From the NCBI GenBank assembly GCA_964036045.1, contig OZ038389.1, forward strand, positions 64,770,453-64,834,452: a DNA stretch of 64,000 nucleotides. The letters are read 5' to 3'. The notes under the pieces were generated by a model, which saw only the letters and a program-made list of their open reading frames with translations, searched no databases and was not told the DNA's origin. How positions within the stretch are numbered: position 1 is the stretch's first letter; each line of letters begins with the position of its first letter. Position numbers and translations under genes: made by a program. Shown here piece after piece: positions 1 to 64,000 of the stretch. The DNA comes from Eutreptiella sp. 'Long Island Sound 2002'. Its lineage: Eukaryota > Euglenozoa > Euglenophyceae > Eutreptiales > Eutreptiaceae.

Positions 1-192
1 TGCAACGGGATAGGAATCATGCCCAAACATGTTGCTACTGCGAGGTTCATCCGGTTGCTTGCCCTTCCAATCTTCGAGAGCACCCATGAATCCCTATACA
101 GCCGGTGGCATTGGCAATTGTGCCTCTGAGTCTTTTGCATCTTTTTTGGACATTATTGAGGTACTCTAAAAGGATGGGAGAAAAAAACTAGT

Positions 193-360
193 GATAACAT
201 TTCTTGGCCAAGAAATGTTATCTACTCACATTTCTTTGCCAAGAAATGTTATCTACTCACTGAGGAGTTGGTGCTTGTTTGCCTGTTGGAGTAGTTGTAT
301 TTCTTCGCCAAGAAACGTTATCAGCCAGCGGGGTCGGTGATCACATTTCTTCGTCGAGAA
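193..360. repeat. Cluster of hairpin-forming palindromes
   Basis: Positions 193-222 are a perfect 30-bp palindrome centred on TTGGCCAA; each arm reads GATAACATTTCTT. Three degenerate versions of the same palindrome follow, near 229-252, 299-324 and 343-360 (core TTCTTCGCCAAGAA or TTCTTCGTCGAGAA). One R1 repeat copy sits between them. Such structures may be ends of small transposable elements or cruciform-forming sites. I cannot name the family. Confidence 0.75.
261..299 (+). repeat. R1 interspersed repeat, copy a
   Basis: R1 is a short repeat with core TGAGGAGTTGGTGCTTGTTT followed by a GTTGGAGTAGTTGT-like tail. This copy lies inside the palindrome cluster. Near-identical copies occur at 688-733 and 6270-6317, and diverged ones at 8121-8166 and 8196-8240. 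In this window R1 occurs only around the reverse-transcriptase copies, which suggests a link to that element. Confidence 0.7.
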
Positions 361-687
361 ATTGTGAGACCGATAACGGATATAAGATGATGTCACCAAT
401 CCATGGAGTGTGTGGTAAAATTTCCTTCCCTTTAAACAAGGCACATCATGCATCGGGATGGGGTTTTGGGTTGTTTGCTTGTGTGGGAATCCGGACCTGT
501 GGTCCAGTTGCACAATCACCCTACACAATTGCCGTTGCATTGTGTTGTAGTGTCCCCGTGTCCAACTAACGTCGGCATGAGGAGTTGGAGACGTAAGTGT
601 TCTTTGGAACGGTGCCTTGGGATATATATTGCAATATGGATGGTATATATTTCGGATTGAGGACAATTGTGTACTGTGAGGTTTTTG

Positions 688-733
688 ATTTTGGCTGAGG
701 AGTTGGTGCTTGTTTGCATGTTGGAGTAGTTGT
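688..733 (+). repeat. R1 interspersed repeat, copy b
   Basis: This copy is nearly identical over about 46 bp to the copy at 6270-6317, including the leading GATTTTGGC. It lies about 650 bp upstream of reverse-transcriptase copy A. Confidence 0.75.
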
Positions 734-1385
734 TATCGGTAACAGCAACATTTGCAGTTGAACATACGTCTGATGCGGTGATTCTATGTGTTCTTGGTCT
801 TTATGGGAGGTTCCGAAGGCAAGGCAACTTGGAGTATGAGGTAAGGGTGTTCTTGAAAGGTGGCCGACCCCCCCCACCCTTGCAAACCCATCCCCATACC
901 CATACCATGCGTGAGAAGAGGCGGTACAATGGTGCACTACGTATTCTGGCTGTTTTCCGGGGGCGCGCCAGCCAGCCAGCCAGGTGGGGGGCGGGGGAGG
1001 GGGGGGTTCCAAAGCCTCCCAGCCACCCAGCCGCGGCTAGGCGCAGCTCCGATGTCCCAACAAATCCTCCCGCCTAACGAAGAGTTCAAGTGCAAGTACC
1101 ATTGTATGAAATCTTGTGTTTCACTAAATTTTGCGCACTGTGACCTGTTTTCTTAACCACCAAAGAATGTTGGTCCCGGTGATGCATTTTTTTCAGTTTT
1201 TTTTTGTTGTGTATTCATGTGTGATACTCTCGTGTCGCAAGCATTTGGTGCCAACTTGGCATGCCATGTGGCCATGTGAAGCCAACCTGCACATACTTGA
1301 ATCCACATTTCACTCCTTGCTTCCTTCAGGGGAGGGGCTGCCTTACGTACTGTTCGCATGACTGCAGACGAGCTGATCTCTGGCA

Positions 1386-3837
1386 TTAAACTTGGAACCT
1401 ACGACGCGTCGCCTTTCCTTGTGGGAGGGCAGCAGCGAGCATGGGTGTTCAGGGAACCCTTTGAAGTTCAGCCGCGTGCGTGTGGGACAGGCAATCAGTG
1501 GTATGCACAGCATGGTGGTCATGAAACAGGTGATTGACACACTGCGCGCACACGTGACGAGAAAAAGTGGGAATGAACTATATCCTATCAAGGGCAGGCA
1601 GACACACGTCAAAAGAACGGTGGCGGAAGTACTGTCCTCTATACCCTGTGCGTGCGCGTCCATGAACCAGAGACATCCCGGCCTGCTACAGGGCGGCCAG
1701 GACCATGTGGTCCTCCGCACACGTGCACAGTGGGGACGTATTCTCACACCGATGGAGCTGCAGTGCGCCACGCAGAATGCCAGGAATGTTACGCTGCCTT
1801 CCAAACAGTTTATACAGGACACTGTCCAGCGCTTGCACACAGCATCTGTGTTCCTCTCTGATGTAGCTGATGCGCCTATCATAGATGATGCAACAATTAC
1901 CAATACAATTGACAGACACAGAGCGCAGTACACACGCCAATTCCCCCGGATGTGCCCTGACGTGTTTATGCGCATCAACAAAAAGCTCAGGAACTACGGG
2001 CTCCAAGCAGGCACCTGGGATAAGGAGCCTTGCAAGGTCCAGGCAACTTGCAGTGTACATATGCAACGCCAGCTGGCGTATCTCACTGTCACCGATCCCA
2101 ACTTTCACATCATAGGGGTCCAAACAGAAGCGCAGGGTGCAAGGGCGTATGTAATACGTGAAACCCTGATGTCTGCGGCACGCAAAGGCATCTTGGGCTT
2201 GGCCAGCGACTTGGGCTTGTGGCCAAAAAGTCTGCTGACGGAGGAGGGAATACGGGCAGGACTGCCCACTTTATGCTCGTCGTGCGCAGCGCCGTCGGCC
2301 TTCCATTTATTGAAATGGAAAACTGCTGAAGAGCAGTGCGACTGGCGCTTCAGGCTGGCGATCGTGCACACATGCTGGCCACCCCTTGAAGCGCTTCTCC
2401 AGGCAGATCGGACGTTGCCTTACTGTGTTGTTGAAAGAACTGCACATTGCCTGCCCATTCTGGGGTAGCCCTTCGATGTTAGGAGTGAAGGACATGTGGA
2501 ACCATATCCATAGAAACCCCCCACGCTTCCTAGATGTTTGGGAGAGGGACATCGACAACGCCTACTGGAATTTGAACAAAAAGAAAGTGGCACACGCTGT
2601 GCGCAAGGCGGCTGCGACGGTAAAGGCATATCGGCGAATGCACAGCACTTTTTGCTTTTCCATTGCGAAGGGAGGTCTGCGCATGTTGGACAGGATAGGA
2701 CACGCGGCCGACAGGAATTTCCGTGTTTTTACTATCGATAACGTCCTGGACTTTGTGGACTGGGACCTGAAGGATAACACACTGTTCGCTCTGTGGGGGG
2801 TTGTAATGCAACAGGCCAAGCAAGGGGTGCCCATTGGTGGATACTTAAGTGCACAGTTGATGTGCATTTGGGCACTCACTCAGGAGATGATTTTTCCGGA
2901 GGACCCGAAAAAAGAACTTCTGATCAGGAAAGTGCGAAAAGCCTGGCCGAGGCACCTGCCTACCCCTGCGACAAAGCCAGGCCCTGTGCTCACGTTTCCT
3001 GATCCTGCATATGTACCACGGAACAAACAGGTGCTGTACACGGAAGGTATGCGTGGGTGGTTCCATCCGAACAAACGTCTTCTACTGCAGGTCACATTCA
3101 GTGACACACAGGTAAACTTCACAGCGATGGGGCTCTGGGACTCGCACCCCGAGGGGCGCGTAGGACAGATCATACATCGTAGCCCACGCACACAGCATGC
3201 GTTCTTACGCAATTATTTTTTGCAGTTTGACATTGTTCGATGCCACATGGCAGATGTGCAGGTGCAGGGCCCTGCGACCGATGTCCCTGAAGTGATGCAA
3301 ACCAGGTAAATGGATAACGCCTATATGGCCCTAGGGAACATACCCACATACATACACACACAACTCGCTCTGTTTGTTGAAATTCTACACCAGGCCATCT
3401 ACGACATACCAATGAAGTGGGAAACCACAGGAGTAACTGCCGATTGGTGTGACACCCGCCTGCTCACTGAGCCCTGCTTTGACATGTGTATAAAGGGGGT
3501 GCCTATATGCCATGGCATGGGACCTGCTGTGCGGCTCTGGCAGCGCTGGCCTGACCCTTGGTCGCCAAACTGCCCATCTGTGTTACAATCTATGATTCCG
3601 GCCCTAACACATAAGACATTCCAGCTCCATGGGTCGCTGAGATCTTTAGAGGCTAATGTCAGGTGTATTATCCAAGGGTGTGGCTTCAAGAAATACAGAT
3701 GGGGGTGGTGGTGGATGCACATACGAGTACGGTTCAAGGCACGAAACCTGTTGCATGTCATTCCTCTACATACAGTCAAACTGTGGTACGACCAGGGACG
3801 ACAATGGGCAGGGCAGGGTGGGCACCATAGCATGTGA
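1386..3837 (+). pseudogene. Reverse-transcriptase-like retroelement, copy A (broken)
   Basis: This is the longest member of a four-copy family in the window. The first open frame (1392-2468) is an N-terminal region of unknown function and shares HVVLRTR(A/S)QW and AG(T/I)WDK blocks with copy B. The frame then shifts near 2380 into 2386-3309. That frame carries a motif A candidate (ERDIDNAYW, about 2548-2574) and a motif B-like segment (QGVPIGGYLSAQL, about 2821-2859). A TAA at 3307-3309 interrupts it just before the motif C equivalent (MDNAYM; Asp-Asn at 3313-3318). The same frame continues to 3837 with the conserved PMKWE and C-terminal region. Asp in motif A, the G-x-P-I-G-G loop and a downstream acidic pair support a reverse transcriptase palm. 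The Asp-Asn instead of Asp-Asp is atypical but is shared by every copy. The frameshift and stop make it a pseudogene. The exact retroelement clade is not recognised. Confidence 0.65.
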
Positions 3838-4002
3838 AACAACATGAAATGCATATGCTTTGTTAAGAGTTTTAGGCGAAAACCGGAGAATGATCTGGTG
3901 GGCGTACGACGAGGGACCCACTCTTCGCACTGCTTCACTGTGGATCTGCAGGTTATGTTCCGAAAACACTGTTGAGCCTTTTGCTCGTTTTGCTTTTGCA
4001 TT

Positions 4003-5791
4003 GTGTACACACGTGTAGTGCAAGAGATACAGCAACCGCTCGCGCGAAGGCAATGGCGACGATGCACATGTGCTGCATTGATGCGACAACATCCTGCCCT
4101 ACGGAACGATCTGGGACATGTAGTCCTGCGCACTAGGTCACAATGGGCATGTCTTTTCAGTGACGAAGGGGCTGATACCCTCAGCAGCAATGCGCGTCAG
4201 TGCGTCATTCCTTCCATAGATGTGCTGGCAGCTCAGATGGAGCTGTTTCAGGCGTCCCTGCAACACATGACTGTACCCGCAGAGGGTTTTCTTCCTTCCG
4301 CGTCTAGCATCTCCCCCTCTCTGACTTCTGCCTCTCTCTCCCTCTCCCCGATCCCTCCCTCGCTCCCCACGGCCCCGGCGTCCTCTTCCTCTGGGCTATA
4401 CCCGCCTGTGTCAGCGAGTTCCTTGCTTTCCGGAGACGATATAGCACCTATTGTTGAATGGGTACATAATTTCTGTCTTGCGGACATCTCTGCGTATACA
4501 CTGGAGTGCCCCACATTGGGCAGCGAACATGTTTCCGGGCTCTCTAAGCGCATCTGGGACCTTCGCTTTCGCGCAGGGATTTGGGACAAACAGCTCCACA
4601 GGATGTCTGGTGCATGCAGGGTGTTGGAAGAGGACCATGTGGTGGAATCCTACTTGGGAGGGGACCGCTTTATTTTGTGGGGCGTGGCAGAGTCCAAAGC
4701 TGCTGCCCAAGCAGCGAATGTGTATGATACACTGACCTCTGCCCAAGCACATGGGATTGTGGACTGTGCGATTCATCACAATCTCCTGCGCAAAGGGTAT
4801 GCAGATCTTTCGTGGGCTGCAACTCACATTAATTCGGTCTACACAGACCCGGAACCTCCACCTTCCCCTGGAGACACTGTAGATTTAGACCTAGGCCCCC
4901 AACGCAAGCATCAGCGGCCACTTTTTGGCGCGCCCTCTATTTTTCCATTTTAAAATGGAAGACGGTTGAACGTGGGGCACAGGCCATTGTTAAATGGCGC
5001 GATATTGTGTCCTTTAAACTCCACATCCTGCGCTCGTACGCACGCCTCATGAGCAGGTCACTACAGCTCATTGTCAGCGAAGTGTACCAGCAGTTCCAGA
5101 CATTGGGCATGCCGAGTATGGTAGGAGTACGTGATTTACTGGGGTCCCTGGGCAGGTTCAACCCAGTCTGGGCCAGCGTCCGCCCTGATGAGGCGGACAT
5201 GACGGATATTGTCCGAACCACCACACCCCCACACCTGTCCCCCGTGTGTTGCTTGCGCGGTTCAAAGACAATGTCCCCATGGCGGCAATATGTATACATG
5301 TGCCTGAGGCAATAAAGCCTAGACTTTTCAGGGCCCTTGAATGCTTCTTCAAGTCTATATATCAGATAGGCCTGAAGTGGGAGGACCATGGTGAAATAGC
5401 ACAACTGTGCGAGTGCGAGTTTGTCCCGGCCACAGACGTGTTCCTGAGGCGAAAAGGTATTGTTTCCAGCCTGCAGGAGCCACTGAGACAAGACTTTGAA
5501 TGGTAGCGGTGGCTGCCTGTTTCCTCCCCTAATGCCAAGCAAGTCCTGACGTCCACCTTCCCCTTCCTGTTGCACAAGAGTCTCCTCTATTGCTGTAATT
5601 TGGAGGGTTTCAGGGCAAATGTGAGGTCACTGGTGAGGGGGGCAGGATGGCACAGATACCCCCCAGACTGGTGGAAGAATTCAGTGAAGGGTTTCCTGCA
5701 GGAGCTGGCACTGGTTGACAGCATACCCTTCACAGACATAGACAGATGGTTCAACGAAGGAAAAGAGATCGGACGGGCCATGCCGAAGTGA
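4003..5791 (+). pseudogene. Reverse-transcriptase-like retroelement, copy B (internally deleted)
   Basis: Copy B starts about 165 bp after copy A in the same orientation. Frame 4003-4953 aligns with the N-terminal frame of copy A (HVVLRTRSQW, AGIWDK) but contains a Ser/Pro-rich insertion (about 4300-4420). Coding similarity continues in a second frame from about 4950 (GMPSMVGVRD, matching SPSMLGVKD of copy A). A third frame carries RFKDNV at about 5258-5275. Relative to copy A, roughly 240 residues between the motif A region and motif C are missing, so the catalytic core is gone. An in-frame TAG at 5504-5506 replaces a residue that is Leu in copy C. The C-terminal part (RANVRSL, GWHRYPPDWW) ends at 5791 and is followed by a GT-rich tract at about 5837-5882. 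It is clearly non-functional. Confidence 0.65.
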
Positions 5792-5836
5792 CAGTGTATG
5801 TATGCACAGGGCCTACCTGACATAGGTAGGTACAGT

Positions 5837-5882
5837 GCATAGGTGTGAGTGAGTGTGTGAGCGTGTGTGTGTGCGTGTGCCT
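5837..5882 (+). repeat. Imperfect GT microsatellite after copy B
   Basis: This GT-rich tract begins about 45 bp after the end of the copy B reading frame. Copy D is followed by a longer GT tract at a comparable distance (16206-16256). The shared arrangement suggests that the element may end in a simple repeat, as several non-LTR retrotransposons do. Confidence 0.6.
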
Positions 5883-6269
5883 GGTGTCCTAAGACAGGAC
5901 TGAGCCAGTTGCAGATGCCTGTACATGACAGCAGGCCCAGTCCGAAGTGACCCCTGCTACTATATGGGAGCGTAGCAAGGGGGCCAGGGGGAGGGATAGG
6001 GTGCTGAGCTGTGTGCATGCCCCTGTGGGATCATTTTTTAAGCTCCCAAGCTTCATGGACAGTGCGTGCACAGTTCATGGTCCTTCTTATCAGAAAATGA
6101 TACCAGCAGTTTTTTGGCAACACCACGAAAGGGATGGGGAGAAATAGGAGTGACAACATACACAAAAAATTTCCGCAAGTGTGTGTGCACAAAAGCATGT
6201 ATGTGTGTGTACATTGTTTGCAATGAATGCATTCCATGCACCCTATTTCAGACCCTACCATGCTCAATT

Positions 6270-6317
6270 GATTTTGGCTGAGGAGTTGGTGCTTGTTTGC
6301 CTGTTGGAGTAGTTGTA
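6270..6317 (+). repeat. R1 interspersed repeat, copy c, abutting copy C
   Basis: This nearly perfect R1 copy runs directly into the truncated 5' end of reverse-transcriptase copy C. Similarity to copy A begins immediately after the repeat, inside motif A, so the junction is either an insertion site or a recombination point. Confidence 0.75.
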
Positions 6318-7733
6318 TGTTCTGGCATATCCCCAAGGGCAATGTTGTGCCGGCCCTGCATGAACTGTTTGAGCTTTTGGAGGGCGAGAAGCGCGGATGT
6401 GCAGAGTTTTTTGCACTGCATAAGTCTGGGGAGAAGGCCCTTGATCGCCTGGATACAGCGAGTAGTGCTGACTTCAGGGTCATCTCCAGACAGGAATTGC
6501 TGGACTTTGTTTCCTGGGACCTGCACCACAACACAGGGCTGGTGCTGGGCCCGCTGTTGCTGAAACAAGGCGATCGGGGTGTCCCGATCGGTGGGCATTT
6601 GTCGGCGCAGCTTGCTGAACTCTGGGCACTTGCCCGTGAGCTTAAATATATTTTTGGAAAGCACCGGTCTGATCTTGTCAAGACGTGGGATCAGACAGTA
6701 CGTAAAGGTGAGGAAGGAGCATCAGCGTCCCTGGCCGATATCCGTGTGTGTCCGGGAACCTATCGAAGTTTGTCACCCGTCTTGCAGGGGGTTACAGAAA
6801 CTGGGCAGAGTACCCGGGAGCACATACCGACCCTTTCTGCACAGCAGTACTTTGCGTACTGATGGGTTCGGAGGGTGGTGGGGACCTACTGATGCCTCCT
6901 TCGGGTACCTCGACGTGGACGGAGTGCAGGTTGATTTGCTGGTGACCTCCCTCTGGGACGGAGCGCCGGATGGGCGCATGGGTACTATTATGGCAAGTGC
7001 ACCCCCCCGAGACAGGGCGCGGCTTCGCGAGTTCTTTCGGGAACTGGACCCTATGGACTTTGTGGTGAGCGAGGCCCGTCGAGGGTGGTGGGGGTGGGCG
7101 ACGCGCCCATCCGACCCGGCTGTCCCTGTATCCACCACCCCAGGCATTCTTTTCTCACGTTTTCGTGATAACATCTACATAATTTTTATGAACATCCACC
7201 CTGCCCTGTTCCCTCGCGTTCGCCATGCGGCGAAGCATTTCCTGGACTGTTTGTATGGGGTTCCCCTGAAATGGGAACCTACAGATTTACGGGTATCCTG
7301 GGGAGAGTGTTCATGGAAACCCCTCCCCCTGGGCTTCTCTTTGACCAGGAAAGGGGTCATCTGGGACATCGCTGAGGGTGCTGAGCTGGGCGAGTGGCTC
7401 AGGTGGGTCCCAGCCCGCTCAGCCAATGCGAGCTTTACGCTGGCGTCTATGCTGCCGTCCCTGTTTCTCAAGTCACTGTGGTATGCGGGTTCCACTGCAG
7501 ATGTGCAGGCTAATTTTCGCTCCCTCCTCTGGGGCGTAGGCTGGCACTCTTACCCCAAACATTGGTGGTTGCCCTGTCTCACACGTTTTCTGCGGAAGTA
7601 TAACCTTCTAGAGGTGTTTTCCCTGGGATCTGTTACCACATGGGTTCGGGAGGGCAAACGGGCGGCAGCGACCAGCGGCTCGGGAGTGGTTTCATCTCAG
7701 GATGTTTCAGCGCATGCTGTGCAGTCCCATTGA
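6318..7733 (+). pseudogene. Reverse-transcriptase-like retroelement, copy C (5'-truncated, best preserved C-terminus)
   Basis: The similarity to copy A starts in motif A (FWHIPK against YWNLNK), right after an R1 repeat. The first frame runs to 6862 and carries the motif B-like GVPIGGHLSAQLAELWAL (about 6567-6620). Between about 6740 and 6845 the homologous reading moves to another frame, which stays open to 7733. This frame contains WDGAPDGRMG, the motif C equivalent SRFRDNIYI (Asp-Asn at 7167-7172), VPLKWEP, GEWLRWVPARSANASF and the C-terminal GWHSYPKHWW block. It lacks the N-terminal domain and the first catalytic Asp. Because the C-terminal 380 codons are open, it is probably the youngest copy. 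It lies in the same orientation as copies A and B. Confidence 0.7.
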
Positions 7734-8120
7734 TTTGTGGTGCCAGTGTGAGTGCTTTGTGTCGAGCGACACATATACTGGACGTATGGCCCTGTGTGAA
7801 CGCATAGTCTGTGTGTTTTTGACATAAATCAGGTTGAGTTTGGTATGGAAACGAAAGGCGGGTCTGGTGCCACACAAAACGAGAGTGGACAGGATCCATG
7901 GGCGCCAAGGGTCGAATATGGTGTGTGCCCGGGACCACAGGTGCCTACCGATGATGAAATGTCGTTGTTGTCCTTATGTATTTGCGTGCCGAGGGCAATC
8001 AGCCTGACCTTGGGCCACCAGAACATCCTGTCCACTGTTGCATTGTTTGTTTGCACTAGCCTCATGGGCATGGCCGTGTTTGTCTGAGGAGTTTTTGTAC
8101 TTGTGCTCGCCCCTTGCAGC

Positions 8121-8166
8121 CTTTGGCTGAGGAGTTGGTGCCTGCGTGCATTGCTGAACTAGTTGG
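8121..8166 (+). repeat. R1 interspersed repeat, copy d (diverged)
   Basis: It shares CTTTGGCTGAGGAGTTGGTG with other R1 copies and then diverges (CCTGCGTGCATTGCTGAACT). It lies about 390 bp downstream of copy C. Confidence 0.6.
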
Positions 8167-8195
8167 CTGTGCACGGACCTATCACAAGCAGTAGT

Positions 8196-8240
8196 CTTTG
8201 ACTGATGAGTTGGTGCTTGTGTGCACATTGCTGAATTGTT
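8196..8240 (+). repeat. R1 interspersed repeat, copy e (diverged)
   Basis: It reads CTTTGACTGATGAGTTGGTG and shares the ACATTGCTGAA tail type with copy d. The two diverged copies form a near-tandem pair with a spacing of about 75 bp. Confidence 0.55.
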
Positions 8241-9000
8241 AGAGGGAGAAATTGCTTTGCCATGATGATTTGCATTTGTGGTTTTGGGTACAAGAACTAC
8301 CCCCGTGTGTGGTATTGACATGCAGTGCATGGCGTCATAACACGGACAGGACATGGGCACTTGCTGCTATATGCAACGGTGTGGATCAAGGCTGTGCTTT
8401 CACTCCTGACTTCACACTGTGCAATTTGTTTCGTGTCCCAGACCCTTCACTGTTCAACAGATTATGCTGCATGGACACTGTTCAGCCTGTGTTTGTTTGC
8501 TTTGCATTATGTACACATCAACCTGAACCCTACCCTTTTGGGTTGGGGAGGGATGTCCTTCGGGCTGGCTTGTGCTTCGCCCTCGTGACGTCCCGGTGTA
8601 CTTAGGCAAGTGGCACGCACCCAGCAGCACATAGTTAACCACCCCATCACCCCACGCTTTCCATGTTTAAGAGAACATAGTAAGGTGAAAGCCAAACGCC
8701 CATGTGCAGAACACTGTGTTGGGTGCTAGCCGTTGGCCACATCATATGCCCGTCACATCACACATCAAAGGGGGCATCCCTTCTATTAGGGCTTTGCCAT
8801 TTTGCACTCTATAGTGCCTGCGCTATTGCACTCGCAAAAGATTGTTCAAGATTGTGCATTCTGTGTCCTCTTACTCACCTTATCCCTCGGCTGTTTTTAC
8901 GTGAGTCTTGAACACACAACTCTACATGTAAACCACGTGCACAACCGGGATTCAGGGGGAATCCAAGTATGATACATCACATGGAGTTCACACAATTTTC

Positions 9001-9059
9001 CATACCCGGGATTTTGAGCAAAATCCGGTTGTCATACCAGGAATTCAATCCCGGGTATG
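9001..9059. repeat. Nested inverted repeat upstream of the coiled-coil gene
   Basis: Left arm CATACCCGGGATT (9001-9013) and right arm AATCCCGGGTATG (9047-9059) are perfect 13-bp reverse complements. A shorter inverted repeat, GATTTT-GAGC-AAAATC, is nested at 9010-9025. Related CCCGGG/ATCC fragments continue to about 9105. It lies 160 bp before the proposed start codon at 9218. It may be a small transposon remnant or a structured promoter element; nothing in the sequence decides between them. Confidence 0.7.
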
Positions 9060-9217
9060 ATATCTGGTTTATTGCATGAATCCCCGGGTTGGACACCCGG
9101 ATTTACAATTTCATGTGTTGTTAACTTCCCCAGATCCATGAACCCTCTTTGAATTTGATCTGCCGTGTTGGGCGTGTCCAAAAGCCCTGAGGGGTGCACA
9201 CGTGTGCCATTGTCATC

Positions 9218-9466
9218 ATGGACCCTGCACCCGTCCCGAAGAAGAAGAAAGCAAAGCGGAAGAAGAGTTCGGATTCTACACCGAGTTCTCAAGCCCACTC
9301 TCGGCGTGAGTCTGGGGCATCGGGGGTGAGCACCGCTGCACCTGCTCCCGCTCCTGAGAGCCCCTTGCCACCGTTGCGGAAGGCAGCACCTCCTGCAGGC
9401 CCTGCGGTGTCTTTGGCAGACAACCCTGCATTTGCTGCTGTCACCAACAAAAGCGTTCGAACACAA
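9218..9466 (+). CDS. Coiled-coil gene exon 1
   Basis: It begins at ATG 9218 and encodes residues 1-83: MDPAPVPKKKKAKRKK, then a Ser/Ala/Pro-rich linker. The donor is CAA|GTGTGT, phase 0, chosen because exon 2 starts in phase 0. The start codon is the second ATG-like option in the frame; an upstream ATG at 9194 would add eight residues. Confidence 0.6.
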
Positions 9467-12400
9467 GTGTGTAATCTGCTTGCAACTCCAGCCCCCTTCG
9501 AGAATTCCACTCTGCAGTTGTGGTGGAGGCGAACGAGGCAGCATTGTCATTCTGCGTGCACGATGGGACGCAAATAAACACAAACAGAAGCAAACATGAG
9601 GTTGTATGCCCTACAGCGGTGCTACTTTGGAACAGACCGAGTTGGTGATGAGTTATTGCTGTTGTCACCTGGCGATCCTACGCACAAATGTTGTTTTCGT
9701 CTGAACTTGTTCACCTGCTGTGTGCATCTTGACTTCGCTCGTGACACAACACATTTACTGCACCCATTCTTCTCGCACTAGGTGGAGCTTCTGATTGCCA
9801 AAGAGAATGAGCTTGGGAAAAGGGAGGCCGACCTCGCAGAACGACTCGCTGACCTTGGGCCCCGGGAGCGAGCAATGGAACGGATGTGTCGCAAGCGGGA
9901 GCAAGAGCTAGTAGCCAAAGAGGATGATTTTGCGCAACGCCATGCGCAGTTCGAGGCAGAATCGCAGAAGCTGAAGCAGGACCAACAGCAAATCCAGGCG
10001 TATGTTAGCTGATTGACCGGGCTGCAGTATTGGCATTCGCTTTAATGAAGGTGATGAAGTTGGGGACGTGCCCAACCCCGGCCGAAGCGCATGGTGGTGG
10101 GGGACGGTTCAGCGCTCAGCGTCCAGAATGACCGCCAGCCAACCCCCCCCCCCCAATTTTCAGTTCCTGTGATGTGGATGGGTTCCTGTGAACTGAGGAT
10201 TGCATGGCAAAAGATATCACACGCCTTTTGCAATTTCGGCCGTAATCTGTCTGTTGCCGGGCCTGCCACTGTGCGTGCATGTCTTTTGTCGAGGGTGAAT
10301 ACCTCGACTTTCCCGTTTGGATGCCCCAGGAGCAGATCTGCTGACAAGAGTGCCTCAAATTGCCATTCTGATTCTTCTTCCCTGAATGGATGCCGTTCAT
10401 CCGCTCTCTCTGCAATCTGCCCATCATCCCGAATCATCGTATTCGTTCGGTGGTTTCAAGTGGATGGACCAGATTATCAACTGGAATGGGGCCAGATTTG
10501 GCCCTAATATCGGTGATCTCACCTACCACCAGCCACCAGTTTGCGCGAAACATGCACCGAAGGATGCTTGAAAAGGCATACCAAAGGAAATAGAATTTAC
10601 CACAATTTAATGAAATTTTGTTCCAGGAATTCCGAGATGAGGACCCTTGCCCTGGATCTGTCGTTGTATCTGTCGTCCACCGCGGACGGGATTTGTGTGT
10701 TTGTCGTAATGCACTGCGGTACGTTCGCGCCGAACCTCGTTCGATCACTCGCTGCCTGAGTCAAACCCACCCACGTCGTGCTACAGGCGGGAGGAAGCTG
10801 TTGCAGCGCAGGAGGAGAGTCAGCAGGCGTTGGGAGTCAAGCTGGAGGCTGAGGCGGCACGCTTGACGGCTCTCGAGGCCGATCAGGTCCGCCGGACAGA
10901 GGAAACTGAATCTTTGGCCTCTGCCACAGAGGCTCAGATGCTTGCATTGCAGAAGCGAGAGGAGGCTGCGGCTGCGAGAGAGGCCCGGAATGTGAAGCAT
11001 GAAAAGTCGCTGCTGGAGTTGCAGACTGAGGTTCCAGCATCTGTGTGTGGGGGGGAGGGGGGCAGTGCATTGGTTCTGAGCGAGTTTGAGCATGCCAGGC
11101 CACAGGCCACAGAATTGATACGTTGGTTTGGTCGTTCTTGTCTGCTGGCATTAATTTTGAATCATGTGAGTAAATTGGGTGATGCAATAAACATATACAA
11201 TCTCAAATGTGTGTCTTATCGTCGTTCTGGTGGGTCAATGCTGACAAATGCACGCAGGGGAAAGCACGGACACAGGGCACCGCCAGGTGGAAGTATTGGG
11301 TGCCGCTGAACAAAAAACGCCCCGAACCAACAGGTACCTGACATAGGACCAGGAGACTGAGTAGGATATTGATTTTTCAAACACACGGCACCAGAACATT
11401 CAAAGCAAACCAGGAGAGCTGACGAAAGGAGTCCAGCAATACTACGGGTGACGGGTTGGGGCCCTTTTATCTATTTTCGTACAGGGGGCCAAAGAAGGTC
11501 TTCTCTGGAGCTCGCTCTTTTGTAGAGGCCCATGATCAAGCGACATTTCCCCAACGCTCTGGCAGCAACACAGACAGTGCACGTAAAGCCCCTGCCCGTG
11601 GTGAACAATGCGCAATTGAGTTGTCTGCGTCATTGATCTTTCAATGCACAGCTCCATTGGGAAGCCACTCCATAATATTGGACATCAAATAAACAGCACA
11701 ACCGCCAAAAGCAGACACGGACAGTCAGAAAATGCCCCATGCCTGGATTATCCTCAAAAGCTCATCATCCTATGGGGCATTGAAATATGCACAGAAAAAT
11801 TGAAAATAATGTGGTGATTTGTCCCTAGCACAGTCGGGGTCATGAAACCAATTGCCTCCTCCCCGTTTTGCAGACCCCCAATACGGCGAGGATAGTGCAT
11901 CTTCCTCGTTCCTGCTTTGGGGACCCCAATACAGCAGGGGTACTTCAGCCGTACCAACCCGCTGTGGGGACCAGTAGTGTAGTCAGCAGGCAGGCCTTGA
12001 GGGTGAGAGATGCAGTCATGGATTGCATGCAACGCAGGGCATTTGATCGACCACACACCCGGCGATCGGGACCAGAGTGAAGTGCCTCAATACTGCAAAG
12101 TGATAAAGCCATTTGCCTTTTCCCTGTTTTGGGGAAACCGGTGCGGTGGGCGTTACCAAGGCAATGCAATCCTCACCACTTTGGGCACCCCAATACAGCA
12201 CAAGTTCGAAGGCATTTACCTCCTCCCTGCTTTGGGGACCCCGACACGGCAGAAGTTACGCAGCCATTTTTCTCGACTTGTTGCATCAGGGGTTTACAAA
12301 GCTGTTGGAGCACACCCGATTGAGCCAACTACTACGGAGTGCATATTCACATGCAGGGAGTTCCATCCACACCTAAACCCCTCATGTACTCGTGGATTAC

Positions 12401-15400
12401 ATCCCAAATTTTCACCATTTGGTTCATCCCATTATTATTCATGCTTAAAGTCATGACATTTTCATTTTACCCCTTGCCCCCGTCACCTTCCTGCCCAGTG
12501 GTGGGCCAGAGAACCTCTCTTTTCTTTTACAAGTAGAATGCGCATTGCTTTTTGCCACTCAGCTGCAGATTGAGCGAGATTGGATCCAGGAGCGGCACCG
12601 GCAGGTAGCGGTTGTGGAGATTGATGCTAAGGACCATGAACAAGTCTTCCAACGGCGGCTTCAGGAGGTTATTAAGCGGGAGAAATCGCTTGTGGCGGCT
12701 CAGGTCTGGTGCCCAACCTTGTTCCATGACAACCAATCCAAACTCATGAGAGAGAGCACGTCGTGCTGGCAGATTCGACGGCACCATTGACCAGTCGAAA
12801 AGATGCGCGTCCAAAATTGTGGGGGTTCAGGACCCAGAAGATTGCCCAGAGGTTGAGCCACAGATTTGTCATGCCATTCCCCGAGAGTTATCATGGACGA
12901 AGGAAAGGACTGGCAAATACCACCACCGTCAGTGCCCCCGATCCTCAAACCGGGATGGGGCTTTTTTTCCCTGGTCCCCCAGGCTGAGAGTCCGCCTGCA
13001 ACTTCTCTACACGAGCTTGATCCCGGAAAGCTTCATTTTTGCTCTCTGGCATCATCCCCATGCCTGTGGTTGCCCGTGTGTCTTTGGATCCGCTGATGCG
13101 GCTCTTGCAGGAGCGGCTGTCCGAAGAGGAAGAGAGGGTGGCTGCTGCCGATGCTCAAGTACAGTCGGCTATTTCAGAGACTCGCGCACGGGAAGAGGAC
13201 TTGCACAAGCACCAACAAAGCCTGCGAGAGCAGCAAATTGCTGTGGAGCAGTTGAGGCATCGTACGGAACAGGTCCGAATCTGCCCTGGGCACGGCATAA
13301 CCCCGTTAGTAAAACTGGTCCAATGATGTATATTTCATGCATTACGGATCAGGCCCATTTAAGGCGTCCTGCAGGGGTGCCTGAATCGAGGGCCTCGCTC
13401 CACCCCCTTTCCTATGGTCTCTCATGGTTTCTTGTAGTCCCAAAAGGCCGGACGAACAGGCTTTCAAACGTTGATGACACTCTGTGAAAAAAAAGCCACT
13501 ACAACTGCACCTGCTCACATGGCCTTTCCGTACTTCCCTGCGGGGATCCTGCCCTATTTGCTGCTGACTTGTTAAGTGGATCTGTAGATTTGTGTGGTGA
13601 CGCATGTTCTCGAGAAGAAGTTTCTTTGGTGCCTTCAGCTGTACCCAAATTTTCTCGTGCTCCTTCGCATGCTTTGCTTTTATGGCCTAACCCCGTTCTG
13701 GGGCCGACAGCCATGTTTTGTGCTAGATGTGGGGAACTGGGGCCTCGGAGGGTGCCAGATGCAAAAGCAATGTGCCTCTGCGATGTGCGTCTGAGTGGAC
13801 TGGTTCTTGAATCTCTTGGTGGACAGTTTTGTCAAACAATGGCGTCTTCTGGTGCTTGTCCATACTTTTTGTCAGCCAGCTGGACATGTCTGACCTGCCT
13901 TGAAAATGTGCTGATGGTTGTACCGGGTGTATTATGCCCCTGTGAATTAGCCTCCATGGGCTCAGGTCACACTGAGCGAAAAATTTTATCGGTGTCTTCA
14001 GTGCTACCCAAAATCCAGCACCAGCTGACTGGTCTTAGAATTTGTGTCAATGCCGACGAATCATCACGTATTTGGGCTTGGGGTCACAATTTTCGGAAAG
14101 TTGAGCAAGCCATGCTTTATTCGGAGCCCAAATCTGGTTTGGTGACACACGAGTTAGCTTCTGGACTGGCAGTTTTATCTGCTGAAGTCTCTTGATGAAC
14201 GCTGTGATGAATCAAAATCACAGCTGTCCCAGGCCACCCCCACCCCCCCTCCACATAGCAAAGGGATCATGTGGCAACAATACAGCACAGCAAGTCCGGC
14301 CATCCAAAATGGAGCAGATATGGTTACGTCATTTGTAAGCTTGTCTGTAGGACCTGTGGGGGAGAGGGGGGGGGGGCGACAGGGCAGAAAGTGATTACCC
14401 CACATTCCGGACACACCATGCACATGTCCCATAACCCCCCCACTCTTTTCCAAATGGTGAGTTTTGGTCGCCATATTGTTGGAATTTCTTTCGCCAATGA
14501 GGCGGGGTGGAGAACGCTGTTCCTGCGGCGCCTGCAGCGCACCCTGCGTGCACCCTGCGGCCCGCAGCTTGGGAAAGCCGCAGAGTTCTGGAATATAGTT
14601 TGTGCATTGTTGAAAACCTAAAGCCCATGCGATTTGTATTTAATTTCTTGTTGTGAACACTACTGAGCACTGGATGGAGCAAGATGGGGCGCTTTACAAA
14701 TATTGTTCGTTGCTCGTATGACTCCTGTTGAACTTGTTGTTGTGAACCGATAAACCAGGTTTCTCTAACCTTGCGGCACCTGTGGCGAGTAAAAAGCCCC
14801 CCCCCTTGCTTCACCTCATTTCCCCTCAATTCCCACTGTTCTCGCACAACTTCTGGCACATGCTGATTTCTCAATATGGAACGAATGCGACCCCCCTGCA
14901 CCACCCCGGCTGATGTGTGGTGGTGCCCACAGGGCTTTTGTTTCCACCACCGTGTTGTCAGGACCGGGAGCATGCTGAGGATGTGCTTCGTGCGCAACGC
15001 ACCGCCTTCGCTCAGCAAAGCGCTGCTGCCGAAGCCCAGTGGCAGGACCGCGAGCGAGAGGCGCAGGATTCCCAAAAGCAGCTGGCGCAGGCTCAAATAG
15101 AGGTGCAGCGGCGGGAGGCAGATGTCTCTGCCCATGAGAAGGCCGTGACAGTGCGTGAGAACGCAGTGCAGTCTGCGGAGGAATCGGTGTTCTCCCGGGA
15201 GGAGGCTGTAACGCAACGGGAGGAGCATGTCACTGATCGGGAGCAGGAGGTGCAGGTGTCTGTAGCCTCTGCCGCCATGCTGTAGCGAGGGCATTCCAAT
15301 TGGCGGCTCTTTTTCTGCACAGGCAGCAGATTTGCACAGCCTGTGGGGGGTGTACAAAAACAGGCACAAATTCCGAGCACTGGGGGATTTGCACATCTCT

Positions 15401-16205
15401 GACGAGGGTTTTGCCCACTGGACCAATGAACATGGTGCAGCAGCCCTGTGCCAGTTCAGGGATAATATCCTCACAGCAACCAGCTACCCTGACAGCCCTG
15501 CCACCCGTCTGGTTGAACTCATCTGTAAAGTCCTTGAAAGCAGCTGGGATCTGGCAGTGCTCTGTGAGTGCAGACAGAAACAGGCGGACGTGTGCAAGAC
15601 AACTTGTTACGGTACGTCGTGTGTGGTGTTAGGCTATAGCCTGCACCAAGGGACACAGGGCGGGGGAACAGTTTTTGTCCAGCCAAGCCCCCTCAACTCG
15701 CAGTGGTCCCTGAAACTGGCCCCCCCACTCATTACCCCTAACCAAAGCCACCTGGCATATCTTCCAGGGATCCTGCTTGGCGTCCTGAATAATGCACGTG
15801 GTGTTGGTCATGGGCGGGTGAACTGCTGTCACATCCTGGCTGCAGATAGCCGTTTTGTCTGGATACCCCACCCCAGCTGTTACAAAAGCAGCTCACTCGG
15901 CTGTCATTAGAGGGCCATCAACGAGTCCCCATGAGGCGATTCGCACAGTGCAATACCTGCATTCCGTCATAGGCCGCCTACCCATGCTAAAATGCTGTGC
16001 TATATGCTTCGTGCTACAATGGCTGACAGACAAGGCCTACTGGAAGGGGACACACCACAGCAGCTGGGAACTCCCAGCGCAAGTGTCACCGGATGGAACT
16101 ACAGGAGCCTGGTCGGACGACTGGAAGCTCTTGAAAGCGGCAGCCCATGATGCGCAACCTCCATCCCATGCATGTTCTTGAACCACACTATGAAAATCCA
16201 ATGAG

Positions 16206-16258
<53 letters not shown>

Positions 16259-17324
16259 CAGGCGGTTACCCTTGGCTCAACGAAAGATCACAGCCTGAGA
16301 ACAGTGCTGCACGACCCATGATACCGCAATACTCCCCTCTCCCAGGCTCCAGTCAGGTGACCACAATGGGCAGGGCCTGTGACTGTAAAAGGATAAACCC
16401 CGGCCCATTGCATCAAATTACTGCGCATTTGTAGAGCATATAGGTCCCTGTCACGCCATCACCTCAGGGTGTGAAATGTCGTCGTCACATGCATGTGTGT
16501 GCGTGGTGCATACACAACCCCGGCACGCAGCATGCCCCACGGGGTATAACCGACCGACTGCCAGTGGGAAGGCGCAGGGAACGTCGTGCGTGCTGGTGAC
16601 CTCATTCCCCATTGGATCCACGACGGGACAGCACCAATATTCCTCTACTGCAGAAAGGCGCCAAGCCTCGAACAATGTTTCTGTCTTTGTTTTGATTGGC
16701 TTGACGAGGTGTTTGGAGGCGTTTGCTCCGTGACCCTGCCCCGCTGTGCTCTGTATCATCCACACTGGGCCCCTGGTCGTTGGTTCATTTGTTTCCCCAA
16801 CGAAGTGTGTGTGTCTGTGTGTGTGTGTGTGTGGGTTTGTGCTCGGTTTCTTGGTCACCTCACGCCGTGTGTGTGTGTGTGTGTGTGTGTGATTCGCGCT
16901 GATGGAGAGGGATGACTTGGTGAACCCAGGTTGCGGTTGCCGTAGGCCTAGAGCACCACTTGCTAATTGTGAGTTCGTCGGTTTTATTACTGTTGCCGGC
17001 AGTGAGTGTATGTATGTGTTTGTGTGGCAGTGCTGAGCCTTACTCCATTCTGTTTGTGTACTGGCGGTTGCCGACTACACATCCCCTGCAGTCTAGGGGA
17101 TCTGTTCCAGAGTGAGAGAATTTCTTTCGCATTTCTGTTTTGGTCTGAATGTAGTGTATGCGTGATTGTATGTGGGTGCATGTCTTTTGTCTTGCTGAGA
17201 GGGAGGAAAGGCTGCTGAGAATCAGCATGAAATAACCAAATATTGCTGCAGTGCGAACAGAGTTGTTGAGAGGTGCTGTATTGACAGTGAACATTTTTTG
17301 TTGTTGTGATCTGGGTGTCACACA

Positions 17325-17403
<79 letters not shown>

Positions 17404-19697
17404 GGGAGGAGGGGGGGGCGGGGGCAAAAACAGTCAAACAACCTCGGCGACAACCAGCACAACCTCAATATGCCAACTACTGGGCACCACTGACGCGCAA
17501 ACGGCACACCATGCGACATCCAGCACAGCCCCAGCACACCAACCACTGGGCTCCGCGAACACGGAAACGACACCACCAAGATCACCGGCCGCAGCGGCCG
17601 ACAGAAAGCAACAACCTGATGCAACATGCGAAGGGAAGAATGGGTGACTGTCCAGGGCCCCGTAAAGAAACAACAACCAGACGGAATGTCACACAGGGGG
17701 GCAAGAGGAGGTGGGAACACACCCCCAGGGAGCTGCCGCGCAAGCGCAGGTCCCCAGCTGGGCGCCTGGTGCAGCGGCATGGCTGCGCGGGAATGGAATG
17801 CTCGTAATCGTCTCTCTCACAGAGGCTCTGGCCTAGGCGAGGGGGCAGATGCAGGGGGGCGCCCTTTATGCCGCTGCGACTATGTCTCACCGGCAGACAT
17901 TGGTGCCTTCCACAGAGCACGCTAACCCCATGGACACATGCAGGCCTGCCTCTATAATATGGTGTTTCTCCAAACACACACACACACACACACACATAGA
18001 GAGAGAATTGTAGAGGGGTGATGTATGATAGCGAATGCTATCGCTTAGCTTCACAAACACACGCACGTTGCACGCGCATCCGCACGCAGCCCCAAACCCA
18101 CACCCGCACCCACAACCACACCACGTTGTTTTCGCAGAGCTGCAGCATTCGGCAGCAGCAAAAGGAGGAGGAACAGCAGAAGATGGATCTAGCATTGGTG
18201 GATCGCGAGGCACGTGTTTCCGCACGCGAAGATTCAGCCACTGCCAAAGAGGCTGCAAACCTCGAGGCAGGGCAACAGCTCGCCGAAGCTGAGCGACAAC
18301 TTGAAGTATGTCCGTTTTTTGTTTTGCTGTGGTGGGACTCGTCTTGGGCTGATGCCAAGCCTGGGTTCGTGGGTGTGGTCAGGGAAGAGTCGGACTTGAG
18401 CAGTGCCGAGCCGGATCACGAAAATCCGTCGTGAGCCATGATCTAGAATTCCAAAACTTGTTCGTAAGTTTAGTGGGGTCGCCTACCGGTGCCGTACGTG
18501 CATGTCGTTCCGGTTTGGTTTCACCTTGGAATTTATGTCCAGTCCCATGAGTGACACCAGTTTGCTCACTATCAGCGGAGTTCCTTGGGAGTGGGCACTG
18601 CACCCGAGACACCACCCATGTCAGTCTACATGCCTCTGCGTCACAGAGCGTGCCCCGGAAGGTCGTCCACCCAGTCTTTCGCCAGTCGGCAACGCACTCA
18701 CGAGCAAGGGAAAGGCATCGTGACATGCAGCACACCTGGCGGCCATGCAATGTGGCGAAACGTGATAGTTGCCCTCTGTTATTGGGGCCACAGGACACAG
18801 CGCAGTGCATTGCTCAATGACAAAGCAGGCCCCTGGCTCGGACCCCATCCAATTGGACCTTTTTGCAGCTGGAGAAGGCGCCAGACAGAGTGCTAGTGCA
18901 TCGTGCTTTTGCACTGGGAGTCTTATTTGAGTGCCGTACCATTGCGCGCAGTGCAACTACAGCCTGAACGGTGGGCAAGAAGCAATTTCAGAAATGGGAC
19001 TCGCTGGGAGCCCACTCTCTTTGGTCTAAATTCAATGAAGACAGGGATGGTGCCTGCTGCTTGTTGCGCTTCTAGGTCAGTTTTGCTCCGGAGTGCGGCG
19101 GACATGGTTTGGGCGACCGCACGGAAGGCCTGAGGCACTGCGACCAACAGCTGGAACCCAGACTCGCAGCCTGACAATGGCGAATTTTGCACATGACCTC
19201 TGTCGCACAGGGTCATCCAAAAAGCACGCACTTAGGCGCGCTCTGTAGTAGTGACCATGTGGGGAGCCAAGTGATTGGCTCCGGGGGCGAAAGGACCGGT
19301 TTGGCCAATCCGTGTCCCGCATTTCCGGCCACCTCGGGTCGTTCGACCTGTCCTCGGACAGGTCTGACGTGTGCCCAGCCCGGGCGGCGACAGCCACACG
19401 TGTGTAAGCCAGCACGTATCCAGTTGAGAACCCGTGTCTGGGCTGGTGGCAGCAGACGACGAGCAACACTGCTGCAGAGCGGGAAAAAAATGAATGCTGA
19501 CAATTGGAAATTGAGCCCGACCTCATTATCACGCTGTGGTGTGCATGTGCAGGCGGGTTCCTGGCGTGCAAGGGGTGCCGTCCCCTGTGGAAAAGATTGC
19601 CATTGCTGTGGTTTATGACGGTGATCAAATGGATTTCAACAATCTGTAACTCAGCACGGTGAATGTCATAGAGAGAGAGAGAGAGAGAGCGAGAGAG

Positions 19698-19750
<53 letters not shown>

Positions 19751-22700
19751 ATGAAAGAGAGAAATCGTCCATGTTGTGGATGGGCTGAGGTTGGTGAGGG
19801 GGCGTTGCGTTTCTAGCTGAGTTTTGTAGTGCTGGGATTGTATGCTTTTGGCAGGCCCTGGAAATGCACGTGGAAGCGCAAGAGGGGCATTGCACTGCGC
19901 TGCAAGCGGATTTGGTGGAGGTTGCGAGGGAGCTGAGCCATCGCGAACGGGAAGTCGAAGCCGTGGAAAAGTCTACGCAGATGAGGAAACGGTGTGTCCC
20001 ACGTCTGGTATCTCTGGTTTTGCGCAGCCAGGATCTACACGCAGGATCTATGCGTGAAAAGCAGTGAAGTACACAGCTGCATGGAATGCAATCTCTATGT
20101 GCCCATGCACATCCTCTATGTGCCCTCTCTGCGACCAAACGTGATTCTCATGTGCCCACAGCCCTACCACTGCATCTCCTGTGTGTCCACTCTGCGACCC
20201 CTACTTCCGAGCTCTACGACCAACACGTGTCCCCAATGTGGCTTTGCTATGGCCATCACGCCATGACCCATGGCTCGGGGGAGACAGGCTCACCCCCCTC
20301 CCCCAGGCTTGGGCTGGCCTCCGGGGTTCAGGTGTTTGGGCCACCGATGAGGAGAACTTGAGCCCCCATCCCAGACTGCCACGGCAAGCTTGTGTCCTTG
20401 CCCACAGGCCCTCGTCAGGTGATGGAAGCTGACTGCCAACACTAGCAACACACGGGGACCCATGTGTGAGGGCAGCACAGAAACAAACTAAAGCCCAACG
20501 AATGGTGAGCAGCAGAAATGCTGCACCGCCAAGTGTCTGGTCAGGGTGAGAGGACCCCCTCCCCTCCCCAACGCCTACAGTACACGGTGTGGCGTACAGT
20601 TTGGGTAATTATGCTGGTGGAGAGAACCTGGTGTTGTGCACCAATATCAGAAACATAAACTATACCCCTGTTGTTCAGTGATGCGCAACCCTATTTAGGC
20701 TGTTTAGCTTCACAAATGGTGTACATGGTGCCCGGAAGGTGCTTGTAACATTTACGATTCACCACATTTCCCTTGCCCTGCAGCACCAATTCTTCGCTTT
20801 AGTTTGCTTGATTCGATTGAAATATTAGGGGACACAACCAAGTCTAACTTCAAGGTGCACCCCCCCCCCCCCCATCGCATGCCCAACGGCTGCAAGGGGC
20901 ACCTGGAGTATGGTAGCGTTCTTTACTGTGAGACAACTGTCAAGTCTGTCAAGTCTGTGTGTGAAGCTGTACTACATACTGTCATAACCCAAAGAGCGAT
21001 TGTTTTTCTTGATAGAGTGGGGATGGGGAATGTCTTCAACTATTACAAGGCATGTGTATTGCGCAAATGGCAATAGAGTTTCATACATTGCTCGTGCGAA
21101 TATGCTGCAAGATGTATGTTGCCCCCCCCCCCCCCCCCCAGTCCCTGGTTGGTTCCCCCCAATGCGCGTGGCTACTGCACACTAGTAGACACCTATGATC
21201 ATACACCGCTGTACAATCGACCCCATCCACCCACACCAACCCAACAGGTGGTAACCCTCCCCACCCACCCAGACCCCACTGTAGGGCTTTGGTAGGCCAC
21301 ACATCCACTGCAAAACAATCTGCTGCATCATTTGGGCTCTCTAGATGCCCCGGACGCTAAGAGACGGCTCATGACAAAGCAAGATTGCGTTTGGGCTCAC
21401 TAGATGCCCGCAATGCCAAAAGATGGCAACATTTTGCCTCTCCAGATGACCTAGACGGATGCCGATCTACAGTGTTTGGGCTCTTCATATGCCACTAATG
21501 CTCAGAGAAGGCACATGGCAAGGTGAGATTGCGTTTGGGCTCTTTGGATACCCTAGACGCCGAAAAATTACATCGTTTGGGCTCTATGGACAACCTAGAC
21601 GGATGCTAAATTGTAGCATTGGGGCTCTCTTAATGTCCATGATGCTCAGAGAAGGCGCATGGCACCGCATGGCTGCATTTGGGCTGTTCACATGCCCTAG
21701 ACACCAAAAGATGACAACAGTTGGGCTCTTCAGATGACCTAGACGGATGCTAAGTTGTAGCATTGGGGCTCTTCAGATGTCCCTGACACTAAGAGAAGGC
21801 ACGTGAAGGTTGTGTTTGGGCTCTTTAGATGCCCTAGACACCAAAAGATGACAACGCTTGGGCTCTGCGGACAACCTAGACTGAGTTGCAGTGTTTGGGG
21901 CTATTTGGATGCCCTAGATAATTAGCTAGTCCAAAGTGCGCTTGGGCTCTTCGGATGTCCTAGACACCAAGCCAAGACCAATGACCAAACAGAATTACTT
22001 TCGGGGTCTTCGGACGCCCTAGACGTTAGCAATTGACAAATGGCAATGGCAAATTACGTTAGGGCTCTTTAGATGCCACAGACGCTAGGACAAGACCAAT
22101 GGCAAAATGTGATTGTGTTTGGGCTCTTCCAAGACCCAAGACACTGAAAATGACAAACGCAGTGGTGAATTGTGTTTTGGCTCTTCAGATGCTGAGGATG
22201 CTAAGACAAAGGCAATGGTAGCACTCAATTGCGTTTAGATGCCCTCAAAGCTGAGGTGTCATAGAGGACCTAGCCCTTAGTCTGGGACCCAGCCTTTGTG
22301 TGCGCACACACACTACCTTGGCCTCACCGCAGGGTGTTGATGGAACACACACCCGCTGCGGCACTGCCGAGGCCCCATGGCAAACACCCCCCGCAACGCC
22401 CTGCCTAGGCCCTGCGGCCGGTCCTTGACAGGTCACACACCCACTGTAATGCAGTGCGTGGGCCCCGTAGTAGGGCCTTGGTGGGAGAAACACTCAGTGC
22501 ACACTACATGGGCAGTGAATCCCCAAAACAAATGGCAAAATGCCTGAGCATGCTGCGCACCACTGATGGGTACCACTTGGTGATCCGGAATCCTCTGGCC
22601 CTGTGTTACATTTCCCATATGAGTAGTGGTGAGCACCCTCCAATATTCACTATCTTGAGAAGGATTTTGTGTGGAGCATGCCGGTGCCAACATGGGAGGG

Positions 22701-25700
22701 ACGCCAAAGGGCACGGGCGGCATCTGTGAGTAGTGAGCAGGGAGGTCCTTAAGGAACCAGATTTTTTTTTTTGCTCTGGACCGCCCTTAAGGACCGCCCC
22801 AAGGGACCACCAACCGCCAACCGCCAACTCCCATCAACCGCCAACCACCACCAAGCCAACCACCAACCGCCACCAACCGCCAACCACCAACTGCCGCCAA
22901 CCGCCAGCGGCGACCGCCAACTGCCAACCACTGCCAACCGCCACCAACCACCAATCACCAACCACCAACCGCCGCCAACCAGCACCAACTGCCACCAACC
23001 GCCAGTTGCCAACTGCCAACCGCCAACCGCCACCAACCGCCACCAACCGCCAACTGCCACCAACCATGGTTGAGCACATGGAGTGCCCGCGGGCTTTTCT
23101 GGGAAAACTGGTACCGGAACACTTTTTTTTTCCCCCGTTAAGGACCGCCCTGGTAGTGAGACAACTGTCCCACTCTCATGCAGTAAAAACAAATTTCCCC
23201 AGCTGTTAGGTAGCCCAACAGGCTGCCCACCTCTCGCAGTTTTTTTGAACCCTCCTTCTTCACCCCAACCCAACGGGTGGGCAACCAAACCACCTATCCA
23301 CAAGTGGAGGATTCCCCCCTCAAAAGGCAACCGTGTACGTTCACCCAGAAGTACGAACCAGCATCAGCCTTTAAGGCACACCCCTCCGGCCCCTCTGGAC
23401 AGTCACATCAGAAACCAAGGAGGCGGCCAGGCATGCCTCCCCAAAACGCAAACAAGTGCATTGAGCCAGAGGTACCAACCAGCACGCAAACCCCACCTTT
23501 ATGGTTCATCCCCCAGCCTCCCTCCCCTGGGAGGCTCTGCCAGCTTGGATCTGACACATGTGGTAATGGATGACACGTATTGAGGATGAGCGGACTCTGA
23601 CACCAGATTATGCAGTGGGAGACTGCCACGCCCGTAGGCTTCCCAGTGTGCACATGAGGCACAAAAGGCTGCAGCCTGAAAAAGGCAGCGGAGTGCATAG
23701 CAGAATGGGGGACACCCAGCTCACCCCTGTAGTACAGTACGATGATATGCTTGACAGTGGTAGCACGTGCATGGTACCACAAGACAAGGGAGGAAGGGGA
23801 TGTTTGATCTCTTCATGCCCGTCACCCTTTTGAAGCTTCTCCCTTGAAAAGGCGATTCACTGGATCTTCTGAGGCTTAGAGACTCCCGGTTCACGCTGCC
23901 AGTCTTGACGGGTGCATTGAACATTTCCTGGCTCTGCCCGACCCGGTGTCTGGCTGCAGAGATCCTCCATGCCCTCTGCCATGCGCTCCCCCCATCACTC
24001 CATCTGTACAACTGACATGAGTTGAGGCCTGTGTAGCAGTTCGCCCAGGTCTTAGGGTGTAGCAGTGTGAGTAGTATGCGCGACCGCAAGGGCAGACACA
24101 CTGTGCTTACACCGCTAGGCTCCCCTTTTCCTGTGGCGCACAAATACCTCCTTCCGAAACTGCACCTTTGTGCACACGCAGGGTCAGCCCATAGCACTGG
24201 ATGTCTGAGCTGCCCTGTCCTGACCTCCTGCCTGTGTCCGGCAGGTGGCGCCAGGCCCGCTACATGCAGCTGACCCTCCAGGAGAGAGACCTTGAAGACA
24301 TCCAGGCGGATCTGGAGGCCCGTGAAGAGGATGTGCAGGCCCGTGAGGAAAGCGTGCACCAGCACTACGATGCGTGCGCTGCCAGTGAACGAGTCATCGC
24401 CAACACAACCCAAGATTTGGAGGAGTTGCAGGACCAGCTGGTGCTCCGCAGCGAACGCATGGACAAGTGGGAGGAAGATCTAAGTATTTGCCCTCCTTGT
24501 TTTTTCTTGTGTGCCAGGGCTGCGGTAACTCATGTATGAGGAGAGGCCCTCCCCCTGTAGTGGACTGGGCTACACGTGGCTGTGCGGTGGTGTTCACCGT
24601 TCGGGCTGAGGGGTTACTCCTGTCGCCTGATGGCCAAGTTGCCGAGTTGTAGTGGGGGGCGGGTCTGGGCAGGGGGGAGTAGGCATACAGCTGGAAGTGC
24701 CAACCGGCACACTTATTTCGCCTTTATGCCCCCCCCCCCCCCTCCCGCTCCCTCTGCCTTTATGGCTGGAGCCCCCCCCGCCTGCTCCCCCTCCAAGGCT
24801 CTGCTGCAGTCATGAGCAGGGGAACAGGCATTCCACTATCACCCTTGAAACTGCACCAAACGCCCTGCCCCACCCCCCCCATCATCCTTCATGGCACCCC
24901 CCTTCCCCCAAGTAAGGCGAGCAGCGGAAATGCTGCACCGCCAAGCATCCGCTGTTTACAGCCAAGTGCGTCAAACTGGAAGTTCCGAAGGGCATTCGTT
25001 GAGGCGTTGTGCTGGCCGCATGGTGGTCGCTGCTGGGCGTGGACCCGTGCACCATCTGGGGCGCCTTCCTGAAGGCCTCGCAGCAGCGTTGCGTGAGGAC
25101 TGGGACCCGGGTGGCTTTTTCAGTGGCCCACAGCTGCAATCAAGCTGTGAACCAGGAGATTGGGGTAAGCCATCCAGGCTAACCAAGGGGGTGCCGCCTC
25201 TTGGTTGTGGGTGGCTTCCGAAACACGTTTCAGAGGCACAATCACACCATTGGCATAGGCAAGTTTCGGAACATCTGCACCTCGCGATGAACCTTGGGTT
25301 TTTTGGCACAACTGCGTCAGCAGGCATCTTACATCCAGGTAAATGTAAGTTAAGAAAAAAAATATGGTTTTGAGATCTTGGTGGATCTTTTTGTTGTCGA
25401 CGATGTGTCCAATACAGGCCATTGGGATGTCGTATCCTGCGCATGCTTTGCGATGTGCGGTGCTGCAGCATGCCCATTCCCCCCCCGATCATTTTTTCTC
25501 ACCTGATCCCGAACATGAACATAAGTTTTGCCACTTACTTGTGCCTCACACTTCAGGCAACCGCGAGCTCAACGTCAGGGACAAGCTTACAGCTGTGAAT
25601 GCGCGCCAATTCAAGCTGAGGGCGTTGGAGAAAAAGCTTGAGAAGCTCCAGAAATACCTGCTGCGAGAGAAGGAGACGGCGGCAGCCGCTGAGAAGGCGA

Positions 25701-25720
25701 TTGCAGAAGCGCAGCAGTAA
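9218..25720 (+). CDS. Coiled-coil protein gene, ten exons, 671 residues (whole gene)
   Basis: I reconstruct the coding sequence from exons 9218-9466, 9782-9999, 10787-11030, 12563-12703, 13111-13272, 14962-15255, 18138-18305, 19855-19991, 24245-24483 and 25557-25720. Every junction is GT-AG and every phase agrees (0,2,0,0,0,0,0,2,1), giving 2016 nt with one terminal TAA. Residues 1-83 form a basic then Ala/Pro/Ser-rich leader with a Lys-rich stretch at residues 8-16 that could be a nuclear localisation signal. From residue 84 almost everything is Glu/Arg/Gln/Ala-rich heptad-like sequence without helix breakers, including RE-x-x-V repeats in exon 6, as in long coiled coils. I see no enzymatic domain or membrane segment. 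The likely role is structural or scaffolding, but the family is not recognised. Most donors are weak beyond GT, so missed small exons in the long introns (2.9 kb and 4.3 kb) are possible. Confidence 0.75.
9782..9999 (+). CDS. Coiled-coil gene exon 2
   Basis: The acceptor is CGCACTAG|GTGGAG and the donor GGC|GTATGT. It encodes a Glu/Arg/Lys-rich helix from VELLIAKENELGKREADL to KQDQQQIQ and ends in phase 2. Confidence 0.75.
10787..11030 (+). CDS. Coiled-coil gene exon 3
   Basis: The acceptor is GCTACAG|GCGGGA. Its first base completes an Ala codon from exon 2. It encodes an Ala/Glu-rich coiled coil ending KSLLELQTE. The donor GAG|GTTCCA is weak but gives the phase 0 that exon 4 needs. Confidence 0.7.
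11850..12275. repeat. Degenerate minisatellite in intron 3
   Basis: Repeated units of about 55-60 bp share TTTGGGGACCCC-A-A-C-GGCAG cores. They are related to the much cleaner array at 27950-28445, for example GGGGACCCCGA followed by GGCAG and CAGCCAT. Confidence 0.6.
12563..12703 (+). CDS. Coiled-coil gene exon 4
   Basis: The acceptor is TTGCCACTCAG|CTGCAG and the donor CAG|GTCTGG, both phase 0. It encodes 47 residues, from LQIERDWIQERHRQ to KREKSLVAAQ, with coiled-coil composition. Confidence 0.75.
13111..13272 (+). CDS. Coiled-coil gene exon 5
   Basis: The acceptor is GCTCTTGCAG|GAGCGG and the donor CAG|GTCCGA, both phase 0. It encodes 54 residues starting ERLSEEEERVAAADAQ and ending LRHRTEQ. 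Confidence 0.8.
13569..14195 (+). other. Unassigned 208-codon open frame inside intron 5
   Basis: This open frame lies wholly between exons 5 and 6. It is Cys-rich, has no recognised domain and shows weak internal duplication (a TCAG-TG-TACCCAAA block near 13636 and 13999). By length alone a frame like this could arise by chance in 64 kb. I do not call it a gene. Confidence 0.2.
14962..15255 (+). CDS. Coiled-coil gene exon 6
   Basis: The acceptor is TGTTGTCAG|GACCGG and the donor GTGCAG|GTGTCT, both phase 0. It encodes 98 residues and contains the clearest short repeats in the protein: successive R-E-x-x-V units such as REEAVTQREEHVTDREQEV. Confidence 0.8.
15332..16180 (+). pseudogene. Reverse-transcriptase-like fragment, copy D, in intron 6
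   Basis: Frame 15332-15910 contains CQFRDNIL (Asp-Asn at 15461-15466), matching SRFRDNIY of copy C, followed by collinear similarity across the downstream region (LNSQWSLKLAPPLITPNQSH against GEWLRWVPARSANASF). Frames break after 15910 but weak similarity to the C-terminal part continues to about 16180. Everything upstream of motif C is missing. A long GT microsatellite follows at 16206. It is a dead, truncated copy of the same family as copies A-C, in the same orientation as the host gene. Confidence 0.6.
16206..16256 (+). repeat. (GT)n microsatellite
   Basis: This is an uninterrupted GT dinucleotide run of about 25 units, just after reverse-transcriptase fragment D. Further GT tracts follow at about 16806-16833 and 16868-16890 in the same intron. 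Confidence 0.95.
17324..17400 (+). repeat. (AC)n microsatellite
   Basis: This is an AC dinucleotide run of about 75 bp in intron 6. It is the reverse-complement class of the GT tract 1.1 kb upstream, so the two could pair in the transcript. A shorter CA tract lies at 17972-17996. Confidence 0.95.
18138..18305 (+). CDS. Coiled-coil gene exon 7
   Basis: The acceptor is TTTTCGCAG|AGCTGC and the donor GAA|GTATGT, both phase 0. It encodes 56 residues ending QQLAEAERQLE. An alternative in-phase acceptor 18 bp downstream (CGGCAG|CAGCAA) is also possible. Confidence 0.7.
19671..19749 (+). repeat. (GA)n microsatellite
   Basis: This is a GA-rich run with a few C interruptions in intron 7, about 100 bp upstream of exon 8. 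Confidence 0.95.
19855..19991 (+). CDS. Coiled-coil gene exon 8
   Basis: The acceptor is TTTTGGCAG|GCCCTG, phase 0, and the donor AAACG|GTGTGT, phase 2. It encodes ALEMHVEAQEGHC through EKSTQMRK. The two leftover bases CG join the first base of exon 9 to make an Arg codon. Confidence 0.7.
21325..22250. repeat. Degenerate minisatellite in intron 8
   Basis: There are about fifteen imperfect units of roughly 50-75 bp, each with TTTGGGCTCTT, then GATGCCCTAGACG, then a variable AAGA..GGCA segment. The unit length varies and the copies are diverged, so the array is old. It occupies the middle of the 4.25-kb intron 8. Confidence 0.85.
22799..23064. repeat. CCAACCGCCA minisatellite
   Basis: This is a tandem array of 7-13-bp C/A-rich units of the type CCAACYGCCA and CCACCAAC. 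All three frames stay open on both strands, which is a composition effect and not evidence of coding. TTAAGGACCGCCC motifs flank it at about 22787 and 23138. Confidence 0.9.
24245..24483 (+). CDS. Coiled-coil gene exon 9
   Basis: The acceptor is GTCCGGCAG|GTGGCG and the donor CTAA|GTATTT. The first base completes an Arg codon and the exon ends in phase 1. It encodes WRQARYMQLTLQERDL, then two EAREEDVQ-type repeats and ERMDKWEEDL. Confidence 0.75.
25557..25720 (+). CDS. Coiled-coil gene exon 10 (last)
   Basis: The acceptor is CACTTCAG|GCAACC in phase 1, joining with A from exon 9 to make Ser. It encodes 54 residues of basic/acidic helix ending EKAIAEAQQ and TAA. The stop overlaps the sequence CAGCA|GTAAGC, which is a better donor than those used upstream, so a longer isoform with another exon cannot be excluded. 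Confidence 0.7.
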
Positions 25721-25997
25721 GCGGTTTGCAGCTAAGGGTGAGTGCTCTCTGGCAGAGGGGTGGGGTGCAACGGGGTTGCCTGCACATGGCAGTACTAGCA
25801 CTTGGGCGCTATGCCCAGAACGTTGTGCATGGCTGCACAGAGGACTGTGTGCCGAAGGGGTCTGAGTGCATTTGTCTGCCATTTCCTGCCATTGTCTTGC
25901 CATTTTAATTCCTAGCCTTGGCTGCATTTCTTATGCAGCCTTAGTACTGGGACCAACTGTTCTAGGATTTTTGCATTCGTTTGTGTGTGTCTCGGTG

Positions 25998-26030
<33 letters not shown>

Positions 26031-26514
26031 CATTTTTCTTCAACCGCTTTTCTTGTGCTTTTCTTCTTGTTTTTGCGATTGTCAATGTGGTGTGTGTGTT
26101 TGTGTGGGTGTGTGCAGGTGTGGGTGTGCGGTTGTTTGTCATTGATTGCAACGATTTTTAAAGCTGTTATAGCCTAAGAAACAGAGTTGTTGCGCCAAAA
26201 CAGCTACTACCGAGCGCGTTTTCCAGATTTGAGATAAACTCAAGTCAGTACATCCAGGCGTCAGATTGTGATTTTGTACCATGAGTGTATGTTCACATTA
26301 GGCTGAGTCTGCAGCCCTCACAACCATGCCGAGTCTGAGGTCACAGCCGTTGCCTCACATCATATCAGCTGATGTTGCACCATATCCCCAATCATACAAT
26401 TCTACGCCACTGTATGTGGTGTTTGACTCTTACGGGGACATGTGTTCCTATTACTACTGCTTGCATATGAGAACACAGGGCTCGGGAGCGGTCATGCGCA
26501 CGCGCCCATATGTG

Positions 26515-26668
26515 CCACCACGATAACCTGCCACACCAATACATTGTGCGTCCTCAATGTCACGTATTTGGTCCTTTCTGCCCCTACATATTCATATCCT
26601 CAGTGTATTGTGGTGATCCATCTGTTTGCCTTTTCACACGGCCTTGCCATAACAGTTTGAGTAGTTAC
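26515..26668 (+). repeat. Diverged direct repeat, first copy
   Basis: It is about 150 bp and resembles 27293-27447. Shared landmarks are AACCTGCC, GTCCTTT-TGCC, TTCATAT-CTC-GTAT-GTG, GATCCAT and the closing TTTGAGTAGT-ACAG. Its origin is unknown. Confidence 0.55.
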
Positions 26669-27292
26669 AGCAACTCCATAGAGCTGTGACTGGCACGCAA
26701 ACAAACCCCATCCCAACCAACAGCTTTTCCCCGCCAGAAGTTGCAGTAACCCTTAACCACCAGGTCATGAGACATAGCTGCACATTCGGTGGCACATGGT
26801 CTGGGGTGTCCCAATAGTATGCCCTGATGTCAATTGACTTTGGATGCACTACTTCACATCCCATGCAGACGGTACATGGCACTCGTGCGTCCATAAAGTG
26901 GCGCAGGAGTCCGTGTACAACAGCTGCTGATTCTTATCCCAACTGGAAGGACGACGATTTCCTGCAATGCACCGATCTGACCGGATGACCTGGCAGAGCC
27001 ATGAATTCTGATTTGTCTGGTTCGTCTAGAACATCTCTACCTGACATATTTGTGCATCGTATCCGCATGCAATGTGCATAAATAACTTCGCGATCTGCCC
27101 CTGTCAGTGGCCCAATCTTCTCGCTTGAACCAGCATGGCGTCCCCATGTTGTTGCCCTCTGTCAAATGTAGCACACTGCGCCGGCAAGCGTCTTGTTGAA
27201 ACACGCCTGCACCCTGAAAACATTAGGATTTCAGTAGCTTGGCCATGGTTGTCCTGCCAAGGTGTGACCAGCGGGCAGAGGCTATCCCATCT

Positions 27293-27447
27293 GTGTCACC
27301 ACATGCTAACCTGCCTCAAAACACTAATACCATCCCGAATGTCGCACATTTTGTCCTTTTGCCTCTGCATTTTCATATTCTCGGTATAGTGTCGAGATCC
27401 ATTTTCACACACAGCTTTGCCACAGAACAATTTGAGTAGTCACAGAC
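27293..27447 (+). repeat. Diverged direct repeat, second copy
   Basis: It is the partner of 26515-26668, with about 780 bp between copy starts. Insertions and deletions are small. It looks like an old interspersed element or a local duplication. Confidence 0.55.
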
Positions 27448-27949
27448 TGGCAACCACACCAAGATATGACTGATGAGGAAATTCGTGGCAGTTTTGTGTG
27501 TCTTCATGTGAGAAAATCGAACCCACACCCCGATGAAACCACCAAAGTGCACTGGTCACTGACTTTGAAAGCAGTCGAGCATCCCCTACCTCGCCTCCAC
27601 CAAACTGCAGTGGTCGCTGATCTTTCATGAAGTATCCGCTACCACAGTCATTTGTTGGGTCATGGCAGGAATGGACAGCTCTGAACTTGGAACCCGGGAG
27701 TACCATACAGTGAGCAGGCTACGCCACCTCGTCTTGCTCTGTGCCCCCACCCCCCAACCCCCAACCCCCCAGATGGAACCCCCCCCCCCCCTGTCATCAA
27801 TCATTTACATTATGTCTTTTAACCCCCCCCCCTCTCGAATGTCCACGTCTATCTCCTTTGCCAGACCTTGCTTGGAGTTCCCAACACCATTGGGGTAGTG
27901 TCAGCTTGCCGGGGCCACTTTTGATATGGAGCCCTAATCCACACTTTTT

Positions 27950-28445
27950 GCCTGGGTTATGTAGCCATCTTAATTTCTCCCCACCATGGGGACCCCGAGA
28001 AGGGAGCGGTGATGCAGCCATATTGATCTCTCTCCCCACCATGGGGACCCCAAGAAGGCAGGGGTTATGTAGCCATATTTATTTCTCCCCACCAAGGGGA
28101 CCCCAAGAAGGCAGCGGTGCTGTAGCCATATTGATCTCTCCCCACCATAAGGAGCCCGAGAAGGCAAGTTATGTACCCATATTGATTTCTCCCCGCCATG
28201 GGGACCCCGAGAAGGCAGGGTTGATGTAGCCATATTGATCTCTCCCCACCATGGGAAGCATGAGAAGGCCAGGGTGATGTAGCCATATTGATTGATGTAG
28301 CCATTCCACCCAATTTAGTGCCCCTGAGAAGGCAGGGTTTAGGTAGCCACTTCTGATTTTGTCCCCCTATGGGGACCCCCGCGAAGGTAGGGGTGACATA
28401 GCCATTCCGCCCACACATGGACCCGCGAGACGGCAGGGGTTAAGC
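27950..28445. repeat. 55-bp minisatellite with GGGGACCCC core
   Basis: There are about nine tandem units of roughly 52-57 bp. Each has GTAGCCATATTGAT, a TCTCCCCACCATGGGGACCC segment and a following GAGAAGGCAGGGGT. The GGGGACCCC core is palindromic. A single related unit lies near 44460-44515, and a degenerate array of the same family lies in intron 3 of the coiled-coil gene. Confidence 0.85.
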
Positions 28446-28732
28446 AACCAATCATGAGCAACTAAGGAAGCCGAAGTACATACACCGTGCGCTTCTAGGA
28501 ACATGTGTTAAGGAAGTACCTTCGGGGAACCCAAGGTTGTCCTAACCTATGCTTTGGTGGTTTCAATACCTATGTGGAACCCAACCGTCCCTTGTCTTTG
28601 ATTCAACCTTCCAGTGCTATTGAGGAAACCGGGCCAACCTTCGTCACACATTTCTATTGCATTTGTGTGTGTTGTTGTGCACGTCACTCAAAAAGTGTAC
28701 CTGATTTGGTACTATGGTGATACATTTGTAGT

Positions 28733-29952
28733 TTGATGCATTTGAGGGCTTTCCAATCTCCACCACCATCTCCACCAATGGAGGTGGCGGTGGAAGTCTT
28801 TTCCGACCTCCCTAATTTGGAGTCTCCGCCGGCATCCCCATCGGTTCGCCCAACGGGTGTCCCTGCAGAAGTCCCTCCGGAACTTTCTTTGGAACCCCCC
28901 AGGGGCAAGGATACTGGAAGCCCCGTTCGTGGTTGCTCCCCAACACGACCATCTTCACACTCCCCATCTCAGAGTCACGTCCCCTCCCCAGCTCCCTTGT
29001 CTGATGGTGAGCATGTACAAGCAGAACAGTGTGCCTCGCAAATGTCGGCGAAGGCTTGTGCACGGGAAAACGAAAATTGCCAAGTGGCAAAGACATTGCC
29101 ATTGCCACTATTGGATGTCCAATGGGTTGAGGTTTTGGAATGGGTCGAAGACAACACTCCCTCTACGGGTCACAAGCCGTTCAACCAAGCAAGTACGGTC
29201 TGATTACCCCACTTTGGGCTAGCGACTAGTCGAAATCCAAATTGGATGGCATACCGTCACAAACCCCAAGCGGTTGCAGACACAAAGCGGAGCAGTCTAA
29301 GGGGGTGTTCAAGACTGGCGGTGCTCACCACTTGAGGAAGTCCAAGATCCCTACTGGTAGTGGTACTCTACATGCCACACCCGTGCTGTGGTAAATGGAC
29401 CACATCCAAAAGAAGGTCGGTGATTTGAATCGCCGAGAAGTTGCTTTCATGGACCAACTTTTCCTAAGTTAGCAGCACCTACGCAACTACCCATTGAAAA
29501 ATGGGGGGCCCTTGAACAAACCCTTTTCATGTGCCGATTTCGAACTGCACACATCGATTGTTGAGCAAAGGAACATACCAACCACACGGATCAAGAAATC
29601 CAAGTGCCCACGGTGTGCGGCGCATCCTCACTTTTGGAAAGGGCCATCACCTACCCAAGGATACAGTGCATTTGGAGGGAGGCACCGTTGCGCCTACAAC
29701 CTTTTATGGAGAGGTCTTACAGCTGCGTACTCAGAGACAAGAGGACCTTGAGAAACAAGCTTGGAAGAGGAGTTCATCGGCTCCACTACCGGCAGCCAAA
29801 GGGCAACAGGGCATTTTTGGAATGTTTAGCCCAACTGCCAATTCCAGTTCTAGTTCCAGTTCTAGTTCAAATCCTGAACCCCAGCCCAAACCCCAACCTA
29901 CCGCCGCGAAACCCAAGCCCAAACCCAAGTCCAAGCCTACGCAACCAACCTT

Positions 29953-30019
<67 letters not shown>

Positions 30020-30064
30020 TACACAGAAGAAAATAGAGGAAAATCCATTGAGGGCATAGCTTAG
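28733..30064 (+). pseudogene. Decayed protein-coding-like region
   Basis: A 156-codon Pro/Ser/Glu-rich open frame (28733-29203) is followed by coding-like sequence in other frames with at least three stops. One frame reads KSKIPTGSGTLHATPVLW, then stop, then MDHIQKKVGDLNRREVAFMD. A later frame, open to 30064, reads GEVLQLRTQRQEDLEKQAW, then poly-Ser, Pro-Lys repeats and a Glu-Arg run made by the GA microsatellite. The product is not recognised. It may be a dead transposon ORF or a broken multi-exon gene; the stops argue against one intact exon. Confidence 0.35.
29957..30014 (+). repeat. (GA)n microsatellite
   Basis: This is an uninterrupted GA run of about 56 bp near the end of the decayed frame above. 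Confidence 0.95.
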
Positions 30065-30103
30065 GCATGCACATGCATGGAACCTAAAAAGCAACCGGGC
30101 AGT

Positions 30104-30903
30104 GTTTGCCCAGCGCGCACCCGGCGCACTACTTTTGTATCAACTATCCCGACTTTAACCCCGAATTTTCCCTCCCCTAGAAAAGCCCCCCAAGTCAACC
30201 AAGAGTGGACCGCAAACCTTCCCTACAAAGCACGCTGCAAGAGTCGAAATAGCCGAATTCAACATCAAAGTGTGTTACTCATGTATCTACTACTAAACAA
30301 TCTTTTCCCCACAAGTGTGGGCATCAATACATGCATCACAATAATGCTCCCGGCACTCACCACAACATGTGATGGTGGAGCACTTCTGACAACACAAGGC
30401 ACAGACATCTACGTCATCCTCTCCTTTATCTTGCGTGGCGGCCGAGTTGCTTTTATCAATCCAAACATGAGGCGGCACATGGTCCCATGGTCCACAAGGA
30501 GGGTGACGGGCTGCCTCTAAATGCCAAATTGCGTGAAATGCAACAAAAGACGCACGGACTGGTGCAACTCATCAGGGCCACCACGTTAGATGTTCCTAAC
30601 CAAACCCCAATGCCACAACCGTCCAAACAAATGCTCAATGTGTGCCCTATACCACCCATGCAAATCATTGTACCATTGTTGCCGGGCCGTCAAAGCTCCA
30701 TTCTTTGTTCCAATGAATAGCACAATGACATGAATCCAGCCTTTATAAGCGCTGTCATGGCCCCCGACCTCAAAATCAAAATCAAAGAAATCATCGCGGG
30801 TACGAGACGGCCCATACCCATCCCAAATCAAAACATCCACAGATGTCCCAGGGGCCAAGAGGCAAATCCATATAATTTTGCCCAACATATCAACGGTAAC
30901 CAG
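30104..30903 (-). pseudogene. PIF/Harbinger-like DDE transposase element (decayed)
   Basis: On the minus strand, 30888 down to 30586 encodes MLGKIIWICLLAPGTSVDVL, then GGHDSAYKG, LTARQQWYND and AHIEHLFGRLWHW. The pattern D..G (Asp just before MLG), PG..xD, GxDxxYKG and IEHxFGRL fits the DDE_Tnp_4/Harbinger transposase fold, and the three catalytic acidic residues can be located. The frame shifts after GLVRN. A C-terminal Cys-rich tail (VCALCCQKC, CCGEC, YCDACIDAHTCG) lies at 30478-30293. The 3' end at 30104-30136 is a CG-rich terminus whose reverse complement closely matches 53676-53707. Frameshifts make it inactive. Confidence 0.65.
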
Positions 30904-31039
30904 TAACCGTTACCTTGTAAGCATGTGAAGCATGCGAAGCATACTTGGGATTCCACAACTCAGCACTCCATAAGCACTCCATATGCCACCAATGGAACTG
31001 ATGGGCATGGAGTCCGTGAAATGTGTCATAAAGAATGGG

Positions 31040-31935
31040 AAATGGGGACAATGGTGGAAAGGATTTAACTTGTCAACATAGCAAATTTCTTGTACAACAT
31101 GGTTAAGATATTCGCGAGCCGCCTCCGAACACCCTTTGGTGCCCGACATGAAGCACCGGTTTCTACGGGTGGGGTGTGTTTCATCCAAAAAAAAAAAAAG
31201 AAACAAAACAATGCTCCCAAGTCAAGAAGCTGAGGATAACCATATTTTATCCAAATTTCTTCCATAGTCCATGCATCCGCACCTGTGAGCAACTTGGGTA
31301 CGTAGAGGTGGAGTCACAACACTTCTCCCGCCACTGCACACCACCGTGGTTACCATCATCGTAAACCGGGTGCAAAGGGTGGGCCAAATTCTCAAACACA
31401 CCGAGGAGCTACTCCAACATCTCATCCTCGGTCTTCTTGTTCTATTTCTCACGCTATTGATGTCTTCCAAGGCCCATTAGGAGATGCAACTCGCTCCACA
31501 TCAACACCCTTGTATGCCAAAAGGGGGGGGGGCTGTGCGCTACACACTACTTTTCAGCCATTTTGTCCCACAAACCATCCAAATTGAACCCATTCCAGCT
31601 GCAAATAATGGACAAAACCTGGTTGTACAAGGCTGAAAGAATTAAGCACTACAATTGAAGGTGCCATTGGTGATTTTTTTGTGTTTGACTGCTTGCAAGG
31701 TACTTGTGGAAAGGTTCTTGTCTATGTGTGCTTGATTATTGGGCTAGCCACTTGATGGGCTGACTTTTTTTCTTCCCGCCCCAAAAAATATGCTTTGGTG
31801 TGTGAACAGAAAAGGGAATGTTTTGCATGCAGTGCTAAAGCACTGCAACATTTTAACCCTAGTTTTGGGCTTTTTCTTACCAAGTACCACTTCTAGGGGT
31901 CAATAGGTTCCAAATCCCTTGAAACCTAAGGCAAT
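31040..31935. other. Spacer, no gene seen
   Basis: This AT-richer stretch has short overlapping open frames on both strands (for example 31222-31470 minus) and a poly(A) run near 31188-31199. I found no domain, repeat or structure to report. Confidence 0.4.
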
Positions 31936-31937
31936 TG

Positions 31938-32280
31938 AAATCACCTCGAAGAGGGTTGTTAGATCAAGCGCAGGTGCGTACGCCATATACCCCCCTTTTT
32001 TGGGGTCATTCGCGTACCATACCCCAAGGTATGGTACCGGATGTCCAACCCCTTGTAAAATCATCATTTTAGGAGAGAAAATGATCCCCCAATGAATTTT
32101 TCGTTTTTGACCCCTTTAGCCCCCCGTACCCGGGTACCCCTTTTTGGGGGGGTGGGGGGGGGTGGGGGGGGTGTCGGGGGGGGGGTGTCAAAACTTCTTT
32201 GCGTATTCTGGGTGCTGTGTGTGGATTTGGACCCAGGTCCCGGGCAACTTTTTTCTTGTACATGGACCCCCTAACCCATG
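31938..32280 (+). repeat. 617-bp-spaced direct repeat, first copy
   Basis: It starts AAATCACCTCGAAGAGGGTT and runs through a CGCGTACC-TACCCCAAGG block, CCCTTGTAAAATCAT and CCCCCAATGA to a polyG/GGTGGGGG tract. The order of blocks matches 32555-32880. Confidence 0.75.
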
Positions 32281-32380
32281 GCGGGGGTCCCGGGTCCGAA
32301 CTCCAGGTACCCCCGGTCGCCCCCCCCTATGGGCCCTTGCTAGTGAGGACTTAGCCGTTTTCACACTGGATAAGGCTGTT

Positions 32381-32562
32381 TAGTGACACCTGCAAGATTT
32401 CCAAAAATTCGACTTTTTCGGAAACCCTGCTGTCGCCCCTGGGATGGGTTTGGGTGATGATTTAGTGACAATACAGGTACTTGAGCACCCATGGGGACCC
32501 ACGTAGTGGCTGCCAAGCCCATATAGCCCGAGCCATGGCCCCTCCAAAAGCCCCGAAATCAC
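32381..32562 (+). repeat. Dispersed repeat, copy 1 (TGACACCTGCAAGATTTCC type)
   Basis: It matches 33831-33985 over about 155 bp, including GGATGGGTTTGGGTGATGAT and TTTAGTGACAATAC. It lies between the two copies of the 617-bp-spaced repeat. Confidence 0.8.
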
Positions 32563-32880
32563 CTCGCAGAGGTTGTTAGATCAAAGCCAGGCAGGCGTAT
32601 ATATGGGGAAAACGCCACATACCCCCCCATTTTGGCCATTTTGGGGCTATTCGCGTACCCTACCCCAAGGGGTTGAATTGTTAGTTTAACCCCTTGTAAA
32701 ATCATTATTTTGTCCAATAAACGCATCCCCCAATGAGTTTTTGGTCCGGACCCCCCCAAACCCCCCCCCACTTGAAACCCACTTTTTAGGGGGGGGGGTG
32801 GGGGTGGGGGTGGGGGGGTGGGGGGGTGGGGGGGGGGGGTCAAAAATGTTGAAAAAATGACCCCCCCCTTTTTTTGGGTC
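32555..32880 (+). repeat. 617-bp-spaced direct repeat, second copy
   Basis: It begins AAATCACCTCGCAGAGGTTG and repeats the order seen at 31938, with an expanded polyG/GGTGGGGG tract at about 32786-32840. Confidence 0.75.
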
Positions 32881-33218
32881 GAAAATCATGAATCTTTTGG
32901 TTTTTTTCGATTTTGAGCCGAAAAAGTGTTTCCGGGTCCCGACTCCATAGGGTTTGTATGGGGCGGAGTGGGACGAGCGCTTATGCAGTTTATGCACTTT
33001 TCAGCCATTTATGCTATGTTGGCGGTTTTGGCAACCTCGGTGAACCCGTGGTACCCACTCCGAGGGGTGCGAGTGGGGATGTTGTGACAGTATATGCCTA
33101 CTAGGATACGAAAGGACGTTTTTTGCAGTGTCTAGCCTTGCTTATGGCCGTTCACAACCCGTGCCAAAGACGCGAAATGACTGTTTCCACCAATAATGGC
33201 CTAGTGAATGGGGAGGTA

Positions 33219-33764
33219 CACAACCTGCTTATGCAGTTTTTCACCCTGGGCAGCTCAAAAATTGAAGTTTTCGAAACTTGTTTTTTTGATATTGTGACCA
33301 CCCAAAATGACATTTCAAGCTATGCAAAGCATGTTTTAGGCCGTATTTACGTGTTTTTCACCTCATTTGGGTATCAGGTCCGGGGGGGGGGGGTCTCCCA
33401 AGGGACGGGTGCACAACCTGCTTATGCAGCTTTTCAACCCGGACAGCTCAAAAATCGAAGTTTTCGAAACTTGTTTTTTTGATATTGTGACCACCCAAAA
33501 TGACCATCCAAGGTATGTAAAGCATGTTTTAGGCCGTATTTACGTGTTTTTCACCCGATTTGGGTATTAGGTCCAAGGGGGGGGGGTCTCCCAAGGGATT
33601 GGTACACAACCTGCTTATGCAGTTTGTCACCCTGGGCAGCTCAAAAATCGAAGTTTTCGAAACTTGTTTTTTTGATACCGTGATCACCTAAAATGATCAT
33701 CCAAGGTATGTAAAGCATGTTTTAGCCGGTATTTATGTAGTTTCCACCCTATTTTGGGTGTGTG
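33219..33764 (+). repeat. 193-bp satellite, units 1-3
   Basis: The three units start at 33219, 33412 and 33605, a period of 193 bp. Each has CAACCTGCTTATGCAG, TCAAAAATTGAAGTTTTCGA (or close), TTTTTTTGATA, AAAGCATGTTTTA and a G-run followed by TCTCCCAAGGG. The units are highly similar, so the array is recent or homogenised. Confidence 0.9.
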
Positions 33765-33830
33765 TTGCTCGCGGTAGATTCTCTGCGAGGTGGACTTGCC
33801 GAAGGCAATAGAATTGCCGTTGTGTAGGCT

Positions 33831-33985
33831 GGTTAGTGACACCTGCAAGATTTCCGAAATTCGCCTTTTCCGAAACCCTTCTGTTGCCCCTAGGATGGGT
33901 TTGGGTGATGATTTAGTGACAATACCCACGTTGTGGCCGCTGGGCCTATGTAGCCCGTGCCACGGGCCCCCCAAAAGCTTCAAAA
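33831..33985 (+). repeat. Dispersed repeat, copy 2, splitting the satellite
   Basis: It is the copy of 32381-32562 that sits between satellite units 3 and 4. An insertion of about 260 bp containing it appears to have divided the array. Confidence 0.75.
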
Positions 33986-34023
33986 TTGCTGTTTGTAGGT
34001 GGTTCAATGGCATTTGGTGTGAG

Positions 34024-34442
34024 CACAAACCGCTTAAGCAGTTTTCAACCCTTTACAAGTCAAAAATGGAAAATTTTGCAAAACATTTTTTTGATATTGT
34101 GACCACTTACAATGATGAAATATGCTATGTAAAGCATGTTTTAGCCCCCTTTTATGTGTTTTTCACCCTATTTGGGTGTGGGGGGGGGGGGGGGGGGCTC
34201 CAAGGGGTCTAGGGCGCAACCTGCTTATGCAGTTTTCCCGCCTCAACAGCTCAAAAATGGAAATTTCTGAAACTGATTTTTGTGATACTTTGACCATCCA
34301 AAATGATCAAATATCCCATGTGAAGCATGTTTTAGCCCCCTTTTATGCGTTTTTCACACTATTTGGGTGTTGGGGGTGGGGTGGCTCCCAAGGGGTCTAG
34401 GGCACAACTTGCTTATGCAGTTTTCCCGCCTCAGCAGCTGAA
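34024..34442 (+). repeat. 193-bp satellite, units 4-6 (diverged)
   Basis: Units start at 34024, 34215 and 34403, with periods of 191 and 188 bp. The last is only a fragment. They are more diverged from units 1-3 than those are from each other (TAGCCCCCTTTTATG in place of TAGGCCGTATTTACG). Confidence 0.85.
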
Positions 34443-34555
34443 GAATGGTTGTCCCTCTCCCCTCTTCGAGGTGCCCTGCCGAAGGCAATAGAATTTTTTT
34501 GACATAAAAAATGGGGGAAAACAACAAGGCATGTCAGTGGCAGGGAAAACCCCCC

Positions 34556-35919
34556 CATGTCCAACGAACAGTGTGTCCAACGAACACTTGCATTCAGATT
34601 GTAGTAATTTGGGACCTCATTCATTGGGTACTTAATTAGGTACCGGGCTCCAAAACCGCGGTTTGAGGAGAAAGGTTTGGGGAAAAGAGGGGCTGTTGCG
34701 ATGTATCTTGCAGTATTGGTGGGCAAATTTGTAAAGCACGTTGTGAGGGAATGGTGTCCCTCAACTACAGGACCTCTATTGCCCACCATGACTAATTCTT
34801 TGCTTGCACCTGGCCGGGAGGTGCCGAACAAGCGGTACCACACTAGTGAGCTTATACCGGCCACAATTCTTGGGCCTTCCAAGGAGATGATTTTGTGCGC
34901 CTCAAGTACACCAAAAATGAGCATAATTATGAGAACCTAGCCGCCCCTCTCAGTGCTATGCAATTTCTTTGCGTTCACCATCACGTATGTCGTCAACATC
35001 ATAAGAGGGGGCACCGCAACCCGCGTCTCGCGGCCGTACCACTTCTCCCCCAACACACCCTCCGCTTCCACCTGGTTGGGAACAATGTAAAACTCCTGAT
35101 GGACGTGTGTTCTATGTGAACCACACCAAGGGAGTGTATGCGGTTGATGATGCACCCTATCACATGCACGTTTCAGGTTGCCGTGCGTGGGCAGAAAACT
35201 TCATGGGCCAGACCAAGAAAAGGGGGCCCGTACCGCAACCGTCTCGTAAGGAGGTTGCAAATTGGGTTGTGTGTGCTTTCGCAGCCATTACAGATGATGC
35301 TCTCCGTGAAGCATGCCGCACCACCTATTTTCCAAGTGGTTTGAAACTGTCCCACTAGGATGACACGGAGTTCTTCCGTAAGCATAACCCTGAGTCCGTT
35401 TGTGATGATGGGTCACAAGCTGATACGGATGATTCAGGTGACTCCGATGATCGTAGTGGTGTGGATGACTCCGATAGTGACACTAATGACCGCTGTGACG
35501 TGATTTGGGCCAAGGCAGGGCGTGGGGTGTGGGGTTTGTGCCATGTTTTTGAGAACACCCTGTACCCAACCCGTGATTTGATGGAGGACAGTGCTGTCCC
35601 ATCAAATTTGTCCGTCTTGAAGGTGCCTGAGCTGGATTGGGCTGCCACTTCTGCCCGTGCCAAGAACAAGAAAGGCCCCAAGCCCGGGGAGCATGTTCAG
35701 CTTTTCCGCATGAAGTGGGACCGCAACCAGGGCTTCTACTCTGAAAAGTGCTAATTAGAGGCCTCCGCTGCATTGTGCTTTGAATGGGCTGGGGATCTTG
35801 TGCCTAGGGACGTGGTACCGCCGTTTCACAATATCGTCGCGCGCACTGAACAGTGTGTCCAACGAACACTCCCGTTCAGACCGTATTAATTTGGGACCAA
35901 ATTGTTCGTTGGACACGGG
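34556..35919 (+). mobile_element. Candidate pogo-like DNA transposon (decayed)
   Basis: The left end carries ATGTCCAACGAACA followed by GTGTGTCCAACGAACACT (34558-34588). The right end carries the inverted form GTTCGTTGGACAC (35904-35916). Between them, open frames 34677-34940, 35107-35358 and 35461-35754 look coding but are separated by frameshifts and a TAG at 35356. One frame has PQPSRKEVANWVVCAFAAIT followed by DDALREACR, resembling the region after the DDE domain in pogo/Tigger transposases, then an Asp/Ser-rich acidic segment. The catalytic DDE core is not visible. The family call is tentative. The shared terminus is also found at 58803. Confidence 0.4.
35855..35916. repeat. 62-bp inverted-repeat mini-element
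   Basis: GTGTCCAACGAAC (35855-35867) and GTTCGTTGGACAC (35904-35916) are perfect 13-bp inverted repeats enclosing 36 bp. It sits at the right end of the candidate pogo-like element and could be a minimal non-autonomous derivative or the true right terminus. Confidence 0.7.
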
Positions 35920-35929
35920 GGTTGGGGGT

Positions 35930-36739
35930 AAAAACGGGGGGAAACGGGGACCCTGAATGCCGCTCAGAATTTACCCCTGAGGCCCTGCTTGTGCCCCCTT
36001 TTTGCCCTGGTAGTGCGAGCTCTAGTGCTCAATAAGCAGTGAGCTAGCAACAGAACATGCAAGCAACGCAGTACATTGTGGGGCAATTACTTCTTTGAAA
36101 TTGGAGGTACTATCGCATTCATCCTAAAACTCAATCTGCCAATGTGATGTTTGGGCGTCGTTGCACTTTGTGGTTGGGGGTGCCCTTGGTCGCCTTGTGC
36201 TAGACAAGAGCCTCACCTTTGATCCAAGGCTTGGAGTTAGGTTGGTTGGCGGTGACAAAAGAGATTTTGACATGCCAATCATTTTTATGCTACAAAAAAT
36301 CAGCCCTTGCCTGCACGAGGTGACAAAGGATCAAGGAGCCGACAAAGGCAACAACGAGCAAACAGGAAAGCAATCCCCCCCCCCCCTTAGTTCCCCCCAA
36401 TTTCCCCGTTTAGCGCCCCCTTTCCGCCATTTCCCCCCCATTCCCCCCCACTTTGTTGCCCATTGCCCCACCGTTTCCTCCCCCATTTCTCCCCGTTTTC
36501 TCTGTTTTGCCTCCTGTTTGGTAAGTCAGATTTTCTTGGTATGGAACTTATTGACCCCTGCAATTTTCTTGGGTGGAAAGTGAATTGAATTGTATTGATG
36601 CCATCCATGCCATAGAGATTTGTATTTGCATGGGGGCTGTGGAATGGGTGTTTTTATGCTTTTGAGCGCGCCGGGCAAAGTTTTCCCACGCTTTGGTGTG
36701 ACCCCTCAAGTTGGGGTTAAGGACTCCCACTCCTTGGTG
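35930..36739. other. Spacer with C-rich and G-rich low complexity
   Basis: I see no gene. A CCCC/TTTCC-rich tract lies at about 36370-36500. The frame 36161-36583 is open mainly because of that tract. A CTTTGGTGTG / CAAGTTGGGGTT repeat near 36690-36740 recurs as a tandem array at 45590-45722. Confidence 0.4.
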
Positions 36740-37012
36740 TGGCCACTTGAGTGGTCCGTCACGCACAAGAGGGGGATTCTTTGATTCTGAGGTGGGTGGC
36801 CATGATGGGGCCTACAAGGGTAGGGTGCACGTGATCGTCCCATCTGTTGGACGAAAAAATGGGGATTTAATTGATCGCCAACAGTCATACAATGTGTTTG
36901 TGCTTAGGGTTCCTGGGCTCGAGGAGGGAGTGATGTTTGGGGGTAAAGCATTGTGATAGATGGCCGGAATATTCATTTGGATGCCGGTTGTGCCGGGCAC
37001 GCGCCGGGTAAA
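36740..37012 (+). pseudogene. Harbinger-like transposase fragment
   Basis: The frame 36711-36956 contains PSRTRGGFFDSEVGGHDGAY, then KGRVHVIVP, GRKNGD and RQQSYN. This matches the second-Asp region of the minus-strand copy at 30 kb and the copy at 52.8 kb. Similarity stops right after the YN residues. A CG-rich GTGCCGGGCACGCGCCGGGT terminus lies at about 36988-37008. Only a fragment survives. Confidence 0.55.
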
Positions 37013-37507
37013 CGTACCCTCTATTGGGCAGCAAGACACAGAAAAGGTGCAAACACAGCAAGGTACAAACGTTACTGCCTCACGCCGTGAAGTATTGGAA
37101 CAAAATGACATTGAAACCACACCTGTGACATGTGGTGTTCATATGTAGTAATCTCAATGAAGCCCACAAGTCTCTGTATTTTGCTTGTTCCATGTCGAAG
37201 ACCCCATTGTTCTTCTACATCACATTTTCGAGGCACCAGGATTGCACCTCCAATTTGCGTTGATGCACTACCCTGACTGTTGCCAAATATGCATGCAGTG
37301 CACGCACAGTGCACAACATGCCCAACCCCCCAAAGGGGGCTACTAGCAATTGCACCCGAATTGTTCTAGGCCGCCCCACATTGACTGCCAAACCCAATGA
37401 TCACTGCGAAGGGCATTGCAGTACGCCGCAAGAAAAATGTCCCTGGGGGAGGCGTGTTGCATGTGCAGGTCCATCTGTCTCTCAGTGTATATTCACATCC
37501 TGACAGA

Positions 37508-38434
37508 ATGAGCTCTGTGTCACCAACCAGACAGCACTTGAATACCGATGACAGAACTGAAATCCAGCACTACAGCCCTGTCACCGATAAGCGACCGGAA
37601 GTCCACCATTACAGCCCATCTTGGGCTGCGAATGACAAACCAGAAGTACAGCACTACAGTCCATCATGGGCCCCACCCAGTGTCTCCACCGATGATATAC
37701 CCCGCCAAGACAGCGCCGACAGCAAGCAGTTCCTCACCCCCCGGGCCAAGGCAGCCGCAGGCCCCCCGAATCGCATCCATGTGATCCTCGAGCCCAACAG
37801 GGCCGTCGTGGCGTCGCAGGAGATTGCGCAGCAGCTGGACGCCATGGACGGGAAGATGGACGGGCTGTACCTCGGCAAGCCCATCGTGGTCGCCCCCATC
37901 ATGACGGTCGACCCCGCGGCTTCCCCGCCCTCCGCCCGCGTCGTCACGGTCGGGGCCGTGTGCAACCCCGACGCGCCCCCCACGCCGGTGGCCACCGGGC
38001 AGGTGATGTGTCCCGGGGCCCGTGACGGGGACCCCGTGTGTCAGCAGTGCGGCAAGCACCACACCGTCAGCGGCGCGGCCTGCGCCCCGGTCGCCGGCAG
38101 CGACAAGACGCTGGAGACGCTGGAGCTCGTGGGGCTTGCGCCCTCTATCCGTGCGATCGACCCGCAGGTCGGGGCGTACTTCGTCCCGCTGGCGCAGTGC
38201 CAGGACAGCGTGGGCTGCACGGACGCCCAGAAGGGCAGGCGGGACGTGTCCATCTGCCTCTTGTACCAGAACGGGACGTGCCGCGCCGAGCAGCACTGCC
38301 GCCAGGTCCACGCGGACCGGCGCTTCGTCACGCACATGCGGGACCTGTCCCACGCCAACAACAACTGCTGCGTGCACCACGGCGACGTGTACTCGCACCT
38401 GTCCGAGTTCAACACGCTTCTGAGCAAGTACCAG
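37508..38434 (+). CDS. CCCH gene exon 1
   Basis: It encodes residues 1-309, from MSSVSPTRQHLNT to FNTLLSKYQ, and includes the first CCCH finger. The donor CAG|GTCGCA is weak. A stronger donor, CCG|GTGAGT, lies at 38526 but is in a phase that does not fit the exon 2 acceptor, so it would need an extra exon. Confidence 0.75.
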
Positions 38435-40424
38435 GTCGCAGGGCGGGGCTTCAGGAACCTTTCAATTTGGGTTTGGTGCTTTGGGGCCTGGAGGACAGCC
38501 ACAGGGCGACGCTGCTTCCAGGCCGGTGAGTAACGGATGGCAGTGGGACGGCAGCCGGTGACCGGAGCATTCTTTGATATCAAAAAGGGTCCCTAAACAG
38601 CAGTGGGAGCCCCATACAATTGCTTGGAGCCCGTGCATGTGCAGCCCGCAAAGCTGCGCACAGCCACAATATACGCCTCATACTGGCCCGCAGTTCTTAT
38701 AGTAAAGGCGAGAGCAAAATGTGCGGATTGACGCACGGTGCTGTGTGCACTGATATGCACGCATACCGCCGCATACACCCCACACAACCCCTTTACCCCT
38801 CCGGGGCGGTGTGGCTTTGTAGGCGGCTGTGGCTTGTAAGCGGCTGTGTGGGGCTGTATGGGGCTGTGCACATCAGCGCACGCACGCAGTGCACACAGCA
38901 CTGTGCATTCCAATGCACACATAAGTCCTTTCACAACGGGATTTTTCGTCATTTCCACCAAGGACCGCCCTGTCAGGAGGCCCTCTGGGCCGGCAGTAAG
39001 CCACCAACTGCCGGTATTTGACCGGTTGTTGACCAACCCCCCGCAGGTTATGTCCCATTTTTGTGTTCATCAAGTACTGACTGCAGGTGTGAGGTGCATA
39101 TGTGTTCTCGTTACCAATGCCAAACGTAAGACGGATGTATTACTGGATGATTTGAAATTTCGCTGTGTGCAGTGCCCGGCTGCCATTTCTATGACGGTGT
39201 GCGCATTTCATGGGTGAGGCGTAACTCAACGAGATTGTTTGTGTTTAAGTGTACACAATACTATGCATACGAGTGCAGACAGCACTGTGGGTGCATAAGA
39301 AGGGAGGGAGGGAGGGAGGGATGGATGAAGGGAAGGCGGGAGGGCTGTGTGCGCTGGTATATACAGTGCGGTCGGCACTGATACGCACATTGGTATGCAT
39401 CATGATTGCTCAAATGATATGTGCACTCACTATGCACCGATTAATCTTCTGCTGCATGTACACTGAGGTGTGTCAGAAGACATTCACAGGCATGTGCACT
39501 TGTCTCTGCACACATGTGCATGCAGACGTGCATGTGAGTAAAGGTGCGTGTGCTTTTACATGTGCAGTGGTGTGCACTGATAAGTATACTAAGGTTCGCA
39601 ATGATGCGTCCATGCTTTGTTCCTAGTTATTTCATACATCACCGTCATTGTGCGCAATGTCTCTGCTAAGATTGGGCTAACCAAAACAGAGGCTGTCGCA
39701 CCACGCTCCTTGCCTTTTGCTTCCGGGACTGCTGGAGAGTTGTTGGATGGACGGAGGAGGCTGAAGTATAGGCGCTACACGCTGGGCCTGCCCTGTGAAG
39801 CACTGCACCACGTGTGGCTGACCTCCATTGCCATTGTCCGCCCCTCTCTGTCTTCTGTGTCGTTCCCATCCCTCCTCCGCACCGTCCTGTCCTTTTCAGG
39901 GCTGCTTTGTGATCACGCTGCGCACCCCGCGCACGCAGCTGCTGTACGTCCCTAAGGCCTATGTCGCGCACACCCAGTCCACGCTGGCCTCCCTGCGGCA
40001 GAACTGGGACAAGGAGGAGCACATCTGCATCTACCTGCACCAGATCTGTGGGCTTCATCAGCGGAACCAGTGCCTGTTCGGGCAGGACTGCAAGAGTGTC
40101 CACATCTGCCGTGAGCTCTGGAGGTCCTTCCTGGACAACCACGCGTGGCTGCAGAGCGCCGTGGTCCGGCAGCCGCACCTCGACTCCCGCGACGGCAAGG
40201 GCGGCAAGGGGAACCCGAAGCTGCTGGAGATGGCCCTCAAGAAGAAGGCCGAGCAGGACGCGCGGATGGCCCTCTACGACGAGCGCGTGGCGAACTATCC
40301 GCGTCCGGGGTCCAAGGCCCGGAAAGGGAGGAATTTGTCACGCAAGTTCAAGGGCGAGTCGGAGCCGGACGTCCTGTCGCCGCGCACGCCGCGGCCGGCG
40401 ATGAATGGGACGGATGCTCTCTGA
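37508..40424 (+). CDS. Double CCCH zinc-finger protein gene, two exons, 483 residues (whole gene)
   Basis: Exons 37508-38434 and 39900-40424 join in phase 0. Both CCCH fingers are C-x7-C-x5-C-x3-H: residues 250-268 (38255-38311) and 359-377 (40047-40103). Such fingers usually bind RNA, so a post-transcriptional role is likely by family; the target is unknown. Upstream of the first finger is a C-x2-C...HH...C cluster (CQQCGKHH) and downstream a CCVHHGD segment. The N-terminus carries three HYSP motifs (residues 21-24, 34-37 and 49-52), possible proline-directed phosphorylation sites. The C-terminal tail is Lys/Arg-rich. GC content rises sharply inside the exons compared with the surroundings. 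The start at 37508 follows a CAG acceptor-like sequence; an in-frame ATG at 37397 would add 37 residues. Confidence 0.8.
38435..39899 (+). other. Intron of the CCCH gene with TGCACTGATA-type repeats
   Basis: This 1.46-kb intron contains scattered copies of GTGCACTGATATGCACGCAT-like sequence (near 38745, 39373 and 39570), GTGTGCAGTGC-rich patches and a GGGA run (39301-39330). The open frames inside it (for example 39249-39626) are rich in Cys/Val/His because of these repeats, and I do not call them genes. Confidence 0.6.
39900..40424 (+). CDS. CCCH gene exon 2
   Basis: The acceptor is CCTTTTCAG|GGCTGC. It encodes GCFVITLRTPRTQLLYVPKA onwards, the second CCCH finger and a basic C-terminus rich in Gly-Lys, ending MNGTDAL and TGA. 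Confidence 0.8.
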   Translation, partial: GCFVITLRTPRTQLLYVPKAYVAHTQSTLASLRQNWDKEEHICIYLHQICGLHQRNQCLFGQDCKSVHICRELWRSFLDNHAWLQSAVVRQPHLDSRDGKGGKGNPKLLEMALKKKAEQDARMALYDERVANYPRPGSKARKGRNLSRKFKGESEPDVLSPRTPRPAMNGTDAL

Positions 40425-41261
40425 CCGGGCTCCGGTTGACGATGGCGTCGCATGTGCTGCCTCTCTTGACTTTGTTCGAGGGAATGCTGTTGGGAGTCGA
40501 TGTTCAGGGCTCAGAAGAACCCGTTTCCGAGAGCCTACACGAATAGAATAGCCTGTGCCCTGCGGTACTGAAGCCGAGGCTCTGCCACGGGACTTCAGGT
40601 GCGAGCAGCAGAATTCCAAAGTACCCCCCCTCCCCCACTTTGTCCTAACACGGGCTTGTCCAAACACCGCGACCCCATGTTTCTGCACTTTGGGCCTTTT
40701 TTGGAACCATCTTTTTTCCGGTTCCAATCCAATAGAGAATGTGGTTCATAGCTTTGGGCAAGGGGGGGGGGGGCGCGCGAAGGGCGCAAGCACCGCGGTC
40801 ACGAGGGCACTCTGGAAGATGCCCACGAAGGCCAGGTTCAGGATCTGCGGGATCTGGAAGATCCGCTGCGAATCGATCATGTCATGGCCGGTTCTTCTAC
40901 TCTGCTGTGGCCGGAACGTCTCTCGCTGGGACCGGAGAGACCGGACGCGAACGGGAGGCGAGCGTGTGGCATGTTTCCACAGCAACTGTCCCGATGCGTG
41001 GCAGCATACCTGACCATTTTTCAGCCCAGCCCCCATTCCTCACCCAACTGGGTAACTGAGTGTGGCTGAAGGCCAGGGGTACGCGTACGGGAACCGAGGG
41101 GTCGCCCCCCTCCTCCCCCCCCCCCCCGACCCCAACCCCTCCACCCGAACGGACAGGTCAAAGAACACCCATGGGAGGAAGGGAGGAAGGGAGGAAGGGA
41201 GAGAGGCTGCTATGCACATTGCCATTTGAACGCTGGACGATCTGAGATGGAACCAATAATG

Positions 41262-41345
41262 CAATGAAGGGTGTGTGAAGGCAGGCGCGGCTGGAGCAAA
41301 GTGGCGGGTTCACACCTGACCTTTTGAGTACCCTCCCAAGTCCTC
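41262..41345 (+). repeat. R4 dispersed repeat, copy 1
   Basis: It has GGCGCGGCTGGAGCAAAGTG then GCGGGTTCACACCTGACCTT. R4 recurs at 41688-41770, 48345-48435 and 57800-57873, always in the same orientation. Confidence 0.75.
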
Positions 41346-41687
41346 CAAGCATCAGCCGGGCGTGTCCACCGGTGCACACAAGTGGTCCACGGTCCCACCA
41401 GGGGACACTCAGGCACTGCAGGGCTCAGGGTGTAATAGGCGTGTGCGTTATGAGGGTGTGGCTCACCTCCGGCAGTCCCTTAGGCTGCCCGCAAGAGCAG
41501 ATAGGACAGGGTGCGAGGACAGGGCCACACAACCACCGCCTCAAAATGTGACAGGAGAAGGAAGACCCTGTTTCTCCTAGTTTGCCTTCCTTGCTCCCGC
41601 GATCAGAGGTGCACCTCTTGGGACCATCATCACCACCACCACCACCACCACATCACCCGTGGCTCGTGGGCTCGGAATCAGATTGAA

Positions 41688-41770
41688 CAATGAGCAATGA
41701 AGGCCGTGTGCAGGCAGACGCGGCTGGAGCAAAGTGGTGGGTCCACACCTGACCTCTTGACCCCCCCCTC
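41688..41770 (+). repeat. R4 dispersed repeat, copy 2
   Basis: It reads TGAGCAATGAAGGCCGTGTG, then the shared CGGCTGGAGCAAAGTGG core, then CACACCTGACCTCTTGACCC. It is nearly identical to the copy at 48345. Confidence 0.8.
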
Positions 41771-42260
41771 TTGTTGCTTTTGAGAGTGCACCATGGCCTG
41801 CTGCCCTCTTTTGCTGTGTGTGTGTAGTGGCTATCACGCCACCGTGCTCACACTGGCGGGCTGCCCGCCTTCTAACTTTCTGTACATGAGACCAACCAGT
41901 GCCTTGCATTAGATGGGCTTGGGGCTTGCCTACCGGATGCCCCCCCCCCCCCCCCTCCTGCCATTCAAAAGGATGGTGCGCCCAGACGATGTTTTGCCCT
42001 AACGGTCTGAGTGGTGGGTCATCGGGGTTCCATGAAGGTAATACCCCTGGTTTTTTCCTGTGAGAAACACATCACGTGTGCTGGACCCAGTTACTCATGC
42101 CGCAAGAATAGATCACACGTGTGGCATTGTTGCTGGTGATACCGGCCGACACCAGTGGTCACGTGTTCAGTGTTGTTATTGATGACCCAGGCAGTGATCC
42201 CTGCTACCACTGCTGATGAGGTGTGGTTGCTGTTGCGTGGATCTGCAGAACGAATATTTT

Positions 42261-42264
<4 letters not shown>

Positions 42265-42301
<37 letters not shown>
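42265..42301 (+). repeat. (GA)n microsatellite
   Basis: This is a GA run of about 36 bp. A CT run at about 42499-42518 lies 200 bp downstream and could pair with it. Confidence 0.95.
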
Positions 42302-42302
<1 letters not shown>

Positions 42303-43139
42303 GACATGGCGCTGTGTGCATTGGCATGCGACAGCCGTCAACGGTGATGCATCTGGTCCAGACGGTGGGGTGGCGCTGCCTCCATCTCCGATGGGGTATT
42401 CCAGTTGAGCTCTGGTTTGCACAAGAATGATCTCCCTGTCCCACCCCTGGCCCTAGTCTCCTGACGGACAGGGTCAGCGTTCTGGAGGCTCCGTCCACGC
42501 TCTCTCTCTCTCTCTCTATATATATCTTTTGGTCATGCGTACTGTACATACGCCTGTACATACAATACATACAGTTGGCTTTCTGCCGAGCTTGTCTTTC
42601 CCAATTGGCCTACCCAGTCATTTGGGAGAGTGGTTGGGGTGTGGCAGGTCTATCCAAATTGCTGCTGTCTAGGTAGCGACCTTCAAACATGGTCTCCCTG
42701 CAAGGCGGCAAGGGCAGGTAGGCGAGAAACCCTCCCACGCAGCCTTTACGCAACCATGCACCCCCCCCCCCTTCCCTTTTTCCATCCCTTCCGTGAGTGT
42801 CGTGAGTTTGAGGGTTGCCGATTTCCCCAAGGTTTCTGCGTCCCGTCCCGTCCCGTCCCCTTTTCCAAGGTGCCAAAAAAGAGTTGGAGTGCCCATTGCT
42901 GAAGTCGCTGAGGGCTTTTGTGCCTTTATTGTGGGGACCTATGGCCCTTCCTTCGCAGGGGTTGGCCATTGACAAATGGCGGTTGGCAGTCCACTGATGG
43001 CGGTTGGTGTTTCACGACAATCGCTAGTCAATTCTGCGGGGTTTTGTGCATAACGGATCGAACAATTTTTTTTTGTGGCCATCAAAGACCGCGCTGACTG
43101 AACAGTGTTGACCCGTTCCTCACCTGCTACCCCTTCTCT

Positions 43140-44060
43140 CTCGCTGGCCGGTCTGTGTGTAGCAACATGAGAGATTCTACCGCGGGACCCTCACGTAACC
43201 GCACCACCCGGGCACCATGCAGAGCGGACACCGGTGGCCCTGGCATGTGCATGGGACACATGCGGTTAGATGTGGCGTTGGATCATGGGATGACGGCTTC
43301 ACTCACACCCATGGTTGTTGAGAGAGGCTTACACACTGTCCAAACGTATTTGTACATTCACCCATAGGTAGTATTCACGTAGTACCGATTTCCATGCGGC
43401 ACCAAATGCATGAGACTTGAGACACGAGGCCGACTTGACATTGCACAAGGTATCATGGCCCCCCTTGCAGCGTGAATCTAGCTCCACTGGAACAGGAGCC
43501 ATGTGATTGTGTGCCTGTATGGGCGCAGGTAGGGACCGTAGTAGATGGGTTCAACCGATGCGGTGAGGCAGTGCAACACGCAAGCAGGTGCGTGCCATGA
43601 TTGGATGATGATTGTGCTTCAAGAGTTGTAGTGTGCAAACGTGTGGAAATGGCCAGGTGCAGAACAGTGACTGTATACTTGCATGTTGCTATATGGGCTA
43701 GGTCATGGAACGCCGATTCTGGGCCCACACTTGACCGTTTCGTCCACACGAAGGCCCAAGCCAATTTGTTCCATCTATATGGACTTCCCAACTAATGGTG
43801 GGGGTCCCGGGCTGTATCTCTCAGCATCTCAAATCGGCCCCCTAGAGGCCCCAATGGTGGGACTCAGCCGTTTTCAGGCTAACATGGGCTTGCCCCCATG
43901 AGAGGGGAGGGGTGAGGATGGAGATGCATGTGTCAACGGTGCACACCCAAGATAGGGTTGCGTCTAAGGTCTAGTTGGGCGTTCACACCAGAATAGGTTA
44001 GAATTGGGGCGTACTTGAGGGGGCGCGCTTAGGGGGCGCACTTAGCGCAGTGCGCGCGCA
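43140..44060. other. Intergenic, nothing recognised
   Basis: Short overlapping open frames occur (43155-43367, 43453-43791 minus, 43601-43795). I recognise no domains, tandem repeats or clear regulatory structure. Confidence 0.4.
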
Positions 44061-44073
44061 ATGCAACTATTTC

Positions 44074-44970
44074 GGCGTGTGGCCGTACTAGAGACCCATA
44101 CTTTGAGATACTAGGGGCATCATTGTTGCCCCTAGCGTACATTTTGACTTCTGATTGTGTCCCCTTTGTACCCTTCGTGAAGCGGTGGTTTGAATGGGGG
44201 ATTCGCGGAGGCGCGAATTTGACAACTTTTTGCCGTGTTTTGCGCCTAACTTGGTGCCATTGTGTACGTTTCCCGTGCTACTTTCGCCAAAACGGTGCTA
44301 CTATAAATGTGCGAATATTCGGTGCTCTTCGGTCGAACCCACTATGAATCCTCCCAAATTCACGTGGAATTCACACCGAATTCAAGCATGCAGGATGACA
44401 GGGATAGGCTGCAGGCCAAGGTGAACACCTTGGAGCGCGAGTCGTGGCGGTCCAAGGGCGGCAAGGGCCCCCGAGAAGGCAGGGGTCAGGCTGCCACTTC
44501 TGATTTCATCCCCCTCTGTTCATGGCTTTCCGCATTTTGCCTGCTGTCTTACATGGAGGGAAGGTAGCTTGCATTTGTCTTCAGCTACGCTAGTTCGGGT
44601 GACCTAAATTTAGGGGCGTTTGGAAGGGGTGGGCCTGGGGTCTCTTCGGGAGGAACCTAGTGTAAAAGTAGCACGTAGTGCAAGGGCTCCCCCTTAGCGC
44701 AGAGCGCGTAGTGCGGGCGTAGTGCAACTATTTTGGCGTCTAGCCGTACTGGAGACCCATACTTTGTGATACTAGGGGCATCATTGGGAATGCCATGCAC
44801 GCAGTGTGCACGCAGTGCGCACGCAGTGCGCACGCAGTGCGAAGTTTTGGATGTCGGCAAATACTCGAACCCTAGTTTTGGCCCCTTTTCACAAGTTTTT
44901 GGTTCCGTGCCAGGGTTTTTTTGGCTTCCCAAGCATTCAGGATGTGGCATATTTGAATTGTCAACCATTT
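44074..44970 (+). repeat. Dispersed R3 repeat complex with GCACGCAGT array
   Basis: A block with CCGTACTAGAGACCCATACT and GATACTAGGGGCATCATTG occurs at about 44083-44127 and again at 44742-44786. The second is followed by a tandem GCACGCAGTGC array (44797-44842) and then GAAGTTTTGGATGTCGGCAA and CCCTAGTTTTGGCCCC. The later parts recur at 57888-58080, 60028-60065 and partly at 45430-45560. One 55-bp minisatellite unit lies within it at about 44460-44515. Confidence 0.7.
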
Positions 44971-44974
44971 CCCC

Positions 44975-45385
44975 CTAGAAGAGGCCCATCGACAAAGTGT
45001 ACACAGTCAACACGGCCCGGATCTCGACGTCGTCATTGCCGACACTGCAGCGAGCCTCGTATCCGTAGAGGCGGTTCAATTCGCCCTGCAGAGTACTCTT
45101 CCCGACAGATAGTACGTGCACCAAAACCTTGGTCGACTTCAAGGTGATTCTCGAACCGAGATGCTCAAGATCATCGATCGGTATGGCCACGTCCACAACT
45201 GCAGAGAAGTCAACGTGGTCATCGTCGCTCGAAGGCTCTCGATCGCCGATACTCGATGGTGGCGAGTCGACACCAAGACCGGACAGTTCTTCTTCGACGA
45301 TGCTGTTGGTTATAACTACAACCAGAAGTATCGATGGTCACCTAGCCAACCCTATGGTATTGACACCTTTCAGTCTTCCCTCTAG
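44975..45385. other. Region open on both strands, unassigned
   Basis: The plus strand is open at 45116-45385 (EMLKIIDRYGHVHN, DTRWWRVDTKTGQFFFDDA). The minus strand is open from about 45350 to 44975 (DDDHVDFSAVVDVAIPIDDL, STLQGELNRLYGYEARCSV). The base composition is rich in TCGA words, unlike the neighbourhood. Either strand could be a decayed coding segment; I cannot decide and do not recognise a family. Confidence 0.3.
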
Positions 45386-45589
45386 TAAACAGGTGACATG
45401 TATTCTTGGGTGAGTATCCTAGCCTCTGCGTGCGCAATATGCACGCAGTGCGCACGCAGTGCAAACACTTAGCCATTGTTGCCCCTAGCGTAGGTTTGGA
45501 TGCTTCTTCCACATTGGGGGTATGGCATTTTTTGGCTTACCACCCACTTTCACCCATTTCCATCCCTTTTCACACTTTTTTGCTCATCT

Positions 45590-45722
45590 CCACCATGGCC
45601 TCCCACACTTTGGTGTGGCACCTTGACTTGGGGTGATGGACTCCCACACTTCGGTGTGGCACCTTGAGTTGGGGTGATGGACTAACACACTTCAGTGTGG
45701 CCCCTTGAGTTGGGGTGATGGG
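45590..45722 (+). repeat. 56-bp tandem repeat, about 2.5 units
   Basis: The units contain CTTTGGTGTGGCACCTTGA, then TTGGGGTGATGGACT. A single diverged unit occurs at about 36685-36740. Confidence 0.85.
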
Positions 45723-45799
45723 GGGAAGCATGGGAATTGAATAATGAGGTAGCGGTCCTGAAGTTACAGGGTGTTGCCAGCCTTGCTGAAGTTAAAGGG

Positions 45800-46265
45800 T
45801 GCAACCAGCTCTAATGAAGTGGAAGAAACTCTCCCAGACAGGAACACCGAAGAAATGGCTAAGGAAGGCTTCTACTTGGTGAAGTGAGTACTCCGCCGTT
45901 GCTACTATCAGGTTTGGTGCTTCCTTACCCTTTAGGAAGGGTATGGCATGGATGAGGCCACCTGGGAGTCCTGCTCAGCATTTCTTTTGCCCGATGGGCG
46001 TTTGAACTTTGTTGTGGTCGAATACGTGTCCGAGAACAGTAGAGGTAGTGAACAGAGGCAGTTCCCCAGGTAAAGCTGGAACACATGATAAATGTGGAAC
46101 CCTCGTTTGTACTATATGCCCTACTTCTTGACCCAGGCTGTTGCCTGAGAGCTCTCATTATACTCATCGAACTTGTTGAGCCTGAGAAAAAAAAAAAGAA
46201 TACGTGTCCGAGAACAACCTAGGTGAACTGTTGAGGCTAGCTAAGTTGCTTGCAGAGAAAGCCTA
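45800..46265 (+). pseudogene. Chromodomain remnant of a Ty3/gypsy-type element, split by an insertion
   Basis: On the plus strand, KEGFYLVK (ending about 45884) and EGYGMDEATWESCSAFLLPD (from 45936) resemble the two halves of a chromodomain (YLVKW-x-GY...TWE). Such a domain is often found at the C-terminus of chromoviral integrases. A 52-bp segment between them has a GTGAGT start and TTTAG end like an intron, but the phases do not match. After VVVEYVSEN a 159-bp insertion (46039-46197) interrupts the frame. Beyond it the frame resumes as LGELLRLAKLLAEKA and TAA at about 46264. No integrase or polymerase is nearby. Confidence 0.45.
46039..46197 (+). mobile_element. SINE-like retroposon with poly(A) tail and 19-bp target-site duplication
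   Basis: The sequence GAATACGTGTCCGAGAACA occurs at 46020-46038 and again at 46198-46216. Between them are 159 bp ending in eleven A residues (46187-46197). A perfect target-site duplication plus 3' poly(A) is the classic product of LINE-type reverse transcription. The insert has no long open frame and I see no clear tRNA A/B boxes. It could be a SINE or a short processed pseudogene of an unknown RNA. Confidence 0.8.
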
Positions 46266-46420
46266 AGGATTGGTGCTATTTGAGAGTCTCGCCGTAGAGA
46301 CTCAGTTCCTTCTCCTTTCATGTCTTTGACCTATGGTGGCTTGTGGCAAGCATTGGGCTCTATGTGTAGGGGCACATCCTCAGCCTACAGTGTTGAGTGT
46401 ACATAAGAAGGGAAAAGTGG

Positions 46421-46722
46421 CCTCGGTGGTTCCCGCTATTGCAATATTTGAACTGATTTGGTGCATGTATCACTGAAACTATCGTTTACCTCCGTGAACG
46501 GTGGTTTCTGCACCAGCGGAGTTTTCCACTGTGTGTGTATCATTGTCAGATTTTGTTTATTGTTTTTAAGGCTAGACAGCCCGGTGGCCCCACCCACCCG
46601 CCCCTTTCCTGTTTGTGTACCACACACTGGCTTCGACGAACTACTACCAGCCCTGTGGCCTAGGTGGTTCCTGCTAGTGCAATATTTGAACTGATTTGGT
46701 GCATGTATCACTGAAACCTAGT
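46421..46722 (+). repeat. Pair of 60-bp direct repeats
   Basis: GGTGGTTCC(C/T)GCTA(T/G)TGC followed by AATATTTGAACTGATTTGGT and GCATGTATCACTGAAAC occurs at about 46422-46483 and 46662-46722, 240 bp apart. They could be parts of LTRs of the element whose chromodomain remnant lies just upstream, or a local duplication. Confidence 0.7.
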
Positions 46723-49700
46723 CTAAAAGTAGCGCGCAGTGCGCGCACAGTGCAAGAACTCCTCCTGAGACAAGGGAGAGGCATCAAGGCCCCCAGCTCC
46801 CGATGACAGTCGCCCCCCTAGGGAGTACAGCACCCTGGTCAAAACAGCACAAGATTGTAGAAGTGGCTTTGATTCTGAGACTTTTCTCAAGTACCATGGT
46901 GAGTGAGCTTCGCCAACTCATCTGGGTTTGGACCAAAAATGAAAAAAGCAGCACACAGTGTTGTTGCTGCAACTTTTGGACTTTTGGGGTAAGGGCAAGG
47001 ACAAGGCTCGGCTAGGGGAGCAGTGGGGTCACTGGGCCCGGCGTGGGGTGCGGGGCATGGCCTTGGGCAGGGGGGCCAGACAGACTCCCCCACATCAAGG
47101 GTGCTGCTCCCCATGGGCATCACCAGGGGTGACCTTTAGGCCACCCCGTTAGCAGCACAGGGGAGGGAGAACCCCCCCCCCATGGAGGGGGGACGCAATC
47201 TCTAGGCCCAGGAGATGGGCACAGGAGGGCATCCCGTGAGCAAACCTGAGCCATTGGCGCAGGTCCTTCCCTCGTGCTGCGTACACTATGGGGGAGGCAT
47301 AGGGAGGTAGCATGCAGGTACAGCCCGCTGCTGCCTCCGCGCGGACCTTTGTATGCACAGTGTGCAGGACCTTGATAGTCTGACTTGTTCTGCAATCTTT
47401 GGAGCCATAGAAAATGGTGGGTCCATTTCTGGTTGTCCGTCAGGATCAAGTTGGTTTCTGTGATTTGGGGCTAGGATGGTATTTTGGGGATTTTGATCAC
47501 TGTGCTGTCACCCTTGCGTGTGTCTTGCCTGTTCTGCTCCTTGCTTTGCTTTGCGATCACTGCTTGTGTCTTCTAGCTGTGCGCATAAACAGGCTAGTGG
47601 CGGAATCAGCAGGAGGTGCTGGTTCCGTCATTTTCAGTGCTTTCACTGCTGTTCTTGCAAGGAAGGGGGGGTAGCAAACAGCCAATCTATTTGACAGTCT
47701 TTTGCAGAGATGCTGGACGGTTTTCGTGTGTCTTGGGCACCATAAGGCTCATGAAGCCGACATGTGTCAGTCCAGTGGAGTGTTGCAGTCCCCTCACACT
47801 TGTTTGTGTTTTCCTATGCGTCACTCATGTCCACACCTCTTGGTCAGTATTTGTAGGTCTGCGGTGGCTGAGCAGTGCAAAATCTGTATAATTCCAAATG
47901 ACGCTTTTGTTTGGTGTGAGCCCAACAGGTTGTTGGGAACACCTGATGGCAGCTGTTGAGTCTTTGACAGCATAACCAAAATACCTATTGACTCTGCACA
48001 TGTGGGGATGGGTAATAGGTGAAGGCGTCTGGGAATCCGCCGGAATTTCAGTGGGGGGGCGGTCCCTCGGCTCCACACCATGAGAGGCAGAACTAAGCTA
48101 GACGTTCCTTAACGAAATAATAGCTGGGCACCAATCAGTCAAGGGCGAAATTGTAACATGCGTGCTACTTGCCCATGGCCTGGTCTCCCATATGGAGCCC
48201 TACCATCTGCTTTGTCAGGGCCTCGAAATAGGCTTGCACGGGTAAGTAAGTGTATCAAAAGGCCAGGGAGGGGCTTCATCTGGGAACCGAGGGGTTGCCC
48301 CCCCCCCCCCCCCACCTTATCCGTGTCTCATAAGCTCAGAACCAGATTAAGCCGTGAGCAATGAAGGCCGTGTGCAGGCAGGCGCGGCTGGAGCAAAGTG
48401 GCGGGTCCACACCTGACCTCTTGACCCCCCCCTCCCCCAGCCCAACAGGTGTAGGCAACAGGTTGCTGACCGGGTTCTCAGGGAGGGGGCAGAGCTTACC
48501 CAAGCCAGCCTATGCAGCATTCGATAGCCCCATTGGGCGAACTCAAGGCAACATTCAGCACTGGTTTGGTATGAACATGAATGAAGAGCTGTGAACGTAT
48601 AGCCTGTGTTAGGGGCAATATCAGTAGCTAAGTATCCATTTCTTCATGGCCCAGCCCATCAGGTCTGCTGGAGAAAATACTTTTCTTGGCTTTGGACACG
48701 CATTGTTGACATTTCCTCCCTGAAAATTCACACCAGTGTGTACAGCTGGTAGTACCAACCAGCACACTTACTCAGCCTTTATGGCGAAGCCCCCAGCGGC
48801 TGATACACTCCAATCAGGTGCCCTGCGACCTGTTGGAGATCAGTCAGGGACCCATGAGGAAGAGTGTATTTGCTGCTATGGCTGGGAATCAGATTTGTTT
48901 TCTTCGCTGCGTGTCCGAGAGGTGGAGCAGGGTCGAGAAATGGGTTGTTTTGGCCTGTTTGTCCACAGCGGTGTTAGCCATGCAGCACAGATAAGAAGAC
49001 GGTGCAATGTGGGACTGGAAAAGGGCAAGGGAAGAATCTTCCCCACATTCTGCTTCCTATGGCAGACATGCGGTGCAGAATTTCAACACTGAAGATGTGG
49101 ATGTCGGTCTCGTCAGGTTTCCAGCAGTCTAAGTACCCACCTACACAATCAGATGTACACGCACACTTTCCATACAAATGCACACACAATCTGCTGTTTC
49201 TTGTTCAGCCTTTGATTCACCATCATTGTACTGTGGGATGCCTTCGGGCGTAGTAGTTCCCGGTGCCAGTCTAGATGCAGTCTCTCTGTGTCAGGTGTAG
49301 CCGTGCAATGTCTGCTACCATGTTCTTTTCCGTGGGGCAATCATAGCACTGTTCACCTCTCATGCTTGCTTGCTTGCTTGCGAGAACGCCCCTCGAGAGC
49401 CTTACTGGCAGCACGGCTGTGAGCCTGGCCCTGACGCTCCCTCCCTTGGAAAAGAGATATTCCTTTGAAACATGCAGACCATAAGCACACCACTGAATGC
49501 GCACGCCACAATGCTGTCCTCCCCAGGTATATTCCCATCGCGGTGGGCCGCATGTTGAGCATGGCCTCCAGTCTGCTCTACGTGCTACTTGTGCTTGTCA
49601 TTCCAATGTTCAGCAGCTGCCAACGTTCAGAATCTTTGTGATTATCCCAGATATAAACATCTGTGCCCTTGACCTGTTTGCATGACCCAATACGTGCACT

Positions 49701-52700
49701 GGGGCTCGCTGCCCTGTCTGTCCCTAGCCTAAGCTGTCATGCCTGTCACGCCTAAAACACCCATTGCCAGTTTCTTGCAGCAATCGAAGCAAAGCCGCCT
49801 TCTTGATTGTGCATGACACAACGTGGCATGAGTAGCACACCACCTGCCCTGAGCAAACTCACTCACACTGTGGGGTGAGTGGCGCATCATACTACATGTG
49901 CACATGTTTCCAGGGTTGTTCCAGGGCACTTTCCGCAGACGAATTCTCCACCCATTGGACCGCTGGTCCGCTGAGCATGTGAACAATCGAACACTTCGAA
50001 AGTCAGTCCCCCCCCAAAAAAAATGTAGCAATGGGTGTGATAGTGCATGCATGCACTGCGTGCACTTAGGCGTTTAGGCCTGCACAGGCTTTTCCATGGT
50101 GAGTTAGACGTGCTGCTCTTTGGCTCACACAGGCAGCTCCTCTGGGTACTGAGCCTGTGGTGCTGCACTGACGAGCAATGCAGCATCTGATGGTCATGAT
50201 GCACCTCTCCGTTTGAGCAATGCTCTATGGACGTACTCGGAGCATGCTAAACCAAGAGGAAGTCTACAAGAGGTGCAAACATGCCACACATGAGCCGAGC
50301 ACTGGCGCACACGTTGCAATTTATCGCAAGAGTCGCAAGTCACACAGAAGGAGACAGCGAGCGCTGCTCAATGCGGAAGTGTGCCGAAGATGGCAATGTT
50401 ATGCCACCCGTCGCTGAGCACAGGGAAACGGTGCACACGATGGATCTCTAGTGCCCTCCGCCTCCTTTGCCCATTTTTCAAAAATTCGGTCTTGTGGTAT
50501 CTCCTGAAGCCACTGTGCGTCTGGCAAAAGTTTGCTGTCAGGACCTCTTCAGGTGCAATTGTGCACAAAGCTGAAGTAAACTGTTCGGTGAAGCTCATCC
50601 CATTCACTTCACACTGCTTCGAGCAGCATCCAAGCCCTCAGGTTTGCACACAAATGGCCTTTTAGAGAACAAGAGTTTATGAACGAAAAACGGAACGAAA
50701 GGCATGGCATCCCTACCCAACAGACTTATTAGACTTATTGCCTGGCAAAGCCAATTTTTTTGCCCGGCCCACTAGTTGTTTCCTTGGAAATTTCTCTTCT
50801 GGCCCTTCAACTGTTGAGCTGGCGAGATGGCAGTTTCATTTCAAAGACTAAGAAATTTTCTCATTCTCAGAGACAGCCCTGATGTCATTTCGGGACAACT
50901 CATCTCCTGCCCATCTTGTTGCTACATCCTGTTGGTTGCCAACTTTTGCATTAGCGCGGCCACTCACAAGGAGGTTCAAAAAAGGCAATTGATGTTCAGT
51001 TTACTACCCCCGGATTGCTGAGTGTTTTTTTTTTCACACTACAGCGAACCAACATGCTACTGGGGGGCCTTGAACATGTACCCTCCCCGCCCCTTGCAAT
51101 CTATCCGCCCTAGCCTTTCCCCCAGGGGGTGGGGGAACTCACCTTGACCATTTTGATTTACAGAGGAACGGTGGTTTTGCAGGTTTGGTGATATTTTTTG
51201 TAGTTGTCCCAATCCCATTTGTGCAATGTGGTATTGTGGTGCAAATGCACTGATTGCATCCCAGGCAATGCATTTATCCATGTATCATGCAGATCACTCA
51301 GTTTTTTCTTTTTGCGATTTCAGCCATTACTGTTGATCATGCTGATACATTCCCAGCTGGTATGCCTGTTGAGCATGTTCAGTTTTCCAAGGTTAAAAAC
51401 TTTTTATCGCCAGACAACGTGGCACACAGAGCCTACTCCGCAATGAACCTAAGCACACATGGTTGCATGGCCTTTCATAGTCATTTGATGCATGCTATGC
51501 CGTGGTGTTGTGCAGGTCTTGTTGTGTGCCACGTGTTCCTTGCAAGTTCCCTGGGGTGGGCAAGGAGATCGTCAACTTTTTTCGTTTTTTTTTGCTATTT
51601 AGGCCATTTTATGCCATGTTCTGGCGCGCCACCAAGGCTTACTGATATACCAGTGCTTTAGAAAACACCATGACGCACCTGAGACACCTCAGCTATACGA
51701 CCAAGCCTCCAAAGGGAAGCGGGCGGTCCACGCCGTACTCACCTCAGAACAACAGGACGGACATGTCGTTGGTGTGTGCTGACTTGAGCCTATAACAGGA
51801 GGAGGTTGGTTGAGTACCTCCCAGAAAGACGCAGTGCACATGTCACCTCCGTGTATTTTTTTTTCTTACTACCTGTTTTGCTGTCTCGATGCGCAATGCG
51901 TTTTCGTGTTATATTGCTGCAACCTATGGTGCGGCTGCATCGCTGCTGCTCCATCGGCAAGAAGTTTGGCTACATTGCCAACTTATGGAAATGCATGCAT
52001 ACAGAGCATTGGCCACCTTATACAACGAAGAAACAAGACTGTTGCACCAACAAATGTTCTTCAAACGTAAGAGACCCAGGGAAGAGTGGACCCCACTTTG
52101 TTGGAAATTCCACTACAGCCACTCCCAACGAGTGGGAATTCCACTGACGCCAACACCGACAAGGAAGCCATGGGGGACCAGCCAGGAGCCGAATCCCGTA
52201 TGCTTACCTAGGCACTGCCGAAACTGTACTTACTTCGAACTTGCCCTTAAGGCCCTGGCACATTCACTTTGGCCCATTGATCAAAAAAAATTTTTTGGCC
52301 ATGTTCACTTGGGATTGCAAGGGAACCGTTGCACTAGCAGGCGCATCGCAAGGGGGAGGGGAGGTAGTCGCTGCCGCCCTTCACAGCAAGGCTCATGTTA
52401 CTGTATCCTCTCCGCGGTTGCATGCTGTTGCACCCACATATGTATCTATTAATTGTTGGCCTCCAAAACAGGCACTAACCAGAGTTTTCCTGATCCTTTG
52501 CTGATCATTGCCTCATTTTAGCCCCATTTGCAAAAAAACCCATCTCCGATCTTGTGGTGTTTGCTATATCTTCACTTGCAGCCACCACTCTGTTCTTGCT
52601 GAACTCTGTTCATGGCAGAACAATGCGCAAACTGACACAATGCACAAACATCCAGTCTCATGGCAAACAGAAGGATTTAGGACAAAATGCTTCATATCGC

Positions 52701-52744
52701 TGTCCGCTGCCACAGTCATTCGTGGGATCATGATAAAGGGGGAA
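46723..52744. other. Repeat-bearing intergenic region
   Basis: I find no convincing gene in this 6 kb. It contains R4 copy 3 (48345-48435), an R5 repeat (about 48738-48784, TACAGCTGGTAGTACCAACC type, also at 24688 and more diverged at 23463), and C-run tracts. The largest open frames (51254-51661, 51889-52452) lack recognised domains. The second ends about 300 bp before the Harbinger-like element and carries FKRKRPREEW, which could be a decayed transposon ORF. Confidence 0.4.
48345..48435 (+). repeat. R4 dispersed repeat, copy 3
   Basis: It is almost identical to the copy at 41688, including ATGAAGGCCGTGTGCAGGCA and CCACACCTGACCTCTTGACC. The sequence upstream (GGAACCGAGGGGTTGCCCCC) also resembles sequence upstream of copy 1 near 41090. 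Confidence 0.8.
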
Positions 52745-53707
52745 CGTTAGCGCGCCGGGCGCGCGCCGGGCATCTTTTCTGACCCGTGCCCTATCAGTGG
52801 ACTGTTGCTAGTGATATGTTGGGCAACATTATATGGATTTGTCCCTTAGCCCCCGGGACATCAGCAGATGTTTTGATTTGGGATGGGTATGGACCTTCTC
52901 GTACCCGAGGTGATTTCTGTGATTTCGAAGTTGGGGGCCATGATGGTGCTCATAAAGGCTGGATTCATGTCATTGTGCCTCTCATTGGAAGAAAGAATGG
53001 CACTTTGACAGCCCGCCAACAATGTTACAATGACGTGCACCCACGAGCGTCCACCGACGAGTACACGGCATATAAACACCAGGTGAAAAGGCTGTACCTT
53101 ACTGCAGTACGCGGCCCCGTGCCCCAACAGATGTCACGATGGAAGGCCAAAGCCCTACAGGGTTTGCACCAGCGAAAGTCCTGGTTTGATGGGTACACGG
53201 AAACCAAGGAACACTTTTTCAAGTCCGCAGCGTTCCACACCACAACAGCATACACCGCCAGGTGCTGGGATGACTGGCACCACTACATCAGGCACACACT
53301 CCAGGGTTGGTGGGAACGCAAACGAGAATGGTATGAAAGTCGGGTCGAGCAGATGAATATCCCTAAGGGCAGAAAACGCGGGAGACCCGACGACTGGAGG
53401 GCACAATGGGCAATTAAACGCCCACGTACATTAGGCACATGAAGGACACCATCCCACTGTAGATGATTGTACTGAATGTATTGACACCCACACTTGTGGG
53501 ACCAATGTTGTTTGTTAAGTACAATACAGATGACAGTTGGAGTTGCTGAATTCACAGATATTGCTTTATTATGCAACGTGCTTTGTAGGGAAGGTGTGCA
53601 GTGCAACGTGGTCTACTTGGGGGGCTTCTCCATGAGAGGGCAAATCTGGGGCTGAAGTCGGGATAGTTAATAGAAAAGTAGCGCACCGGGCGCGCGCCGG
53701 GCAAACA
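52745..53707 (+). mobile_element. Harbinger-like element with CG-rich ends
   Basis: CG-rich, near-palindromic termini (GCGCGCCGGGCGCGCGCCGG at about 52750 and GCACCGGGCGCGCGCCGGGC at about 53684) bound a 960-bp segment. Its right 250 bp are the reverse complement of the end of the element at 30 kb. A short C-terminal exon-like piece (CTECIDTHTCG, about 53469-53501) matches the Cys tail of that element. The internal transposase frame is chimeric; see the separate entry. Confidence 0.6.
52816..53442 (+). CDS. Chimeric open frame: Harbinger transposase N-part fused to an AT-hook-bearing segment
   Basis: This frame has 208 codons from ATG 52816. Residues 1 to about 74 match the Harbinger transposase copy at 30 kb (MLGNIIWICPLAPGTSADVL, GGHDGAHKG, LTARQQCYNDVH). 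After NDVH the expected helix with the catalytic Glu (IEHLFGRL) is absent. Instead about 134 residues of unrelated, Trp/Lys/Arg-rich sequence follow (QMSRWKAKALQGLHQRKSWF, WDDWHHYIRHTLQGWWERKR). They end with an AT-hook-like GRKRGRPDDW, a minor-groove DNA-binding motif. The first catalytic Asp codon lies just before this ATG, in the same frame with a GTG at 52786. Without the Glu it cannot be an active DDE enzyme. It could be a captured gene fragment, or a domesticated or non-autonomous DNA-binding product. Expression is unknown. Confidence 0.5.
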   Translation: MLGNIIWICPLAPGTSADVLIWDGYGPSRTRGDFCDFEVGGHDGAHKGWIHVIVPLIGRKNGTLTARQQCYNDVHPRASTDEYTAYKHQVKRLYLTAVRGPVPQQMSRWKAKALQGLHQRKSWFDGYTETKEHFFKSAAFHTTTAYTARCWDDWHHYIRHTLQGWWERKREWYESRVEQMNIPKGRKRGRPDDWRAQWAIKRPRTLGT

Positions 53708-56700
53708 TTCCCCCAAAACTGCACAGCTCTGAACCTTGATCCGAGAGCCATCTTGAGTACCGTATAGGCTTGCAAGCTCATCTTGGTCTCCACCTCCCTT
53801 CCCCCCAAAACGATTTAGGACAAAACGCTTCGTATCGCATCTCAAGAGCACGGGCATGCTGAGGAGGAACGTGCCCTCTGTTTAGCTCTGCACCATTGGG
53901 TGGCAATCCTGTCCCGAACCCTTGTCCAAGATACACATTAGACAATTTGGGAGGTAGGTTGGTAGCCTGCACAGTGCATGCACGGTGCACGGTGACGACA
54001 CATCTTTGGCTGCTGGTGAGACTGCCTCATGGGTGCGCTGCTTGTGTTGGCATATGCTCGCAGTTGCTGGGCTGTAGTGGTCGGTGTATTTTTAGACCAT
54101 CTGGGGCGGTTCTCGGCAGTTATGGTCGTGGTGCTCAATATGCCTCACAGGCCTGTTGCTGTTGCAAAACTGACCATGTCTACACAGACTGCGACATCCA
54201 ATTCAACAGTGTGCCCCGCTTCTCTTTGTAGGAAGTGCTGCACAGTGCACGCACTCTGCGCTCAATGAGGTCAGCAGTAAGCAGTACAAAGGCCATTTGT
54301 TGCGAATGAGCTCCCACTTGTTCGTGCGCTCCGCAACTGCGTCAAGAAGACAAATGCTGAAAGGGTTTAATGCTTCCAAAAGCTGTTTTGGTGTATGTTT
54401 ATGGGCGATACTTCAGTACTGCATATAGACTGCTGTGAAGGAGGCACCCAGCTGTGCACAGCATCAGCCACAAGCCTCACACCCCGCATCTGCAAGGCAC
54501 CACACCCATGCGAGTTTTATGATATCAGATGCCTGTTTTGGGTTGATGCGTGCAATCATCAGAATGCCTCGTATGTGCACGTCATCAGCTTGCTCAGATT
54601 ATGACCCTGCCATTTATACACACCGCCCATCGTTGCGTGGGTGATCAAGCCCTCATGAAGGCAACTAGATTGATTGTGCATATCCTGGCTGGTCGTGGTC
54701 AGCTCATCTTGGTCAGCACCAAAAAAAATATCCTGGCTGGTCGTGGAACTTGGGCGATGTTCTGTTGCTTGACCCCCCCCCCCCTCCCACCTGCAGCACA
54801 GTAGCAGTGGGAGGTAAGACACACAGTATGTCGCATGCAGGCAGCACTTGCCGATATATAAGTCATCAGGTGAACACGCACGAATGTTGCCGTTTGATTG
54901 TAGATATGGATGTAGCTTTATGACGGATGAATACGTTGTGCTTCATCTAGATTGTCCATAGCATATCCTCTCGAACACAAGAACAGTTGCAGTTTGAATG
55001 ATGATTGCGCCACCTGCAGCACTTTGCAGTGCATTGCAAGGTGGAGTGCAAGTGGAGTGCATCAGGTATCAGCGTTTCTGTGTGCCGTCTCTGTGTATGA
55101 GAATGGCTCTCAGTTGCAAGCTTTAGTTGGAGTTTGGGACTTATAGCTCAGGTTTTTGGGACCTGTAGGATGGGCTCATCCATGCTGAAGGACAGACAAA
55201 CTGATCTGTGTTTGGTTCTTGTGCATAATCCTGAACATGCAGCTTTCAACCCACCCTCTGTCCTGTGCCCAAGATATGCCTCATATAAGCCAAGTGCATA
55301 AACTATACATAAACAAGAAACCTTTATTGCTACCTCCCGGTGCCTTACTGTACACTTACCTTGTCTGGAAATAACAGGGAAGAAAGCTGCTTGACCATGG
55401 CACATCGGTGTGCATATAATTGGCAGACAAAGTCTAACGGTGGGTTCAGATCCTTTGTGGAGGCAGCAGTCCTTGCAGACACTCACCAAACCCGCCAGCC
55501 AACCGCTGAATGAAGGCTGGCCCATCAGAGAGGATCTATATCAAGCTTGCGCAGCCACTGTACACCACCTCTGGCACTGGTGGCGACGCAATTTTAGGTT
55601 CAAAGGGAAGATGCAAGCACCCCAACCCCCTACCAGAAGTCTGAGACATCAAGACAGTGCCACCAAAACCTCTCTTGTCACTGACCTTTCACACAGTTGA
55701 ACATCCAATTGCTAGTCGCTCCCTCCTTTTGTTCCTCAATATTCTACACATTGCTGTTTTTTTCAGCCTGCAGTCTTTTCACTTCAAGAGCATCCTGGGA
55801 AGCCTATGGCTGAGCAAGTTATCCACCGCGTTTTCTGGGTTCAGATTCCGCCTACGCTCACAGGATGTCACTAGTGATCTATGGGACAATCGCAGAATTT
55901 GACTGCTCTGAACCTTGATTCCCCCCGTGTCCTTCCCCACCCCCTGTCCTTCCCGGGGGAGGGAGTGGACTTCGCAGTACTGCTGGACTAATGGCTGGAA
56001 TTGTCTATGGCGGGGACATTCAGTCTATCGGAACCGACCATTGATCCCCCGGGGGAGGGGGAGGGGGGGGGGCATCACTTGGTCAACCCCAAAATTTTGT
56101 TGCGGGTAAGTGTGTTGTCTTGCATGTCAGTGTGTTGTGAGGCACTGCCACTTGTATCCCTTGTACTTTGGCAGGACTCTTTGAAGTACTTTCTCTGGAA
56201 TGGAACGTGATAGCACAACCATGTTTACCCCTGGGACGAGTGTGATACACACCCACTCTACAGGGGCAGCTGCTTTGGGGCAGGTCATTGGCTGGTCAGA
56301 GTGTGGTGATACATATCATCACATCACTTGTGAGTGTGATGGCAAGGCAGTGGTGCATGACTGTGCATCTGTCCATCGCCTCTCACTGCAGAGATTGTGT
56401 GAGCAAAACTGCCGGTATGTGGTATGTCATGGTATGTGGGGTATGGGACACAGTTTTGGGGACAAGTTGTATTTCACAAGAGACATGCCCGAAGGCAAGT
56501 GGGTTCCCAAAGACCTGCTAGCACCTATTTCTGCCAAATGTCCTTCCCCAACCGAGGGAAGATGGTTCTTCGCCACCCCCGGGGACGGTTGCCAAATGAC
56601 GGTCCCCCACCACCCCCTGGGGAATCGCACTACCGCCGTACACACACACTATGGGGCACAGAAATTGCGGCAGAGAACGAAATGATCAAGTATGTCACGG

Positions 56701-57799
56701 TCAAAACACAATGACAAATGAAAGCAAGTGATGCAACAATACGAAAATGATGCATGCGCTTACTGGCTGCCAATGTGATGAAATTTACTCCTTGACTGGC
56801 TCCGTGTAAAATTTCTTCGTCCTGCTCCATTTGACCTTGAATTGCTGAACATGCTCACAACTTTCCACAGGAATGCTTTTGGGCAGCACCCTTGGGTGGT
56901 GGTTTGGCCCTTTTGTTCGGAGGTGTCATGAGTACCATATGTTGAGCGGCCCTCGCTGGCTCATATTGGTCTGCAGCCCCCCCCCCCCCCTCCCGCAAAA
57001 GCAATTCTGCTGAGTAAGTGGTTTGGTGTAATCACTGGTGACAACGGTATGCAATGGCTACAAGATGTGGGGTGGGCGCAGGTTCAGCGCAGATTCACCA
57101 TGATGTACATGGAACAGTACATGGAACATAGAACAGATACATACATTCATGACACAACCGTGACTGCTTGTTCCTTCTTGCGCGCATTAACAACGCCAGA
57201 GTTAAAGAGTGCCAGTAGGTGTTGTTTTCATCAGATTTCAGAATTTTAGTGTTGCTCTAGGGGGAGGGGGGGGGATGACAGCCTGGCCCTTCTTTTGGAT
57301 TTCCCCCACTAAGAAGGCACACTGTAATTATCCAAACCACAGGGCCCCATGCACTGTTTCCCTCCCTTGCAGCTTTCACCAACGTCACTCTTGGATAGAT
57401 TCTCCTTTCTCTGTGGTGTATAATTCTGGAATACGTGGCAAACAGGCAGAATAAATGGCAGAATCAACTTTGCGATGAGTTCTGTTGTGCATGCTGGGAT
57501 CACAGGTTGCCGTTTTTGCACTGTATCAAACATGCAAACACATGCTGCCCCATGCTCGCTGACTGCTAACCCCACCCCTCCCATCGGATCCTGCAAGCAC
57601 AACCTGCCAACAGCAGGGTGCACAGCATGAGGCATAGCATGTGCGCTATGACCCAACACCACCCACCTCGGTACAACAGACTGATCTGGGAGTGCAGAGG
57701 TGCACTGGTGAACAGTGACAATTCTCTTACCCCAGCCAGGGAGGTCAGGGACAATGCTGATGCGAACACTGACAAAGTGAACCATCACGAATGGAACTG
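53708..57799. other. Intergenic region with few recognisable features
   Basis: I see no convincing gene. An ACAGCTCTGAACCTTGAT-type sequence recurs at 53716 and 55900. A Cys/His-containing open frame lies at 56200-56685 (separate entry). C-runs and G-runs occur at about 54770, 56045 and 56975. Confidence 0.4.
56200..56685 (+). CDS. Hypothetical 161-codon Cys/His-containing open frame
   Basis: It starts at ATG 56200 and runs to TGA 56685. It contains several Cys and His residues in its first half (SECGDTYHHITCECDG, VHDCASVHRLSL, CEQNCRYVVCHG), a pattern that might form a zinc-binding fold but matches no family I know. There is no neighbouring exon evidence. It may be a chance or decayed transposon frame. 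Confidence 0.25.
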   Translation: MERDSTTMFTPGTSVIHTHSTGAAALGQVIGWSECGDTYHHITCECDGKAVVHDCASVHRLSLQRLCEQNCRYVVCHGMWGMGHSFGDKLYFTRDMPEGKWVPKDLLAPISAKCPSPTEGRWFFATPGDGCQMTVPHHPLGNRTTAVHTHYGAQKLRQRTK

Positions 57800-58080
57800 A
57801 ATTGCAGTGAAGGCGGTGTGAAGGAAAGCAGGGTTGGAGCACAGCGGCGGTTCCACACCTGACCTCCGAGGCCCATGAATCCTGCGGAATGCCATGCATG
57901 CAGTGCGCACACAGTGCAAAGGTTTGTATGTTGGTAACCACCCAAACCCTAGTTTTGGCCCTTTGGCAGAGGTTTGTTGTTCCATAATAGGGGGTTTTAC
58001 ACTTCTTATGCAGCTGGGATATGCCATATTTGAATTATTATCCATTTTCACCTCTTTTCACCTATCTGTGCCCATTTTCA
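57800..58080 (+). repeat. R4 copy 4 followed by R3 copy
   Basis: R4 (57800-57873, GGTTGGAGCACAGCGGCGGT and CACACCTGACCTC) is directly followed by an R3 block (57888-58080) with GGAATGCCATGCATGCAGTG, CCCTAGTTTTGGCCC and GCCATATTTGAATT. The R3 part is collinear with 44788-44970. Confidence 0.7.
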
Positions 58081-58802
58081 CCCACTTGCCATTTGGGTAG
58101 AACTACATCCTCCTCGTTTGCTTGCTGGGCTTTGGTGAAGGTGGTGGCTCATAATCTTGCAGGTGAGCTGCACAGACCATGCCTGCGTGTGCTCTTCTTG
58201 GCTTCGGCTTGGGTTGTTCACACCGCTGTCTCTCCGGCTGCTCCTCCACCTTAGATGGCTTAGGCACTTCTTCGTCTTGGAAATAGCGGGGTCTGCGGTC
58301 AGTGTTGATGGGCTGTACCTTGATCATAGTCATAGAGCCAGTATTCGTGGTCCGGCGTCTCCAACTCCATGGCCCGGGTCACACTCAATTTTTCGTAGTC
58401 CTGATGAAGGCTGTTGAGTTAAAGGACCCTGAAGATTTCAAGAACTATGAATGGGGCCTCACAATGGACAACTTCGAGTTGGCGTGGCCAACAGTGGGAC
58501 GTGGGGGGTTTCACCTGCAATGTGCATGCAATGCCCACGCAGTGCAAAAACTTGGCCCCAGTAACTGTAGGCAAAATTTGCTTTGAGTTATGGGTTGTTA
58601 TGCTATTATCCCGTGAGACAACCAAGGGAGCGAAAGCAAGAATTGTAGTAAGAAATTGTGGCCACCCGTAAGTAAAGTGCAAGGCAAGATACAAGCACGG
58701 TGTGTTATGTGGTTTGGGGAGGTGTTTGTGCCATTCCCTTGGTTTAGTTGGTGATTGATTGCCTCAAACCGGTATGGCATCTTTATGGTGCCCCCCCTCC
58801 CC

Positions 58803-59500
58803 CCGTGTCCAACGAATGCGTTGTCCAACGAACACTGCCGTTCGCCTTTTAATTTTTCTGGGCCTCATTAATGAGGTATTGGGTTTAGGTTGAAACAGCT
58901 CTGAAACCCCTCCCCCGACACAGGGACACAGAAATCCATTTGGGGGGCGGTCAATACTTCATTAAATTCTCTACAGCTTGGTGACCAGGATTTTGCATAT
59001 TGTTGATTTACCCTCATTTGTTTACCCCGTTTCCCCCAATGCGTATTGCATACCCCAAAAATGACACCCCGCTTTCATCGTTTTTGTTACACACCAAAAC
59101 GGACTTCCGTGGGCCATATGGGGGGGATCAATGGGCCATATGGCACGGGGGGGGGGGGGGTTGTGACGCCTAAGAAAAAGGCCATGTGTCAGGTGTGCCG
59201 GTATGCTGAGTGTAAGGCCATCGGACTTGAGGCTTTCGACCATGAAACACAGCCACCTCACTTAGTGTGACTTCCTTCGAAGGGTTGTGGTTCCATTCAT
59301 GCGGTGACATGGAGGATGACAATGCCCCCCCCCCCCCCGCCCTGCTCCGCAGTGTTCCGCTGTCGACGCCCGCAACAAAATCCGAAAGGCTATGCGCCCA
59401 CCAGGTACCGTATAAGCTATCCGACTATTGTCGATAGTGAAATGCCGCCGGTACATAGCAATTTCAATGACGTTCGAACCGTTGCAGTGGAATCATGATT
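58803..59500 (+). mobile_element. Solo terminus of the 34.5-kb transposon family
   Basis: CCCGTGTCCAACGAA then TTGTCCAACGAACACTGCCG repeats the tandem terminal motif of the element at 34556. Similarity continues through GGCCTCATTAATGAGGTATT. No matching right end is seen within about 1 kb. Short frames follow (AMCQVCRYAECKAIGLEAFD at about 59183-59242) but carry no recognised domain. Confidence 0.45.
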
Positions 59501-60139
59501 GCGTCCAGCGTTCTGCGTTGTCTACGTTTCCCTGGATCCTTTGCACCCAACCATGCACAAATTGATCAAAGTTGTCTCAGAAGGTTTGATTGACCTACTT
59601 GACCATGACGTTGCAACGGAACACATGGGTACACGGTAGCCCATCATTAGCTCTAATGGCATCCAAGGAACACCGTGGATAGATGCTCATCAATGCAGCC
59701 ATATTCGCCTCGACAGAGTCAACCATGACACAGAGACGGCACCACACATTGTCTCACTACTAAGCAAAGAGATGCCCCAAAGTGTGCTAAGCACACAGTT
59801 TGTGATGACTTCAAGCCTGCATTCCTCATCTTTGAATAACTGGCCTCGCTGGACATGACTAATGCCCATCTATGTACAATTTTGCAATGTTGGAGTTGGT
59901 AGTTATGGTCAATTTCCCATAATATCACGCATGCCACAATATCGAGCCCTAAGTGGGACCCACTCCTGGTGCTCTACATGTTTTTCCCTATAGGCAATCC
60001 CCCCCTTAGTGAATTTCTCCTTAGGAAATGCTGTGCACACAGTGCGAAGTTTTGGATGTCGCCATCTGCTAAGGGTTGTGCGTGCATACTACGCACGCAG
60101 AGGCTGAGATGGGGAGGGCCAGTTTTCCAAAGTTACAAT
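59500..60139. other. Intergenic, nothing recognised
   Basis: Apart from a short R3-like fragment (60028-60065, CACACAGTGCGAAGTTTTGG) I see no feature here. Confidence 0.4.
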
Positions 60140-60545
60140 CCAAATTTTTCCTGTGACGTCTTGACCGTCCAGTGGCCAAACTAAACACTCTGTGAGGCCC
60201 TTTGTTTGAAGGTAGCAGTGTGGGATGGTGTTGTTGACAAGGGGGGCGTCCTGGGGGTGAGCATAGAGACCGCTGATCAGGTCGACTAACCCCATTGGCA
60301 TTCGATAGTGGTGCAAAACCCGGCGGAGGGTGGAAAGAGGGACGCTGTTGAAGGCCTTGTTGAAGTCGATATAAAAATGGTAGGCCTGGGGACAGCGGGC
60401 AATCTCTGCAGTGACGTGGAAAAGGTGGTCCATGGTGCGAAAATTGGGGATGCCCCCGTGCTGGCTGTGGTGAATAAAGGTGTGATCTTTGATGAGGGCT
60501 TGGAGGGCGGAGGTGGCATGACGGGCCACTAGCTTGTACACCGTG
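60140..60545 (-). pseudogene. LINE (non-LTR retrotransposon) reverse transcriptase fragment
   Basis: The minus-strand frame from 60541 reads YKLVARHATSALQALIKDHT, QHGGIPNFRTMDHLF and AYHFYIDFNKAFNSVP. This is a typical RVT_1 order: a fingers segment, then motif A with FxxDFxKAFNSVP, then DLISGLY. Similarity fades after LQTKGLTE, where motif B should begin, and no YxDD box follows. It is a truncated dead copy. It is unrelated to the copy A-D family. Confidence 0.8.
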
Positions 60546-60934
60546 TTTAACAGTGCAAAAACTTCTTCTTAGTTCAGATACTCCACTGAACCATACCATA
60601 CTGTGTTTTTGAAATAGGTTGCCATATGGTGCGGCGGTCGGTCACTTGTTGCACCAAATAGTGTCTCCGGTACACGCATGTGAGCTATGGGTTGTTGCCC
60701 TGTGCCTTGTTTACAAGGATCCACTGTGTCGTGTGCCCATTTTCCAAGAATTGTCTTCAGTACCGTATGAACTTTTGGAGTGAGTCACCAAAAAAGAACA
60801 ACGAATGCACAACGGCAAGCCATTGAAAACATCTTGTGTTGAGTGCATTGACAGAGGCAAATGGGGCAAACGGGGCAAACGGGGTTTGTCATTTTGGCAA
60901 AGATTACAATAGGCGGGTTCATGTAAGGTGTGTT

Positions 60935-61000
60935 GGAAGTGGAAGTGGAAGTGGAAGTGGAAGTGGAAGTGGAAGTGGAAGTGGAAGTGGAAGTGGAAGT
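60935..61000 (+). repeat. (GGAAGT)11 hexanucleotide microsatellite
   Basis: These are eleven perfect copies of GGAAGT. Frames on both strands stay open through it (Trp-Lys or Gly-Ser repeats plus, Pro-Leu or His-Phe minus), which is a repeat artefact. Confidence 0.95.
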
Positions 61001-61414
61001 GGGGCCTCAAAAATGACACGGATGCAAGCATCGCTGTGCCATGGGTGCAAAGGCCCGTGGGCGGATCGCATGTGCAGCGGTCGGGTGAGGAACAACGGCA
61101 TACTATTGTGACAGATGCTGTTGGGAACACCATATATCTACCCTGCACGTTCTGAGTTAAGCTTTTGAGATTGTCCATAGTCGGGTTGGCGGTGAATTAC
61201 ATAGCTAGGGCCGCATGTCCTTCTTATGGTACACATACTTGTTGATGCATGTACCAACCTTGGCCCGATGAATCTCTGTACATATTCATCGCACATCTAT
61301 CTTGATAGATTGTGATGTACTCTTTATCTTTGACTAGTGATTCTCTTGTTCCAAATCAAAGCATACGTAGCAAAGAAGAGCTGAAAAGGATAATGCACGC
61401 TTAAATACAGAACA

Positions 61415-61675
61415 TCAATGGTTTATAAACGATGCAAATAGTTTTCGTGTAAAAACTGACAACAATTTGGCCCAATAGATAGTGATAAGCACTTCATGTG
61501 CACCGTTTAGGATGCAATGGAGTTGGTTAAGAGTCTGGGGCAAGTAGGTTGGGCCACACACAAGATATGACTTGGCCACCTTGGCCAAGCAACTGAGTTC
61601 AGAATCAGTTACAAAGTAGGACCACATTAAGTAGATGAAGCAATTGAGTATCTGGGTTTTGAGGTGGGAGACCAC
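61415..61675 (-). pseudogene. Possible Ty1/copia reverse transcriptase tail
   Basis: The minus-strand frame reads LNCFIYLMWSYFVTDSELSC, LAKVAKSYLVCGPTYLPQTL and NQLHCILNGAHEVLI. The spacing resembles the copia segment with YL..TRPD, S.L..y...P...H, and a.kR.LRYL.GT, but key residues are degenerate. No flanking LTRs were found. This is a tentative call. Confidence 0.3.
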
Positions 61676-62090
61676 TAGGCTTAACCTCTAAGAAAAGAGG
61701 CATGAAGTGCCTAAATTATTTCGGTAATACCCCCATGAAGGAAGATACCTCCGCTCTCTTGAGTGGTAGAGGTGAACCTCAGAGGGAGCTAGGGTCATTG
61801 CCATAGTTCGTTATGCTTCAAAACAGTGGTGAAAACGATGAAGTGTTAGTCTTGAATACTTCCCAAAGAATTGGGGGGGCTTGGCCGCGATCAAGTCTAC
61901 GACCAAAGATGTGGAAGTAACTTTTTCTTACTCCAAACGAATGAAAAGAGTTCATGTACCCCCCATGCTGCCTTCACCATGCCCACGGCTACATACATTT
62001 TTTCATCCTTAGGGGTAGGTTTTACGCTTCAAACAATCTTGATGGCTAATTCCAGTTATGCACTTGCTTGAAAAATTTGCTTCTACTCAC

Positions 62091-62463
62091 GAAGATTACG
62101 GCTGTGTAGGGTTTTCTTTTTAAGCAATGCTTCTTTGCTAGGACTCAACTTTGATGTATTTGCACGATCGCCCCAGCCTACCAATAAGTAGGCGATACTT
62201 CCTTCCAATCTTGCTGTATGCTTTTTGAGCATCGCCTCTGTCTGCATAACTGTACCCCTCGGCTTATGAATGGCACCAAAGCCGTGCAGACCTCCTTCAT
62301 CGATCTCTCCAAAAGCATTCGCTGCTGCTTTCTCCCCTCCGCTTTTTCTTGTCCCTTGGTTTTCCTCTACACCAACTGGATCATTCTCAGACGCCGAATT
62401 CACGTGAACGCGACAGTCGGCGACAAGAGTGCTCCTGCCTCCCTGGTACCGCTGGCAGTGCAT
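62091..62463 (-). CDS. Candidate exon of a minus-strand gene
   Basis: From ATG at 62463 down to 62091 the minus strand encodes about 124 residues (EAMLKKHTARLEGSIAYLLV, SPSKEALLKKKTLHSRNL). It ends at a consensus donor, C|GTGAGT (62090-62085), in phase 1. The opposite strand is also open for part of this stretch. Possible acceptors lie near 61975, but I cannot fix the next exon. No domain is recognised. If real, it would be transcribed divergently from the gene at 62875. Confidence 0.35.
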
Positions 62464-62874
62464 TGTGGCTCAAGCGAGTCTTCCTCCCCAGAGCTCCCCT
62501 GGCATATCTGAGTTCCGACTGCCTCCAATCCCTTGGTGCTCCGCCCCCTCCTCTCATTCCTCCCTCGTCTTGCTCATGTGAGGGAGTTCGAACACCCGTT
62601 CTGGGCCTGCACATGTTTCAGAAGTAGATCTTTCATCCACGCATGCTTTCTGATCGAACATTTTATTCCAGTGTGTGAAACAAGCTGAACACGCGGTTTG
62701 CCCAGGTTTGAGACCACGCGAGCGGCATGGTCATTCCATAATTTTCGTGACGTCGAGGCAAAGGCAAGGCTTCGAGGATAGCTACTGAACGTTTCAAGTG
62801 CACGGTGAAAAGCAGAGATCCATAAAAACTGCCACGGTGATCGGCATACATGAATAGTTCAAGTGGCACAAACG

Positions 62875-63720
62875 ATGTTGTCTGTACTGCAGCGACGCCA
62901 GTTCACCACCAGTGGCAACGAACAACGTAGCGGGGACTGGATTGGGATTGGGACTAGACAATTGAGGATTGATGAAACCCAACCCGACATTGGGGGATGT
63001 GCAGACAAGGAGCAAGCAGTTACCTTAGCAAAAGTCCTTAGCCAAAGTGCTGAAAACCGCCGTTGGGGGGATGTGGGGGTTAATCCTCAGTCAGTACAGT
63101 TCCGACATTTTCAAGCTTGCTGGCACAGTAATCTTCCTCCTTGCAGAACTATGGGTTTGGAGAGAGCCGTCATGGATCAGAATGTGCACCGTACGACGGC
63201 TGAAATCAAGCTCCTAGCAGATGCACCGGTGTCCTCGTACTGCTCACATGCTGTGGACATCTCTCACGACAACGAACGGGTCGACTATGGCGGAAGAAGG
63301 ATTGGTTGGTTGTTCGTTTTGGGGCTCATCGTAGGTTGTGGGGCCTTGGTGCTTATGCAATCGGAGATTGGAAGGTCGCCTTTTGTGTATCTACGCACGG
63401 AGCAAGCGGCTGCGCCTTCCACAGACATCATAGTCACGGAACCAGGGGAACCTTACACTGTCAGTGCGGAGAGGAGACCAAGACAATTGGTGCCCTCTGG
63501 AAGGAAAATGAAGCAAACAAAGATGGAGCAAGCGTATCATAGAAACAATGAGGAATATCGCCGCGTTTTGGATCCTGACGTGCTTTTCGAAGGTGTACCG
63601 TGGCCATTCAAGGGGGTGTTGTCCTCGATGGGTCGGGCGTTGGGTCGCCTTGGTAGCTGCTTCCAAGACCCACAAGAAGCTAAGAAGGCGTTGGGTATTG
63701 AAGGATTTAGCCAATACTAG
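62875..63720 (+). CDS. Hypothetical single-pass membrane protein, 281 residues
   Basis: The open frame runs from ATG 62875 to TAG 63718. A hydrophobic segment at about residues 143-161 (IGWLFVLGLIVGCGALVLM), preceded by GGRR, could be a transmembrane helix. There is no N-terminal signal peptide, so a type II-like topology is possible. The C-terminal half is basic then ends LFEGVPWPFKGVLSSMGRAL and a QDPQEAKKALGI tail. I recognise no family. An upstream GTG would add four residues, and ATG is preferred for a eukaryote. The same frame stays open for 68 codons after the TAG. It may be one exon of a larger gene. Confidence 0.5.
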   Translation: MLSVLQRRQFTTSGNEQRSGDWIGIGTRQLRIDETQPDIGGCADKEQAVTLAKVLSQSAENRRWGDVGVNPQSVQFRHFQACWHSNLPPCRTMGLERAVMDQNVHRTTAEIKLLADAPVSSYCSHAVDISHDNERVDYGGRRIGWLFVLGLIVGCGALVLMQSEIGRSPFVYLRTEQAAAPSTDIIVTEPGEPYTVSAERRPRQLVPSGRKMKQTKMEQAYHRNNEEYRRVLDPDVLFEGVPWPFKGVLSSMGRALGRLGSCFQDPQEAKKALGIEGFSQY

Positions 63721-63822
63721 CTCCGCCTTTACTTTAAAATAAGCCGAAAGTTGCCTTTGCAAGTCGCCTTTGGTGAGGATTGGAACCAAGCGGACGCTAT
63801 CGTTAGTCTTGAGTTCATAACC

Positions 63823-64000
63823 TCATTGCTCCCACAATTTCATCAGTTCAAACATGATATGCATATAGGTCGCAAGAACACAAATGTAATTATTATATAT
63901 CAGGAGCCGACCTACTTCACGGATTAGCTTTGCCTTATCCCGTGGGTTGGTCTGGCGGGTAGTGCAAACTACCTTGGGTTGTTGAGCGGTTGGGGGTTGT
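63823..64000 (-). CDS. Partial minus-strand open frame running off the window
   Basis: The frame enters from beyond 64000 and reads AQQPKVVCTTRQTNPRDKAK then LIREVGRLLIYNNYICVLAT, ending MKLWEQ and TGA at 63825-63823. The same frame then stays open beyond the TGA (GYELKTNDSVRLVPILTKGD) to 63391, so the TGA may be a real end or a disabling stop. No domain is recognised. Confidence 0.3.
   Translation of the reverse strand, partial: QPPTAQQPKVVCTTRQTNPRDKAKLIREVGRLLIYNNYICVLATYMHIMFELMKLWEQ

What the first reader, a model, noticed from the sequence alone, without database searches (positions are those of the whole stretch)
1386..16180. Reverse-transcriptase-like family with Asp-Asn in place of the catalytic Asp-Asp
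Four independent copies (A, B, C, D) carry (R/Q)F(R/K)DN or its remnant at the position of motif C: Asp-Asn at 3313-3318, 5267-5272, 7167-7172 and 15461-15466. The same family has a motif A candidate (DIDNAYW) and a QGVPIGG(Y/H)LSAQL motif B. Conventional reverse transcriptases have YxDD there. Because all copies share DN although they differ elsewhere, it is ancestral and not decay. This could be an undescribed retroelement clade or a polymerase with altered metal coordination.
Basis: partly seen in the sequence, partly recalled or inferred. Interest (0 to 1): 0.85.

Follow-up and report, generated by a model that had tools for sequence, protein, structure and literature searches.

The report
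Telomerase-like retroelements with Asp-Asn active site
The window holds broken copies of a family of jumping genes whose DNA-copying enzyme is predicted to fold like telomerase but carries Asp-Asn instead of the usual Asp-Asp at its active site, and the relatives that could be checked share this change.

The parts
1479..4012 (+). Copy A: 5'-truncated element, broken by a frame change near 2370-2390 and an in-frame TAA at 3307-3309 just before MDN; 3' end ...GCATTGTGTACACAC
   Evidence: 79.4% DNA identity to L009/L010 over 1479-4010/4013; 84% and 71% protein identity to P0104 in its two frames; 3' end comparison
2548..2568 (+). Copy A motif A, DIDNAYW
   Evidence: sequence; motif A Asp is D in 79 of 86 aligned rows
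2824..2856 (+). Copy A motif B, GVPIGGYLSAQ
   Evidence: sequence; Pro is P in 90 of 91 aligned rows
3313..3318 (+). Copy A motif C, Asp-Asn
   Evidence: aligned with 78 other rows, all Asp-Asn
4063..5209 (+).
   Evidence: 4768-5209 is 90% identical to L004, which continues without a break into sequence matching 6316-6375; protein similarity to copy A and to genomic full-length frames
5210..6315 (+). Nested insert: a 5'-truncated family member carrying RFKDN, ending in the repeat ...GGCTGAGGAGTTGGTGCTTGTTTGCCTGTTGGAGTAGTTG; TAT at 5207-5209 and 6316-6318
   Evidence: L004 has the uninterrupted site; C-terminal polymerase similarity to copies A and C
5267..5272 (+). Nested insert motif C, Asp-Asn
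6316..7733 (+).
   Evidence: 72% protein identity to environmental P0077 (71%); 6316-6375 continues L004
6578..6610 (+). Motif B of the interrupted element, GVPIGGHLSAQ
   Evidence: sequence
7167..7172 (+). Motif C of the interrupted element, Asp-Asn
15275..15910 (+). Copy D: open frame with a motif-B-like EGIPIGGSFSAQ and QFRDN at 15461-15466; family membership unproven
   Evidence: 6.4 bits over 24 residues against a best of 4.0 in 200 shuffles; not among the rows at E 1e-3
685..733 (+). Solo copy of the 3'-end repeat of the nested insert; another at about 260-304, weaker ones near 8128 and 8203
   Evidence: 98% identical to 6268-6316 and 6278-6323; listing of five sites

Best explanation
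The window carries broken, 5'-truncated copies of a multi-subfamily retrotransposon lineage of a eukaryote with a 2.28-Gb genome. The full product is about 1,480-1,500 residues: an N-terminal region with a GIY-YIG-like block, a linker with a CxC motif in most subfamilies inspected, and a C-terminal polymerase predicted to fold like telomerase. Its active site is D (motif A) and D-N (motif C), and about 145 residues separate motifs B and C. Most likely mechanism: the GIY-YIG-like nuclease nicks DNA, the element RNA is held at its conserved 3' end, and the polymerase copies it from the nick (target-primed reverse transcription), often stopping early and leaving 5'-truncated copies. Asn replaces only the second Asp of YxDD; the motif A Asp and the first motif C Asp would hold the metal ions, as in the GDN polymerases of negative-strand RNA viruses (recalled). 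Shown: conservation of Asp-Asn, shared 3' ends, 5' truncation, near-identical copies. Predicted: fold and place of the site. Inferred: catalysis, nuclease activity, priming, metal use.
Against: No activity is shown. The nuclease is not recognised by Pfam or by hhalign against E. coli YhbQ and UvrC, the N-terminal model is poor (mean pLDDT 52), and the pattern was written after seeing the sequences. Profiles find no reverse transcriptase family or solved structure by sequence. No Penelope sequence was available for a tree. P0104 lacks the CxC. Clear target-site duplications were not found: 2 of 11 copies beat their shuffles. Trans-mobilisation by an Asp-Asp enzyme is not excluded.
Confidence: 0.66

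Rival explanations
1. A reverse-transcriptase fold that lost catalysis and is kept for RNA or DNA binding, as in Prp8 (recalled), with the elements copied in trans by an Asp-Asp enzyme.
For: Loss of a catalytic Asp is the usual sign of a dead polymerase fold (recalled). The window has an RVT_1-like frame at 60089-60568 (-), E 8e-06 but 3.5 bits below the curated cut-off, so other reverse transcriptases exist in the genome.
Against: Motif A Asp (79 of 86 rows), motif B and the first motif C Asp (79 of 79) stay conserved, which a dead fold would not need; the cleaner pairs show dN/dS 0.05-0.23; copies with long open frames are recent.
Confidence: 0.17
2. Decay: the Asn arose in dying copies, and the active elements have Asp-Asp.
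For: The window copies are broken.
Against: 79 of 79 rows, including long open frames in three subfamilies and environmental contigs, have Asp-Asn.
Confidence: 0.03
3. A divergent telomerase gene or its retrocopies, not a mobile element with its own life.
For: Telomerase is the nearest fold.
Against: At least dozens of copies (58 matches) in several deep subfamilies with own 3' ends and an N-terminal GIY-YIG-like block; a telomerase RNA-binding-domain match lies at another place. The RT exons of that gene were not found by pattern in the 6.6 kb fetched.
Confidence: 0.05
4. An RNA-virus-like RNA polymerase captured by the genome; Asn as in GDN polymerases.
For: GDN is known in viral RNA polymerases (recalled); most named rows of the viral structure search are RNA polymerases.
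Confidence: 0.03

Closest known systems
Penelope-like elements with an N-terminal GIY-YIG endonuclease (Naiad, Chlamys; Craig et al. 2021, features recalled, paper not held)
   Same: Order nuclease-like block, CxC linker, telomerase-like polymerase; 5' truncation; no hammerhead ribozyme found in the window copies
   Different: Motif C is Asp-Asn; about 145 residues between motifs B and C; about 430 further residues before the nuclease-like block; nuclease supported by motif only; CxC absent in P0104
Canonical Penelope/Poseidon elements (passages of PMC3846280, PMC11167929)
   Same: Single-frame retrotransposon with a telomerase-like reverse transcriptase
   Different: Those have a C-terminal GIY-YIG nuclease and often hammerhead ribozymes; here the nuclease-like block is N-terminal and no ribozyme was found in the window
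Telomerase reverse transcriptase
   Same: Best structural match, rows 1-14
   Different: Multicopy and mobile; Asp-Asn; Pfam telomerase RNA-binding model does not match; the host has a separate match to that model
DRT10 and other UG reverse transcriptases (passages of PMC12632851)
   Same: Same broad reverse transcriptase clade as telomerase and Penelope according to that preprint
   Different: Bacterial defence systems; no PADLOC model matches credibly
GDN RNA polymerases of negative-strand RNA viruses (recalled)
   Same: Asn in place of the second motif C Asp
   Different: Different fold branch and life cycle; a parallel only

Membership tests
Reverse transcriptases with the catalytic D / DD triad | Palm fold with motifs A, B, C in order | tested here: met
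   Model and fold searches; motif conservation
Reverse transcriptases with the catalytic D / DD triad | Asp-Asp in motif C | tested here: not met
   Asp-Asn in 79 of 79 rows
Penelope-like elements | Telomerase-like reverse transcriptase | tested here: met
   Rows 1-14 are telomerase, by predicted structure only; no Penelope structure or sequence was compared
Penelope-like elements | Position with Penelope RTs in a tree | not testable with these tools
   No Penelope sequences at hand
N-terminal-endonuclease Penelope-like elements (Naiad/Chlamys) | GIY-YIG nuclease N-terminal to the RT | tested here: inconclusive
   Motif pattern in 3 of 3 long frames, 0 of 9000 shuffles; Pfam none; hhalign no signal; model poor
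N-terminal-endonuclease Penelope-like elements (Naiad/Chlamys) | CxC motif between nuclease and RT | tested here: inconclusive
   Present in P0102, P0103, P0026 and P0021 (P0026 and P0103 are one subfamily), absent in P0104; present in copy A as CAC (P0070)
N-terminal-endonuclease Penelope-like elements (Naiad/Chlamys) | Insertion-in-fingers domain between motifs A and B | tested here: inconclusive
   Motif A at 418 and motif B at 510 of P0026 leave room for one; not compared residue by residue
N-terminal-endonuclease Penelope-like elements (Naiad/Chlamys) | Pseudo-LTRs, tandem copies | not tested
   Neighbouring copies in the window are of different subfamilies; not searched further
Retrotransposons copied by target-primed reverse transcription | Common 3' end with variable 5' truncation | tested here: met
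Retrotransposons copied by target-primed reverse transcription | Target-site duplications | tested here: inconclusive
   2 of 11 copies above shuffles; 3-bp TAT at the nested insert
Telomerase (TERT) | Pfam telomerase RNA-binding domain PF12009 | tested here: not met
   No match in family proteins; the model does match elsewhere in the genome
Pfam RVT_1 | Score over the curated cut-off | tested here: not met

The most novel reading that the evidence does not exclude
A recently active retrotransposon lineage on the telomerase/Penelope branch has run for a long time with a D-D-N active site: a natural reverse transcriptase lacking one of the three catalytic Asps, probably with altered metal use or fidelity, possibly helped by an extra acidic residue at +2 or +3 of motif A (D-I-D-N, D-M-D-D or D-M-T-D) and by the long insertion between motifs B and C.
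Probability: 0.55. Interest if true: 0.78.

Novelty: new variant of a known kind. Interest (0 to 1): 0.64.

Why it matters
The Asp-Asp of YxDD is treated as near-universal in working reverse transcriptases (recalled). Mobile elements that keep Asp-Asn and still multiply would show that the second Asp is dispensable in nature for this fold, give a natural test of two-metal catalysis, and add a divergent branch near telomerase and Penelope. They also warn that annotation by existing models misses such elements: none of the Pfam, NCBIfam, PHROGs and PADLOC scans made gave a credible match to the family.

Tried and rejected
Virus origin: two scans of viral contigs found no relative. Prokaryotic origin: none in one scan of genome contigs. 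These scans used few short patterns, so absence is weak. Hammerhead ribozyme in the window repeats: no Rfam match at gathering score; at relaxed threshold only weak microRNA-model matches to a hairpin at 189-262. Target-site duplications: of 11 copies, L005 and L028 scored above the best of their 50 shuffles, L004 tied, 8 fell below; the L005 match lies 212 bases from the 5' break, so it may be local repetition. The N-terminal fold could not be settled (mean pLDDT 52), so no fold search was made with it. hhalign of the GIY-YIG-like block against YhbQ and UvrC scored no better than shuffled columns. Host telomerase RT exons were sought by pattern in L037 and not found, so an Asp-Asp control from the same genome is missing. 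dN/dS was computed for 15 pairs. I rely on L010/A (0.05), L020/L021, L019/L020, L019/L022, L012/L015 and L009/L010 (0.20-0.23). L012/L013, L012/L016, L027/L004, L027/L028, L012/L023 and L027/L001 gave 0.29-0.57; these have few changes, or frames that run into non-element flank or a frame break. L021/A (0.12) has dS above 4. Two pairs had no dS. Searches used wrong strand coordinates and were redone. Copy D was kept but marked unproven.

Full report
What was claimed. The codons are at the stated places. The A, B and C pieces are homologous proteins (22-38% identity, best E about 1e-33), while the DNA of this stretch shows only repeats under 75 bp, so they are old, separate lineages. Pfam gives no credible domain in them.

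Relatives. A protein search with copy A read through its stop (P0001) gave 24 proteins; a 13-row alignment gave 69; a C-terminal alignment gave 33. The lists overlap and include frames of the window itself. Many lie on large contigs, and some equal genomic copies (P0026 is 100% at C1; P0008 equals L020). Nine are on contigs of 0.76-2.1 kb whose host is unknown: P0025, P0044, P0050, P0067, P0068, P0071, P0077, P0081, P0085. P0077 (542 residues) is 71% identical to copy C. A search of the window's own genome (2.28 Gb, 2205 contigs; window at C12:64770453-64834452) gave 58 matches, a lower bound. I read the 8 loci it returned and 25 further regions (20, 5), partly the same places; the remaining matches were not read.

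Is Asp-Asn ancestral? A family profile was run over the proteins in hand and over all frames of the loci and window, keeping rows at E 1e-3. All 79 rows covering motif C read Asp-Asn; collapsed at 97% identity, 57 of 57. Copy D did not reach the threshold. The residue three before the Asp is R in 78 of 80 rows and the next Y or F in 77 of 78. The motif A Asp is D in 79 of 86 rows and the motif B Pro is P in 90 of 91. In the 25-row alignment the representatives are down to 22% identical, and all show Asp-Asn. A genome-wide Asp-Asp consensus is excluded for the sample read, not for every copy.

What is the whole element? Three genomic loci have open frames of 1501, 1494 and 1478 residues: P0102 from L012, P0103 from L027 and P0104 from L010. 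P0104 stops about 14 residues before the end of its relative P0002. Upstream of the polymerase lies a conserved block that reads like a GIY-YIG nuclease, GI[LM][VI]YA[VI][VI]GRFxPY[VI]GQLGxKT, then R...EH and E...PTLN. The pattern occurs in 3 of 3 long frames and 0 of 9000 shuffles, but I wrote it after seeing them. Pfam does not call it, hhalign against E. coli YhbQ and UvrC gave no signal, and the N-terminal model is unusable. The nuclease is therefore likely but not shown. A CxC motif follows in P0102, P0103, P0026, P0021 and copy A, not in P0104. Nuclease, CxC and telomerase-like polymerase in this order is what I recall of Naiad and Chlamys elements; that paper (PMC8557442) is not held. 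Passages of PMC12477816 report Chlamys elements in Ectocarpus; passages of PMC11167929 and PMC3846280 describe canonical Penelope elements; passages of PMC10941475 list Naiad and Chlamys as PLE groups.

Is it mobile? Within subfamilies, copies 95-99.7% identical in DNA begin at different points and stop at the same 3' end: GCATTGTGTTGT(A) in two subfamilies, GCATTGTGTACAC in that of copy A. None of the 17 ends printed carries a long poly(A) tail. dN/dS is 0.05 for L010 against copy A (303 codons) and 0.20-0.23 in five other pairs; the other pairs are told under Tried and rejected. This fits selection on a working protein followed by recent copying. The host has a telomerase RNA-binding-domain match at C4:55446671 (63.1 bits, cut-off 25), so the family is not that gene.

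Anatomy of the window. Copy A spans 1479 to about 4012 and starts at about residue 709 of P0104. The insert is itself a truncated relative with RFKDN, and its 3'-end repeat recurs near 261 and 696, and more weakly near 8128 and 8203. Copy D shares only motif B with the family profile.

Distinctive features. About 145 residues lie between motifs B and C of P0026, against a few tens in familiar reverse transcriptases (recalled). They are folded in the model and carry a conserved LWDSHPEGR-like block. Motif A has a further acidic residue at +2 or +3 in most rows: +2 is D in 80 of 87 rows, and +3 is N in 77 and D in 8 of 87; forms such as D-M-D-D and D-M-T-D are seen. Whether this compensates for the lost Asp is speculation.

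How it probably works. Nicking by the N-terminal block, copying from the nick beginning at the element's 3' end, frequent early stop. The D-D-N site would use the two remaining Asps, with Asn as a weaker ligand, as in GDN viral polymerases (recalled). Sequence, model and copy patterns support this; no activity is shown.

Print status. Five searches aimed at such a motif found no description in the open library; most subscription papers are not in it, and I saw only their listings.

Noticed in passing
window 9781-18310: Several stretches read like exons of one coiled-coil protein (9781-10000, 10790-11020, 12562-12700, 14960-15280, 18140-18306) on the + strand, the kind of gene copy D sits beside or in; no Pfam match for the frame 10710-11306.
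   Followed up: partly
window 60089-60568 (-): A frame with a weak RVT_1 match (E 8e-06, 26.1 bits, cut-off 29.6), a conventional reverse transcriptase remnant unrelated to the finding.
   Followed up: partly
window 37385-38533 and 39822-40424: Two frames with spaced Cys and His that look like CCCH zinc-finger proteins; Pfam gives no match.
   Followed up: partly
window 189-262: A near-perfect inverted repeat (about 70 bp) with weak matches to several microRNA models, far below their cut-offs; similar sequence in L025.
   Followed up: no
window 8059-8121: 63 bp identical to part of an 88-bp insertion inside the element copy in L016: another short mobile piece.
   Followed up: no
L014 6844-7653 (-): A second family member of another subfamily (RFMDN) close to the main copy in L014: the elements cluster elsewhere too.
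   Followed up: no
window 52783-53442 (+): A frame that by eye resembles a DDE transposase; Pfam gives only an unrelated weak match.
   Followed up: no
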